The notes under the pieces: generated by a model
Told to the model about the DNA's origin: nothing
Database searches by the model: none
Seen by the model: only the letters and a program-made list of their open reading frames with translations
Shown: one piece after another, positions 1 to 39,531 of the stretch
Layout: every line of letters starts with the position of its first letter
Position numbering within the stretch: the first letter of the stretch is position 1
Program-made: the position numbers and the translations under genes
IMG/VR virus record: IMGVR_UViG_3300029258_002322
Coordinates: 1-39,531 of that record
Length of the DNA: 39,531 nucleotides
Reading direction: 5' to 3' (one strand)
Origin: a virus

Positions 1-144
1 GACGGCCCGCTGGGCAAGGGCCAGCGCCGCGTCAAGCTCCGACCTGGTGGGCTCACCTACGGCGGCGTCGACGTGAACGGCCGGCCGACGATCCTGCCGC
101 TCCAGACCGGCGCCAACCTGCCGCTCACCGAAACTATGATGGAC
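1..144. repeat. Left copy of the 144-bp terminal direct repeat
   Basis: These bases are identical to 39388-39531. The repeat lies wholly inside the portal reading frame and continues it in the same phase. It is therefore best read as the overlap of a circular (or circularly permuted) assembly, giving a unit of 39,387 bp. A true T7-type terminal repeat would normally lie outside structural genes. Confidence 0.95.
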
Positions 145-750
145 CAGAAGCGGGAGGCGATCAGCGCAGCCTTCCTGAACGACCTGTTCCTGATGCTGAC
201 CCGCGACAAGGAGATGACCGCGACCGAGGTCCTCGAGATCGCGAAGGAGAAGGGCCAGCTCCTCACGCCGACGACCGGCCGCCAGGAGTCGGAGATGCTG
301 GGGCCGCAGATCGAGCGCGAGATTGGCGAGATGATCCGCCAGGGCGCCGTCCCGCCGATGCCGCCCGAGCTCGAGGAGGCCCGCGGCGAGTACGACATCG
401 TCTACGACAACGAGGCCAGCCGGCTCCAGCGGAGCGAGGAGGGCCTGGCCATCACGCGCACGCTGGACGCGATCGGCCACTACTCGCAGTACGACCCGAC
501 GCTCACGGAGCTCCCCGATTGGCACATGGCGATGCGCAGCCTGCGCGAGGTCACGGGGGCGCCGGCCAAGCTCTTCAAGGACGAGCGCGCGGTCAAGCAG
601 GCCATCGCTGCCCAGGCCGAGCGCTCGAGTAAGATGGAGGCGCTCGAGGGCGCCGCGACCGGCGCGGCCGCGCTCAAGGACATGCAGGCCGCGGGCGTCG
701 ACATCAACCAGGCCGCCGCCCAGGCCGGGGCCGGTGAGCTCGTGGCGTGA
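1..750 (+). CDS. Portal (head-tail connector) protein, C-terminal part across the circular join
   Basis: The frame is open from base 1 and continues the gene starting at 38476. Joined over the 144-bp repeat, the two pieces give 553 codons, close to the usual T7 gp8-type length. The portal forms the ring at the unique head vertex through which DNA is packaged and ejected, and it docks the tail tubular proteins. This part holds the C-terminal half of the connector, including a helical stretch around 'ETMMDQKREAISAAFLND' and 'EARGEYDIVYDNEASRLQR', which resembles the Head-tail_con family, followed by an Ala-rich tail. Its stop overlaps the GTG start of the next gene by 3 bases, implying translational coupling. 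The identification rests on family resemblance and on position just before scaffold and capsid genes. Confidence 0.92.
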   Translation, partial: DGPLGKGQRRVKLRPGGLTYGGVDVNGRPTILPLQTGANLPLTETMMDQKREAISAAFLNDLFLMLTRDKEMTATEVLEIAKEKGQLLTPTTGRQESEMLGPQIEREIGEMIRQGAVPPMPPELEEARGEYDIVYDNEASRLQRSEEGLAITRTLDAIGHYSQYDPTLTELPDWHMAMRSLREVTGAPAKLFKDERAVKQAIAAQAERSSKMEALEGAATGAAALKDMQAAGVDINQAAAQAGAGELVA

Positions 751-1061
751 TCCGCGACCAGGAGCAAGCGCTCGAGGAGAAGCTCGAGCTCTGGCGCGCG
801 TACCAGGCGGTCTTCGCTGAGGTGCCCGGCCAGGCGCGCTCGACCGGGAAGCTGGTGCTCGAGGACCTCGCGAGGTTCTGCCACTTCAAATCGAGCACGA
901 TGGCGGGCACAATGGACGACGCGGGGCGGTACGATCCGCTCCAGATGGCAGAGCTCGAGGGCCGGCGGCAGGTCTACCTGCGGATCGTCGGGCTCCTCGA
1001 GACGACAGACTCGGAGCTCCGCGACCTGGTGGTCGGCGAGTTCGAGCAAACGGGGGACTGA
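747..1061 (+). CDS. Bbp19-like small virion-region protein
   Basis: This 104-residue protein starts at a GTG overlapping the portal stop. The N-terminal half is helical and charged. The middle has the pattern 'DPLQMAELEGRRQVYLRI', matching the 'RTAYLEGRRSVYLRI' signature I associate with the Bbp19 family found next to portal genes in podoviruses such as Bordetella phage BPP-1. The molecular role of that family is not established to my knowledge; position between portal and scaffold suggests a head-assembly or minor head role. No membrane segment or signal is present. It ends one base before the scaffold ATG. Confidence 0.7.
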   Translation: MIRDQEQALEEKLELWRAYQAVFAEVPGQARSTGKLVLEDLARFCHFKSSTMAGTMDDAGRYDPLQMAELEGRRQVYLRIVGLLETTDSELRDLVVGEFEQTGD

Positions 1062-1062
1062 G

Positions 1063-2052
1063 ATGAGACGAGCGTGGACGTGGCACGTCCTGATGAACGA
1101 GGCCGGCGGCGGGGAAGCCGGTGGTGGTGATGCCGGCGGTGCCGGCGGCGAAGGTCAGACGGGGGGCGGATCGGCCGCCCTCGGCGGCGAGGCTGGCGGG
1201 GGCGACGCCGGCCAAGGTGGAGGGTCCGGCGATCCCTCCGGCGCCGGCGGGGGCGGCCCTGAGGTGCCTGCCTGGGCGCAGGGGTTCGAGAGCCAGGAGC
1301 TCCAGCAGCTCGTGGCGACGAAGCAGTACGGCGACCCCGAGGCCCTGGCGCAGGCCTACCAGCACGCGACCGCGAAGCTGGGCAAGAACCCGGACAAGCT
1401 CCTCGAGCTCCCCGACGACCTGGACGACGCCGACTCGATGGGCGCCGTCTGGACGGCCCTCGGCCGCCCGGAGACGCCGGCCGGCTACAAGCTCGAGGGG
1501 GTCGACCCGGCGATGCAGCCGATCGCCGACCAGATGGCGCAGGTCGTCTGGGACGCCGGCATTTCCAACGAGCAATGGCAGAAGGTCGCGGTGGGGTTCG
1601 GCTCCATCAAGGGCGGCCTGGACAACCTCGGCCAGCAGCAGAGCCAGGCCGACTTCGAGGCGTCGATCGCGACGGCCCGGAGCAAGTACGGCGAGAAGTT
1701 CGACGAGGTCCGGGCGGCGGGGCTCCAGGCCACGCAGCAGCTTGGATGGGGCGACAAGGAGCTCGACGCCCTGGTCGGCGCCCTGGGCCCGGCCGGGCTG
1801 ATCGACTTCGCCTACTCGCTCTCGAAGAGCACGGGGGAGCACTCGATGGACTTCGGAGGCGAGGGCGGCGCCGGGACCGGCGGCTTCAAGAACGCCGCGG
1901 CGGCCAAGGCCGAATGGGATCGGCTCAAGAACGATCCCGACTGGCAGGAGCGCATGAAGAAGGGCGACCCCACCGCGATCCAGCAGCGCGACCGGCTGAT
2001 CGAGATTTTCTCGATCGACGAGGAGGCTTCGGGTAACGTGGTGCTGCGCTGA
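1063..2052 (+). CDS. Capsid assembly scaffolding protein
   Basis: This 329-residue acidic protein sits immediately upstream of the major capsid gene, as T7 gp9-type scaffolds do. Residues about 11-60 are almost pure Gly/Ala/Glu/Asp low complexity. The conserved part follows: 'KQYGDPEALAQAYQHAT', then 'LPDDLDDADSMGAVWTALGRPETPAGYKL', a pattern I recognise from podovirus scaffolds. Next comes a helical region, and finally a short C-terminal segment ('WDRLKNDPDWQERMKKGDP') of the kind that contacts capsid subunits. The protein should guide procapsid assembly and then leave. A GGGGG ribosome site at 1052-1056 supports the ATG at 1063; an ATG at 1093 is an alternative start. The gene is followed by a strong terminator. 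Confidence 0.85.
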   Translation: MRRAWTWHVLMNEAGGGEAGGGDAGGAGGEGQTGGGSAALGGEAGGGDAGQGGGSGDPSGAGGGGPEVPAWAQGFESQELQQLVATKQYGDPEALAQAYQHATAKLGKNPDKLLELPDDLDDADSMGAVWTALGRPETPAGYKLEGVDPAMQPIADQMAQVVWDAGISNEQWQKVAVGFGSIKGGLDNLGQQQSQADFEASIATARSKYGEKFDEVRAAGLQATQQLGWGDKELDALVGALGPAGLIDFAYSLSKSTGEHSMDFGGEGGAGTGGFKNAAAAKAEWDRLKNDPDWQERMKKGDPTAIQQRDRLIEIFSIDEEASGNVVLR

Positions 2053-2359
2053 GATCGCGCTGCTACGCTGACCGAGTGCGCCTTCGGGTGTCTTCTTTCC
2101 TGTCGAGGGACCCCCTCCTAGCCCCCAGCTAGGAGGGGGTTTGCGTTTCCAGGGATCGGACGGCATCCTGTCTGCGTTCTGACACCCCACCCGAGCCGGG
2201 GTCCTGGTCGACACCCTCTTCGAGGCCGACCAGGAAGAGGCTCACGGGCCAGACGACCTTGAGCGAGTCGGCCCCGCCCTCGAGCGGATACGCCAGCCAA
2301 CACTGAGCGAAACCGTAACGAGCTCCCCGCGAGCTCTCCGCACGAGGAGGTAGATCCCG
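2053..2359. other. 307-bp intergenic region before the major capsid gene
   Basis: This is the longest gene-free stretch in the window. It holds a factor-independent terminator (2110-2140), an 8-bp inverted repeat CCTGGTCG/CGACCAGG (2203-2210 and 2227-2234), a short hairpin GAGCTC/GAGCTC with a 5-base loop (2320-2336), and the strong AGGAGGT ribosome site for the capsid gene (2344-2350). I see no convincing sigma70-type -35/-10 pair. Because a terminator precedes the most strongly needed gene, either readthrough is tuned here or an unrecognised promoter lies between 2141 and 2340. Confidence 0.7.
2110..2140 (+). terminator. Rho-independent terminator after the scaffold gene
   Basis: A perfect 12-bp stem pairs ACCCCCTCCTAG (2110-2121) with CTAGGAGGGGGT (2129-2140) around a 7-base loop. 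It is followed by TTGCGTTT, a modest T-rich tract. This is the clearest terminator in the window and it lies 58 bases after the scaffold stop codon. Confidence 0.85.
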
Positions 2360-3244
2360 ATGGGTGTCGAGATCACCACGACTTTCAAGAACAAGTACAA
2401 CGCCAACATCGAGTTCCTGAGCCAGCAGATGCGCTCGAGGTTCCGCGACAAGGTGGAGTACGAGGACTGCATGGGCTCCGAGGGAGCTCGCGTGGTCAAC
2501 CAGATCGGGGCCATCGACCCGGTGAAGCGGACGACCCGCCACGCCGACACGCCCCTGGTCGACACGCCGCACGATGCGCGATGGGTGTACCCGGAGGACT
2601 ACGAGGCCGGCGAGCTCGTGGACCGCCAGGACGTCCTGCGCGCCGTCACCAACCCGACCAGCCGCTACGCGCGAAACTTCGCGATGGCGATGAACCGGGC
2701 GATCGACGACGAGATCATCGCGGCCTTCTTCTCGGACACGACCAAGACCGGGAAGAACGGAACGGTCACGACCGACTGGACGACCTTCATCGGCGCCAGC
2801 ACGGCCCACCACATCGACGCCACGAGCGGGATGACGGTGGAAGCCCTGCGCGCGGCGAAGGAGGCGCTCGAGGCGGCCGAGGTCGACGAGGACGACGAGT
2901 TCTGGGTCGCCATCTCGGCGAAGCAGCACCGCAACCTCCTGAGCGAGACGCAGATCATCTCGCTCGACTACAACGAGAAGCCCGTCCTGGTCGCTGGCAA
3001 GATCAGCTCCTTCATGGGCTTCAACTTCGTCCACTCCGAGCGCCTGGCGACCGACTCTTCGAGCCGCCGCCGGTGCCCGGCCTGGGCGAAGAGCGGCATG
3101 TGCCTCGGCGTCTGGGAGGACATCCGAGGCGAGATCGACCGCCGCCCCGACAAGAGCTACTCCACGCAGGTCTACGCCTGCACCACCATCGGCGCCACGC
3201 GCGTCGAGGAGGAGAAGATCGTCGAGATCGCCTGCACCGAGTAA
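2360..3244 (+). CDS. Major capsid protein
   Basis: This 294-residue protein should form the HK97-fold shell. The N-terminus ('TTFKNKYNANIEFLSQQ') and the central 'YEAGELVDRQDVLRAVTNP' followed by 'NFAMAMNRAIDDEIIAAFF' match the podovirus capsid family (Phage_capsid_2-like). The middle includes a Glu/Asp-rich turn ('AAEVDEDDEFWVAI') and the C-terminus ends in beta-rich sequence. A near-consensus AGGAGGT ribosome site ends 9 bases before the ATG, the strongest in the window and fitting for the most abundant virion protein. It stands alone between a terminator upstream and a hairpin-bearing gap downstream, which suggests separate control of its level. Confidence 0.93.
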   Translation: MGVEITTTFKNKYNANIEFLSQQMRSRFRDKVEYEDCMGSEGARVVNQIGAIDPVKRTTRHADTPLVDTPHDARWVYPEDYEAGELVDRQDVLRAVTNPTSRYARNFAMAMNRAIDDEIIAAFFSDTTKTGKNGTVTTDWTTFIGASTAHHIDATSGMTVEALRAAKEALEAAEVDEDDEFWVAISAKQHRNLLSETQIISLDYNEKPVLVAGKISSFMGFNFVHSERLATDSSSRRRCPAWAKSGMCLGVWEDIRGEIDRRPDKSYSTQVYACTTIGATRVEEEKIVEIACTE

Positions 3245-3263
3245 TCGGGCAGAACGGGAGTTA

Positions 3264-3293
3264 GGCGCCCGGCACGGAGTCGGGTCGGGCGCC
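3264..3293 (+). promoter_or_regulatory. Stem-loop between capsid and cement-like genes
   Basis: GGCGCCC (3264-3270) pairs with GGGCGCC (3287-3293) around a 16-base loop; an alternative stem GGTCG/CGACC overlaps the right arm. No T-run follows, so this is not an intrinsic terminator. It may be an RNA stability or processing element that separates capsid mRNA from downstream mRNA. Confidence 0.45.
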
Positions 3294-3326
3294 GACCTCC
3301 GCTGATTCCAAGAAGGGAATCGAACG

Positions 3327-3863
3327 ATGGCCACCTACTACTCCGATCACTTCGGCACGCTGGACGCGACCGACACCGTGGGGCTCTCGAGTCCCGAGGC
3401 CGGCTACAAGGTCGACCCCGGCGCCGGTCACGGACGCAAGCGCTACAAGAGGATGCAGGCGAACGTCCCGGACCAGATGGCGGCGGACGACAAGATCATC
3501 CTCGGCCAGTTCCGAACGAGCGACCGCATCATCGACGTGACGCACACGGCCGACGACCTGTCGGTCGGCGCGGCGACGATGGACCTGGGGTTCTTCTACT
3601 CCGGGGCCAACCACGACGGCGCCGAGCTCGACCGGGACGTCTTCGAGGACGGCCTCTCGGTCGCGGCCGCGGTGACGCGGACGAGCGTGTTCGAGGGAGC
3701 GTCCCTCGGCGACCTGGACTACGGCAAGTACGTCTGGGAGCTCTGCGGGCTCTCGGAGGCGCCGCGGCCCCAGGCGGTCGACCTGGTCTTCTATCTCGCG
3801 ACGGGCCCCGCCGATCTTGGCGGGACGTACCTGGTCGAGGTCGAGTACACGGCCGGCGACTGA
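3327..3863 (+). CDS. Probable capsid cement / head decoration protein
   Basis: This 178-residue protein directly follows the major capsid gene. Its sequence alternates short beta-strand-like blocks with Gly/Asp turns and ends in 'GTYLVEVEYTAGD', a typical last strand of a jelly-roll-like virion protein. BPP-1-like podoviruses encode a cement protein (Bbp16) at this position, and the neighbouring Bbp19-like gene strengthens that comparison. I see no signature that proves homology. The ribosome site AGAAGGGA (3311-3318) supports the ATG. It could alternatively be a head-completion protein. Position carries most of the weight here. Confidence 0.6.
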   Translation: MATYYSDHFGTLDATDTVGLSSPEAGYKVDPGAGHGRKRYKRMQANVPDQMAADDKIILGQFRTSDRIIDVTHTADDLSVGAATMDLGFFYSGANHDGAELDRDVFEDGLSVAAAVTRTSVFEGASLGDLDYGKYVWELCGLSEAPRPQAVDLVFYLATGPADLGGTYLVEVEYTAGD

Positions 3864-3881
3864 TTCAGTCCCCCGACTGAA
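3864..3881 (+). promoter_or_regulatory. Tight hairpin at the end of the cement-like gene
   Basis: TTCAGTC (3864-3870) pairs perfectly with GACTGAA (3875-3881) across a CCCC tetraloop, starting at the base after the stop codon. No U-run follows. It probably acts with the larger stem-loop just downstream as a 3' stabiliser or attenuator. Confidence 0.5.
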
Positions 3882-3882
3882 C

Positions 3883-3928
3883 GCTCCAGGGTCCGGCGCG
3901 CCCCAACCCGCGCGTCTGGCCCTGGAGC
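3883..3928 (+). promoter_or_regulatory. Long GC-rich stem-loop before the small paralogue cluster
   Basis: GCTCCAGGG (3883-3891) pairs perfectly with CCCTGGAGC (3920-3928), and the interior can extend pairing through GCGCG (3896-3900) with CGCGC (3910-3914). It fills most of the gap between the cement-like gene and the first small paralogue. Without a T-run it is more likely a transcript-processing or attenuation element that lowers expression of minor genes after the abundant head genes. Confidence 0.5.
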
Positions 3929-3940
3929 ACGGAGGGCCAC

Positions 3941-4132
3941 ATGGCCGCACGAACCATCACCACCACGAGCCAGACGACCGACGACACGCGACCCACGAAC
4001 GGGGGCAGCGGATCGTCGGTGCAGACGCTCGTCTTCTTCGACGACGCGGGCGTCCCGGCGAACATCCTCGCCGCGTTCGACCGCGGCGTCGAGCTCATCG
4101 TCCGCGACTACCAGGAGCAGGCGATCGGATAG
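3941..4132 (+). CDS. Small head-tail region protein, paralogue 1
   Basis: This 63-residue protein has a Thr/Ser/Gly-rich N-terminal half, then a hydrophobic strand with 'TLVFFDDAGVPANI', then one amphipathic helix ('LAAFDRGVELIVRDYQ'). The same plan (polar leader, strand with an aromatic-Asp turn, helix) recurs in the next three genes, so I read the four as diverged tandem duplicates. A GGAGGG site (3931-3936) supports the ATG. The function is unknown; position between cement and tail tubular A suggests a minor virion or assembly role. There is no membrane segment or signal peptide. Confidence 0.65.
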   Translation: MAARTITTTSQTTDDTRPTNGGSGSSVQTLVFFDDAGVPANILAAFDRGVELIVRDYQEQAIG

Positions 4133-4141
4133 GAGGCCCGC

Positions 4142-4336
4142 ATGGCTTCGCAGTTCATCGTGGCGACGCGCAGCGCCGCCCCTGACGCGGACGGCACGAC
4201 CGCGGGAGGCTCGGCCTCCGGCGACCAGGTCATCTTTCAGTTTGACCCGGACATGCCGCTCGAGACGCAGATGCAGGCGCTCGCGAGGGCGCGGGCGCAG
4301 ATCACGAAGCACCTGCGCGGCGACGACGTCGCCTAG
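4142..4336 (+). CDS. Small head-tail region protein, paralogue 2
   Basis: This 64-residue protein starts behind AGGAGG (4131-4136). The leader is Ala/Gly/Asp-rich, followed by 'GDQVIFQFDPDMPLE' and a basic amphipathic helix ('ALARARAQITKHLRG'). The 'GDQV' entry to the strand is shared exactly with paralogue 4, and the aromatic-Asp turn with paralogues 1 and 3. I cannot assign a function. It is separated from paralogue 1 by 9 bases. Confidence 0.65.
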   Translation: MASQFIVATRSAAPDADGTTAGGSASGDQVIFQFDPDMPLETQMQALARARAQITKHLRGDDVA

Positions 4337-4338
4337 CT

Positions 4339-4533
4339 GTGTACGTGAACACCGCGGAGACGGGAACGGCCCGATCGGAGCCAGTCTTCGAGCAGACCGC
4401 CTCGGGCAACCCGTTCACCTACCTGGTGTACTTCGACGACGCCGCGACGATGTCCGAGGTCATCGCCTCGCTCACGCGCGTCGCCGAGGCCGCGCGGAAG
4501 TTCCGCGAGAAGCGCAAGGTGGGGGTCTGGTGA
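4339..4533 (+). CDS. Small head-tail region protein, paralogue 3
   Basis: This 64-residue protein begins at a GTG two bases after the previous stop, with no clear ribosome site, so it probably depends on translational coupling. After a polar leader comes 'FTYLVYFDDAATMSEVI' and a long basic helix ('LTRVAEAARKFREKRK'). The 'YFDDA' turn is close to 'FFDDA' of paralogue 1. Function is unknown. The start is less certain than for its neighbours. Confidence 0.6.
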   Translation: MYVNTAETGTARSEPVFEQTASGNPFTYLVYFDDAATMSEVIASLTRVAEAARKFREKRKVGVW

Positions 4534-4767
4534 ATGGCTGCCCGGCTCCAGTTCGTCTACCCGCTGAGCCTCGGCGTTCGGCCCGAGGACATGCCGAACG
4601 TGTCGGACGGCGGTGCGACGGTCACGGGCGACCAGGTCCGCCTGGTCTTCTACGAGGGCAACATCCCCGGCGCCGGCTATGACGCCGACGAGCTCTTCGA
4701 GCAGATGATCGACCAGGCCGAACGGGCGATCATCGCCTACTACGACGAGAAAGCCATCACGGAGTAG
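4534..4767 (+). CDS. Small head-tail region protein, paralogue 4 (longest)
   Basis: The ATG follows the previous stop codon directly. This 77-residue protein has an extra N-terminal strand ('LQFVYPLSLGV'), then the shared 'GDQVRLVFYEGNIPG' strand and turn, and an acidic C-terminal helix ('LFEQMIDQAERAIIAYYDEK'). It is the most elaborate copy, and its helix is acidic where those of copies 2 and 3 are basic, so hetero-oligomers are conceivable. Function is not known. Confidence 0.65.
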   Translation: MAARLQFVYPLSLGVRPEDMPNVSDGGATVTGDQVRLVFYEGNIPGAGYDADELFEQMIDQAERAIIAYYDEKAITE

Positions 4768-4770
4768 CCC

Positions 4771-5340
4771 ATGCCCAGCACCGTCGAGATCGTCAACACC
4801 GGCCTCCAGCTTCTCGGCACGCGGCACATCACCGACCTCGAGGAGGCCTCGAAGGAGGCGCGCGAGACGGCGCTCGCCTGGCCGCAGATCCGGGACTACT
4901 GCATCCGGCTCCATCCCTGGAATTGCATCGCGAGCTACCACACGTTCTCGCCCGAGGCCGAGACGCCGGCGATGGATTGGGACTACCAGTACGTCCTGCC
5001 CGGCGACTGCGAGCACGTCTGGTCCGTCGACTCCGCGGACACCGACGACTGGCAGGTCCGAGGCCGGCGCCTCTACACCGACCTGGCCGGCCCGCTGACC
5101 ATCTCCTACGCGACGGAGGAGCTCGACTCCGCGCAGTTCGACGCGATGCTGGTCCGCTTCATGGCGCACGAGCTCGCCATCGCGACCTGCGAGGCCCTGG
5201 TCCAGAGCAAGACCAAGAAGCAGGAGCTCGAGAAGGCGCGCGACAAGATCCTGGCCGAGGCCGGCATCTCGGACGGGCGCGAGCAGTCGAACGCGGAGTT
5301 CATCGAGGACGATTGGGTCCTGGCACGATACCGGCGGTAG
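4771..5340 (+). CDS. Tail tubular protein A (T7 gp11-like)
   Basis: This 189-residue protein matches the podovirus tail tubular A family. The N-terminus ('VEIVNTGLQLLGTRHITDLEEASKEA') has the typical 'N..L..LG...I.s..e.s.eA' pattern, followed by 'PQIRDYCIRLHPWNCI' (the family's 'r...L..hpWnFA'), 'YQYVLPGDC' and 'ISYATEELDSAQFDAMLVRFMAHELA'. In T7 gp11 forms a dodecameric ring under the portal and joins it to gp12. The C-terminus is a helical tail rich in Lys/Glu. It is followed after three bases by the tubular B gene, the usual partner order. Confidence 0.9.
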   Translation: MPSTVEIVNTGLQLLGTRHITDLEEASKEARETALAWPQIRDYCIRLHPWNCIASYHTFSPEAETPAMDWDYQYVLPGDCEHVWSVDSADTDDWQVRGRRLYTDLAGPLTISYATEELDSAQFDAMLVRFMAHELAIATCEALVQSKTKKQELEKARDKILAEAGISDGREQSNAEFIEDDWVLARYRR

Positions 5341-5343
5341 GTC

Positions 5344-8055
5344 ATGGGTCAGAACGTCAACGCGATCCAGGAGGCCTTCGTCGGGGGCGAGCTCTCGCCG
5401 CTCTTGCAGGGCCGCGTCAACGTCGGCGCGCGGCGCGTCGGCTGCGAGACGCTTTCCAACTTCATCGCCACGGTGCAGGGGCCGGTGGTCAAGCGGGCCG
5501 GGACGCGGTTCGTCGCGCCGGCCAAGTACGACGACCGGGACGTTCGCCTCGAGCGGTTCGAGTTCTCGGCCGACCAGGCCTACTGCCTCGAGATCGGCCA
5601 CCTCTACATGCGCTTCCATCGGAACGAGGCGACGGTCCTGGCCGCCTCGCAGCCCATCCTGGGCACGCCGACGCAGGGCAACCCGGTCCAGCTCAACGTC
5701 GCCGGCCACGGCCTCTCGACGGGCCAGCACGTCTACGTCACCGGCTCAGCGATGGCCGAGCTCAACGAGCAGTTCTGGCGCGTCACGGTGGTCGACCCCA
5801 ACACGCTCGACCTGGACGACGCGGACGGCACGACCTGGTCGACCGGGACCGGCGGGACGATCGAGCCCATCTTCGAGCTCACGACGACGTACACCGACAG
5901 CCAGGTCCAGCAGATCCAGGTGGACCAGAGCAACGACGTCCTCTACCTGGCGCACCCGGACGTCGCGCCGCAGAAGCTCTCGCGCGTGTCGGACACGTCC
6001 TGGACGATGGTCGACCTGCCGCAGCGCGAGCCGGCCTTCAACCTGGAGAACGCCGACGAGTCGGTCACGGTCTACGCCTCGGCCGCGACCGGCGCGGCCG
6101 TCACGCTGACGGCCTCGGCGGCGATCTTCACCGCCAACATGGTCGGCGGCTACGTGAAGATCCGCGAGCTCTACGCTTCGGAGCACAACAAATGGGGACC
6201 GAACGCGATGATCACGCAGGTCAACATCAGCAATCCGCCGGTGACGACCGACCGCATCTACGCTGACGGCCGCGTCTACCGCCCGACCGGGACCTGGGAC
6301 GGGGCCGGCTTCCTGGGACTCACGACGCCGACGCACACGGACGGCGCGTTCTCGGACGGCCGGATCGAGTGGGAGTACATCAACGAGGGCTATGGCTACG
6401 GGCAGATCCAGAGCATCGGCGGCGGCGGGACGACGTGCGTCATCGACGTCGACACGGACGGCACCGAGCTCCCCGCCAGCGTCGTCGGCGCCGCGGCCGC
6501 GACGCACCGCTGGGCGATCAGCGCGTGGAATCCCGAGTACGGCTACCCGACCGCGGTCGGCTTCTTCGAGGATCGGCTCTTCTGGGGCGGCACCGAGCGC
6601 TTCCCGCAGACGGTCTGGGGCTCCGGGCCGGGCGACTACGAGAACTACGCCTTCGAGGGCGAGAACAACGAGGGCCTCTTCCTCGCGCTGAACACCCGGC
6701 GCCGCAACGTCCTCGAGTGGCTGATCGGCGAGGAGTCGCTGTGGTGCGGCACGCGCGGCGCCGAGTTCACGGTCGACAGCGGGAACGTCGAGCAGGCCCT
6801 CAGCCGCGAGAATTTCCTGCGGAAGAAGCGCTCGAGCTACGGCTCGAAGCGCGGCGTCTCGCCCCTGGCCGTCGACTCCTACACGCTGTTCGTCGCCCGC
6901 GCTGGCCGGCGCATCCACGAGCTCTCGTTCTCATTCGACCTGGACAGGTTCCAGGCGAAGGACCTGACCGAGATGAGCGACGAGATCCTGGCCGGCGGCG
7001 CGAAGGGCCTGGCCCAGGCGCGCGAGCCCTACCGCATGGTCTGGGTGTGGCAGGAGGACGGGAGCCTCTCGGCCATGACCTACGCGCGCGACCAGGAGGT
7101 CGTCGCCTGGCACCGGCACCCGCTGGCCGGGACCGGCTCGAAGGCCCTCTCGATGGCCGTGATTCCGCACCCGGACGGCGACGAGGACCAGAGCTGGATC
7201 GCGGTCGAGCGCCAGGTCAACGGGACGACGCGCAAGACGATCGAGTTCTTCGAGAAGCGATGGAAGCGCTCGCTCGACATCGAGGACGCCTTCTTCGTCG
7301 ACTCCGGCCTCTCGCTCCGGTACACGCCGCAGACCGGCACGGGGTACACGCAGGCCGGGCAGACGACGGTCCTGGCGGCCGGCCACGGGCTCCTGGCCGG
7401 CCAGCAGATCCGCATCGTGACCGACGCCGCCAACACCGCGCTCGAGGGCGAGGTCTTCGACGTGACCAATGTGACCGCGGCCGGCTTCGACATCGAACAG
7501 GGCGGCTCGCCGTTCACCGACCCGCTCACGCTGGCGGCCACGCCGACCTTCGTCCGCGTCGTCTCGACGCTCACACGGCTGCGCCACCTCGAGGGCGAGA
7601 CGGTGGCCGTCCTGGTGGACGGCGCCCCGGTCGACGACCAGGTCGTCGCCAACGGCGAGGTCACGCTCGCCGAGCCGGGCGCCGCGTTCGTCGTCGGCCT
7701 GCCCTATGTGGCGAAGGTCAAGACGATGCGCCTGGAGGCCGGCGGCCGCGTCGGCACTTCGCAGGGCCGGCTCAAGCGCTGGAACGGCCTGGTCATCCGG
7801 TGCGACCAGACGGGGCCGGGGCTCTTCTACGGCGACGACTTCGAGGAGAACGGCGGGACGATGGACGAGGCGTTCTTCCCCAACAGCGAGACGCTGATGG
7901 ACACGCCGATCCCGCTGCTCGACGCGGACACGGAGGACCTCTCCTTCCCTGGCGCCTACGAGCGCGCGGGCGCCATCGCGATCGAGCATCGCTCGGCGCT
8001 ACCCTGCACCGTGGTCGCCCTGATGCCGTCCGGCGAGCTTGAGGAGAGAACGTGA
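5344..8055 (+). CDS. Tail tubular protein B (T7 gp12-like tail nozzle)
   Basis: This 903-residue protein should form the distal tail tube or nozzle. The start ('QEAFVGGELSPLLQGRVNV'), 'GCETLSNFIATVQGPVVKRAGTRFV', 'PTAVGFFEDRLFWGGTERFPQTVWGS' and 'GTRGAEFTVDSG' are characteristic of phage tail tubular B proteins of the stabilisation/nozzle type. Two inserted beta domains of one kind are visible, around residues 112-180 and 665-735, each built on an 'AGHGL..GQ' entry and a 'F.VT.V' strand. They resemble FCCH-like insertions seen in other phage nozzles. The stop overlaps the GTG start of the next gene. Confidence 0.92.
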   Translation: MGQNVNAIQEAFVGGELSPLLQGRVNVGARRVGCETLSNFIATVQGPVVKRAGTRFVAPAKYDDRDVRLERFEFSADQAYCLEIGHLYMRFHRNEATVLAASQPILGTPTQGNPVQLNVAGHGLSTGQHVYVTGSAMAELNEQFWRVTVVDPNTLDLDDADGTTWSTGTGGTIEPIFELTTTYTDSQVQQIQVDQSNDVLYLAHPDVAPQKLSRVSDTSWTMVDLPQREPAFNLENADESVTVYASAATGAAVTLTASAAIFTANMVGGYVKIRELYASEHNKWGPNAMITQVNISNPPVTTDRIYADGRVYRPTGTWDGAGFLGLTTPTHTDGAFSDGRIEWEYINEGYGYGQIQSIGGGGTTCVIDVDTDGTELPASVVGAAAATHRWAISAWNPEYGYPTAVGFFEDRLFWGGTERFPQTVWGSGPGDYENYAFEGENNEGLFLALNTRRRNVLEWLIGEESLWCGTRGAEFTVDSGNVEQALSRENFLRKKRSSYGSKRGVSPLAVDSYTLFVARAGRRIHELSFSFDLDRFQAKDLTEMSDEILAGGAKGLAQAREPYRMVWVWQEDGSLSAMTYARDQEVVAWHRHPLAGTGSKALSMAVIPHPDGDEDQSWIAVERQVNGTTRKTIEFFEKRWKRSLDIEDAFFVDSGLSLRYTPQTGTGYTQAGQTTVLAAGHGLLAGQQIRIVTDAANTALEGEVFDVTNVTAAGFDIEQGGSPFTDPLTLAATPTFVRVVSTLTRLRHLEGETVAVLVDGAPVDDQVVANGEVTLAEPGAAFVVGLPYVAKVKTMRLEAGGRVGTSQGRLKRWNGLVIRCDQTGPGLFYGDDFEENGGTMDEAFFPNSETLMDTPIPLLDADTEDLSFPGAYERAGAIAIEHRSALPCTVVALMPSGELEERT

Positions 8056-8624
8056 AAAACCGACTAATCCTCTGTCTCTTCGCCCTGGGCGCCTGGCTCT
8101 CGCCTGGCGAGGTCGACCTGGTCGAGGGCGTCTCGCACGCCGCGATCCTGGCGGTCATCGCCGTGACCGCGATCCTGGCGACGCTCGCTTCGACGGGCGT
8201 CTCCGTCTACATGCAGCAGGAGGCCGCCCAAGCGCAAGAGAAGGCGGCCAAGCGCCAGGCCATCGCCAAGCGAGAGCAGGTCTACGCCGAGGACGAGCGG
8301 CTGCGCCGGCTGCGGAAGATCCACATGCGCCGGCTGCGCGAGGGGATCGGGAAGTCTGGCATCCGGGGCGACATCGGCACCGGCCTCGACGTGCAGCTCG
8401 ACACCTCGAGCGAGCTCGAGATGGACGCGCTCAACCGCCGCCAGACGAGCCTCTACAACATCGAGGAAGAGCGGGCGGCTGGGCTGAACCGGGCGAACGC
8501 GATGGAGCTCCAGGCCATCGCCACCGGCCTCCAGGGCGTCGGACAGGCCACGCAGATCGGCCTCGGCTACCAGGCCCTCGGCCGGCAGCCCTCGGGCGGC
8601 GACCAGTCTGGAGGGACTCAGTAA
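8052..8624 (+). CDS. Internal virion protein, T7 gp14-like
   Basis: This 190-residue protein begins at a GTG overlapping the tubular B stop. It has two hydrophobic N-terminal segments (about residues 4-16 and 30-50), then a long charged helix and the block 'GKSGIRGDIGTGLDVQLDTSSELEMDALN' followed by 'RRQTSLYNIEEERAAGLNRANAMELQA'. This matches the 'GVdlGSGSp.dvl...a..gelDal.iryna' layout of gp14-type internal proteins. In T7, gp14 leaves the capsid first and forms a channel in the outer membrane; the hydrophobic segments fit that. The gene is followed without a gap by the gp15-position gene. Confidence 0.8.
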   Translation: MKNRLILCLFALGAWLSPGEVDLVEGVSHAAILAVIAVTAILATLASTGVSVYMQQEAAQAQEKAAKRQAIAKREQVYAEDERLRRLRKIHMRRLREGIGKSGIRGDIGTGLDVQLDTSSELEMDALNRRQTSLYNIEEERAAGLNRANAMELQAIATGLQGVGQATQIGLGYQALGRQPSGGDQSGGTQ

Positions 8625-10276
8625 TGCCCCGCTTCCCCCAGGTCACTCGAGACGCGACCCCCGCGCCGGCGGCCGTGGATAGCGGCGCCGCCGCCCTGGG
8701 CGCCGCGGCGCGCTCCGTGGGTGCGGCCGGCCAGCAGCTCGCCGGGGTCGTCGCCGACGCCGGGCTCCAGTTCGCACGGCAGCGCATCAGCGAGGCCGAG
8801 CAGGACGCGCGCGTCGCGGCCGCCGACTACGAGGTCGAGCTCCAGCAGGAGTGGCAGCGGATCGAGCAGGAGGAGCCCGACCACAACAAGCGGGAGGAGC
8901 TCTTCCGGGACGCGGCGAAGGTCGCGCGGGACGCCTACGCGGATCGCTGGTCCGGTCGGTTCATGGGCCGCGCGAGCGAAATTTTCGACGAGCGGGCGAA
9001 CCTGGTCACGGAGCGCCAGGAGCTCGTGGTCCGCCAGAACGTCTGGAACGAGCGCGTCCGCGTGCGGCGCGGCGCCGTCCTGCGCGTCATCGACCAGAAG
9101 ATCCAGGTCGGCTCCGGCCTGCCCGAGGCGATGCACGGCGTCTACCTGGCCGAGATCGACGACGAGCTCAGCCGCGCGGTGCAGGACAACCTGCTCCCCG
9201 AGGACGAGGCGGCGCGGCTGCGCATCTCGGCGCGCACGCAGCTCCGCACGCGGTTCGAGAGCCTGCGCGTGTCGCGCGAGGCCGACCAGGTCGTGCAGCA
9301 GGCCCTCGCGATCCGCGGGCTCGACGGCACGGACGAGGACCCGGACGGCGAGGCGACCCGCGAGTCGGTCGCGAAGATGCTGGCCGAGATCGACGACGGC
9401 GAGGTCCGCGACCTGGCCCTGCGCCGCTGGCGTGCCCTCGAGGCCCAGCGCGAGGTCGAGCTCGCCCAGGACCGCCAGCGCCTCTACGACCAGGCGACGA
9501 CGGACATCGCGAACGGCGACGGCCACGACGCCATCCCGGCCGGCCTGACCGGCTCGCAGCAGCAGAGCCTCGAGCGCTACGCGGACTACGTCATCGACCG
9601 GCAGACCGAAGGGAAGCTCACCGACATCGAGACGGTGCCGGAGGTCTACGACCGCGTGATGGGTCTGCTGACGACCGACCGGGAGGCCTTCCTCGAGGAG
9701 GACGTCTACGCGCTCCGCATGGAGCTCGCCAACGCCGACTTCAACTTCTTCCTCGGCGCGCAGGCCGAGCTCCGCGCCGGCGCCGGCCGCAGCGCGGCGG
9801 GCGCGGCGGCGCCGGCCTACGCCTCGGGGCCGCGCTGGCTGGCCGCGCAGCGCATCGACGAGCTCGAGCGCCAGGGCCTCCTCCTGACCGAGGGCAGCGA
9901 GCCGGAGGACAGCCGCGGCCAGGTCCACCTGGACCTGTACGACTCGCTCAACCGGGCGCGCGAGCAGCGGCGCACGGAGACGGGCAATGCCGCCTACGAG
10001 CTCTCGGAGGACGAGGCGCGGCGCGCGATCGACATCGTGCTCCTGAACCGCCGGGTCGAGGTGCCGATCCCCTGGTGGCCGGACGGCGAGTCCCGCCCCG
10101 CGGACCTCACGGTCAAGGACCTGGGCCGCATCCAGTTCGACCTGGACCACCCGATCCACCGCGACGTCATCAACGAGGCTGCGGCCGAGGGCGAGACGGT
10201 GGAGCCGGGATCGGCGCGCGTCCGCATCCTGATCCGCGAGCGCCTCGAGATGCTGGGGGCGGACTTCGGTGGCTAG
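8624..10276 (+). CDS. Internal virion protein, T7 gp15-position helical protein
   Basis: The ATG at 8624 overlaps the TAA of the previous gene and gives 550 residues; the upstream extension of this frame overlaps the gp14-like gene and looks like non-coding Arg/Gly sequence. The protein is almost wholly alpha-helical and charged. It has an N-terminal helix pair ('FARQRISEAEQDARVAAADYEVEL'), a long middle solenoid-like region, and a C-terminal part with 'DLGRIQFDLDHPIHRDVINEAAAEG'. It stands between gp14-like and giant gp16-position proteins, so it most likely builds the periplasmic tunnel of the ejection apparatus. Sequence similarity to T7 gp15 is not visible by eye. The stop overlaps the next start by 8 bases. 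Confidence 0.7.
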   Translation: MPRFPQVTRDATPAPAAVDSGAAALGAAARSVGAAGQQLAGVVADAGLQFARQRISEAEQDARVAAADYEVELQQEWQRIEQEEPDHNKREELFRDAAKVARDAYADRWSGRFMGRASEIFDERANLVTERQELVVRQNVWNERVRVRRGAVLRVIDQKIQVGSGLPEAMHGVYLAEIDDELSRAVQDNLLPEDEAARLRISARTQLRTRFESLRVSREADQVVQQALAIRGLDGTDEDPDGEATRESVAKMLAEIDDGEVRDLALRRWRALEAQREVELAQDRQRLYDQATTDIANGDGHDAIPAGLTGSQQQSLERYADYVIDRQTEGKLTDIETVPEVYDRVMGLLTTDREAFLEEDVYALRMELANADFNFFLGAQAELRAGAGRSAAGAAAPAYASGPRWLAAQRIDELERQGLLLTEGSEPEDSRGQVHLDLYDSLNRAREQRRTETGNAAYELSEDEARRAIDIVLLNRRVEVPIPWWPDGESRPADLTVKDLGRIQFDLDHPIHRDVINEAAAEGETVEPGSARVRILIRERLEMLGADFGG

Positions 10277-13200
10277 TCCCTTCGACGACCTCGAGATCGC
10301 GTTTCAGTCGGCGAGCGTCCTGAGCGCGCCGGAGTACGCCCGCGGGCTGCGCCTGGCGACCGAGGCCCAGGTCCCGGTCGACACCGCCATGCGGAACGCC
10401 GACGAGCTCGAGCGGCGCCAGAATCGCCCGGATATGCGGCAGTACGCGGCCGAGAACCCGCTCACCGCCGGCTGGCTGCGCAACAACCTGGAGGCGGTGC
10501 CGGCCGTCCAGGACGACCTCGAGGAAATGTCGATCTTCGAGCGCATGATCGGCGACGTCGGGGTCAACTTCGAGAAGAGCCTCAACCGATTCAACTCGCA
10601 GCCTCACAAGCTGCGGGCCCTCTTCGGCCAGGCCGACGACTACGACGAGGCGATGATCCGTTACTACCAGGCCGAGGCGGCCGGGCTCGAGCAGGAGGCC
10701 AGCCGGTACGGCCTGTCGAACCCCTGGCAGTCCTGGCAGCAGGGGCGCTACGGCGACTTCCTGGCGGCCGTGCCGGGCGCCGTCGTCGAGCAGTCGACGA
10801 TTCTGGCCGACCAGGTCGTGTCCCGCGCGGCGGGGTTCGGCATCGGATTCGTGGGCGGGGCGGCCGCGGGCGTGGGCACCGGCCCTGGGATGCTCGCGAC
10901 CGGCCTGGCCGGCGCCGCGGTCGGGCAGAACCTCGGCGGCTTCATCTCGAGCTACAAGATGGAGTCGGCCCTGCTCTACGAGGAGCTCCGCGACCTCGAG
11001 GGCATCGACGAGGACCACGCGCGCTACCTGGCCGGGACCGCCGCGATCCCGATCGCGTCGCTCGAGTTCCTGCCGATCACCGCCCTGACCAAGAAGATCC
11101 CCGGCGTCGGCCGCACGCTCACGGCCTGGACGACGGACGCGATGGTCGAGGTGCTCAAGAAGCAGTCGTTCCGGTCGGCGACGAAGCACCTGGTCTTCGA
11201 GACGGCCGGCCAGGCCGGCGTCGAGGGCGTGACGGAGGTGCTCCAGGAGACGCTGGGCATCCTGGCCGAGATGGCCGGTCACGAGCTCGCGGGCGACAAT
11301 TGGGAGGAGGCCCTGGTCATGCAGGTCCCGCAGCCGGACGGCTCCGTCGTCGAGCTCGTCGGGATGGATGCGGTGATGGCGCGGCTGATGACGGCCGGCG
11401 TCCGCGGCGCGCAGGGCGGCGGCGGCATGTCCGGGATCATCACCGCCGGCGGCGTCGTGTCGGACGTCGCGACGGCCGAGCGGTCGGAGACGCGCTGGGA
11501 GCTGGGCGCCCGGCTCACGCGCCTGGCCCAGCGCTCCAATCTGCGCGAGCAGCAGCCCGAGCTCTACCAGGACTACGTGCGCGAGGTCGTCGAGCAGGGC
11601 GCCGCGCCCGAGCACGTCTACGTGAACGCCGAGAACCTGCGCGAGCACTTCGAGACGATGCCCGACGAGGAGGCCGAGGCGCTCCTCGAGCAGGTCCCGG
11701 CGCTCCTCGAGCAGGACGCCGAGGTGCTCCGCACGGGCGGCGACTTCGTCATCCCGATGGACCAGTACCTCCGCGGCATGGCGCCGAGCTCCATCCTCCA
11801 GAATCTCGGCGAGCACATTCGCTTCGCGGCCGAGGACCTGAGCCAGGCCGAGGTGCGGGAGAAGATCGAGAGCGGCGCCTTCGCGCGGGAGTTCTCCAGC
11901 ATCCTCGAGCGGGTCGACGACGAGGAGGCCGGCGTCCTGGTCGCGGTGCGCGAGCACCAGGAGGAGCAGCTCCGGCGCGTCCACGCGCCGACGCAGGCCG
12001 CGGCCCTGGCGGCCTGGCAGGTCGCGCGACTCCAGCGTCGGGTCGAGGCCCTGCGCGAGGACGGGGTCGACATCAGCATCGCCAACCTGATCGCGCAGCA
12101 GGGGCTCCCGGTCATCCGGCCGCCGGAGACGAGCGACGAGGCGATGGCGAAGATCGTCGAGAACACGCCGACCCTCGAGCAGCGCCTCGAGCGGCGGTCG
12201 ATCCTGCGCCAGGTCGACGACCTGCGGAAGAACCGCCGCCGCGCCCTCGAATCCATGCCGGCCAGGCCGGTCCTCTCGGCCCTGCGCGACATCGGCGGCA
12301 TCGACCCGGACTCGCCCCTGGCCGGCGACCTGGAGAGCCTGGGCGTCGCCCGGCGCGGCCGCGGCTCGTTCCCTGGCATCTACCGCCGGGGCGCCGAGGG
12401 CCTGGACCAGCGCGACCTGACGGAGTCGCCGATCACGGAATGGCTGGGCGAGTTCCTCGAGCTCGACGAGTACGGCCGCGGCGACCCCAACGCCATCCTC
12501 GGGCTGATCGAGCAGGAGCTCGCCGGCCAGGGTCCGCGGCCGTTCGAGCAGGCCGAGCAGCTCGCCCAGGAGCGCCAGGGGCGCGAGGCCCTGCTCAACG
12601 CGATGGAGGCGGCCGGCGTCAAGCTGACCGACGACGACCAGAAGATCGCCGAGGCGCTGGTGCCGGTGGCCGCGCGCCGCGCGGTCGAGCCGGTGCGGCC
12701 CGAGGGCCGGCAGTTCTTCCAGGTCAACGAGCGGCGAACGGTCGAGGAGACGGTGGCGTCGGAGGCGTTCCAGCGCTGGCTGGGCGACGCGCGCCTGGTC
12801 CTCGAGCCCGAGCTCCACGACTTCCAGCCCGGCGAGGCGGTCGTCGTCCTGGCCTATCACGGGACGACGCACGAGCTCGACACCGTCGAGGCCGGCGTGG
12901 GGAACCCCGAGAATTTCCTGGGGCGGGCGTTCTACGCCACGAGCTCCGAGCAGGACGCGCTCGACAACTATGCCGGGATCGGGCCGGACCTGACCGCGCG
13001 CATCCAGCAGCGCGTCGACCAGCTCGAGCAGGAGATGATGGACGACCTGGAGGGGTTCGACCTTCCTCCCGACACGCTGCCGGGCTCGAGCGCGATCAGC
13101 GCGAAAGCCTACGAGGTCGCGCAGTCCGAGCTCGTCGGCGCCCTGGGCGAGGAGGGCCAGGTCCTCCCGGTCTTCATCAAGCTGGAGAATCCGGCGATCC

Positions 13201-16200
13201 TCGCGGGCGACCAGCGGGCCGGGCACTTCGTCGAGCTCTACGAGTACGGCGAGGAGGACGCGGACGGCGACGTCGAGATCGACGAGTCGCGCCTTGAGGC
13301 AGTCGTCGACTACCTCGAGGGCCTGACCCAGAACGATGGGCTCTGGGACGTCAACGTCGAGAGCATCGTCCAGGGGCTCACCGAGAACGGCGGCGAGATC
13401 ACGGTCGACGACCTGGTCGACGCCGTGAAGCACGACAATTACGCGACCGACGAGACGGGCCGGCTCTTCGCGAGCGAGATGGCGATGGGCGTCCTCCAGG
13501 CCCTCGGCTTCGACGGCGTCATCCAGCTCGACGCCGCCGAGCGGTGGCGGAACATGGCGATCCCGGCGGACGCGGTCCACGTCATCGTGCCCGATCCGGG
13601 CGGCGCCGTGAAGAGCACGCAGGCCTCGGTTTTCGACCCCAAGAGCGACCGGATCTTCTTTCAGCCGGTCGGCGAGCTCGAGCCGGTTCCGCTCGAGAAG
13701 AAGGGCCCGCTCTACTCGAAGATGCGCCAGGTGCTCGAGGACAAGCTGCCCGCGAAGGGCACGCCCCAGAGCTACCGCTCGACGATTGAGAAGATGGGCA
13801 AGACCGGGAAGTACAAGGCCGACGAGCTCGACGTCTCCGGCCTGATCCCCTGGCTGATGGCCCACCCGGCGAAGAAGCTGACGAAGGACGAGGTCTTCGC
13901 GTTCCTCGACGCCCAGGGCCCGAGCATCATCCTCGAGCGTAGGGGCGGGCGGAACGCCGACCAGGCCGACCGCAACAACCTGAACGTCGAGGTCGACATC
14001 GAGACGTTTGACCGCGACGCCGCCTACGACGATCTGATCGAAGGAGAGCGCGAGTTCGTCCGCGACTACGTCGAGCAGGAGGTCCGGGACCGGCCGGAGG
14101 ACTTCGGCCTGGAGCCCGACGAGGACGGGAACATCGAGGACTTCGCCATCAACGACGAGGTCCAGAACCAGCTCAACAGCGGCGCCTGGGACGAGATGGT
14201 CGAGAGCCAGATGCAGCAGGCGATGGAGGACGCGGAAGCCGACTTCGTCCCGTACATCGAGGGCCAGGAGTGGGGCGAGCTGGGCTACCGCTTCGAGCCC
14301 TACAGCGGCCCGCTCGAGTTCGCGATCTACGACGGCGACCGGAATCGGGTCGGCACGTTCGAGGCCCTCTACCCCGAGCCCGACGAGATCGAGGAGCGCT
14401 TCATCGAGGCCCTGGTCGAGATCGGCGCGGTCTACGACGAGGACAACGATCCGAGCGGGACCGAGTACGAAAACTGGACCGTCCCCGGCGACCGAGAGGA
14501 GTACCAGGAGGTCACGCTCGCGCTGCCCGAGGCGCTGACCTGGAACGTCACCCGGTTTCTCTCCGAACGCGGCCTGGACGTGAAGGACGCCATCGCCTTC
14601 GACAAGGTGCTGATCGAGAACGGGGTCGCCCGGCACTTCGGCATCGAGCAAGGCGTCCCGGTCGAGCGGTGGGAGGCGCGCGAGAAGGCGGTCCTCGAGC
14701 AGGAGCTCAACGACTACGAGCAGGGCAGCGTCGAGAACCGCAACGCCGTCCTGTTCCGAGCGGTGAAGCGCGCGTCGCCGGCGGACCTGCGGAAGCACCA
14801 CGAAACCTGGGGCTGGATCGCGGGCCTCCTGCGCCACCCGGACGCCACGATCGGCCCGGTCTATCGCGACCCGCACTTCCACCAGGAGCGGACGATCGGC
14901 CACTACCGGCGCGACCTGCGGAAGCCTCCGAGCCGCGTCGAGGACGGCGTCGAGTTCATCCCTCTGGGCCCGATCTTCTTCCTCGAGGAGCTCCAGAGCG
15001 ATTGGCACAACGACGCGCGGAAGGACTACAAGAAGGCCTACCGCGCGCTCCGCGACGAGGGCTACAGCCGCGAGGAGGCCAAGGCCGCGGCGTCTGGGTA
15101 CATCGACATGGAGGCCTGGGGCAAGCTCAAGACCCAGGAGCGGCTGATCTACCAGTTGGGCAACGACCGCCAGACGCTCGAGCGCCAGATCGAGGGAATG
15201 GAGCCGGGGAGCGACGCGGCGCACACCTACATGAAGGGGGCGATGGAGCTTCGCGAGCGGCTGCGCCGGCTCCGGGCCGGGACGCTCGTCCCGCCGTTCG
15301 ACGGCGGCGGCCCCGAGCTCAGCGCCGAGGAGTACGGCCAGCGCCGCCAGGCCGCGATCGACCGCGAGACGGCCGAGACGGAGAGCGCGCTGGCGACGCT
15401 CGAGAGCGCCTTCGACGAGCAGAGCCTTTCCCCGCGTGCGATGGAGGTCCTCGAGGCCATTCGGAACCTCGACGCCGAGCTCCTGGTCGCGAAGGCGAGG
15501 CTGCGAGAGATGCAGCAGGACACCGCGTTCGAGTGGGCGACCAAGGGCGTCCCCAACGCTCCGCTCAAGAACGCCTGGAGGATGCTCGTCTTCAAACACG
15601 CGCTCCTCGACGCGATCGAGCAGGGCGCCAAGCGCTTCCAGTGGGCAACCGGCGCGCAGACCGCCGAGCACTACAGCCTGCGCAAGACCGTCGACCGCAT
15701 CGAGACAGGGCCGACGCCGGCGGCCTCGCAGAGGTTCGCGGGCAAGCTCGACGTCGACATCGTGATGCAGGACAACCGGGGCACCATTGGCCTGATCGTC
15801 GAGCCGTCGACCGGCATCGTTCTCCAGGGGGACGATAAGTTCTTCGACGAGGACCTGCGAGACATCATCGGCACCGAGGTCGCCGAGCGCGTCCTCGCGG
15901 CTGGCAACCGCGAGCTCGAGAAGAAGCAGCGCGCGATGGACCGGGACATCGTCCCCTACCCCTTCTCGATGGTCGACCAGGGCACGACCGAGGATCGCTC
16001 TGCGCAGTTCGCGCTGCGCCGGCGGGACGCGGGCGAAGAGGTCTTCGCGGTGCGCAGCCGTGAGGGCATCTGGGACCGCTACGAGGAGACGACCGACTGG
16101 AGCGTGATTCGGGCGTTCACCTCGGAGGCCGAGGCGCAGGCCTACATCGAGGCGTCCGCCGAGCGGGCCGGCCTCGACTCCGTTCAGATCAGCGGCAAGG

Positions 16201-19200
16201 ACCTCGAGCTGGGCGGCGAGTGGGCGGTCCACCTCTACGACAACACGATGCCGCGCGAGATCGGCAAGCTGCTCAAGCCCTGGGGCGTCGAGGTCAAGAA
16301 GCTCCCGCTCGAGGTCGGGCATCGGGCGATCCCGCGCTTCGAGCCCAATTCGATCTGGGAAAACGCGACGGCCGACGACGTCGCGGAATCGCTGCAAGGG
16401 GTCGACCGCACCGAGGGGGCCGCAGAGTTGAGCATGTGGAACGCGCTCAACTCCGTCGAGCACGCCATGCGGAACCAGGGCCTTTCGTTCCAGCGGGCGA
16501 TGTCGCTCCACGGCAACGCCCTGGTGTCGAGCACGTTCAGCATGGGGGCTTTCGAGTTCGACCGCGAGATCCGCGTCGAGGACACCTGGGGCTTCGAGAT
16601 CACCGACGAGCTCGTGCGCGGCGTGCGCGAAGAGGGGATGGAGCTCTTCCAGCCCGAGGACACGAGCGAGGGCCCGACCGGCGCGGTCCCGCCGAAGGGC
16701 GAGCGCCGCGGCAGCGTCCGTATCGCGCCCGACCTGAGCCAGAAGGAGATCGTCTGGACCGAGAAGGCGGACCTCTCGACCTTCCTCCACGAGAACGGGC
16801 ACGTCTGGCTCGAGGAGCTCAAGGCTGACGCCGCCCTGGCCGGCGAGGGCTCTGCCCTGGCGCGCGACCTCCAGGTCCTCCGGCAGTTCTTCGGCCTCGA
16901 GGAGGGCCAGGACTTCTCCGACAAGCACCACGAGCGCTTCGCCCGCATGGTCGAACAGTGGATCATGGAGGGGAACGCGCCGAGCCTCGAGCTCGAGCCG
17001 CTCTTCATGCGCTTCCAGCGCTGGCTGGTCGACGTCTACCGGACGATCCGCAACAGCTACTTCGGCGGGCCGCAGCTCACCGACGAGGTGCGCGGCATCC
17101 TCGACCGCATGGTCGCCAGCGAGGAGGCGATCCAGGAGGCGCGGAACGCGCGCGGCCTGTCCATCGAGCTCTTCGAGGACGCCGGCGAGGCCGGCATGGA
17201 CCTCCAGGAGTGGAACGACTACCGCGGCGCCCTCGAGCAGGGACGGCTCCACGCGCGGACCTGGATGGTCCGCAAGATGGTCGCCGAGGAGAAGCGGAAG
17301 CTGGCGAAGGAGTGGCGCCGGCTGCGCGAGATCGAGGAGAAGCACGTCCTCGAGGAGATCGCCGGCGAGGGCCTCTGGGCCGCGCGCCACTGGCTCCAGC
17401 GGAACACGTCGATCGACGGGCGCGAGCTCTTCGAGGAGGCCCAGGAGCACGTCCGCCTGGACCGCGACGACCTGGTCGCGCGCTGGGGGCGGGACATTCT
17501 CAAGGAGATCCCGCGCGGGAAGTACGGCGTCTGGCAGAAGGACGGCGCCCCGGTCGACCTGGTCGCGTCCTGGTTCGGGGTCGACGCGGACGAGCTCGTC
17601 CGCTTCCTGGCCGACACGAAGGGCACGCCCCTCAAGGACGAGATCGCGCGTCGCACCGATGCCAACATGAAGGACAAGCACGGGACGCTCGAGACGAGCG
17701 AGCAGCTCGAGCAGGCGGCGGTCGAGGCGCTCAACCAGGACGCCGCGCTGCGGGCCCTGCTGATTGAGGAGCGCGCCCTGGCGCGCAAGAGCGGCGGCCG
17801 CGCGACGGCCGAGAAGCTGCTCCGGCTCCAGGCGAAGCGCACCGTCCAGGACACCCGCATCATGGACCTGCGCCCGGACCGGCTGCGGCGAGCGGCCGAG
17901 AAGGCCGCGCGGGACGCGCAGCGGTTCGTCCAGGAGGGCGACGCGAAGAGCGCGCAGCTCGCGAAGCAGCGCCAGGTCTTCTCGCTGATGGTCGAGGTCG
18001 AGGCCCGGCGCGGGCGCGAGCGCTCCGAGCGCAACCAGGAGTTCTTCTACCGCATCCAGGACTCGAAGAACGCGACGCGGATCAAGCTCGTGAAGGCGGG
18101 CGACCGCTACGTCGACCAGGTCGACAAGCTGATGGAGCGCTTCGGCTTCAAGCGGATCAGCCGCAAGAAGATCGAGCAGCGCCAGAAGCTCCGCGACTTC
18201 CTGAGCGACCGCGAGCGGGACGACGAGTCCGTCGCCGCGATCCCCGAGTGGGTGCGCGACGAGGCGATGCAGAAGAATTGGAAGGAGCTCACGGTCAGCG
18301 AGCTCGACGGCCTGCGCGACTCCGTCGACAACATCGTGACCCTCGCCCGGCGCAAGGTCGAGCTGATGGTGGGGAGCGAGCACCGCGAGATGGACGCCCT
18401 GGCCGAGGAGCTCGCCCAGGTCGCGCGCGACAACGTGGGCGCCCGGCTGGTGACGCCGCCCGGCTCGCAGCGGCGCGGGCTCAAGGGCAAGTGGGATCGC
18501 GGCACGGCGGCCCTGATGTCCTACGAGGCCTCGCTGCTCAAGATCGAGCAGGTCATCGACCGCATCGACGGCTTCGTCCCGGACGGCCTGTGGCGCAAGA
18601 CGATCTGGCAGCCGCTCCGCGACGCGGCGACCGAGCGCCTCGAGATGAGCGAGAAGATCACCGCGCAGTATGAGCGCATGGTCAAGGAGCTCGCCGAGGG
18701 CCGCGCCCGCGAGCTCAACGAGGTGAAGCACTACCCCGAGCTCGAGCGGCCGGGCGTCACGGACGGGCGATACTCCAAGTGGTCGCTGATCGTCATCGCG
18801 CTCAACCTGGGCAACGAGTCCAACGCGATGAAGCTGACGAAGGGGTACAACTGGAACGAGCAGCAGCTCCTCGCCATCCTCGAGCGCGAGCTCACGGCGA
18901 AGGACCTGGCCTTCGTCCAGGAGACGTGGAACCTGGTCAACTCGCTCTGGCCGAAGATCGTCGAGCAGGAGAAGAAGCTGTCCGGCGTCATCCCCGAGGC
19001 CGTCGAGGGGCGCGACGTGAAGATCGGCGGCACGACCCTCAAGGGCCGCTACTTCCCCGTCGTCTACGACCTCCAGACCCGCACGACCCAGGGCGACACG
19101 CGCGTCCAGGAGTGGGGCGAGGCGGGCGAGCTCTTCGAGACGGAGCAGAACCAGTTTCGTCGGCCGCTCACCGGCCACGGCCACACGGAGCGCCGCACGG

Positions 19201-20474
19201 GCGCGGCCTTCCCGATCCTGCTCGAGGCCTCGGTCATCGCGTCGCACCTGGACCAGGTCGTCCTGGACCTCACGCACCGCGAGACGCTGATGCGGATCGA
19301 CAAGATCCTGCGGCGGCCCGACATCAAGCAGGCCCTCAACGAGACGATCGGCGAGGAGGACCGCAAGCAGTTCCGGCCCTGGCTCCAGCGGATCGCGTCC
19401 GACCGCTACATCGCGACGAGCTCCTTGCAGGGCATGGACCGGATCTACCGCTTCTTCCGCACGCGGACGACGGCCCTCGGCCTGGGCCTGCGCGCGACGA
19501 CGCTGGCGATGCAGGTCGGCGGCCACTCGAACGGCATCCAGCTCCTCCGCGACCGCCTGGGGCGGAAGAACTACCTCCGGCACTACATGGGCGCGGTGGG
19601 CCAGACCGGCATGGCGTTCTCGCCTGGCCGTCTGCTCGCGCTCCAGAACGAGGTGTTCGAGCTCTCCGGCTTCATGCGGGACCGGGTCGCCAATCTCGAC
19701 CGCGACATGCGGCAGATTCAGCGGGAGGCCGAACGCAGCGGTGCGCTGCCGGGCGAGAAGATGACCGACTTCCCGGCCAGGGCGCGCTCCTGGGCGCTGG
19801 GCCTGATTGGCCGGATGCAGATGAACACGGTCGACCTGCCGATCTGGCTGGCCGCCTACAACGGCGCGCTCGAGGACCTGGGCCTGGACGGCGACGCGGC
19901 CGTCTCGTTCGCCGACCAGATGGTGAGTCAGAGCCAGGGCTCCGGCGCGGCGATGGACCTGTCGGCGGTGCAGGCCGGCGCCGAGGCCTACAAGCTGGCC
20001 ACGATGTTCTTCTCGTACCAGAACACGGTCTACCAGCAGCTCCGCAACTCCTTCCTGCGCGCTCGAGACAAGGGCGAGTATTGGAACGCGGCGGGCACGG
20101 CCGTCTTCTGGCTGATGGCCCCGGCCGTCTTCTCCCAGCTCGTGCGCTCCGTCCTCTCGCAGCACGGCGAGCTCCCCGAGGAGCCCGAGGACTGGCCGTG
20201 GTGGTTGGCCGGCGCCACGCTGAACGAGGCCCTCGGTACAATCCCGGTCGTGCGGGAGGTGTCTCCGCTGGTGGGCCAGGCCTTCGGCTACGGCAAATAC
20301 TTCCCCTCGAGGACCGCCTCGCAGCGGTTCGCCGAGGACTTCCAGCGCGCGGCGCACTTCAACGATGACGACTGGTTCCTCGAGCTCGCCGCGTTCGTGA
20401 CGGGCTGGGTCGGGGGCCTCCCGACCGCGGGACCGATCGACGCCTACGAGCTCCTCGAGGAGGGCAAGAAATGA
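10269..20474 (+). CDS. Giant 3,401-residue polyvalent ejection protein (ART-like, EIQSDWH-type and HExxH peptidase-like domains)
   Basis: The GTG start overlaps the gp15-position gene, so this occupies the T7 gp16 slot and is likely ejected into the host with the DNA. Visible modules: a helical N-terminus with a Gly/Ala hydrophobic stretch (about 175-225); an 'IGGIDPDSPLAG' domain (675-686); an ADP-ribosyltransferase-like region starting at HGT (864-866), with 'AFYATSS' and a 'VFIKLENPAIL' strand, ending at IFFQ (1129-1132); a region with EELQSDWH (1573-1580), 'WATGAQTAEHYSL' and GGEW (1982-1985); a zincin-like site HENGH (2174-2178) followed by 'HERFARMVEQWIMEG' with E2229 as possible third ligand; a long helical region; and a C-terminus with hydrophobic helices. 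These match domains of phage polyvalent proteins. I see no lytic transglycosylase motif. Enzyme activities are inferred. Confidence 0.88.
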   Translation: MASPFDDLEIAFQSASVLSAPEYARGLRLATEAQVPVDTAMRNADELERRQNRPDMRQYAAENPLTAGWLRNNLEAVPAVQDDLEEMSIFERMIGDVGVNFEKSLNRFNSQPHKLRALFGQADDYDEAMIRYYQAEAAGLEQEASRYGLSNPWQSWQQGRYGDFLAAVPGAVVEQSTILADQVVSRAAGFGIGFVGGAAAGVGTGPGMLATGLAGAAVGQNLGGFISSYKMESALLYEELRDLEGIDEDHARYLAGTAAIPIASLEFLPITALTKKIPGVGRTLTAWTTDAMVEVLKKQSFRSATKHLVFETAGQAGVEGVTEVLQETLGILAEMAGHELAGDNWEEALVMQVPQPDGSVVELVGMDAVMARLMTAGVRGAQGGGGMSGIITAGGVVSDVATAERSETRWELGARLTRLAQRSNLREQQPELYQDYVREVVEQGAAPEHVYVNAENLREHFETMPDEEAEALLEQVPALLEQDAEVLRTGGDFVIPMDQYLRGMAPSSILQNLGEHIRFAAEDLSQAEVREKIESGAFAREFSSILERVDDEEAGVLVAVREHQEEQLRRVHAPTQAAALAAWQVARLQRRVEALREDGVDISIANLIAQQGLPVIRPPETSDEAMAKIVENTPTLEQRLERRSILRQVDDLRKNRRRALESMPARPVLSALRDIGGIDPDSPLAGDLESLGVARRGRGSFPGIYRRGAEGLDQRDLTESPITEWLGEFLELDEYGRGDPNAILGLIEQELAGQGPRPFEQAEQLAQERQGREALLNAMEAAGVKLTDDDQKIAEALVPVAARRAVEPVRPEGRQFFQVNERRTVEETVASEAFQRWLGDARLVLEPELHDFQPGEAVVVLAYHGTTHELDTVEAGVGNPENFLGRAFYATSSEQDALDNYAGIGPDLTARIQQRVDQLEQEMMDDLEGFDLPPDTLPGSSAISAKAYEVAQSELVGALGEEGQVLPVFIKLENPAILAGDQRAGHFVELYEYGEEDADGDVEIDESRLEAVVDYLEGLTQNDGLWDVNVESIVQGLTENGGEITVDDLVDAVKHDNYATDETGRLFASEMAMGVLQALGFDGVIQLDAAERWRNMAIPADAVHVIVPDPGGAVKSTQASVFDPKSDRIFFQPVGELEPVPLEKKGPLYSKMRQVLEDKLPAKGTPQSYRSTIEKMGKTGKYKADELDVSGLIPWLMAHPAKKLTKDEVFAFLDAQGPSIILERRGGRNADQADRNNLNVEVDIETFDRDAAYDDLIEGEREFVRDYVEQEVRDRPEDFGLEPDEDGNIEDFAINDEVQNQLNSGAWDEMVESQMQQAMEDAEADFVPYIEGQEWGELGYRFEPYSGPLEFAIYDGDRNRVGTFEALYPEPDEIEERFIEALVEIGAVYDEDNDPSGTEYENWTVPGDREEYQEVTLALPEALTWNVTRFLSERGLDVKDAIAFDKVLIENGVARHFGIEQGVPVERWEAREKAVLEQELNDYEQGSVENRNAVLFRAVKRASPADLRKHHETWGWIAGLLRHPDATIGPVYRDPHFHQERTIGHYRRDLRKPPSRVEDGVEFIPLGPIFFLEELQSDWHNDARKDYKKAYRALRDEGYSREEAKAAASGYIDMEAWGKLKTQERLIYQLGNDRQTLERQIEGMEPGSDAAHTYMKGAMELRERLRRLRAGTLVPPFDGGGPELSAEEYGQRRQAAIDRETAETESALATLESAFDEQSLSPRAMEVLEAIRNLDAELLVAKARLREMQQDTAFEWATKGVPNAPLKNAWRMLVFKHALLDAIEQGAKRFQWATGAQTAEHYSLRKTVDRIETGPTPAASQRFAGKLDVDIVMQDNRGTIGLIVEPSTGIVLQGDDKFFDEDLRDIIGTEVAERVLAAGNRELEKKQRAMDRDIVPYPFSMVDQGTTEDRSAQFALRRRDAGEEVFAVRSREGIWDRYEETTDWSVIRAFTSEAEAQAYIEASAERAGLDSVQISGKDLELGGEWAVHLYDNTMPREIGKLLKPWGVEVKKLPLEVGHRAIPRFEPNSIWENATADDVAESLQGVDRTEGAAELSMWNALNSVEHAMRNQGLSFQRAMSLHGNALVSSTFSMGAFEFDREIRVEDTWGFEITDELVRGVREEGMELFQPEDTSEGPTGAVPPKGERRGSVRIAPDLSQKEIVWTEKADLSTFLHENGHVWLEELKADAALAGEGSALARDLQVLRQFFGLEEGQDFSDKHHERFARMVEQWIMEGNAPSLELEPLFMRFQRWLVDVYRTIRNSYFGGPQLTDEVRGILDRMVASEEAIQEARNARGLSIELFEDAGEAGMDLQEWNDYRGALEQGRLHARTWMVRKMVAEEKRKLAKEWRRLREIEEKHVLEEIAGEGLWAARHWLQRNTSIDGRELFEEAQEHVRLDRDDLVARWGRDILKEIPRGKYGVWQKDGAPVDLVASWFGVDADELVRFLADTKGTPLKDEIARRTDANMKDKHGTLETSEQLEQAAVEALNQDAALRALLIEERALARKSGGRATAEKLLRLQAKRTVQDTRIMDLRPDRLRRAAEKAARDAQRFVQEGDAKSAQLAKQRQVFSLMVEVEARRGRERSERNQEFFYRIQDSKNATRIKLVKAGDRYVDQVDKLMERFGFKRISRKKIEQRQKLRDFLSDRERDDESVAAIPEWVRDEAMQKNWKELTVSELDGLRDSVDNIVTLARRKVELMVGSEHREMDALAEELAQVARDNVGARLVTPPGSQRRGLKGKWDRGTAALMSYEASLLKIEQVIDRIDGFVPDGLWRKTIWQPLRDAATERLEMSEKITAQYERMVKELAEGRARELNEVKHYPELERPGVTDGRYSKWSLIVIALNLGNESNAMKLTKGYNWNEQQLLAILERELTAKDLAFVQETWNLVNSLWPKIVEQEKKLSGVIPEAVEGRDVKIGGTTLKGRYFPVVYDLQTRTTQGDTRVQEWGEAGELFETEQNQFRRPLTGHGHTERRTGAAFPILLEASVIASHLDQVVLDLTHRETLMRIDKILRRPDIKQALNETIGEEDRKQFRPWLQRIASDRYIATSSLQGMDRIYRFFRTRTTALGLGLRATTLAMQVGGHSNGIQLLRDRLGRKNYLRHYMGAVGQTGMAFSPGRLLALQNEVFELSGFMRDRVANLDRDMRQIQREAERSGALPGEKMTDFPARARSWALGLIGRMQMNTVDLPIWLAAYNGALEDLGLDGDAAVSFADQMVSQSQGSGAAMDLSAVQAGAEAYKLATMFFSYQNTVYQQLRNSFLRARDKGEYWNAAGTAVFWLMAPAVFSQLVRSVLSQHGELPEEPEDWPWWLAGATLNEALGTIPVVREVSPLVGQAFGYGKYFPSRTASQRFAEDFQRAAHFNDDDWFLELAAFVTGWVGGLPTAGPIDAYELLEEGKK

Positions 20475-22237
20475 CGATCAGCGCAGCGAGCTCGAACCGC
20501 GTCCGCCTGGCGGGCACCGGCAGCGAGCTCAACTTCAACTTCGACTTCCGCATCCTGAAAGCCGAGGACCTCCTGGTCGTCGTCCAGGACGCGGCCGGCG
20601 TGGACACGACCAAGACCTTGACGACCGACTACACGGTCAGCGGGGTCGACGACGAGAACGGCGGGACGGTCACGTTCCTGGTGCCGCCGGCTGCGACCGA
20701 GTTCGTGTCGATCATCCTGGACCCGGACGTCGAGCAGCCCACGAGCCTGTCCAACAAGGGCCAGCTCCCCTCGAGGTCGATCGAGAAGGGGCTCGACCGC
20801 AACGTCAACATCATCAAGCGAGCTCGCGACCTGATCGAGCGGGCGCTCACGCTGGGCGAGGGCGACGCGGACGGATCGGGCGCCTACGAGGCCAACGGCA
20901 ACCGCATCGAGAACCTGGGCGCGGCGATCAACGACGCCGACGCGATGACGAAGGCCGCCGTCCAGGCGCTCGTTGCGGCTGCGGTGCTCTCGCCCTCGAC
21001 CGTGGTGTCGGCCTTCGGCGCCACGCTGATCGACGACGCGACGGCGGACGACGCGCTCGTCACCCTGGGCGGCGGGACGAAGGGCATCGCGCTCTTCAAG
21101 GACACGACCAACGCGGCCGTCTTCACGGAGCTCGGGATCACGTCCTCGGCGATCCAGCTCTTCCTGGCGTCCGTCAATGCGGCGGCCGGCCGGCAGAACC
21201 TCGGAATCCCCGGCGTCATCCCGAACCCGAATTGGCTCGACAACTCCGACATGCAGGTCTGGCAGCTCGGCACGACCTTCAACAACTCGACTCCGTTCAC
21301 GAACGCGAACGGCGATGCGGAGTGGACGGCCGACCGCTGGCGGCTGCTGACGAACGGGGTCGACGTGGTCGACGTCGCGAAGAGCGCCGTCAACGACGTG
21401 CCGGTCGGCGCGAAGAGCGGCCTGGTGGTGACGCAGCAGATCGCCGACACGAAATGGGGCCTGGTCCAGGTCCTCGACCAGGCGAAGAGCGAGGCCCTGG
21501 CCGACCAGGCCTGCTCGCTGTCGATGCGCATCAAGGCGCCGAACGACCTCAAGCAGTTCAAGCTCCTGGTGGCCGAGTGGACCGGCACGGCCGACGCGCC
21601 GACCGCCGACCCTGTCTCGGCCTGGAACGGCGCGCAGGTCCGGCCGACCCTGGTCGCGAATTGGGCCTACGTGTCGGGCGCGGAGCTCGACATCACGGTC
21701 GCCGGGTCGGATTGGGAGACGTTCGAGCTCGAGAATTTCACGATGGGGAGCTCGCCGAACAACCTGGCCGTCATCCTCGTGACCAACGCCGCCAGCTTCG
21801 GCGTCTCCGCGGCCGTCCACGTCTCGGGGGTCAAGCTCGAGCTCGGCGCCGTCTCGACGCCCTACGAGTCCAAGAGCTTCGCGACCGAGTGGGCCGAGGC
21901 CCGGCGCTTCTTCTGGAAGACGTTTGACGAGCAGGTCTTCCCGGAGCAGAACAGCGGGGACGAGGTGGGCGCGATCGTCGCGCACATCCTCAACAACGCG
22001 AGCACCAACGAGCTCGAGGCCTACGTGCGCTTCGAGGTGCCGATGCTCAAGGCGCCCACGCTCACGACCTTCAACCCGCACGCCGCCAACGCGAATTGGC
22101 GGAACGACGGGAACACGGGCGACCTGGCCCTGGGCAACAGTCGCTCCGACCGCGTGGCCTTCTATCTGGGGTCGGCGGACGCCGGCGGCCTGGACGACTT
22201 CTACCTGATTCACGCGAGCGCTGACGCTCGCATCTAG
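20471..22237 (+). CDS. Tail fibre with T7 gp17-type N-terminus
   Basis: This 588-residue protein overlaps the giant gene by ATGA. The N-terminus ('VRLAGTGSELNFNFDFRIL', 'TDYTVSGVDDENGGTVTFL', 'SRSIEKGLDRNVNIIKRARDL') has the layout of the T7 tail-fibre attachment domain that binds the tubular proteins. A helical and repetitive shaft follows. From about residue 250, 'NPNWLDNSDMQVWQLGTTF' and 'WTADRWRLL' begin a beta-sandwich of the kind found in carbohydrate-binding fibre tips, ending with 'VKLELGAVSTPYESKSF'. The last 100 residues form a further beta-rich cap. It should recognise a surface glycan of the host. There is no obvious chaperone gene beside it. Confidence 0.85.
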   Translation: MTISAASSNRVRLAGTGSELNFNFDFRILKAEDLLVVVQDAAGVDTTKTLTTDYTVSGVDDENGGTVTFLVPPAATEFVSIILDPDVEQPTSLSNKGQLPSRSIEKGLDRNVNIIKRARDLIERALTLGEGDADGSGAYEANGNRIENLGAAINDADAMTKAAVQALVAAAVLSPSTVVSAFGATLIDDATADDALVTLGGGTKGIALFKDTTNAAVFTELGITSSAIQLFLASVNAAAGRQNLGIPGVIPNPNWLDNSDMQVWQLGTTFNNSTPFTNANGDAEWTADRWRLLTNGVDVVDVAKSAVNDVPVGAKSGLVVTQQIADTKWGLVQVLDQAKSEALADQACSLSMRIKAPNDLKQFKLLVAEWTGTADAPTADPVSAWNGAQVRPTLVANWAYVSGAELDITVAGSDWETFELENFTMGSSPNNLAVILVTNAASFGVSAAVHVSGVKLELGAVSTPYESKSFATEWAEARRFFWKTFDEQVFPEQNSGDEVGAIVAHILNNASTNELEAYVRFEVPMLKAPTLTTFNPHAANANWRNDGNTGDLALGNSRSDRVAFYLGSADAGGLDDFYLIHASADARI

Positions 22238-22249
22238 GAGGACAGGACG

Positions 22250-25027
22250 ATGCGACTCTGGATTGCTCTGCTGGCGGTGCTGCTGTTGGCGGCGCCGGCC
22301 TGGTCGGCTCCGACGCGCGGGGGCGGGCCGCTTCAATACTCCGCGCGTGAGCACACGGTCGACTTCGACGACTCGACGGTCGACTCGCCGTCGATCCCGG
22401 TCGGCGGGACGTGCTCCGCGACCTTCATCCTGGGCAGCGGGGGCGGGACGGTCAGCCTCTACCAGGTCCCGTCGACGACGACGGCCGCGTCCAGCGGCAC
22501 GCTCGTCACGACGTTCTCGGCGACGACGACGGTGCCGCACCGCTTCACGCCGGGGAACGGCTGGGTCAAGGCCGTGGCGGCCTCGGACTCCGATGGCAGC
22601 AAGCTCACGGTGACGTGCTCCTACGTGGACCTGGCCGCGGACGACCTGGTCGACGAGAACGGGGACGGGATCTTCGAGCTCGTGAAGCTGCCCAGGGACT
22701 ACGATGGGGACGGCACGGCCTGGCGGACCTGCGACTGCTCGAGCATCGACAACCCGACCGAGGGGTACAACGCGGACTGGCTCTGCGGGGAGTTCGCGAC
22801 GAGCGAGACGGACTTCTCGCAGGCCGACTGGTCGGCCGGTGACGCCACCGACAACCCGGAGGGCTGCTGGCATCACGGCCAGCGGATCTGGGACGACATC
22901 GGCGACGACACTGTGGCCATCGAGTACGGCTTCGGCCCTGGGACGCGCGTCGAGTTCGAGCCCGGCAGCTACCACATGCAGGGCACGCTCGTCACGGACT
23001 CGACGCTCTGCTGGAACAGCACCACCGAGGCCTTCGACACGACCTGCCCGACCGACCAGGGCGGGCCGTTCTACGAGCCGACCTTCCGGCACTCCAACAT
23101 GCACATCGTCGGGGCGGGGGTCGACGCGGACGGGATCGGCAACGGCGACCTGCGGACGGAGGGCACGCACTTCTTCTCGACGAACGGGCTCCAGGACACC
23201 TGGAGCGCGACGCCTGGCCGCGGGAGCACGATCTCGAACGGCCAGATGCGCCTCGGCGACAAGCGCCCGCTGGGGTCGGCCAACCGGATCAACGTGCTCC
23301 TGGGCAGCCGCAAGGGGCGCTGCGACGACGGCGACGCGGCTGCCTCGGCCGATGGGACGTGCGACCAGATTGGCGGGTCGACCCTGTCGATCAACATCGA
23401 CAACCCGGACGAGCTCTGCCTGGACGAGGCGAGCAACAACTACGTGTCGACCGTGATGGAGCCGGGCCAGCAATGGTCGCTTTCGCAGCAGAATATGGGC
23501 TCGGGGATCGGCCGCGTCGTCGTGACGGTGGAGTCGATCGGCGGCGTCTGCGGGACGGGCGGCCTCCTGGTCACGTTCGGCCCGACGCCCTACGTCCAGG
23601 ACCAGTACGCGCCGCATCACGGCATCTCGTTCCCCTTCGAGGTCTGGGGCTCCCAGGACGCCACGGGAACCAACGAGCCCACCGGCTACCTGAACGGGCC
23701 GGTCGAGGCCGACCGCTGGCCGGAGGGCATCCAGCTCGAGGGCGTCTGGTTCAGCCACTACGGCTTCCCCGGCGCGGCCGGCTGCGAGCTCGGCACCGAG
23801 GCCGAGTGCGACCAGGGCTCGCTGATGACGATCGGCGTCGGGTTCAACACCGACGTCCACCATATCGGCATCCTCAACTCCGGGACCGCGTTCGGCTCGG
23901 GCGGCGCGATCAACACGGAGCCCTACTCCTTCCGCGCCCGCGTTCGGGACAGCCTCTTCCGGTATAACCGCGGCGCGAGCCTGATCGACATTTCCAACTA
24001 CATGCTCTTCGAGCGGAACGTGGTCCTCGATAACGTGGCGCGCGAGGACAACGGCGGGAGCGCGTCGCAGACCTTCATCATTCGGAACCAGGGCTTCTTC
24101 TACGAGATCCGCGGCAACCACTTCGATCGGAACCAGACGCCGACCGATTGGGCGAGTTCGGTCGTCGAGATGATCGGCGACGGAGGGGTCTTCGAGGACA
24201 ACTACTGCGGCCAGAGCTCGTCGACCTGCCTCTCGGTCGCGCAGGGCACGACCAACGTCAACATTCGCAACAACGTCTTCGACGTCGGCGAGTTCATCGA
24301 CGACGGGACGGAGCGAACCGCCGGGTTCGCGATCTACATCGGCCGCGAGCAGACCCGGACGACGGACGGGATCAACATCGAAAACAACAACTTCCTGCGG
24401 CCGGCTAAGTTCACCGCCGCCGGCGAGGCGGCGCCCTCCCACGGCGGGCATATCGCCATCGGCAACGGAAACGAGATTTACCTGGGTGGCATCGGCGAGC
24501 TCGGGATCAACGTCCGCAACAACTTCTTCCAGAACGCCTCCGACGAGTCCTACGTGCTGCTGGTTCGCGGCCTCAACGATCCCGAAAACTCGCGCATCCT
24601 CTTCGACGGCAACCGCCTCACGCAGGGCCATATCGCGGCGTCGCTCGCCTGGCCGGCGGCCACGGGGCAATTCGACCTGGACACCGCCGGCGGCGGCGGG
24701 ACCGTGGACGACGGAATCGGGCTCATTACCTGCGGCACCAACTGGATCGGGACCGCGGCCTACACCTCGTTCGCCTGGAGCGCCTCGCGCGACTGGCCGA
24801 CCGAGTGTCTGGCGCAGCCCACGGAGTCGCCTTTCGGCTGGGGGTTCGGCCTGTCGACGGACGCGCCTGACTGCGCGGCCGGGACGACGAAGCCGGGCAC
24901 GATTTACACGGTCATCAACGACGGATCGGCGGGCGCCTGCACGTCGACGGGCGGCGTCCTGAACGGCTCGGGCTCGGCGACGACGACGTGCGTCTGTCAG
25001 GGCGCCGGGACCTGGGCTGAGTTGTAG
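22250..25027 (+). CDS. Tailspike-like beta-helix protein with an N-terminal signal peptide
   Basis: This 925-residue protein starts behind AGGAGG (22237-22242). Residues 1-20 form a classic Sec signal: a basic start, a Leu/Ala core and 'AWSA' cleavage region. After a Cys-containing beta-rich part come repeated Asn-ladder rungs ('NVNIRNNVFDVG', 'INIENNNFLRPA', 'INVRNNFFQNAS') typical of a right-handed parallel beta-helix, as in pectate-lyase-like tailspikes. At least a dozen Cys residues are spread along the chain, suiting disulfides in the periplasm or outside. The C-terminus is a small Gly/Cys-rich cap. A spike assembled in the cytoplasm should not carry a signal peptide, so it may instead be an exported depolymerase or surface protein. 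Confidence 0.75.
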   Translation: MRLWIALLAVLLLAAPAWSAPTRGGGPLQYSAREHTVDFDDSTVDSPSIPVGGTCSATFILGSGGGTVSLYQVPSTTTAASSGTLVTTFSATTTVPHRFTPGNGWVKAVAASDSDGSKLTVTCSYVDLAADDLVDENGDGIFELVKLPRDYDGDGTAWRTCDCSSIDNPTEGYNADWLCGEFATSETDFSQADWSAGDATDNPEGCWHHGQRIWDDIGDDTVAIEYGFGPGTRVEFEPGSYHMQGTLVTDSTLCWNSTTEAFDTTCPTDQGGPFYEPTFRHSNMHIVGAGVDADGIGNGDLRTEGTHFFSTNGLQDTWSATPGRGSTISNGQMRLGDKRPLGSANRINVLLGSRKGRCDDGDAAASADGTCDQIGGSTLSINIDNPDELCLDEASNNYVSTVMEPGQQWSLSQQNMGSGIGRVVVTVESIGGVCGTGGLLVTFGPTPYVQDQYAPHHGISFPFEVWGSQDATGTNEPTGYLNGPVEADRWPEGIQLEGVWFSHYGFPGAAGCELGTEAECDQGSLMTIGVGFNTDVHHIGILNSGTAFGSGGAINTEPYSFRARVRDSLFRYNRGASLIDISNYMLFERNVVLDNVAREDNGGSASQTFIIRNQGFFYEIRGNHFDRNQTPTDWASSVVEMIGDGGVFEDNYCGQSSSTCLSVAQGTTNVNIRNNVFDVGEFIDDGTERTAGFAIYIGREQTRTTDGINIENNNFLRPAKFTAAGEAAPSHGGHIAIGNGNEIYLGGIGELGINVRNNFFQNASDESYVLLVRGLNDPENSRILFDGNRLTQGHIAASLAWPAATGQFDLDTAGGGGTVDDGIGLITCGTNWIGTAAYTSFAWSASRDWPTECLAQPTESPFGWGFGLSTDAPDCAAGTTKPGTIYTVINDGSAGACTSTGGVLNGSGSATTTCVCQGAGTWAEL

Positions 25028-25038
25028 CGGAGGGTGAG

Positions 25039-25377
25039 ATGCTGGACTGGAGCGCGGTTCTCGAGGTCGTCCTATTCGTGGCGGCCGTCGTCTCGATCTT
25101 CGTCCAGGTCCGCGTCCAGGGGCGCACGAACGCGGAGGCCATCGCCGCGCTCAAGGCCACGATGGAGCGCCAGCACACGGAGCTCAAGCAGGAGAGCGAG
25201 CGCTCGACGGCAGAGCTCCACGCGCGGATCGACACGCTCTTCTCAAAGTGGACGGCGGTGAGCGTCGACGAGGCTTCGACGAAGGCCGCCGTCGACGGCC
25301 TGGTCCCGAGGGTCGAGCGCGTGGAGAAGCACGTCGATACGATCTTCGAGCAGGCCGCAGCGAACGGCCGGGGGTGA
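25039..25377 (+). CDS. Small membrane protein with coiled coil (lysis region)
   Basis: This 112-residue protein starts behind GGAGGG (25029-25034). It has one transmembrane segment (about residues 6-24) preceded by acidic residues and followed by Arg residues, which by the positive-inside rule predicts an Nout-Cin topology. The rest is a long heptad-like coiled coil. It opens the cluster of small membrane genes that follows the spike. It could be a holin accessory or antiholin, since the predicted topology argues against an Rz-type spanin. I do not recognise its family. Confidence 0.7.
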   Translation: MLDWSAVLEVVLFVAAVVSIFVQVRVQGRTNAEAIAALKATMERQHTELKQESERSTAELHARIDTLFSKWTAVSVDEASTKAAVDGLVPRVERVEKHVDTIFEQAAANGRG

Positions 25378-25422
25378 CTCGACGGCTGGCACGGTGGCGA
25401 TTCTTCGCGAGGAGGGGCAAGT

Positions 25423-25725
25423 ATGACCGGACCCGGCGGACCCGAGAGAACGGGGATGGATATCCATATTTCATCGGCCCTCTTCCAGGCCTTCCTGATG
25501 AAGGCTGGCCCGTTACTCCTGGCGGGGGCATTGGGCCTGATGTCGGGTGGCGGCGCGTCGACCTGGTGGGACGTGTCGGGCGCGCGGGCCTACAAGGAGG
25601 CGAAGGCCGAGGAGCTCGCGGCCGTCACGGATCTCGAGCGCGAGGTCGCGGAGTGCCGGGCCCAGAAGGCGCAGGTCCTCGACCTGCTGGACGGCGCGAC
25701 GCTGCGCGCGGACATCGTTCCGTGA
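25423..25725 (+). CDS. Candidate inner-membrane spanin (Rz-like)
   Basis: This 100-residue protein has a GAGGGG site (25411-25416) before its ATG; an internal ATG at 25456 is an alternative start. A transmembrane segment (about residues 27-47) is followed by a charged helical domain ('ARAYKEAKAEELAAVTDLEREVAECRA') that would lie in the periplasm. This is the plan of an i-spanin. A lipoprotein gene lies 650 bases downstream and could be the o-spanin partner. The periplasmic part is short for an Rz protein, so the call is tentative. Its stop overlaps the GTG of the next gene. Confidence 0.6.
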   Translation: MTGPGGPERTGMDIHISSALFQAFLMKAGPLLLAGALGLMSGGGASTWWDVSGARAYKEAKAEELAAVTDLEREVAECRAQKAQVLDLLDGATLRADIVP

Positions 25726-26141
25726 GCACGCTGCGCCTGGTCCTCACCCGCGAGCCGCCCGACCAGGAGCGGACCTTCGGCGTCCTCGAGCGCGGCCGGG
25801 ACCGCATCTGCTGGACGATGGAGCCCGGCCTGGTCGACCGGGACTTCCCGCGCGTACCGGCCGGCTTCTACCACCTGGTCCCGCACTCGAGCGCGAAGTA
25901 CGGGGACGTCGTCGCCCTGGTCGGCGACCAGGTCGCGCACTACCTCGAGGAGGGGATCGACCGCTATGCGATCCTGATCCACGCGGGCAACCGCGACGAC
26001 CACACCAAGGGGTGTATCCTCGTGGGACTGAATCGCGGCGAGCTCAACGGCGAGCCCGCTGTGCTCTCGAGCAAGACGGCCCTGGCCAAGGTGCTCGAGC
26101 TCATTCGGGAGGCCGACGAGGCCTACCTCACAATCCGATAG
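25722..26141 (+). CDS. DUF5675-family protein, candidate cell-wall enzyme
   Basis: A GTG overlapping the previous stop gives 139 residues; the longer upstream extension of the frame is antisense-like Arg/Gly sequence inside other genes and is rejected. The pattern 'CWTMEPG', 'RVPAGFYHLVPH' and 'ILIHAGNRDDHTKGCILVG' is that of DUF5675. The arrangement of H87 and C98 within 'IHAGN...TKGCI' recalls the His/Cys active site of YkuD-type L,D-transpeptidases ('IHG...S.GCIR'). As no lysozyme, amidase or other endolysin is visible and a holin-like gene follows, this is my candidate for the endolysin. That role is inference. Confidence 0.72.
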   Translation: MSTLRLVLTREPPDQERTFGVLERGRDRICWTMEPGLVDRDFPRVPAGFYHLVPHSSAKYGDVVALVGDQVAHYLEEGIDRYAILIHAGNRDDHTKGCILVGLNRGELNGEPAVLSSKTALAKVLELIREADEAYLTIR

Positions 26142-26150
26142 GGGGACTGC

Positions 26151-26378
26151 ATGGGAGCGATCAACCGGGCCGCAGCGGGCAAGGGCCGCGTGGCCGTCGA
26201 GAACATGGGGGGCGGCGCCGCTGGCGCGATGCTGCTCGTGTCGTTCATCCCGGAAGGCTGGATGAACGCCTACCAGATGGCCCTGGCCGGCGTGGTCGCG
26301 ACGTCCGTCGTCGCCACGGTCGCGAGTGTGCTGCGGGACAAGGGCATCCCCGGCTTCTCGAACGGGTCCGACTCGTGA
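26151..26378 (+). CDS. Holin-like small membrane protein
   Basis: This 75-residue protein starts behind GGGGGA (26141-26146). It has a basic N-terminus, a first hydrophobic segment ('GGGAAGAMLLVSFIP'), a short turn, a second hydrophobic segment ('AYQMALAGVVATSVVATVAS') and a charged C-terminus. Two-TM holins of this size control the timing of lysis by opening the inner membrane. The position next to the DUF5675 gene and before a lipoprotein gene fits a lysis cassette. The final bases overlap the next GTG start. No family signature is visible, so the call rests on topology and context. Confidence 0.65.
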   Translation: MGAINRAAAGKGRVAVENMGGGAAGAMLLVSFIPEGWMNAYQMALAGVVATSVVATVASVLRDKGIPGFSNGSDS

Positions 26379-26704
26379 GGGCGGCGATCCTGGTCCTGGT
26401 CCTGGCGCTTGCGGGGTGCCAGTCGACGATGGGGACGATCGAGCCGCAGGAGTTCACGAGCGTCGCCGGCGAGACGATCATCGCCTGCAAGGTCGAGGGC
26501 TGGACGATCGCGGTCGGTGACGGCGGCGTCTGCCGGGTCGACGACTCCGGGATGCTGTCGACGACCGAGGGCGGCCGCGTGTCGGAGACGTTCCGCGACC
26601 TGACGATCGGCGTCGTCGAGACGGCCGGCCGAATCTTCGCGGGGATCTTCGGCGGCATCGGCGGGTTCTTCTCCGGCGCGGCCGGAGCGGTGCCGACCGA
26701 ATAG
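26375..26704 (+). CDS. Small lipoprotein, candidate outer-membrane spanin
   Basis: A GTG overlapping the holin stop gives 109 residues. The N-terminus is a lipoprotein signal with lipobox LAGC, acylated Cys at residue 15. The mature part has a small beta-rich region with two further Cys (38, 53) and a C-terminal Gly/Phe-rich hydrophobic stretch (about 86-105, 'RIFAGIFGGIGGFFSGAAG'). A lipoprotein inside a lysis cluster suggests an o-spanin (Rz1 role). With its hydrophobic C-terminus it could even be a unimolecular spanin like T1 gp11. The C-terminal segment is glycine-rich, so a true TM span is uncertain. Confidence 0.65.
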   Translation: MRAAILVLVLALAGCQSTMGTIEPQEFTSVAGETIIACKVEGWTIAVGDGGVCRVDDSGMLSTTEGGRVSETFRDLTIGVVETAGRIFAGIFGGIGGFFSGAAGAVPTE

Positions 26705-27123
26705 TGCCGGGCATCGACGACCTCCTCGAGGCCTGCCGCGACGGGCTCCAGGCGGCGGCGCCGGCGCGGCCGATCCTCGGCGAGTACGACCTGGTCATCG
26801 AGCTCCCGTCCGACGTGCAGGCGGGGGATCGCCTCGAGCTCCGCGTCGAGCCGGGGATCTACGACCGCGTCGGTGGCGGCCTGTGCGGCGCGCTCAGCGG
26901 TCGGATGGTCCGCGACGGGGAGTCGTCGGATTGGGCCGAGCTCCTGTCGCCTGGCCCCTGCTACCCGCTGCCGGAGCCCGGCCTGGGGATCGCCCTTCTG
27001 GTGGGGGCGATCGCCCTGGTCTGGGCCGGTCAGAAGGCGTCGCGCTCCAAGGCGTCGGCCATCGCGGCCAGGCGGCAGGTGCAGGGGCGATCCTCTTCGA
27101 GGGTGTCCCCGTACCGGGAGTAG
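26704..27123 (+). CDS. Tail-anchored small protein with PEP-CTERM-like end
   Basis: This 139-residue protein starts at a GTG overlapping the previous stop. A helical N-terminus is followed by a beta-rich section ('EYDLVIELPSDVQAGDRLELRVEPG') and a single C-terminal transmembrane segment (about 94-109) preceded by 'LPEPG' and followed by Lys/Arg-rich sequence. That tripartite end resembles a PEP-CTERM sorting signal, but no N-terminal export signal is visible, so simple tail anchoring is as likely. The last 94 bases overlap the 3' end of the converging minus-strand gene. I do not recognise the family. It may belong to the lysis cluster. Confidence 0.55.
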   Translation: MPGIDDLLEACRDGLQAAAPARPILGEYDLVIELPSDVQAGDRLELRVEPGIYDRVGGGLCGALSGRMVRDGESSDWAELLSPGPCYPLPEPGLGIALLVGAIALVWAGQKASRSKASAIAARRQVQGRSSSRVSPYRE

Positions 27124-27440
27124 ACCTTCCGCACGGGGCCGTGCGTGACCTTCCGGCAATGGGCCTCGTGGCCCTCGAGGAGCAGGTGCGCCCGCTCCGC
27201 GAGGGCCTGCTGGATGCGCTCGTCCCCGAAGTCAGGCTCGATCCCCTCGTCGAAGAAGATCAACTGGCCCGGCTCAAGGCGCTCCTCGAGCATCCGGCGG
27301 ACGTTGGCCTGGTACTGCTGGACGAAGAGCTCCGCGGCCGTCCGGCGCTGGATGCGCTCGAGTTCGCCCTGGTGCGCCAGCCAGGCATGGAGCCACCAGA
27401 GGAGCAGGCCGGCGCCGGCCAGGGCGCCGAGCTCGATCAC
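27030..27440 (-). CDS. Small membrane-anchored protein, last gene of the leftward operon
   Basis: This 136-residue protein has an N-terminal transmembrane segment ('LGALAGAGLLLWWLHAWLA'), then a charged helix, then a soluble domain with 'PGQLIFFDEGIEPDFGDERI' and a C-terminal Cys/His cluster ('HEAHC', 'CTC'). Its ATG overlaps the stop of the preceding gene in ATGA style, which supports it as a real operon member. Its 3' end overlaps the plus-strand gene ending at 27123 by 94 bases. Function is unknown. An inner-membrane protein in the same operon as a recombinase could concern host takeover or exclusion, but nothing in the sequence shows that. Confidence 0.65.
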   Translation of the reverse strand: MIELGALAGAGLLLWWLHAWLAHQGELERIQRRTAAELFVQQYQANVRRMLEERLEPGQLIFFDEGIEPDFGDERIQQALAERAHLLLEGHEAHCRKVTHGPVRKVYSRYGDTLEEDRPCTCRLAAMADALERDAF

Positions 27441-27697
27441 GACCCGACCCCCGGCTGGGTCTTCTGCGTGCGGGCCTCGACCAGGAGCTCGAGCTCGTCG
27501 ATGCGCTGGGTCTGGAGGTTGGCCCGCTCCTCGAGCTGCTCGATCCGGCGCTGCTGCGCCTGGACGTGCGCGCCGAGCTCCTTCACGAGGACGTGGTAGT
27601 CGGCGACGGCCTTCTGGATCTTGGCGAGCTGCATGATCGCACGCTTGCCCATCGTGACGGCCTGCTCTCCAGGGCCGGGTCCGGTTGCGGCATCCAT
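27437..27697 (-). CDS. Small coiled-coil protein
   Basis: The chosen ATG at 27697 overlaps the preceding stop (ATGA), giving 86 residues; the longer upstream frame overlaps the neighbouring gene. After a short Gly/Pro leader the protein is one long heptad-rich helix ('LAKIQKAVADYHVLVKELGAHV', then Gln/Glu/Arg-rich to the end), with no membrane segment. It probably oligomerises. It lies between two membrane-protein genes and may serve as their cytoplasmic partner. Function is unknown. Confidence 0.65.
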   Translation of the reverse strand: MDAATGPGPGEQAVTMGKRAIMQLAKIQKAVADYHVLVKELGAHVQAQQRRIEQLEERANLQTQRIDELELLVEARTQKTQPGVGS

Positions 27698-28074
27698 CAG
27701 AGCACCCCCATCCAGACGTCCTGGGCGACCGAGCCGAGCGCGATCCCGAGGAAGGAGAAGGCCAGGTCGAGGCGCAGGTCCTCGACCCGGTCCATCGGAG
27801 TGACGTCGACGTACTCCGCGGTCGGGTGCGCGTGCGCGCCCAGCGTCGTCCAGCTTCCGCCCGGCTCCGAGGAGCGCCAGGTGCGGAAAAGCCGCAGAGG
27901 ATTCCCTGGCGGCCACTGTCCGATGGTCACGGGGCCGACCTTCCAGCGGAGCGAGGTGAGCTCGTAGACGGCGAGGGCGCCGAGGCCGAGCGCGGGGTGC
28001 GCGGCGGCGAAGAGGCCGAACACGACGACGTGCGCGACCTGGTCGCCGGCCTGGCGCAGGGTGGGGGTCATCAT
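27697..28074 (-). CDS. Small membrane protein of the leftward operon
   Basis: Starting at the first of two adjacent ATGs (28074) gives 125 residues; the start overlaps the stop of the upstream gene. A hydrophobic N-terminal stretch ('VAHVVVFGLFAAAHPALGLGALAVYELT') can span the membrane once or as a hairpin. A middle domain contains 'WPPGNPLRLFRTWRSSEPGGSWTT', and a second hydrophobic segment lies near the C-terminus ('LAFSFLGIALGSVA'). I do not recognise it. Small multi-span proteins in early phage operons are sometimes superinfection-exclusion factors, which is only a possibility here. Confidence 0.65.
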   Translation of the reverse strand: MMTPTLRQAGDQVAHVVVFGLFAAAHPALGLGALAVYELTSLRWKVGPVTIGQWPPGNPLRLFRTWRSSEPGGSWTTLGAHAHPTAEYVDVTPMDRVEDLRLDLAFSFLGIALGSVAQDVWMGVL

Positions 28075-28871
28075 CTGTAGTTTCTCCGTTCGAGCTCCTG
28101 CTGGACCTTCCACGCCCAGTAGTCGCGATGGTCGGGGGATTGGGACCAGTCGATCGTCGTCTGGCCGTGTCGCCCGTTGCGCGGCGGCCTGGGGGCCGCC
28201 AGGGGTTCCGCGGCCGGCAGGTTCCGCCAGCGCTTGAGCGCCCGGCAGGGCGGCTGCCAGCCGCTTCGTATCGTCGCCTCGTACTCGCCCGCGCCCCGGC
28301 AGTTGTCGGCGAAGCGGCGCGTGCGGCCAGGGCCGACCAGGATCGTCGGCTTCCAGGGGCGCTTGCGCGGCGTCCGGCCGGCCTGGTCGATCGGCGCGTA
28401 GTACGCGCACCGCTTCTCGCTGGCCGGGAGGAAGGGCGAGGTCGGCGGGTCCGAGGCCGGAGCCGGGACGAAGGCGACGCCCTCGTCCTCGAGCTCCGTC
28501 TCGTCTTCGACGAAGGGCAGGTCCCACTCGTCTTCGCCCGCGGCCTCGCGCCGGAGGCGCTCCGTCTCGCGCGCGTGCCACTCGTCGGGCGGGTACACGT
28601 AGGACGGCGGGTTGAGGAAGAGCCGCTCCGCTTCGGCCTGGGCCTCCTCGCGGGTCGCGAACGCGCGGGCCGTCGCCTCCTTCCGCGTGAAGATCGACCC
28701 GGTCCAGGGCTTCTCCTGGTCGTCTTCCCAGCCGGCCGGCGTGATGGAGTGGCCCGTCTCCAGGCCCTTGTAGAACAGGGTCCAGAGCGCGTACCGGCCG
28801 CCCAGGTGCTTCTTGCGCCACTCCAGGTCCGGGGTCGGTGCGGGGGCGAAGAGGTCGATCTGGTCAGTCAT
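28071..28871 (-). CDS. Hypothetical protein, 266 residues
   Basis: It lies between the annealing-protein gene (8-base overlap) and the small membrane-protein gene (4-base overlap). The N-terminal third includes 'LGGRYALWTLFYKGLETGHSITPAGWEDD' and a helix 'ATREEAQAEAERLFL'. The centre is an acidic Glu/Asp/Pro linker (about residues 110-145). The C-terminal third is basic and aromatic ('RKRPWKPTILVGPGRTRRFADNC', 'WQPPCRALKRWRNLP') and ends in a short helix. The basic C-terminus could bind nucleic acid. I do not recognise a family and see no nuclease motif. Confidence 0.65.
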   Translation of the reverse strand: MTDQIDLFAPAPTPDLEWRKKHLGGRYALWTLFYKGLETGHSITPAGWEDDQEKPWTGSIFTRKEATARAFATREEAQAEAERLFLNPPSYVYPPDEWHARETERLRREAAGEDEWDLPFVEDETELEDEGVAFVPAPASDPPTSPFLPASEKRCAYYAPIDQAGRTPRKRPWKPTILVGPGRTRRFADNCRGAGEYEATIRSGWQPPCRALKRWRNLPAAEPLAAPRPPRNGRHGQTTIDWSQSPDHRDYWAWKVQQELERRNYR

Positions 28872-29664
28872 GGGGCACCTCGTCGCCGAAGGCCGCTTCG
28901 ATCTCCTCGTCGGTCATGTGGCCCTCGCCCGTGTGCGTCGGCACGTCGTCGGGGAAGATCGGCTCCTGGCTCTCCTCCTCCGGCGCGGGGGCTGCGGGGG
29001 CCTCCGGCTGCCAGGCGTCGACGAAGTCACAGAAGCCCTCGTAGATCCCCTTCGGCATGTGCTTGACGCTGGAGTCCTGGGGGTATCCGACCGCGCTCTT
29101 CGCCTGGGCGGCCACCGTCTCCATGAGCTCGCTGTCGCCCTGGGCGGCCTTGCGGACCTTGGCCATCAGGCGACCGAGCTGCTTCTCCGTGATGGGCGAG
29201 GCCGGATCGCGGGGCTGGCGCTGCTGCTGGCCACGCGGCCCGCTGGGCGCTCCCTGCGGCGCTCCAGCGCCCCGTCCGTCGTCGTCCGACTCGTCGTCGA
29301 CTACCGCGAAGGGGTACGTGTAGCGACGCACGTAGCTGATCGTGGAGCCGATCTGCTGGAGCGCGTTGCCGGAGCCCTGGATGGGCAGGACGAGCTCGCT
29401 CTCGACCTGGCCGCCGGACTCGTGGAGGAGGATCGTCCGGCAGCCGGCGTGGACCTGGTTGTCGACGATGCGCTGGATGGGCGGCTGGACGACGCCCAGG
29501 CCGTGCTTCGCCATCACGGGCTGAATGGCCCGCACCATCGACGCGAGCGTCGCGTACTTGTAGGAGCGGTTGCCGAGGTCGCCGGTGGCGTCCCGCTCTA
29601 CGACGGGGACCTCCGCGGCGCAGGCCGCGATGGCCTTCTGGATCGAGTCGTGCTTCGTGGTCAT
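28864..29664 (-). CDS. ERF-family single-strand annealing recombinase
   Basis: This 266-residue protein has the ERF signature: 'YKYATLASMVRAIQPVMAKHGLGVVQ' near residues 35-60, then 'PIQGSGNALQQIGSTISYVRRY' (about 94-115) and the acidic 'VVDDESDDDG' (121-130). ERF proteins form rings that bind single-stranded DNA and anneal complementary strands, allowing phage recombination and circularisation or concatemer formation without RecA. The C-terminal half is a disordered Gln/Pro/Gly linker, a helical part and an acidic tail ending 'TDEEIEAAFGDEVPHD', reminiscent of SSB-type interaction tails. AGGAGA 7-12 bases upstream supports the ATG. No partner exonuclease or SSB gene is visible. Confidence 0.88.
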   Translation of the reverse strand: MTTKHDSIQKAIAACAAEVPVVERDATGDLGNRSYKYATLASMVRAIQPVMAKHGLGVVQPPIQRIVDNQVHAGCRTILLHESGGQVESELVLPIQGSGNALQQIGSTISYVRRYTYPFAVVDDESDDDGRGAGAPQGAPSGPRGQQQRQPRDPASPITEKQLGRLMAKVRKAAQGDSELMETVAAQAKSAVGYPQDSSVKHMPKGIYEGFCDFVDAWQPEAPAAPAPEEESQEPIFPDDVPTHTGEGHMTDEEIEAAFGDEVPHD

Positions 29665-29687
29665 GGGTTCTTCTCCTGTCGAGGGAA

Positions 29688-29984
29688 TCAGGCCGTGGCC
29701 TGGAGTGCCTGGGCGACGTCCGCCCAGAAGTCAGCGCCCCAGATGGGGCTCCAGTGAGTGTCCTGCTCGCGAGCGAGCTCGACGAAGTACGCGCCCCGGA
29801 CCTGGCCCATCGAGCGGGCGTACCGCGCGACGTCCTGGACGATGCGCGAGCGCGGCGGGACCTCCTCCGTGTAGGTGGGGTGCCACCACTGGTCGCGCTG
29901 GTCGATCAGCGTCCGCACGCCGGCCTTCTTCGCCCACGAGGGGATTCGGGTCACGTCCTTGAGTTCGCGCTGCTTTCGGGCCAT
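29688..29984 (-). CDS. Small basic protein, first gene of the leftward operon
   Basis: The start at 29984 has GGAG about 8 bases upstream and gives 98 residues; a longer start at 30041 would run through the promoter and is rejected. The N-terminus is basic ('MARKQRELKDVTRIPSWAKKAG'). The rest includes 'LIDQRDQWWHPTYTEEVPPRSRIVQDVARYARSMG' and 'AYFVELAREQDTHWSPIW', a compact domain with many Trp and Tyr. It is the first gene expressed from the leftward promoter, a position often used for host-takeover or regulatory proteins. I do not recognise its family. Confidence 0.65.
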   Translation of the reverse strand: MARKQRELKDVTRIPSWAKKAGVRTLIDQRDQWWHPTYTEEVPPRSRIVQDVARYARSMGQVRGAYFVELAREQDTHWSPIWGADFWADVAQALQATA

Positions 29985-30003
29985 TGGGCGTCTCCTTCGG
30001 GGG

Positions 30004-30032
30004 TTGCTGTTCTCTCCGTCAGCAGGTATATA
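30004..30032 (+). promoter_or_regulatory. Rightward sigma70-like promoter for the early/late genes
   Basis: TTGCTG (30004-30009) is spaced by exactly 17 bases from TATATA (30027-30032). The predicted start is near 30039, giving a short leader of about 38 bases before the XRE regulator ATG. This is the only good host-type promoter I can read on the plus strand. It would drive regulator, replication and perhaps packaging genes. Confidence 0.72.
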
Positions 30033-30037
30033 CCTGC
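30022..30037. promoter_or_regulatory. Perfect 16-bp palindromic operator
   Basis: GCAGGTATATACCTGC is a perfect palindrome between divergent genes, 40 bases upstream of the XRE regulator. XRE/Cro proteins bind palindromes of this size as dimers. Its centre is the -10 box of both divergent promoters, so occupancy should block both directions at once. The regulator encoded at 30077 is the obvious candidate ligand. Confidence 0.8.
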
Positions 30038-30055
30038 GCATCCCATACGGCGCAA
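30027..30055 (-). promoter_or_regulatory. Leftward sigma70-like promoter for the ERF operon
   Basis: Read on the minus strand: a -35-like TTGCGC (30055-30050), a 17-base spacer and a -10 TATATA (30032-30027). The predicted start lies near 30020, about 36 bases before the first leftward ATG. The -35 matches only the TTG core, so it may be the weaker or activator-dependent member of the pair. The -10 is shared with the rightward promoter. Confidence 0.6.
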
Positions 30056-30076
30056 CCCTGCGCCAGGAGAATAGTG

Positions 30077-30304
30077 ATGATCCAGATTCAGAAGATGCGC
30101 CTCGAGCGAGGCCTCACGCAGAAGGCGCTGGCCACGAAGGCCGGCGTCGCCCTCAACACGGTCATGCGCATGGAGAACGGGCAGAGCCCCGGCTCGAAGA
30201 TGACCCGCGCTCGCGTCGCCCTGGCGCTGGGCCTCGACATCGAGGACGCCGACGTCCTGATCCAGCCGGTGAAGGGCGCCGGCGACCTCGAGGTGCAGGC
30301 GTGA
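30077..30304 (+). CDS. XRE/Cro-type small transcription regulator
   Basis: Starting at the ATG with AGGAGA 7-12 bases upstream gives 75 residues; the longer frame runs across the promoter and is rejected. Residues 5-58 form an XRE helix-turn-helix: 'MRLERGLTQKALATKAGVAL' then 'NTVMRMENGQSPGSKMTRARVALALGL'. Such proteins bind palindromic operators as dimers. A perfect 16-bp palindrome overlaps both promoters just upstream, so it probably represses itself and the leftward ERF operon. Without an integrase there is no sign that it maintains lysogeny. It may act as a Cro-like switch for early transcription. The stop overlaps the next GTG. Confidence 0.85.
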   Translation: MIQIQKMRLERGLTQKALATKAGVALNTVMRMENGQSPGSKMTRARVALALGLDIEDADVLIQPVKGAGDLEVQA

Positions 30305-30630
30305 GCTCTGAGTACGGCGACAAGTACGAGCGCGCGGCGTTCTTCCGGGCCTTCCTGGACGAGCACCCGGAGTTCTACCGGCGGTTCGAGCGCGAGGCCC
30401 TGCGCATCCACGCGAGGGGCTTCAAGCACTATTCGGCCTACACGATCGTCCACGTCATGCGGCACGAGACGGCGCTCCAGATGGGGCCGGATCACGTCTG
30501 GAAGATCAACAACAACCTGGTCCCGACGCTGGTCCGCGACTTCCTCGACGACCACCCGGAGCTCGAGGGCTTCCTGGAGACGCGCGAGGCGGTCGTCGTC
30601 CCGAGGGCCGGCCAGCCGAGGCTGCTCTGA
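30301..30630 (+). CDS. Conserved phage hypothetical protein ('FKINNN'-type)
   Basis: A GTG overlapping the regulator stop gives 109 residues. The sequence pattern 'ARGFKHYSAYTIVHVMRHETALQ' followed by 'WKINNNLVPTLVRDFLDDHPELEGFLETRE' is one I recognise from many proteobacterial phages and prophages next to replication genes, where it has no known function. It is helical, soluble and neutral. Its constant association with early phage genes suggests a role in DNA metabolism or host adaptation, but nothing here proves it. Confidence 0.75.
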   Translation: MSSEYGDKYERAAFFRAFLDEHPEFYRRFEREALRIHARGFKHYSAYTIVHVMRHETALQMGPDHVWKINNNLVPTLVRDFLDDHPELEGFLETREAVVVPRAGQPRLL

Positions 30631-31403
30631 TGCCGCGGAAGAAGGGGCCGGCGCACTTCAAGGTCCTCGTGAACCTGGCGAATCACCCCAAGACGGCCGA
30701 GCTCGCGGGCGATAACGACCTGCTCGCGACCTGGACGCGCCTGGGGCTGCTCGCCGTCGACCGCTGGGCCCAGGATTCGGACGACTCGTTCCTCGTCCAC
30801 GACCGCGAGCTCTGCTCGATCACGGGCAAGGGTCGGGCCGATGTCGCGCGGAGGTCGCTCCGACGTCTCGCGGACGTCAGCCCGATCAAAGCCGAACCTG
30901 AGGGCGATTTATGGCGGATCACGTTCCCCAACTTCGCGAAAAGACAGCGTTTCCGTGGGGCAAACGTACCCCTAAAGGAGCCTTCCTCTTCCTCTCCCTC
31001 TACCGCTACCTCTGAGAGAGAGAATCTCTCTCTCCCTGGGTGTTCCACGGGGAACCCGGAGGGGGTCATTCCGAAGCCCTCGGGACAGTGGCCGGACGAG
31101 GTCTTCGACGCCTGCCGCGAGTGGGTCATCGGCAACGGCTGGGCGGCCCCGACGCTGAACGCCGGCATCCAGAAGTTCGAGGCGTGGATTCCCCTACAGC
31201 ATCCCCGCCGCACGCCCGAGGCGTGGGTCGCGGCCTTCCAGCGGATCGTCGAGGACTCGATCAGCGAGGGCAAGATCGACGTGCCGAAGGCGGCCGTCGT
31301 CGAGGAGCTCTGCCAATGCCCAGGCGAGCCCTCGGAGTTCGAGAACAGGGCGAATCGCTGCACGACCTGCTCCAGGTCGCTGCGGCCGAGGAGAACACGA
31401 TGA
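30630..31403 (+). CDS. Putative phage replication initiator (two-domain, O-protein-like plan)
   Basis: This 257-residue protein starts at an ATG sharing one base with the previous stop. Residues 8-108 look like a winged-helix DNA-binding domain ('HFKVLVNLANHPKTAELAGDN', 'SITGKGRADVARRSLRRLADV'). A Ser/Thr/Pro-rich linker (about 117-150) follows, then a helical C-terminal domain ('WPDEVFDACREWVIGNGWAAP', 'WVAAFQRIVEDSISEG') of the kind that recruits helicase loaders. A possible Cys4 cluster (C228, C230, C244, C247) ends it. The plan resembles lambda O and DnaD-like initiators. The linker-coding DNA is lower in GC and carries inverted repeats. With no phage polymerase visible, this is the best candidate to start theta replication using the host replisome. 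Confidence 0.65.
   Translation: MPRKKGPAHFKVLVNLANHPKTAELAGDNDLLATWTRLGLLAVDRWAQDSDDSFLVHDRELCSITGKGRADVARRSLRRLADVSPIKAEPEGDLWRITFPNFAKRQRFRGANVPLKEPSSSSPSTATSERENLSLPGCSTGNPEGVIPKPSGQWPDEVFDACREWVIGNGWAAPTLNAGIQKFEAWIPLQHPRRTPEAWVAAFQRIVEDSISEGKIDVPKAAVVEELCQCPGEPSEFENRANRCTTCSRSLRPRRTR
30901..31060. other. Candidate replication origin inside the putative initiator gene
   Basis: This linker-coding stretch is visibly lower in GC than its surroundings. It contains two related boxes, ACGTTCCCC (30921-30929) and ACGTACCCC (30964-30972), with a similar inverted copy around 30953-30967. A pyrimidine-rich tract (30981-31012) follows, then a 10-bp inverted repeat with one-base spacer (GAGAGAGAGA at 31014-31023, TCTCTCTCTC at 31025-31034), and a parS-like palindrome (31041-31056). 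Lambda-type phages carry their origin within the linker of the initiator gene, so this is a reasonable origin candidate. Confidence 0.45.
31041..31056. promoter_or_regulatory. parS-like imperfect palindrome
   Basis: TGTTCCACGGGGAACC differs at one position from the GC-rich parS form I remember from Pseudomonas (TGTTCCACGTGGAACC). The left half-site is intact and the right half-site carries the change. It lies in coding sequence beside the candidate origin. No ParB gene is visible in the phage, so any binding would be by a host protein. Confidence 0.4.
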
Positions 31404-31612
31404 GCCGATCCGCATGGGTCGACGAGCTCCGGCGACGGCCGCCGGGGACCGCGAAGATCACGGTCGACCAGGTCAAGCAGATCAAGCGCGACCTGGCCTA
31501 CGGCCACGCCGACCGGATCGTCGCGAAGCGCAACCAGGTCAGCCTGAGCACCGTGCAGCGCATCCGACGCGGCGACGCCTGGGCGACCGTCCAGATCGAG
31601 GTGCAGGCATGA
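31400..31612 (+). CDS. Small helix-turn-helix protein
   Basis: The ATG overlaps the previous stop and gives 70 residues; the longer frame runs antisense-like through the preceding gene. Residues 20-62 have a resolvase/homeodomain-type HTH pattern: 'VDQVKQIKRDLAYGHADRIV' then 'AKRNQVSLSTVQRIRRGDAW'. The last part ('STVQRIRRGDAWATV') is a common ending in small phage HTH proteins. It should bind DNA and may regulate early genes or mark the origin upstream. No operator can be assigned with confidence. Confidence 0.75.
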   Translation: MSRSAWVDELRRRPPGTAKITVDQVKQIKRDLAYGHADRIVAKRNQVSLSTVQRIRRGDAWATVQIEVQA

Positions 31613-31935
31613 GCGACGACACGATCTACGGCCAGAAGCGCGCGGCGAAGCCCGTCCCGCGCATCCGGCCCCACCAGCCCGCGGTCGAGACGGCCTGCGA
31701 CGCCTGGCCGCCGCACGCCTGGGTGGAGTTCACCCGGCGCCTGGCGCAAGACCCGGAGTTCAAGGCCCTCGTGGTCGAGGCCCAGGACCGCCGGCTCGAG
31801 CGCTACCACGCGATCCTCGACGACCTGGTCGAGCAGCACGTCCCGCTGGCCCGCGGCCAGTACCGCGAGCTCTCGGCCATCGCCCACCGCCGCGCCCTCG
31901 CCGAGATCCCGCGGCCGAACCCCCTGGAGGATTGA
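31609..31935 (+). CDS. Small hypothetical protein
   Basis: An ATG overlapping the previous stop gives 108 residues. The N-terminal third is basic and Pro-rich ('YGQKRAAKPVPRIRPHQPAVE'); the rest is a helical bundle ('WVEFTRRLAQDPEFKALVVEAQDRRLERYHAILDDLVEQ'). It has no signal, membrane segment or metal motif. The overlap with both neighbours places it firmly in the early operon. I do not recognise its family. Confidence 0.65.
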   Translation: MSDDTIYGQKRAAKPVPRIRPHQPAVETACDAWPPHAWVEFTRRLAQDPEFKALVVEAQDRRLERYHAILDDLVEQHVPLARGQYRELSAIAHRRALAEIPRPNPLED

Positions 31936-31938
31936 CCG

Positions 31939-32610
31939 ATGGCCTACCTGCGATGGAACGGAAGCGACTGGTACGTCTTCGCGCACGCGAGCGAGGGCGG
32001 CCTGGCCGTCTGGACCCGCTTCGGCCCGCGCCCCGACCTGGGCGACGCGGCCGAGGACCGCGGCCGCACGCCGGTCTACCAGCTCAACGAGGTCGAGGAC
32101 TTCGTCACCGGGAAGCGCCCGATGGGCCAGATCCCCGGCTGGCTCCAGACGAGCCTCGGCGAGCGCGAGCGCCTGCTCCTGGCGATGCACGAGTACCTGG
32201 TCGAGGAGCGCCAGCCCGAGGTCCTCGAGGAGAACCTGCTGCGGCGCATCCTGCACCGCGAGCAGACGGGGCCGGACCTCGAGGCGGTCTGGCAGGCCGT
32301 CACGAACGCGATCGACGACCTGGCGCCCGACCAGGCCCGCGAGGCCGTGGCCAGGCGCGGCCCCGACCCCGACCGCTGCGAGGCGCACAAGGAGGGCGTC
32401 CTCTGCGGCCGTGCGAAGGGCCACAAGGGCTCGCACTCGTACTGCCGGGCGCCGGAGAGCGGGGTCCTGACCGGGCACCGCTGCAAGGTCCTGACGCTCG
32501 AGGGCGGCCGCTGCGGGCTCAAGGAGGGCCACGGCTCCAAACACCTGAACGAGGCGACGATGCGCAAGCTGGCCGGCCGCTACGCCGAGCTGCGGAGGAA
32601 TGAGCGATGA
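31939..32610 (+). CDS. Protein with duplicated Cys-His (CG...GH..H) motif
   Basis: This 223-residue protein has GGAGG (31926-31930) upstream. The N-terminal 130 residues form an alpha/beta domain ('YLRWNGSDWYVFAH') and a helical part. The C-terminal third carries two copies of a metal-binding-like unit: C147, H150, C156, H162, H166, C169, and again H180, C182, C192, H198, H202. The core of each is CG-x(4)GH-x(3)H or similar. Such units occur in small phage and actinobacterial proteins and probably bind zinc. Overall function is unknown; nucleic-acid binding is possible. It overlaps the next gene by four bases. Confidence 0.68.
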   Translation: MAYLRWNGSDWYVFAHASEGGLAVWTRFGPRPDLGDAAEDRGRTPVYQLNEVEDFVTGKRPMGQIPGWLQTSLGERERLLLAMHEYLVEERQPEVLEENLLRRILHREQTGPDLEAVWQAVTNAIDDLAPDQAREAVARRGPDPDRCEAHKEGVLCGRAKGHKGSHSYCRAPESGVLTGHRCKVLTLEGGRCGLKEGHGSKHLNEATMRKLAGRYAELRRNER

Positions 32611-32795
32611 AGGCCGTCACCGTCAAGGCCGCCCAGGGCTGGCACGCGATCGACCTGGTCCCGGTCTACGTCTGGCTGATCGAGGGCCGCTGCGGGGGAT
32701 TCTGCACGGCCTGGGTCATCGAGGCGAAACGCCCCGAGATGCTGTGGCCGCTGATGCACGAGGTCGCCACGGCCTTCTGGGAGGAGGCGCGATGA
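32607..32795 (+). CDS. Very small hypothetical protein
   Basis: This 62-residue protein starts in an ATGA overlap and ends in another. It is rich in Trp and hydrophobic residues ('AIDLVPVYVWLIEGRCGGFCTAWVIEAKR') with two Cys, but no segment is clearly transmembrane. It looks like a compact beta-alpha fold. It is probably real because of coupling on both sides. I do not recognise it. Confidence 0.6.
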   Translation: MKAVTVKAAQGWHAIDLVPVYVWLIEGRCGGFCTAWVIEAKRPEMLWPLMHEVATAFWEEAR

Positions 32796-33106
32796 CCCGG
32801 CTTCGAGCGCTGCCGCAGACGAAGGGGGCCGGCATCGACTACGAGCTCGACGCCCAGGAGCCGATGCTCACGGAATGGCCCGAGGCCGACCAGGGCGAGT
32901 TCTTCATCGAGGCCAAGGTCGTCGACGGGGTGCAGCTCGCGCAGTTCCCCTGCGCCGGCTGCGGCGAGCACATCATGTACGTGGGGTCGGACGCGGGGGC
33001 CGCGATCAGCCGCGCGTGGAACGCCTCCAGGCGGGCCAGTGGCGGCTGGGTCGCCCTGGCCTGCTCGAGGTGCCGCAAGCAGATCGCGGAGGGCATGGGC
33101 GAATGA
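32792..33106 (+). CDS. Small zinc-ribbon-like protein
   Basis: The ATG in an ATGA overlap gives 104 residues; the longer frame overlaps the previous gene. Two CxxC pairs are present: 'PCAGCGEH' (C54, C57) and 'ACSRCRKQ' (C91, C94), spaced as in zinc ribbons. The N-terminal part is acidic. Similar small ribbon proteins in phages act as adaptors to nucleic acid or host enzymes, but none is close enough to name by eye. It overlaps the Sm-like gene by four bases. Confidence 0.68.
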   Translation: MTRLRALPQTKGAGIDYELDAQEPMLTEWPEADQGEFFIEAKVVDGVQLAQFPCAGCGEHIMYVGSDAGAAISRAWNASRRASGGWVALACSRCRKQIAEGMGE

Positions 33107-33300
33107 GCAAGCGGAAGGGCCCGAAACACCACAGGACCTACCGGGGCAACAAGATACGCCTGGTCCTGCGCGACGGCTCCGAGATAGAGGGCCGCTTCAA
33201 GGAGTCGACGCGCCGGTGGGTGCGTCTGATGGACGGCCGCCAGGTCGAGATGCGGAAGTTAGACCGCTTCCTGGTCCTCCGGTGGGATCGCGGCCGGTGA
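33103..33300 (+). CDS. Small Sm-fold-like basic protein
   Basis: The ATG in an ATGA overlap gives 65 residues. After a basic N-terminus, 'GNKIRLVLRDGSEIEGRFKE' and 'WVRLMDGRQVEMRKLDRFLVLRW' follow an Sm/LSm-like pattern: strand, Leu-x-Asp-Gly turn, Gly, strand, second Asp-Gly turn, final strand. That suggests a five-strand barrel of the Hfq/Sm type or a KOW/SH3-like barrel. High Arg content suggests RNA or DNA binding. Identity as a true LSm protein is a hypothesis from pattern only. It ends the early gene group before the terminase genes. Confidence 0.6.
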   Translation: MSKRKGPKHHRTYRGNKIRLVLRDGSEIEGRFKESTRRWVRLMDGRQVEMRKLDRFLVLRWDRGR

Positions 33301-33304
33301 GGTA

Positions 33305-33324
33305 GGTTCCCCAGCAGGGGGACC
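33305..33324 (+). promoter_or_regulatory. Hairpin covering the small-terminase ribosome site
   Basis: GGTTCCCC (33305-33312) can pair with GGGGGACC (33317-33324), one G-U wobble, around an AGCA loop. The right arm contains the GGGGGA Shine-Dalgarno sequence of the ATG at 33327. The fold would hide the ribosome site until it is opened, which could delay packaging proteins. Confidence 0.5.
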
Positions 33325-33326
33325 GA

Positions 33327-33899
33327 ATGGCCAGGCGCACTGCAGCCGGGCTCACGGAGAAGCAGGAGCGCTTCTGCCGCGAGTACCTGATCGACCTCAA
33401 CGCCACGCAGGCCGCGATCCGCGCGGGCTACAGCGCCCGAAGTGCGTCCCACCAGGGCTCGACCCTCCTAGGGAATCCAAAGGTCCAGGGCCGGCTCCAC
33501 GAGCTCAAGGACGAGCGGAACGAGCGCCTCGAGTGGGACGCCGATCGCGTCCTGCGCGAGCTGATCGACCTGGCCGAGTTCGACCTGGTCGACTGCTTCA
33601 CGACCGAGGGCGGCCTGCGCCCGATCCACGAGATCCCGGCCCTGGCGCGCAAGAGCATCACCGCCATCGAGAGCGTCGAGCTCTTCGAGATGAACCGCGG
33701 CAACCGCGAGCAGGTCGGCGAGACGAAGAAGCTCAAGCTGAACGACCGCCGGGCCACGCTACAACTGATCGGCCAGCACATCGGCATCCAGGCCTGGAAG
33801 CACCAGGTCGGGACCGACGAGCCGCTGGTCGTCTGGCACAACTACGCCGGCGAGGCCGGCACGGGGGGACTGAGCGATGCCGATTCCGATGACACCTGA
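33327..33899 (+). CDS. Terminase small subunit
   Basis: This 190-residue protein has the Terminase_2 signature: 'LTEKQERFCREYLIDLNATQAAIRAGYSARSA' with an N-terminal HTH, followed by 'GSTLLGNPKVQGRL'. A middle helical region ('RVLRELIDLAEFDLVDCF') and a C-terminal part with 'DRRATLQLIGQHIGIQAW' complete the family pattern. It recognises the packaging site and loads the large subunit. Its GGGGGA ribosome site lies in a hairpin. The last 23 bases overlap the next gene. Recognition site and packaging mode cannot be read directly, but a portal-spanning circular assembly fits headful packaging. Confidence 0.9.
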   Translation: MARRTAAGLTEKQERFCREYLIDLNATQAAIRAGYSARSASHQGSTLLGNPKVQGRLHELKDERNERLEWDADRVLRELIDLAEFDLVDCFTTEGGLRPIHEIPALARKSITAIESVELFEMNRGNREQVGETKKLKLNDRRATLQLIGQHIGIQAWKHQVGTDEPLVVWHNYAGEAGTGGLSDADSDDT

Positions 33900-34893
33900 C
33901 GAGCGAGCCGAGAAGGCCGCCCGGCTCAAGGGCCGCGGCTGGGCCGCGCCGAAGATTGCCGAGCACCTGGGCGTGAGCCTGACGACGATCAAGCGCGACC
34001 TCAAGAAGGTCGGGCCGGTCGACCCGCAGCTCCCGGATGGGCTGCCCGAGGCCGGCCGCGCCGAGCCGACCATCTCGAAGGCGAAGCCCACTTTCGACCC
34101 GAGCCGCCAGGGCGACCCCAACGCGGCGCTCGCCGCTCGAGGTGTCGCGCCCGAGATGCCGCCGGTCGACGTCGGCCTGGGCGTGGACGAGCTCGCCGTC
34201 CCGGCCGACGCGCCGGAGGTCACGATCGACACCGGCCTGGTCGACACGGCCGTCGCCGGGGCTGCCGCCCTGGGCGTGACCGACGAGGCCGCCCCGATCC
34301 CGATCGCCGAGGCTGGCGACGTCCACGAGCTCGAGGTCGAGACGCCGGACCCCGGTGACTTCGCCGGCCGCCAGGCCAGGGTCGTCTACCTCACGACGCC
34401 CGAGCTCGTGCGCCTGGTCCGCGACGCCTGGGAGTCGGCCTGGTACGTGCGGTACGACGCGACGGCCGAGGAGCGGGGCACGATCCCGTTCGCCGGATTC
34501 CTCGGCCCGTTCCGCTCGAAGGAGCAGGCCGCGAACCGCGCCAAGCGCCTCGGCTTCGAGGTGGCCGACGACGCGCCGCCGAAGGCGAAGCTCGAGCTTA
34601 ACGTCGAGGAGGACGTCGCCGTCGTTCAGCGCGAGATCGAGGCCCTCGAGAAGCGGTACGAGCTCACGGCCGACGACCAGGTCCTCCTCGAGCTCCTCGA
34701 CCACCTGGTCCGGTCGGCGCCGATCCCGAAGGAGATCCGGCCGCTGCTCCAGCGTGTCCACGAGCAGATCGGCGTCCTGGTCCGCGACCAGATGCGACGC
34801 GACGGCCTGCATCGCGCCGAGGACCTGACGCAGTACGCCGAGCTCTACGCCCGGCGAGCGCTCCTCGAGATCCGCGTGAGGGAGAGCTCGTGA
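33877..34893 (+). CDS. HTH protein inserted between terminase subunits
   Basis: This 338-residue protein overlaps the small-terminase gene by 23 bases; an in-frame ATG at 33889 is an alternative start. Residues 21-44 form a clear helix-turn-helix ('GWAAPKIAEHLGVSLTTIKR'). A long Pro/Ala/Val-rich acidic linker (about 48-165) follows, then an alpha/beta domain ('VYLTTPELVRLVRDAWESAW', 'FAGFLGPFRSKEQAANRAKRLGFEV') and a helical C-terminus. It might be a second DNA-binding packaging factor or a late regulator. No known family comes to mind. The linker composition hints at a mobile tether between DNA-binding and effector parts. Confidence 0.68.
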   Translation: MPIPMTPDERAEKAARLKGRGWAAPKIAEHLGVSLTTIKRDLKKVGPVDPQLPDGLPEAGRAEPTISKAKPTFDPSRQGDPNAALAARGVAPEMPPVDVGLGVDELAVPADAPEVTIDTGLVDTAVAGAAALGVTDEAAPIPIAEAGDVHELEVETPDPGDFAGRQARVVYLTTPELVRLVRDAWESAWYVRYDATAEERGTIPFAGFLGPFRSKEQAANRAKRLGFEVADDAPPKAKLELNVEEDVAVVQREIEALEKRYELTADDQVLLELLDHLVRSAPIPKEIRPLLQRVHEQIGVLVRDQMRRDGLHRAEDLTQYAELYARRALLEIRVRESS

Positions 34894-35141
34894 CGATCGA
34901 GAAGGCGACCGGGGTGCGGAACCCGGAGGCGACATGCGCGACCTGCCCGTACCTGGCCGAGCGCGTGGCTCCGGTCGAGCCGGAAATGGACGGCTGGTGT
35001 CGCATCGAGGACCCGTCGCGCTGGCGGCAGGTCGCGGGGGACTGGTGGTGCGGCCGGCATCCGAGGATTCACCCGTTGATGGTCATCGACGCCAAGCGCC
35101 TCCAGCCGGGCCGCATCGCCGACATTGTCGTCGAGGACTGA
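34890..35141 (+). CDS. Small four-cysteine protein
   Basis: A GTG overlapping the previous stop gives 83 residues. The pattern 'CATCPYLA', then 'GWCRIEDPSRWRQVAGDWWCGRHP', resembles the widely distributed small phage proteins with CxxCP...G.C...P...WCG. These four Cys could bind zinc or an iron-sulfur cluster. It stands directly before the large terminase gene, whose GTG follows the stop with no gap. Function is unknown. Confidence 0.7.
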   Translation: MTIEKATGVRNPEATCATCPYLAERVAPVEPEMDGWCRIEDPSRWRQVAGDWWCGRHPRIHPLMVIDAKRLQPGRIADIVVED

Positions 35142-36665
35142 GTGCCGGCCGCGGCCGCCAGGCCTGAGATCCACGTCGAGGTCGGCGATCCGCGGTCGCC
35201 GGTCCTGAACGGCTACGTCGAGGCGCTCAACCGCGTCGACATCATTCGCGGCCCGCTGGGCTCCGGCAAGACGACGGGGACCATCGTCGGGAAGCTGATG
35301 CGCGCTATGATGCTCCAGGCCCCGGACCCGGACGGCATCCGGTGGACGCGGATCGTCGCCGTTCGGAACACCTACACCGACCTGGCCAACACGACGATCA
35401 AGGACTTCCGCGCCGGCTTCGTCGGGATGCATACCTACAAGCAGGGCAACATCGAGCCGCCGACCGCGACCGTGCGCTTCGCGATGCCGGACGGGACGCG
35501 CGTCCGCTCCGAGGTCGTCTTCCTGGCGCTCGACCGGGCCGAGCACGTCACGAAGCTGCGCGGCGTCCAATGCACCTGGTTCTGGCTCAACGAGCTCAAG
35601 GAGCTCGTGAAGCCGGTGGTCGATATGTGCGACCTGCGCCACGGCCGCTACCCGAGCCTGGCCTTCCAGCGCGTCGCCTGCACGCACCGCGGGATGTTCG
35701 GCGACAGCAACTCGTGGGACGACCAGCATTGGCTCTACGAGCTCTCGCAGAATCCGCCGCCCGGCTGGCGGTTCTGGCACCAGCCCGGCGGCGTGCGCCG
35801 CGCGATGAACCCGGACGGCACGAAGAAGGTCGACCAGTACGGCCGCCAGGTCTGGGAGCGGAACCCGGACGCGGAGAATCAGGCCTTCCTCGCCCAGGAC
35901 CCCGACTACTACGTCAACGGCATGGCCGGCAAGGACGAGGACTGGATCGCCGTCAACCTGGCCAACGAGTACGGCTTCGTCATGGAGGGGAAGCCGGTCT
36001 GGACCGAGTACATCGACGCCAAGCATTGCGGCGACCAGGTCATCCCCTACGACCCGGAGCTCCCCCTGGTCCTGGGCGTCGACTTCGGCCGGACGCCGGC
36101 CTGCGCGATCCTCCAGATCGAGCCGGTGCTCCAGCAGTTCCGCGTGATCGACGAGTTCTGCGCGACCAGCATGAGCGCGGCCAGCTACGGCCCCGAGCTC
36201 TTCCGCTACATCGTCGAGACGTATCCCAACGTCCGGCGCACGGGCATCCGAGGGTGGGGCGACCCGGCCGGCGACCGCGGCGGCCAGACCGTCGAGACGA
36301 CGCCGATCCAGATGCTCCAGGCCGCAGGCCTGCCGGTGAATCCCTCGCCGGTGCCCAACAACAACGCGCTGATCCGCCGGAGCTCCGTCTCGAGGTCGCT
36401 GACCCGCATGTGCATGAACGGCCAGCCGGCCCTGGTCATCAGCAAGAAGGCGAAGATGATCCGCCGCGGGGCGCAGGGCGGCTTCCAGTACCGCCGGCTC
36501 CAGGTCGCCGGGTCGGAGCGCTACACCGACGAGCCGGAGAAGAATATGTACTCTCACCCCTGCGAGGCGCTCGAGTACGCGCTGGTCGGCGAGGGCGAGG
36601 GCATCAACAACCTGTATCGGGACGACCTGCCTGGCGAGGACCGCCAGGACGTCGCCGATATGTGA
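35142..36665 (+). CDS. Terminase large subunit
   Basis: This 507-residue packaging motor starts at a GTG directly after the previous stop. The ATPase domain has Walker A GPLGSGKTT (37-45), a region 'IVAVRNTYTDLANTTIKDF' and Walker B-like WFWLNE with E151 as catalytic base. The nuclease domain has 'LVLGVDFGRTPACAI' with D314 and 'GWGDPAGDRG' with D374, the RNase H-like acidic residues, and a C-terminal 'CEALEYAL' helix typical of podovirus terminases. It cuts concatemers and pumps DNA into the head through the portal. Family, length and domain order are all as expected. Confidence 0.95.
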   Translation: MPAAAARPEIHVEVGDPRSPVLNGYVEALNRVDIIRGPLGSGKTTGTIVGKLMRAMMLQAPDPDGIRWTRIVAVRNTYTDLANTTIKDFRAGFVGMHTYKQGNIEPPTATVRFAMPDGTRVRSEVVFLALDRAEHVTKLRGVQCTWFWLNELKELVKPVVDMCDLRHGRYPSLAFQRVACTHRGMFGDSNSWDDQHWLYELSQNPPPGWRFWHQPGGVRRAMNPDGTKKVDQYGRQVWERNPDAENQAFLAQDPDYYVNGMAGKDEDWIAVNLANEYGFVMEGKPVWTEYIDAKHCGDQVIPYDPELPLVLGVDFGRTPACAILQIEPVLQQFRVIDEFCATSMSAASYGPELFRYIVETYPNVRRTGIRGWGDPAGDRGGQTVETTPIQMLQAAGLPVNPSPVPNNNALIRRSSVSRSLTRMCMNGQPALVISKKAKMIRRGAQGGFQYRRLQVAGSERYTDEPEKNMYSHPCEALEYALVGEGEGINNLYRDDLPGEDRQDVADM

Positions 36666-36675
36666 GGGGGGCGAC

Positions 36676-36990
36676 ATGATCGAGATCGAGGGATTCGCGA
36701 AGAAGAACCGGGTGATGGTCCAGAACCAGGACGGCGACGACCAGGCGCTCCAGGAGTTCGTGGTGCTGCGCGTCGACGGCGATCGCATGGTGCTGATGTC
36801 CGTCGAGTCGATGGACCAGCGCCGCGAAGAGCACGACGAGCAGGTCGCCGAGCGCCAGGCCGACCTGGACCGCCGCGCCGCAGCGAAGGCCGCGCGGGAC
36901 GAAGAGCGTCAGGCCCGGCCCGTCGGCGTGGATGCGGACGGGAACCCGGCCCTCGAGGAGCCGGCGGGATTCGAGGGCGATCCCGCTTGA
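36676..36990 (+). CDS. Small acidic hypothetical protein
   Basis: This 104-residue protein follows a GGGGGG ribosome site. The N-terminal half is beta-rich ('EFVVLRVDGDRMVLMSVESMDQ'); the C-terminal half is a charged helix of Glu, Arg, Asp and Ala ('EEHDEQVAERQADLDRRAA') and an acidic tail. It resembles small chaperone-like or minor head proteins by composition only. It sits between terminase and portal genes, so a head role is possible. I do not recognise it. Confidence 0.6.
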   Translation: MIEIEGFAKKNRVMVQNQDGDDQALQEFVVLRVDGDRMVLMSVESMDQRREEHDEQVAERQADLDRRAAAKAARDEERQARPVGVDADGNPALEEPAGFEGDPA

Positions 36991-37355
36991 GGGTTGGGTG
37001 GCTGCTCGAGCGTCTCGAAGAGGCGCACGCCGGCTTTCCTGACAACGTCCTGGTCGAGCTCGAGGAGCTCGAGGAGCTGTACGAGCTGCTCGACGACTAC
37101 GCCTCGTGTCTCAACTACGTCGACAAGCTGGTCCTCGACCGCGACCCGCGGTCGGGCGGCTGGCAGTTCTCGGCGATCCACTACGGCGACGGCCCTGGCG
37201 AGACGTTCTCGTGCATCTGGCCGCTGTCCCTCGTCAGCGAGGAGATCGAGGTCGAGGGCTTCCTTCGGCTGATGTCCGGCAACGCTGACTTCGCCCTCGA
37301 GCGCGCGGTACTCTTCGGCGAGCTCGCCCCAGCAGGAGAATTGCGATGGAAATGA
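36987..37355 (+). CDS. Small acidic hypothetical protein with TTG start
   Basis: Taking the TTG that overlaps the previous stop gives 122 residues. The N-terminal helix is very acidic ('LVELEELEELYELLDDY'). The rest is alpha/beta with 'GGWQFSAIHYGDGPGETFSCIWPLSL' and 'VEGFLRLMSGNADFALERAVLF'. Its last 10 bases overlap the start of the Tat-like protein gene. TTG is a rare start, but no better start lies nearby. Function is unknown. Confidence 0.55.
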   Translation: MRVGWLLERLEEAHAGFPDNVLVELEELEELYELLDDYASCLNYVDKLVLDRDPRSGGWQFSAIHYGDGPGETFSCIWPLSLVSEEIEVEGFLRLMSGNADFALERAVLFGELAPAGELRWK

Positions 37356-37906
37356 ACCGCCGCTCGTTCCTGGGAGGCCTCGTGGCCGCCCTGGTCGCCC
37401 CGTTCGTCGGCCGCGCCGACACGCCGGCCGACCCCATCCCGGACCCGATCGTCGACCCGATCGCGGACCCGACCCGGCCGCGCAGCATCTCGGTCGCGCA
37501 GATCCAGGCCGCGAAGGACCGCCTCCGGGAGCAGGCGCTCGAGGGGCCGTACTACCTGTACGTCACCGAGGCGCAGTACGACGAGCTCGTCGACGAGGTC
37601 GGCCTGTTCGGCTTCGAGCTGGGCGTCGCGCCGAAGCTCGACCGCCTCCAGCCGATCGCCTGGCCGACCGAGCGGATCGCCGACTGCGAGATCCACCAGG
37701 TCCTCGAGGAGGGATCGCTCTGGTACGTCCAGGCCGCGGGCGAGCTCTACGGCCGCGGGCCGGGGCAGTACGCGATGGACCAGGCCCGCGAGCTGGGCCG
37801 CCTCCAGGACGAGCTCCTGATGCGGCAGATGCAGCGGGTCGTCGACCCGCCCCTGACGCTGCCGCTGGGCCGGCCGTACCGCGGCTTCACGTTCCGCGAG
37901 ACGTGA
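37346..37906 (+). CDS. Protein with Tat-like twin-arginine signal, packaging region
   Basis: This 186-residue protein follows AGGAGA. Residues 4-25 look like a twin-arginine export signal: 'NRRSFLGG' then 'LVAALVAPFVGRADTP'. A 'DP'-rich repeat ('PIPDPIVDPIADP', about 31-43) links it to a globular alpha/beta domain ('ISVAQIQAAKDRLREQALEG', 'YYLYVTEAQYDELVDEVG', 'IHQVLEEGSLWYVQAAGEL') and a helical C-terminus. Similar twin-Arg starts do occur on phage genes near portals, and some may be virion proteins for which the sequence is fortuitous. Function is unknown. It overlaps its neighbours on both sides. Confidence 0.65.
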   Translation: MEMNRRSFLGGLVAALVAPFVGRADTPADPIPDPIVDPIADPTRPRSISVAQIQAAKDRLREQALEGPYYLYVTEAQYDELVDEVGLFGFELGVAPKLDRLQPIAWPTERIADCEIHQVLEEGSLWYVQAAGELYGRGPGQYAMDQARELGRLQDELLMRQMQRVVDPPLTLPLGRPYRGFTFRET

Positions 37907-38334
37907 GGTTCACCGAGGCGCGGTCGGCTGCGGACAAGCACGTCCTGGCCGGCATCGCCCAGGCCTGGGGCTATCCGCGCGAGCTCGACGAGCTCGAGAT
38001 CGAGGCCTCCTGGTGGCTGCGCTACGGCCCCGGCATCGCCTGGCTGACGCCCTACGACACGGACCTCCAATTCCACCTGGTCGTCGATCCAGCGAACCGG
38101 GGCCGCTTCGCGCGGTTCTTCCTGACGGGGATTACCGTCATCGGCCAGCTTCTCGGCTACGAGCGCCTGGTCTGCTTTGGCGAGCAGACGCCCGAGGTGG
38201 CATCCTACCTGCGGCGCATGGGCTGGGCCGAGCTCGAGGACGAGCCGGGCCTGGCCTACCCACTCGAGCGAGAGGAGGCCCCCCGTGGCGAGCGACATCA
38301 AGAGCCCGCGAGTCCCGTATCGCGCAGCCGATGA
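37903..38334 (+). CDS. GNAT-like protein, possibly related to T7 gp13 type
   Basis: A GTG overlapping the previous stop gives 143 residues. 'LQFHLVVDPANRGRFARFFLTGITVIGQLLGYERLVCFG' followed by 'PEVASYLRRMGWAELEDE' has the strand-helix-strand and 'y.r.GF' layout of GNAT acetyltransferases, including degenerate phage forms such as the gp13-like assembly proteins of T7-like phages. The usual Gly-rich acetyl-CoA loop is weak ('PANRGRF'), so catalytic activity is doubtful. It lies just before portal genes, where such proteins are common. Its 3' end overlaps the next gene by 50 bases. Confidence 0.6.
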   Translation: MRFTEARSAADKHVLAGIAQAWGYPRELDELEIEASWWLRYGPGIAWLTPYDTDLQFHLVVDPANRGRFARFFLTGITVIGQLLGYERLVCFGEQTPEVASYLRRMGWAELEDEPGLAYPLEREEAPRGERHQEPASPVSRSR

Positions 38335-38476
38335 CAAGGACGCCGAGGAGGCCCGCGAGCGCGAGCGCCGCCGCAGGGCCGCGGCCCAGGGCGTAGGCGC
38401 GACCATCCTGAGCGAACCCGGCTCGACCGGCGGCCTCGGCGCCCAGACGGGGGCGGCTGTCCTGGGAGGCCGCTGA
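38285..38476 (+). CDS. Small pre-portal protein
   Basis: The GTG at 38285 has AGGAGG (38274-38279) upstream and gives 63 residues; an earlier ATG in this frame would overlap the GNAT-like gene more deeply and gives Arg/Ser-rich sequence. The pattern 'ERERRRRAAAQGVGATILSEP' and the end 'AAVLGGR' match a class of very small proteins ('RRAA..GR.STILT...TLLG') found just upstream of portal genes in many podoviruses. Its role is unknown. Its stop shares one base with the portal ATG. Confidence 0.72.
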   Translation: MASDIKSPRVPYRAADDKDAEEARERERRRRAAAQGVGATILSEPGSTGGLGAQTGAAVLGGR

Positions 38477-39531
38477 TGCAGGGCACGCCCGAGGCGCTCC
38501 TTCGCCGCTTCCAGGCCGTCCAGGCCAAGCGGCTCAACTACGACAACACCTGGCAGCGCGTGACGGAGATCGTCTGGCCATTCGGCGGCGACTTCACGCA
38601 CATCCAGGCGCCGGGCGATCGGCGCACCGACGAGATTTTCGAGACGACCGCGGCCTTCGCGCTCGACCGCTTCGCGGCGTTCCTCGAGTCCCTGCTCACC
38701 CCCCGCAATCAGACCTGGCACCGGCTTCGAGCCTCCGTCCCCGAGCTCAACGAGCAGCACGGCGTCAAGACCTGGATGGACCTGGTCAACGACCGGCTCT
38801 TCCAGTGGCGCAACGATCCGGCGAGTCGGTACTACTCGCAGAAGCACGAGGGTTACAAGGCCCTCGGCGCCTGGGGCAACGACACGCTCTTCATCGACCG
38901 GCGTGCGATGGGCGGCGTCCGATACCGCTACTGCCACCTGGGCGACACCTGGATCGAGACGGACCACGAGAACGCGGTCAACCGGGTCTATTACCGCCGG
39001 CGCCTCACGCACGCGCAGGCCGTCGCGCGCTGGGGCCAGCGAGCTCCCGAGGCCGCGCGCAAGGGCATCGAGCAGCAGCCGACCGAGGAGGCCGAATACC
39101 TCCACGTCGTCTATCCGCGCGAGGGCTACGACCCGGAGCGCACCGACTTCCTGGGCATGGGCTGGGAGTCGGTCATCCTCGAGACGAGCCAGAAGCAGCT
39201 CGTCGAAGAGGGCGGCTACCACGAGCTCCCCTACAAGCACTCTCGATACACGGTGAACCCTGGCGAGGATTGGGGGCGCGGCCCGGCCGAGCTCGTCCTG
39301 CCCGACGTCGAGACGCTCCAGGAGCAGGAAAAGACCTTCCAGCGCGCCGGCCACAAGGTCGCTGACCCGCCGCTGCTGCTCCAGAGCGACGGCCCGCTGG
39401 GCAAGGGCCAGCGCCGCGTCAAGCTCCGACCTGGTGGGCTCACCTACGGCGGCGTCGACGTGAACGGCCGGCCGACGATCCTGCCGCTCCAGACCGGCGC
39501 CAACCTGCCGCTCACCGAAACTATGATGGAC
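38476..39531 (+). CDS. Portal (head-tail connector) protein, N-terminal part
   Basis: The ATG shares a base with the preceding TGA, and the frame runs open to the window end, joining 1-750 through the repeat. The N-terminus 'LLRRFQAVQAKRLNYDNTWQRVTEIVWP' and 'RTDEIFETTAAFALDRFAAFLESLLTPRNQTWHRLR' are strong signatures of the Head-tail_con portal family. 'NDTLFIDRRAMGGVRYRYCHLGDTWIETD' and 'VNPGEDWGRGPAELVLPDVETLQ' follow, both typical of the family. It forms the packaging and ejection channel. No frameshift occurs at the join: 304 codons precede base 39388. Confidence 0.94.
   Translation, partial: MQGTPEALLRRFQAVQAKRLNYDNTWQRVTEIVWPFGGDFTHIQAPGDRRTDEIFETTAAFALDRFAAFLESLLTPRNQTWHRLRASVPELNEQHGVKTWMDLVNDRLFQWRNDPASRYYSQKHEGYKALGAWGNDTLFIDRRAMGGVRYRYCHLGDTWIETDHENAVNRVYYRRRLTHAQAVARWGQRAPEAARKGIEQQPTEEAEYLHVVYPREGYDPERTDFLGMGWESVILETSQKQLVEEGGYHELPYKHSRYTVNPGEDWGRGPAELVLPDVETLQEQEKTFQRAGHKVADPPLLLQSDGPLGKGQRRVKLRPGGLTYGGVDVNGRPTILPLQTGANLPLTETMMD
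39388..39531. repeat. Right copy of the 144-bp terminal direct repeat
   Basis: Identical to bases 1-144 and in the same reading phase of the portal gene. It marks where the linear representation of a circular genome closes. Confidence 0.95.

Follow-up and report, generated by a model that had tools for sequence, protein, structure and literature searches.

The stretch of viral DNA analysed here, referred to below at its full length of 39,531 nucleotides as the window, carries four consecutive small open reading frames on its plus strand. They are located between a cement-like gene and the gene for tail tubular protein A (TTA), the head–tail adaptor, and consist of 63, 64, 64 and 77 codons, exactly as the original prediction, made from the letters of the DNA, had placed them. 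The genes of this region are as follows.

2360..3244, plus strand: major capsid protein gene, the anchor of the survey (PF19821, E=2e-77)
3327..3863, plus strand: cement-like or virion structural protein gene, a flanking gene and not a member of the small family (phrog_8455 'virion structural protein', weak match, E=0.0027)
3941..4132, plus strand: copy 1 (w1), 63 aa, with the strong Shine-Dalgarno sequence GGAGGG; the clearest member of the small pre-TTA family
4142..4336, plus strand: copy 2 (w2), 64 aa, with the strong Shine-Dalgarno sequence AGGAGG
4339..4533, plus strand: copy 3 (w3), 64 aa, GTG start without Shine-Dalgarno sequence, 2 nt past the copy 2 stop
4534..4767, plus strand: copy 4 (w4), 77 aa, with an insertion between the second strand and the helix; the most acidic copy, directly 5' of TTA
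4771..5340, plus strand: TTA or head–tail adaptor gene, flanking (phrog_394 tail protein, E=1.5e-43)

The four genes are tightly packed: 9, 2 and 0 nt separate the successive copies, and 3 nt separate copy 4 from TTA. The GC content at codon position 3 was 0.92–0.95 for the copies, near that of the flanking capsid, cement and TTA genes, and on this evidence, together with the Shine-Dalgarno sequences, the reading of the four genes as chance open reading frames was dropped. The GTG start of copy 3 lacks a Shine-Dalgarno sequence and adjoins the stop of copy 2, suggesting that translation of the two is coupled; this leaves the start codon of copy 3 uncertain, with 4345 as a possible alternative. 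The start of copy 4 immediately follows the stop of copy 3, and both copies 3 and 4 are apparently coupled to the upstream stops. Of the two flanking genes, the cement-like gene has a homologue in the relative L011 with 64% identity; the match of the cement profile to the 'Capsid Decoration Protein' of PDB 8cjz was not significant (E=0.89). The TTA family profile matched the 'Connector Protein' of PDB 8ck1 (E=2.7e-23), which is a homologue of the neighbouring TTA.

All the motifs that had been quoted for the hydrophobic strand and its turn (LVFFDDAG, VIFQFDPD, LVYFDDAA and VRLVFYEG) are present in the four proteins, and GDQV is common to copies 2 and 4. The charge pattern that had been described, basic helices in copies 2 and 3 and an acidic one in copy 4, holds for copy 3 (+3.5) and copy 4 (−4.2), but the helix of copy 2 carries only about +0.9. 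The isoelectric points of the whole proteins are 4.2, 4.6, 6.2 and 4.1 for copies 1–4, indicating that all are acidic to near neutral. By profile search, with a profile that includes the four copies by construction, a fifth copy was not found in the window.

Three other genes of the window were noted. The product of the gene at 747-1061 (plus strand) is Bbp19-like (PF25181, E=1.1e-11) and links the structural module with BPP-1-like podoviruses. A 3,401-aa open reading frame at 10269-20474 (plus strand) has an LPD22 domain at its N-terminus (Pfam, E=6.5e-10), which makes it a probable giant polyvalent protein such as some podoviruses carry in their virions. The 588-aa protein encoded at 20471-22237 (plus strand) weakly resembles the N-terminal domain of the T7 tail fibre, with an E-value (0.00079) that does not reach the curated cut-off.

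The small proteins matched no known family. Pfam and PHROGs scans of the four window copies gave no convincing match, and scans of the window copies and/or 29 relatives against Pfam, PHROGs and NCBIfam gave only scattered matches at chance level. No chain of the PDB matched the small family significantly in a sequence search, and one member, used as a tblastn query against annotated phages, gave no match. The small pre-TTA family is uncatalogued in Pfam, PHROGs and NCBIfam.

To place the cluster among its relatives, the survey compared viral contigs sharing a homologous capsid gene (50) or a homologous TTA (80), 30 bacterial genome contigs and several annotated phages. In many of the relatives a single gene of about 62 aa was observed in the capsid-to-TTA interval, sharing with the window copies the plan of a strand, a T/S/G-rich stretch, a second strand, a turn and a helix. 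An iterated profile gathered 36 distinct members. Of the TTA loci, 133 distinct ones extended far enough upstream to be judged; 35 were positive and 98 negative. The 35 are a lower bound, since members diverge strongly and the starts of genes were picked mechanically. Candidate prophages that carry the gene are those of Trinickia soli GP25-8 (L153) and Rhodospirillaceae bacterium R-7 (L163). Wherever a positive locus was read in detail, the small gene followed the cement gene and preceded TTA, in most cases with 1–13 nt separating it from TTA; otherwise one small gene of about 90–120 aa intervenes between the two. Such a second small gene before TTA, apparently beta-rich (90–117 aa), was seen at L030:6692-7009, L035:6584-6937, L054:3963-4253 and L001:4717-4989, the last of which had no PHROG match. 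A 205-aa open reading frame of a different kind ('VAVVGCGPSMQDYVNIK...') lies between the cement and small genes at L034:6387-7004.

Most positive relatives have one copy. When the whole records of 12 relatives were scanned with the profile, six had a single matching locus, at this place and nowhere else, and the remaining six had no match. The record of L026 contains two matching stretches, both within one 131-aa open reading frame (L026:3323-3718), in which two units are fused and each half was matched separately. The single small pre-TTA gene of other uncultured podoviruses (L013, L014, L017 and L030; also MW202898.1, UOF83098.1, annotated 'hypothetical protein') agrees with the window copies in place, length, strand–strand–helix plan and profile similarity, and differs in number, with one copy per genome (two fused in L026) against four in the window. 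A search for closer relatives through the small protein or TTB found none, hence no genome with two or three separate copies. In L059, L060, L146 and L147, which are close relatives by TTA, the cement-like gene is followed directly by TTA; as many relatives have no small gene, the group as a whole can dispense with it.

The small genes that occupy this slot in ZP6, VP5, Vibrio phage 1.182.O, HTVC010P, HTVC024P, BcepC6B, a Manatee Spring phage and phiV10 were considered as homologues and rejected, for none gave a significant profile match. Two of these, Vibrio phage 1.182.O gp10 (L176:4903-5076) and VP5 gp08 (L181:3215-3484), follow a strand-then-helix plan and are possible far relatives. On whether related phages carry unrelated genes at this locus, the survey thus gave a mixed answer: 35 of the 133 loci have a homologue, in one case as two fused units, and the others have an unrelated gene or none. 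A gene of this family at this place is not peculiar to the window phage, since many relatives carry one, and the family sits in a subset of HTVC010P/BPP-1-like podoviruses, between the cement and adaptor genes.

The four genes had been described as diverged tandem paralogues, and the blind profile, pairwise alignment and tree altogether support this description, well for copies 1–3 and moderately for copy 4. The blind profile was built without the window sequences, and scored copies 1–4 at 11.7, 6.0, 2.0 and 5.3 bits. When 1,691 small open reading frames, taken in all frames of the coding strand, were ranked with it, 0, 1, 32 and 2 non-family frames outscored copies 1, 2, 3 and 4, respectively. 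Because many of these frames are not real genes, a stricter control set was made of 117 distinct, gene-like and unrelated small proteins from loci of lower GC content. Against this set copies 1, 2 and 4 outscored all controls, and copy 3 fell below two. When the window was searched with this profile under filtering, no window copy was recovered, indicating that the relationships are remote, and that the blind evidence for copies 2–4 consists of their ranking against controls, not of strong E-values.

Pairwise local alignment, with p taken from the same 117 controls, gave z=9.0 for w1–w3 (reached by 0 of 117 controls) and z=5.0 for w1–w2 (p 0.009). The similarity was weak for w1–w4 (z=2.4, p 0.026) and w3–w4 (z=2.0, p 0.017), marginal for w2–w4, and absent for w2–w3. 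Shuffling inflates z for any protein of strand–helix type, so that trust belongs to the p-values, which were taken against real proteins. Over 50 columns copy 1 shares 44% identity with the L013 protein, and it is closest to the single gene of L008, L011 and L013, the nearest relatives; at the capsid protein, the window is about 73% identical to L011 and L013. All four copies grouped with the single genes of these three (support 90/95), on a tree with very long branches, that of copy 3 being the longest, in which the four copies alone do not form one clade.

From these comparisons it is very probable that all four genes arose as copies of a single uncatalogued small gene and have since diverged. 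The homology is firm for copies 1–3 and moderate for copy 4, the least certain member. That copy 4 is unrelated, and resembles the three true paralogues only through the common strand–helix plan, is an unlikely reading that still deserves some weight, and one compatible with any function of the proteins. Its pairwise similarity to the others is marginal (z 1.7–2.4), and other phages, such as VP5 and Vibrio phage 1.182.O, have strand–helix proteins in this slot without significant relationship; against this, copy 4 stands above every gene-like control with the blind profile and clusters with the other copies in the tree. Duplication in the lineage of the window is the simplest reading of the cluster, loss of extra copies in the relatives being a possible alternative.

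A structural plan common to the copies had also been noted. In the AlphaFold2 model of copy 1, made with 37 other sequences, strands at 3–9 and 28–34 are followed by a helix at 39–62, and the model of the fused L026 relative consists of two such beta-beta-alpha units. The two models agree with the shared strand–helix plan, but at low confidence (mean pLDDT 62 for copy 1; pLDDT 61 for the fused relative), and prove little. Foldseek detected no significant match for copy 1 in a viral library or for the fused relative in the PDB. The small protein of about 60 aa, mostly acidic, is thus predicted with low confidence to be of beta-beta-alpha form.

Two pairs of close relatives serve as natural experiments on the function of the small protein. 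Between L008 and L011 the identity is 94% for the major capsid protein, 95% for TTA and 82% for the small protein, but only 39% for the cement protein. Likewise, between L027 and L034 the small protein is 80% and TTA 72% identical, against 28% for cement. The small protein is kept alike while cement is replaced, indicating that no particular cement protein is needed. Across pairs, small-protein identity followed TTA slightly best (Pearson 0.78, against 0.73 for cement and 0.65 for capsid), a margin too slight to count by itself; the rank correlations are low (0.28–0.36), and the tracking with TTA may be simple linkage.

We infer that the small protein would be a dispensable accessory protein, either of the virion or of its assembly, acting together with the adaptor or portal end of the head and not with any single cement protein. 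The fused double unit suggests that it is probably oligomeric, and the four copies may have become specialised, whether as parts of one mixed assembly or at separate sites. Tandem diverged copies of one small protein, serving as a dispensable and probably oligomeric accessory at the head–tail junction, are the tentative reading preferred here, at a strength somewhat short of probable.

Two other functions were weighed against it. The small proteins might be accessory decoration proteins, binding the outside of the head shell as epsilon15 gp10 or T4 Soc do, with copies diverged for different capsid sites or surroundings. The small gene adjoins the cement gene, its patchy presence fits a dispensable decoration protein, and the capsid-to-adaptor interval of phiV10 holds a gene annotated as epsilon15p10-like. 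Decoration proteins of the epsilon15 gp10 and BPP-1 type are, like the window copies, products of small accessory genes, and epsilon15 gp10 itself is a precedent for an expendable stabilising decoration protein, with a predicted beta-jellyroll (PMC7602432). Neither PHROG and Pfam scans nor profile comparison with phiV10 p12/p13 related the window copies to known decoration proteins of the Bbp16 and epsilon15 gp10 kinds, however; the small protein persists through replacement of the cement protein, and the local cement gene probably already has the decoration role. We regard decoration as possible, with considerably less in its favour than the junction role.

Somewhat more doubtful is a role, by analogy with T7 gp7.3, as assembly chaperones or scaffolds for the adaptor or nozzle, which would be absent from the virion or partly kept in it. 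The small size of the copies and their translation just before TTA, with the apparent coupling of copies 3 and 4, are consistent with such a role. For T7, a small protein, gp7.3, helps to assemble the nozzle into the adaptor, and is thus a functional precedent of a very small accessory tail protein of a podovirus; its N-terminus is, unlike the window copies, mostly positively charged (PMC11784390). The PHROG scans of the window copies gave no match to gp7.3. The gene for gp7.3 also occupies a position different from that of the small genes of the window, which counts against this role.

The hetero-oligomer, neck collar, fibre base and chaperone roles of the original prediction are putative; what favours them is the location in the head–tail module, and as such they are a fair idea. 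Under the most detailed form of the junction reading, a homo-oligomeric neck protein would have become, by repeated duplication in one lineage, a hetero-oligomer of four components, breaking or matching symmetry where portal and adaptor meet. This we hold to be distinctly improbable, and equally so the corollary that relatives with a single copy or a fused pair would preserve earlier stages.

What is new is an uncatalogued small family of the head–tail module, present in environmental podoviruses and some prophages at a copy number of 0, 1, 2 (fused) or 4. Should the four copies assemble together, this range of copy numbers would preserve, as a natural record, the change from homomer to heteromer within a virion. 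If they do not, the family still names a target for virion proteomics.

Follow-up and report, generated by a model that had tools for sequence, protein, structure and literature searches.

The stretch of DNA analyzed here, referred to below as the window, is the whole of the 39,531 nucleotides of IMG/VR virus record IMGVR_UViG_3300029258_002322. Identical copies of a 144-bp direct terminal repeat are found at its two ends (1-144 and 39388-39531), and because of that repeat the record probably is a complete genome, one of 39,387 unique bp. The portal gene may cross the terminal-repeat join. Single-sequence searches of IMG/VR found no close relatives of this phage. Of interest here is a run of genes on the plus strand, the strand to which, unless indicated otherwise, all coordinates below refer. 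These encode, in order, tail tubular protein A (4771..5340; phrog_394), tail tubular protein B (5344..8055; phrog_376), a 190-aa ORF, a ‘gp15-slot’ internal protein (8618..10276, its start at 8618 being inferred from the first internal ATG), a giant protein (10269..20474), and a tail-fibre-like protein (20471..22237; phrog_1640). This order matches gp11-12-14-15-16-17 of phage T7, with the giant gene following tubular B and the gp14- and gp15-slot genes, i.e., the T7 gp16 slot, just as an earlier, first-pass annotation of this DNA had placed it. A tubular B gene followed by ejection-protein genes has been described as a mark of ejectosomal podoviruses (PMC10386132). The protein of the gp15 slot matches no PHROG and is weakly similar to a structural lysozyme of Pseudomonas phage HU1 (E 4e-4); in many relatives an annotated structural lysozyme is found at the place of this gene.

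The giant gene reads as one open frame of 3,401 codons with a GTG start, and its 10,206 bp represent 26% of the unique sequence, i.e., the quarter of the genome that had been claimed for it. The motifs quoted in that annotation are present at the residues given there, that is, HGT at 864, AFYATSS at 887, EELQSDWH at 1573, GGEW at 1982, and HENGH at 2174-2178. Hydropathy reveals hydrophobic segments toward both ends, two in the N-terminal region (residues 183-210 and 253-274) and one close to the C-end (residues 3274-3297; 20088..20159). The encoded protein matches phrog_9880 (E 1e-267), the family of which Bbp10 of Bordetella phage BPP-1 is a member. By tblastn, residues 2131-3401 match 41 phage records, all at less than 60% identity, and these include BPP-1 Bbp10, Pseudomonas phages AF and HU1, Cobetia phage Carin1 (gp32), Caulobacter phage SR18, Xanthomonas phage CP2, and Nostoc phage Nsp-JY18, with identity to the nearer isolates being 28-31% over about 1200 aa. 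A profile search using the C-terminus found relatives encoded in at least 592 viral-contig stretches. Searched by sequence, the PDB supplied no relative of the giant protein.

Comparison of 76 full-length members indicates a single family plan, consisting of an N-terminal block, a variable region, a zincin, and a C-side of constant length. Here the term ‘chassis’ is used to describe the conserved portions and ‘bay’ to describe the variable region which lies between them. The N-terminal chassis block, of about 530 positions (residues 19-565; 10323..11963), was matched by iterated HMM in 76 of the 76, and it contains, as Gly/Ala-rich stretches, the two N-terminal hydrophobic segments noted above. 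Within the window protein an LPD22 domain is found at its start (residues 17-96; 10317..10556), scoring 39.9 bits against Pfam PF18834, for which the cut-off is 28.6 (E 5e-10). The distance from the HExxH motif of the zincin to the end of the protein is nearly fixed, at 1251 +/- 55 aa (CV 0.04), versus 1171 +/- 486 aa (CV 0.41) from the start of the protein to that motif. What follows the zincin is a helical C-terminal chassis (residues 2261-3401; 17049..20471), modeled, within 1195 aa, as mostly helical (mean pLDDT 82.7). The first-pass annotation had described modules fused to an ejection protein between hydrophobic-rich ends. The ejection-like flanks stand, but the fusion is family-wide rather than peculiar to this phage.

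The zincin occupies residues of about 2139-2260 (16683..17048), with HENGH at 2174-2178 and a downstream glutamate, E2222, completing the signature. An HExxH is present in all 76 full-length members, i.e., in 75 by pattern and as HESGH in the remaining one (L090), and HExxH plus the downstream Glu are invariant in 67 aligned rows as well as in 17 isolates. As modeled, the domain consists of a hairpin of two strands, the helix bearing HExxH, and, farther along, a helix carrying E2222 (model helices 34-56 and 83-99), a predicted layout which agrees with the published description of MPTases (PMC5512222). Pfam zincin models (MPTase-PolyVal) found no match in 17 members, nor did the NCBIfam CLCA_X model in the window protein or four relatives. 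Neither of two models gave a significant zincin fold match, with the zincin in one being a small domain inside of 1195 aa. The zincin is always found at the junction between bay and C-terminus, and its site is intact in four members (L024, L067, L050, and MZH) whose bays are only 22-63 aa long. Because the site is kept where the bay is nearly empty, the zincin is a part of the chassis rather than cargo. The earlier proposal that HENGH marks one of several effectors therefore holds as regards the zincin signature but was dropped as regards effector cargo, since the motif is universal across the 76 members.

The bay of the window protein extends over residues 566-2138 (11964..16682), i.e., 1,573 aa. 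Bays among 75 members range from 22 to 2,381 aa with a median of 358. That of the window protein holds an ART domain and what is here called a QSDWH domain. The Pfam scan, covering 69 bays, identified ART-PolyVal in 19, GNAT in 6, PBECR5 in 5, LPD3 in 4, and MuF_C, PBECR1, and DUF7178 in 3 each, with LPD5, LPD23, LPD1, ddrB-ParB, GGDEF, Zeta toxin, DUF3293, and others found in single bays. By domain assignment, that is, bays hold polyvalent effector families that have already been described. One bay matches NCBIfam CLCA_X (E 2.5e-46), and judging from that match the cargo can itself include a zincin, one distinct from that of the chassis. The homologue in Caulobacter phage SR18, a phage of lab strain CB15, is of 2,002 aa and carries an ART. 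The longest bay, of 2,381 aa, belongs to a 4,254-aa relative (L035) which has two ART-like motifs, at about 860 and at 1629, and a compact QSDWH (2620-2850) at about 2667.

The ART domain of the window protein spans residues 834-1137 (12768..13679). Against Pfam ART-PolyVal (PF18760) this region scores 25.9 bits (E 1.9e-5), which is below the cut-off of 31.2. It nevertheless aligns end to end with parts of gp321 of jumbo phage Tunturi_5 (E 2e-25) and of a protein of Myxococcus phage Mx1 (E 3e-20), both of which do pass that cut-off (E 5.8e-23 and 8e-19; 69-83 bits), and with both it shares H864, Y889, and D1082. In ARTs of the H-Y-D clade the His is found on strand 1, the Tyr on strand 2, and the Asp on strand 5 (PMC5512222). 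This triad along with the end-to-end homology bears out the ART-like region that had been proposed, and supports the view that the bay holds a polyvalent-type ART with an H-Y-D catalytic signature. Against the Pfam library, LPD22 was found above its cut-off, the ART of the window was found below its own, and MPTase-PolyVal was not matched. Tunturi_5 gp321 (L020, 2755-6843), although annotated as MutT/NUDIX, itself has an HExxH as well as a pair of HGT motifs of the ART-like kind, and going by those motifs it would be a further polyvalent protein.

Between the ART and QSDWH domains is a stretch (residues 1138-1530; 13680..14858) with no Pfam match at cut-off. The QSDWH domain then follows at residues 1531-2017 (14859..16319), recognized as three collinear HMM pieces (E 1e-11, 1.5e-22, and 2e-8). 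Family motif blocks are, in order, H..R, EExQSDWH, VPDAPFK, and GGEG, and the window retains H1536, R1547, E1574, Q1576, S1577, D1578, and W1579 while departing from a near-invariant consensus at 1798 (Q to T) and at 1801 (R to H). A gap between HMM pieces, with predicted helices, corresponds to a long-helix insert (residues 1607-1741; 15087..15491). The model has a mean pLDDT of 76.5, and the fold search, dominated by this insert, returned no useful match. The family is found in at least 566 viral-contig stretches; its carriers are phage ORFs of 366-4032 aa, as among viral contigs L104-L183. From these profile matches QSDWH is judged to be a real and widespread phage domain, one that no Pfam model describes. 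The module which the first-pass annotation saw between EELQSDWH and GGEW is in this sense genuine, but an effector role for this predicted domain is a guess. With LPD22, ART, QSDWH, and zincin in one chain, and within a late gene order, the window protein has the mix of disparate domains expected of a polyvalent protein.

Bay contents turn over as the chassis persists. With a FastTree C-side tree of 73 members, 23 of them ART carriers, ART presence requires 19 changes versus a mean of 19.6 given shuffled labels, with 90 of 200 label shuffles needing 19 or fewer. Because the observed number is so near the shuffled mean, ART is, on this tree, not inherited together with the chassis. Sister phages are set apart by clean insertions in the bay. 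For UFJF and L043, with flanks that are both 95% identical, the insert is of 187 aa. V1185 and MZH, 73-78% identical, have a bay difference of about 440 aa, and L048, which has an ART, is 74% identical over the C-side to L058, which does not.

That these are ejection proteins is suggested by gene position, by a weak similarity to gp16 of phage epsilon15, and by a predicted-fold match, none of which is decisive. Epsilon15 gp16 is listed among ejection proteins (PMC8954989), and the N-block HMM matches it at 25.5 bits, with the best of 500 shuffles reaching 3.3; by hhalign the match, to a Gly/Ala-rich region, has an E of 0.001 and a probability of 20%. The same HMM found no match to T7 gp14, gp15, or gp16, or to P22 gp7, gp16, or gp20. 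As for fold, VIA-align of the C-terminal model ranked four T7-type gp16/core chains 5 to 8 at Z 5.9-6.2, values from a Foldseek-filtered list which do not reach the caution level of Z 8 and can arise by chance, and the four chains, being mutually homologous, count as one match. The T7 chains matched are gp16 by sequence. The resembling part lies at about residues 2756-3153 (18534..19727), and it overlaps a sub-significant hhalign match to a T7 gp16 profile (E 0.024, probability 2%). Foldseek alone returned nothing significant for this model. Literature searches turned up virion proteomics for no member of the Bbp10-type proteins.

We consider it fairly probable that the giant protein serves a podovirus of the BPP-1 type as its gp16-slot ejection protein, with a conserved chassis, i.e., N-terminal hydrophobic block, zincin, and helical C-terminus of about 1,150 aa, built around an exchangeable cargo bay. 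Packaging, ejection, self-cleavage, enzyme activities, and host targets we infer, as follows. Produced late, the protein would be packaged inside the head, to be ejected before or together with the DNA. The chassis would help to build an envelope conduit and would take the bay into the cytoplasm. The zincin most likely would cleave its own chain, either during assembly or after entry, such that the N-part plus cargo is split from the conduit part, and the predicted ART would ADP-ribosylate a host target as infection begins.

Self-cleavage is plausible by analogy, as the polyvalent DdrB of phage P1, which includes an MPTase domain, undergoes processing ahead of packaging (PMC5512222), and the constant position of the zincin, at the bay/C-terminus junction, points in the same direction. 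The virion RNA polymerase (vRNAP) of phage N4, however, an ejected giant which also contains an HExxH, is packaged unprocessed (PMC5512222). In addition, cargo release cannot be the only job of the zincin, because its catalytic residues are kept by members with nearly empty bays. Both considerations favor an alternative in which the zincin instead targets the ejection apparatus, or envelope or host proteins, with bay domains acting while still attached to a membrane-anchored chassis. Given DdrB and the constancy of position, we view that alternative as rather unlikely.

Greater doubt attaches to the idea that bay domains are not effectors but serve the virion or its assembly, i.e., in packing, spacing, or superinfection functions. 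QSDWH and many bay stretches, which are without known activity, would be compatible with such a role. Bays also carry, however, catalytic families with roles in conflict (ART, PBECR, GNAT, Zeta toxin, and GGDEF), and the ART of the window retains its triad even as ART content turns over rapidly, so this idea we take to be improbable. Least credible, to the point of being very nearly dismissed, is that the giant protein is a cell-wall lysin. Database labels such as ‘lysin’, ‘lysis protein’, and ‘crystallin beta/gamma motif’ are attached to homologues in BPP-1, Caulobacter, and Nostoc phages, and gp16 of OANV1 has been treated as lysis-related (PMC9239159). The window protein nonetheless has no peptidoglycan hydrolase domain, and in relatives the transglycosylase or lysozyme is a separate, upstream gene. 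The ‘lysin’ and ‘crystallin’ labels were rejected, there being no such domain in the window protein.

Among known systems, the nearest are Bbp10 and its phrog_9880 homologues (AF, HU1, Carin1 gp32, and SR18), which share with the window protein a homologous N-block, the zincin, the whole of the C-terminus, and the same gene order, at the 28-31% identity given above. Bbp10, however, is shorter, at 2,052 aa, and its bay is of 216 aa, versus the ART- and QSDWH-containing bay of 1,573 aa seen here. The Bbp10 zincin was recognized earlier, with residues 700-1000 being a seed of the CLCA_X family (PMC3650047); the NCBIfam model misses those chassis zincins which were tested. Polyvalent proteins (Iyer et al. 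2017, PMC5512222) likewise combine disparate domains, including ART, zincin, and LPD, in a late structural context. What was described there is a domain network, whereas here it is a single conserved chassis of ejection type, into which cargo is inserted at one fixed bay, as followed over 76 full-length members.

The closest functional analogue, arguing from layout, is N4 vRNAP (gp50; PMC12633501), which likewise is a giant with an N-domain, a central enzyme, an HExxH domain, and a long helical C-terminus, but whose central enzyme is an RNA polymerase. To it the C-end of the window protein has a weak fold match (Z 3.9), and hhalign around the HExxH gives E 0.006 at a probability of 6%; HMMs of the C-terminus against the N4 and RPP1 vRNAPs were not significant. 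T7 gp16 is similar in gene position, in the C-terminal fold match at Z of about 6, and in having an enzyme fused to an ejection protein. It differs in that this enzyme is an N-terminal transglycosylase, in lacking zincin and bay, and in having no significant profile match. Epsilon15 gp16, from a BPP-1 relative, is weakly similar in its hydrophobic block, but it is of only 634 aa, without zincin or cargo, and the C-terminal part of the giant protein is without detectable counterpart there.

Polyvalent proteins were already known, as were the ARTs and MPTases found in them and the zincin of Bbp10. None of the open papers searched, however, presents the Bbp10 family as built on a conserved chassis of ejection type around a bay of exchangeable content, or treats the zincin as one of the constants of such a chassis. 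The conserved chassis with exchangeable bay appears to be new. A broader possibility, to which we would give a little less than an even chance, is that in a large podovirus lineage the ejection protein is a delivery vehicle of universal use, in which the bay is standard and rapidly exchanged, a built-in metallopeptidase matures the ejected chain, and the cargo is tuned to host defenses or physiology. If so, then such a vehicle would be a phage counterpart of polymorphic toxins. The family as described here gives the general idea that phages inject multidomain effectors a concrete, testable form. One recognizable chassis is found in hundreds of short-tailed phages, the bay content of each can be listed, and there are natural sister pairs which differ mainly by a single cassette. 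The bays would represent a systematic source of early-infection effectors, i.e., ART, PBECR, GNAT, and Zeta-like, along with unnamed ones such as QSDWH, and the system offers a route to asking what a zincin does inside of an ejection protein.

Two minor observations concern annotation. Limnohabitans phage DC33 (L015, PQ492659.1) has Inoviridae in its taxonomy line, yet it possesses a podovirus-like giant gene and a 39-kb genome. Opposite the giant gene, on the minus strand of the window (10170-20357), there is an antisense open frame of 3,395 aa in exact codon register. This frame is explained by the sense gene, which is without TTA, CTA, and TCA codons and has a GC3 of 0.96.
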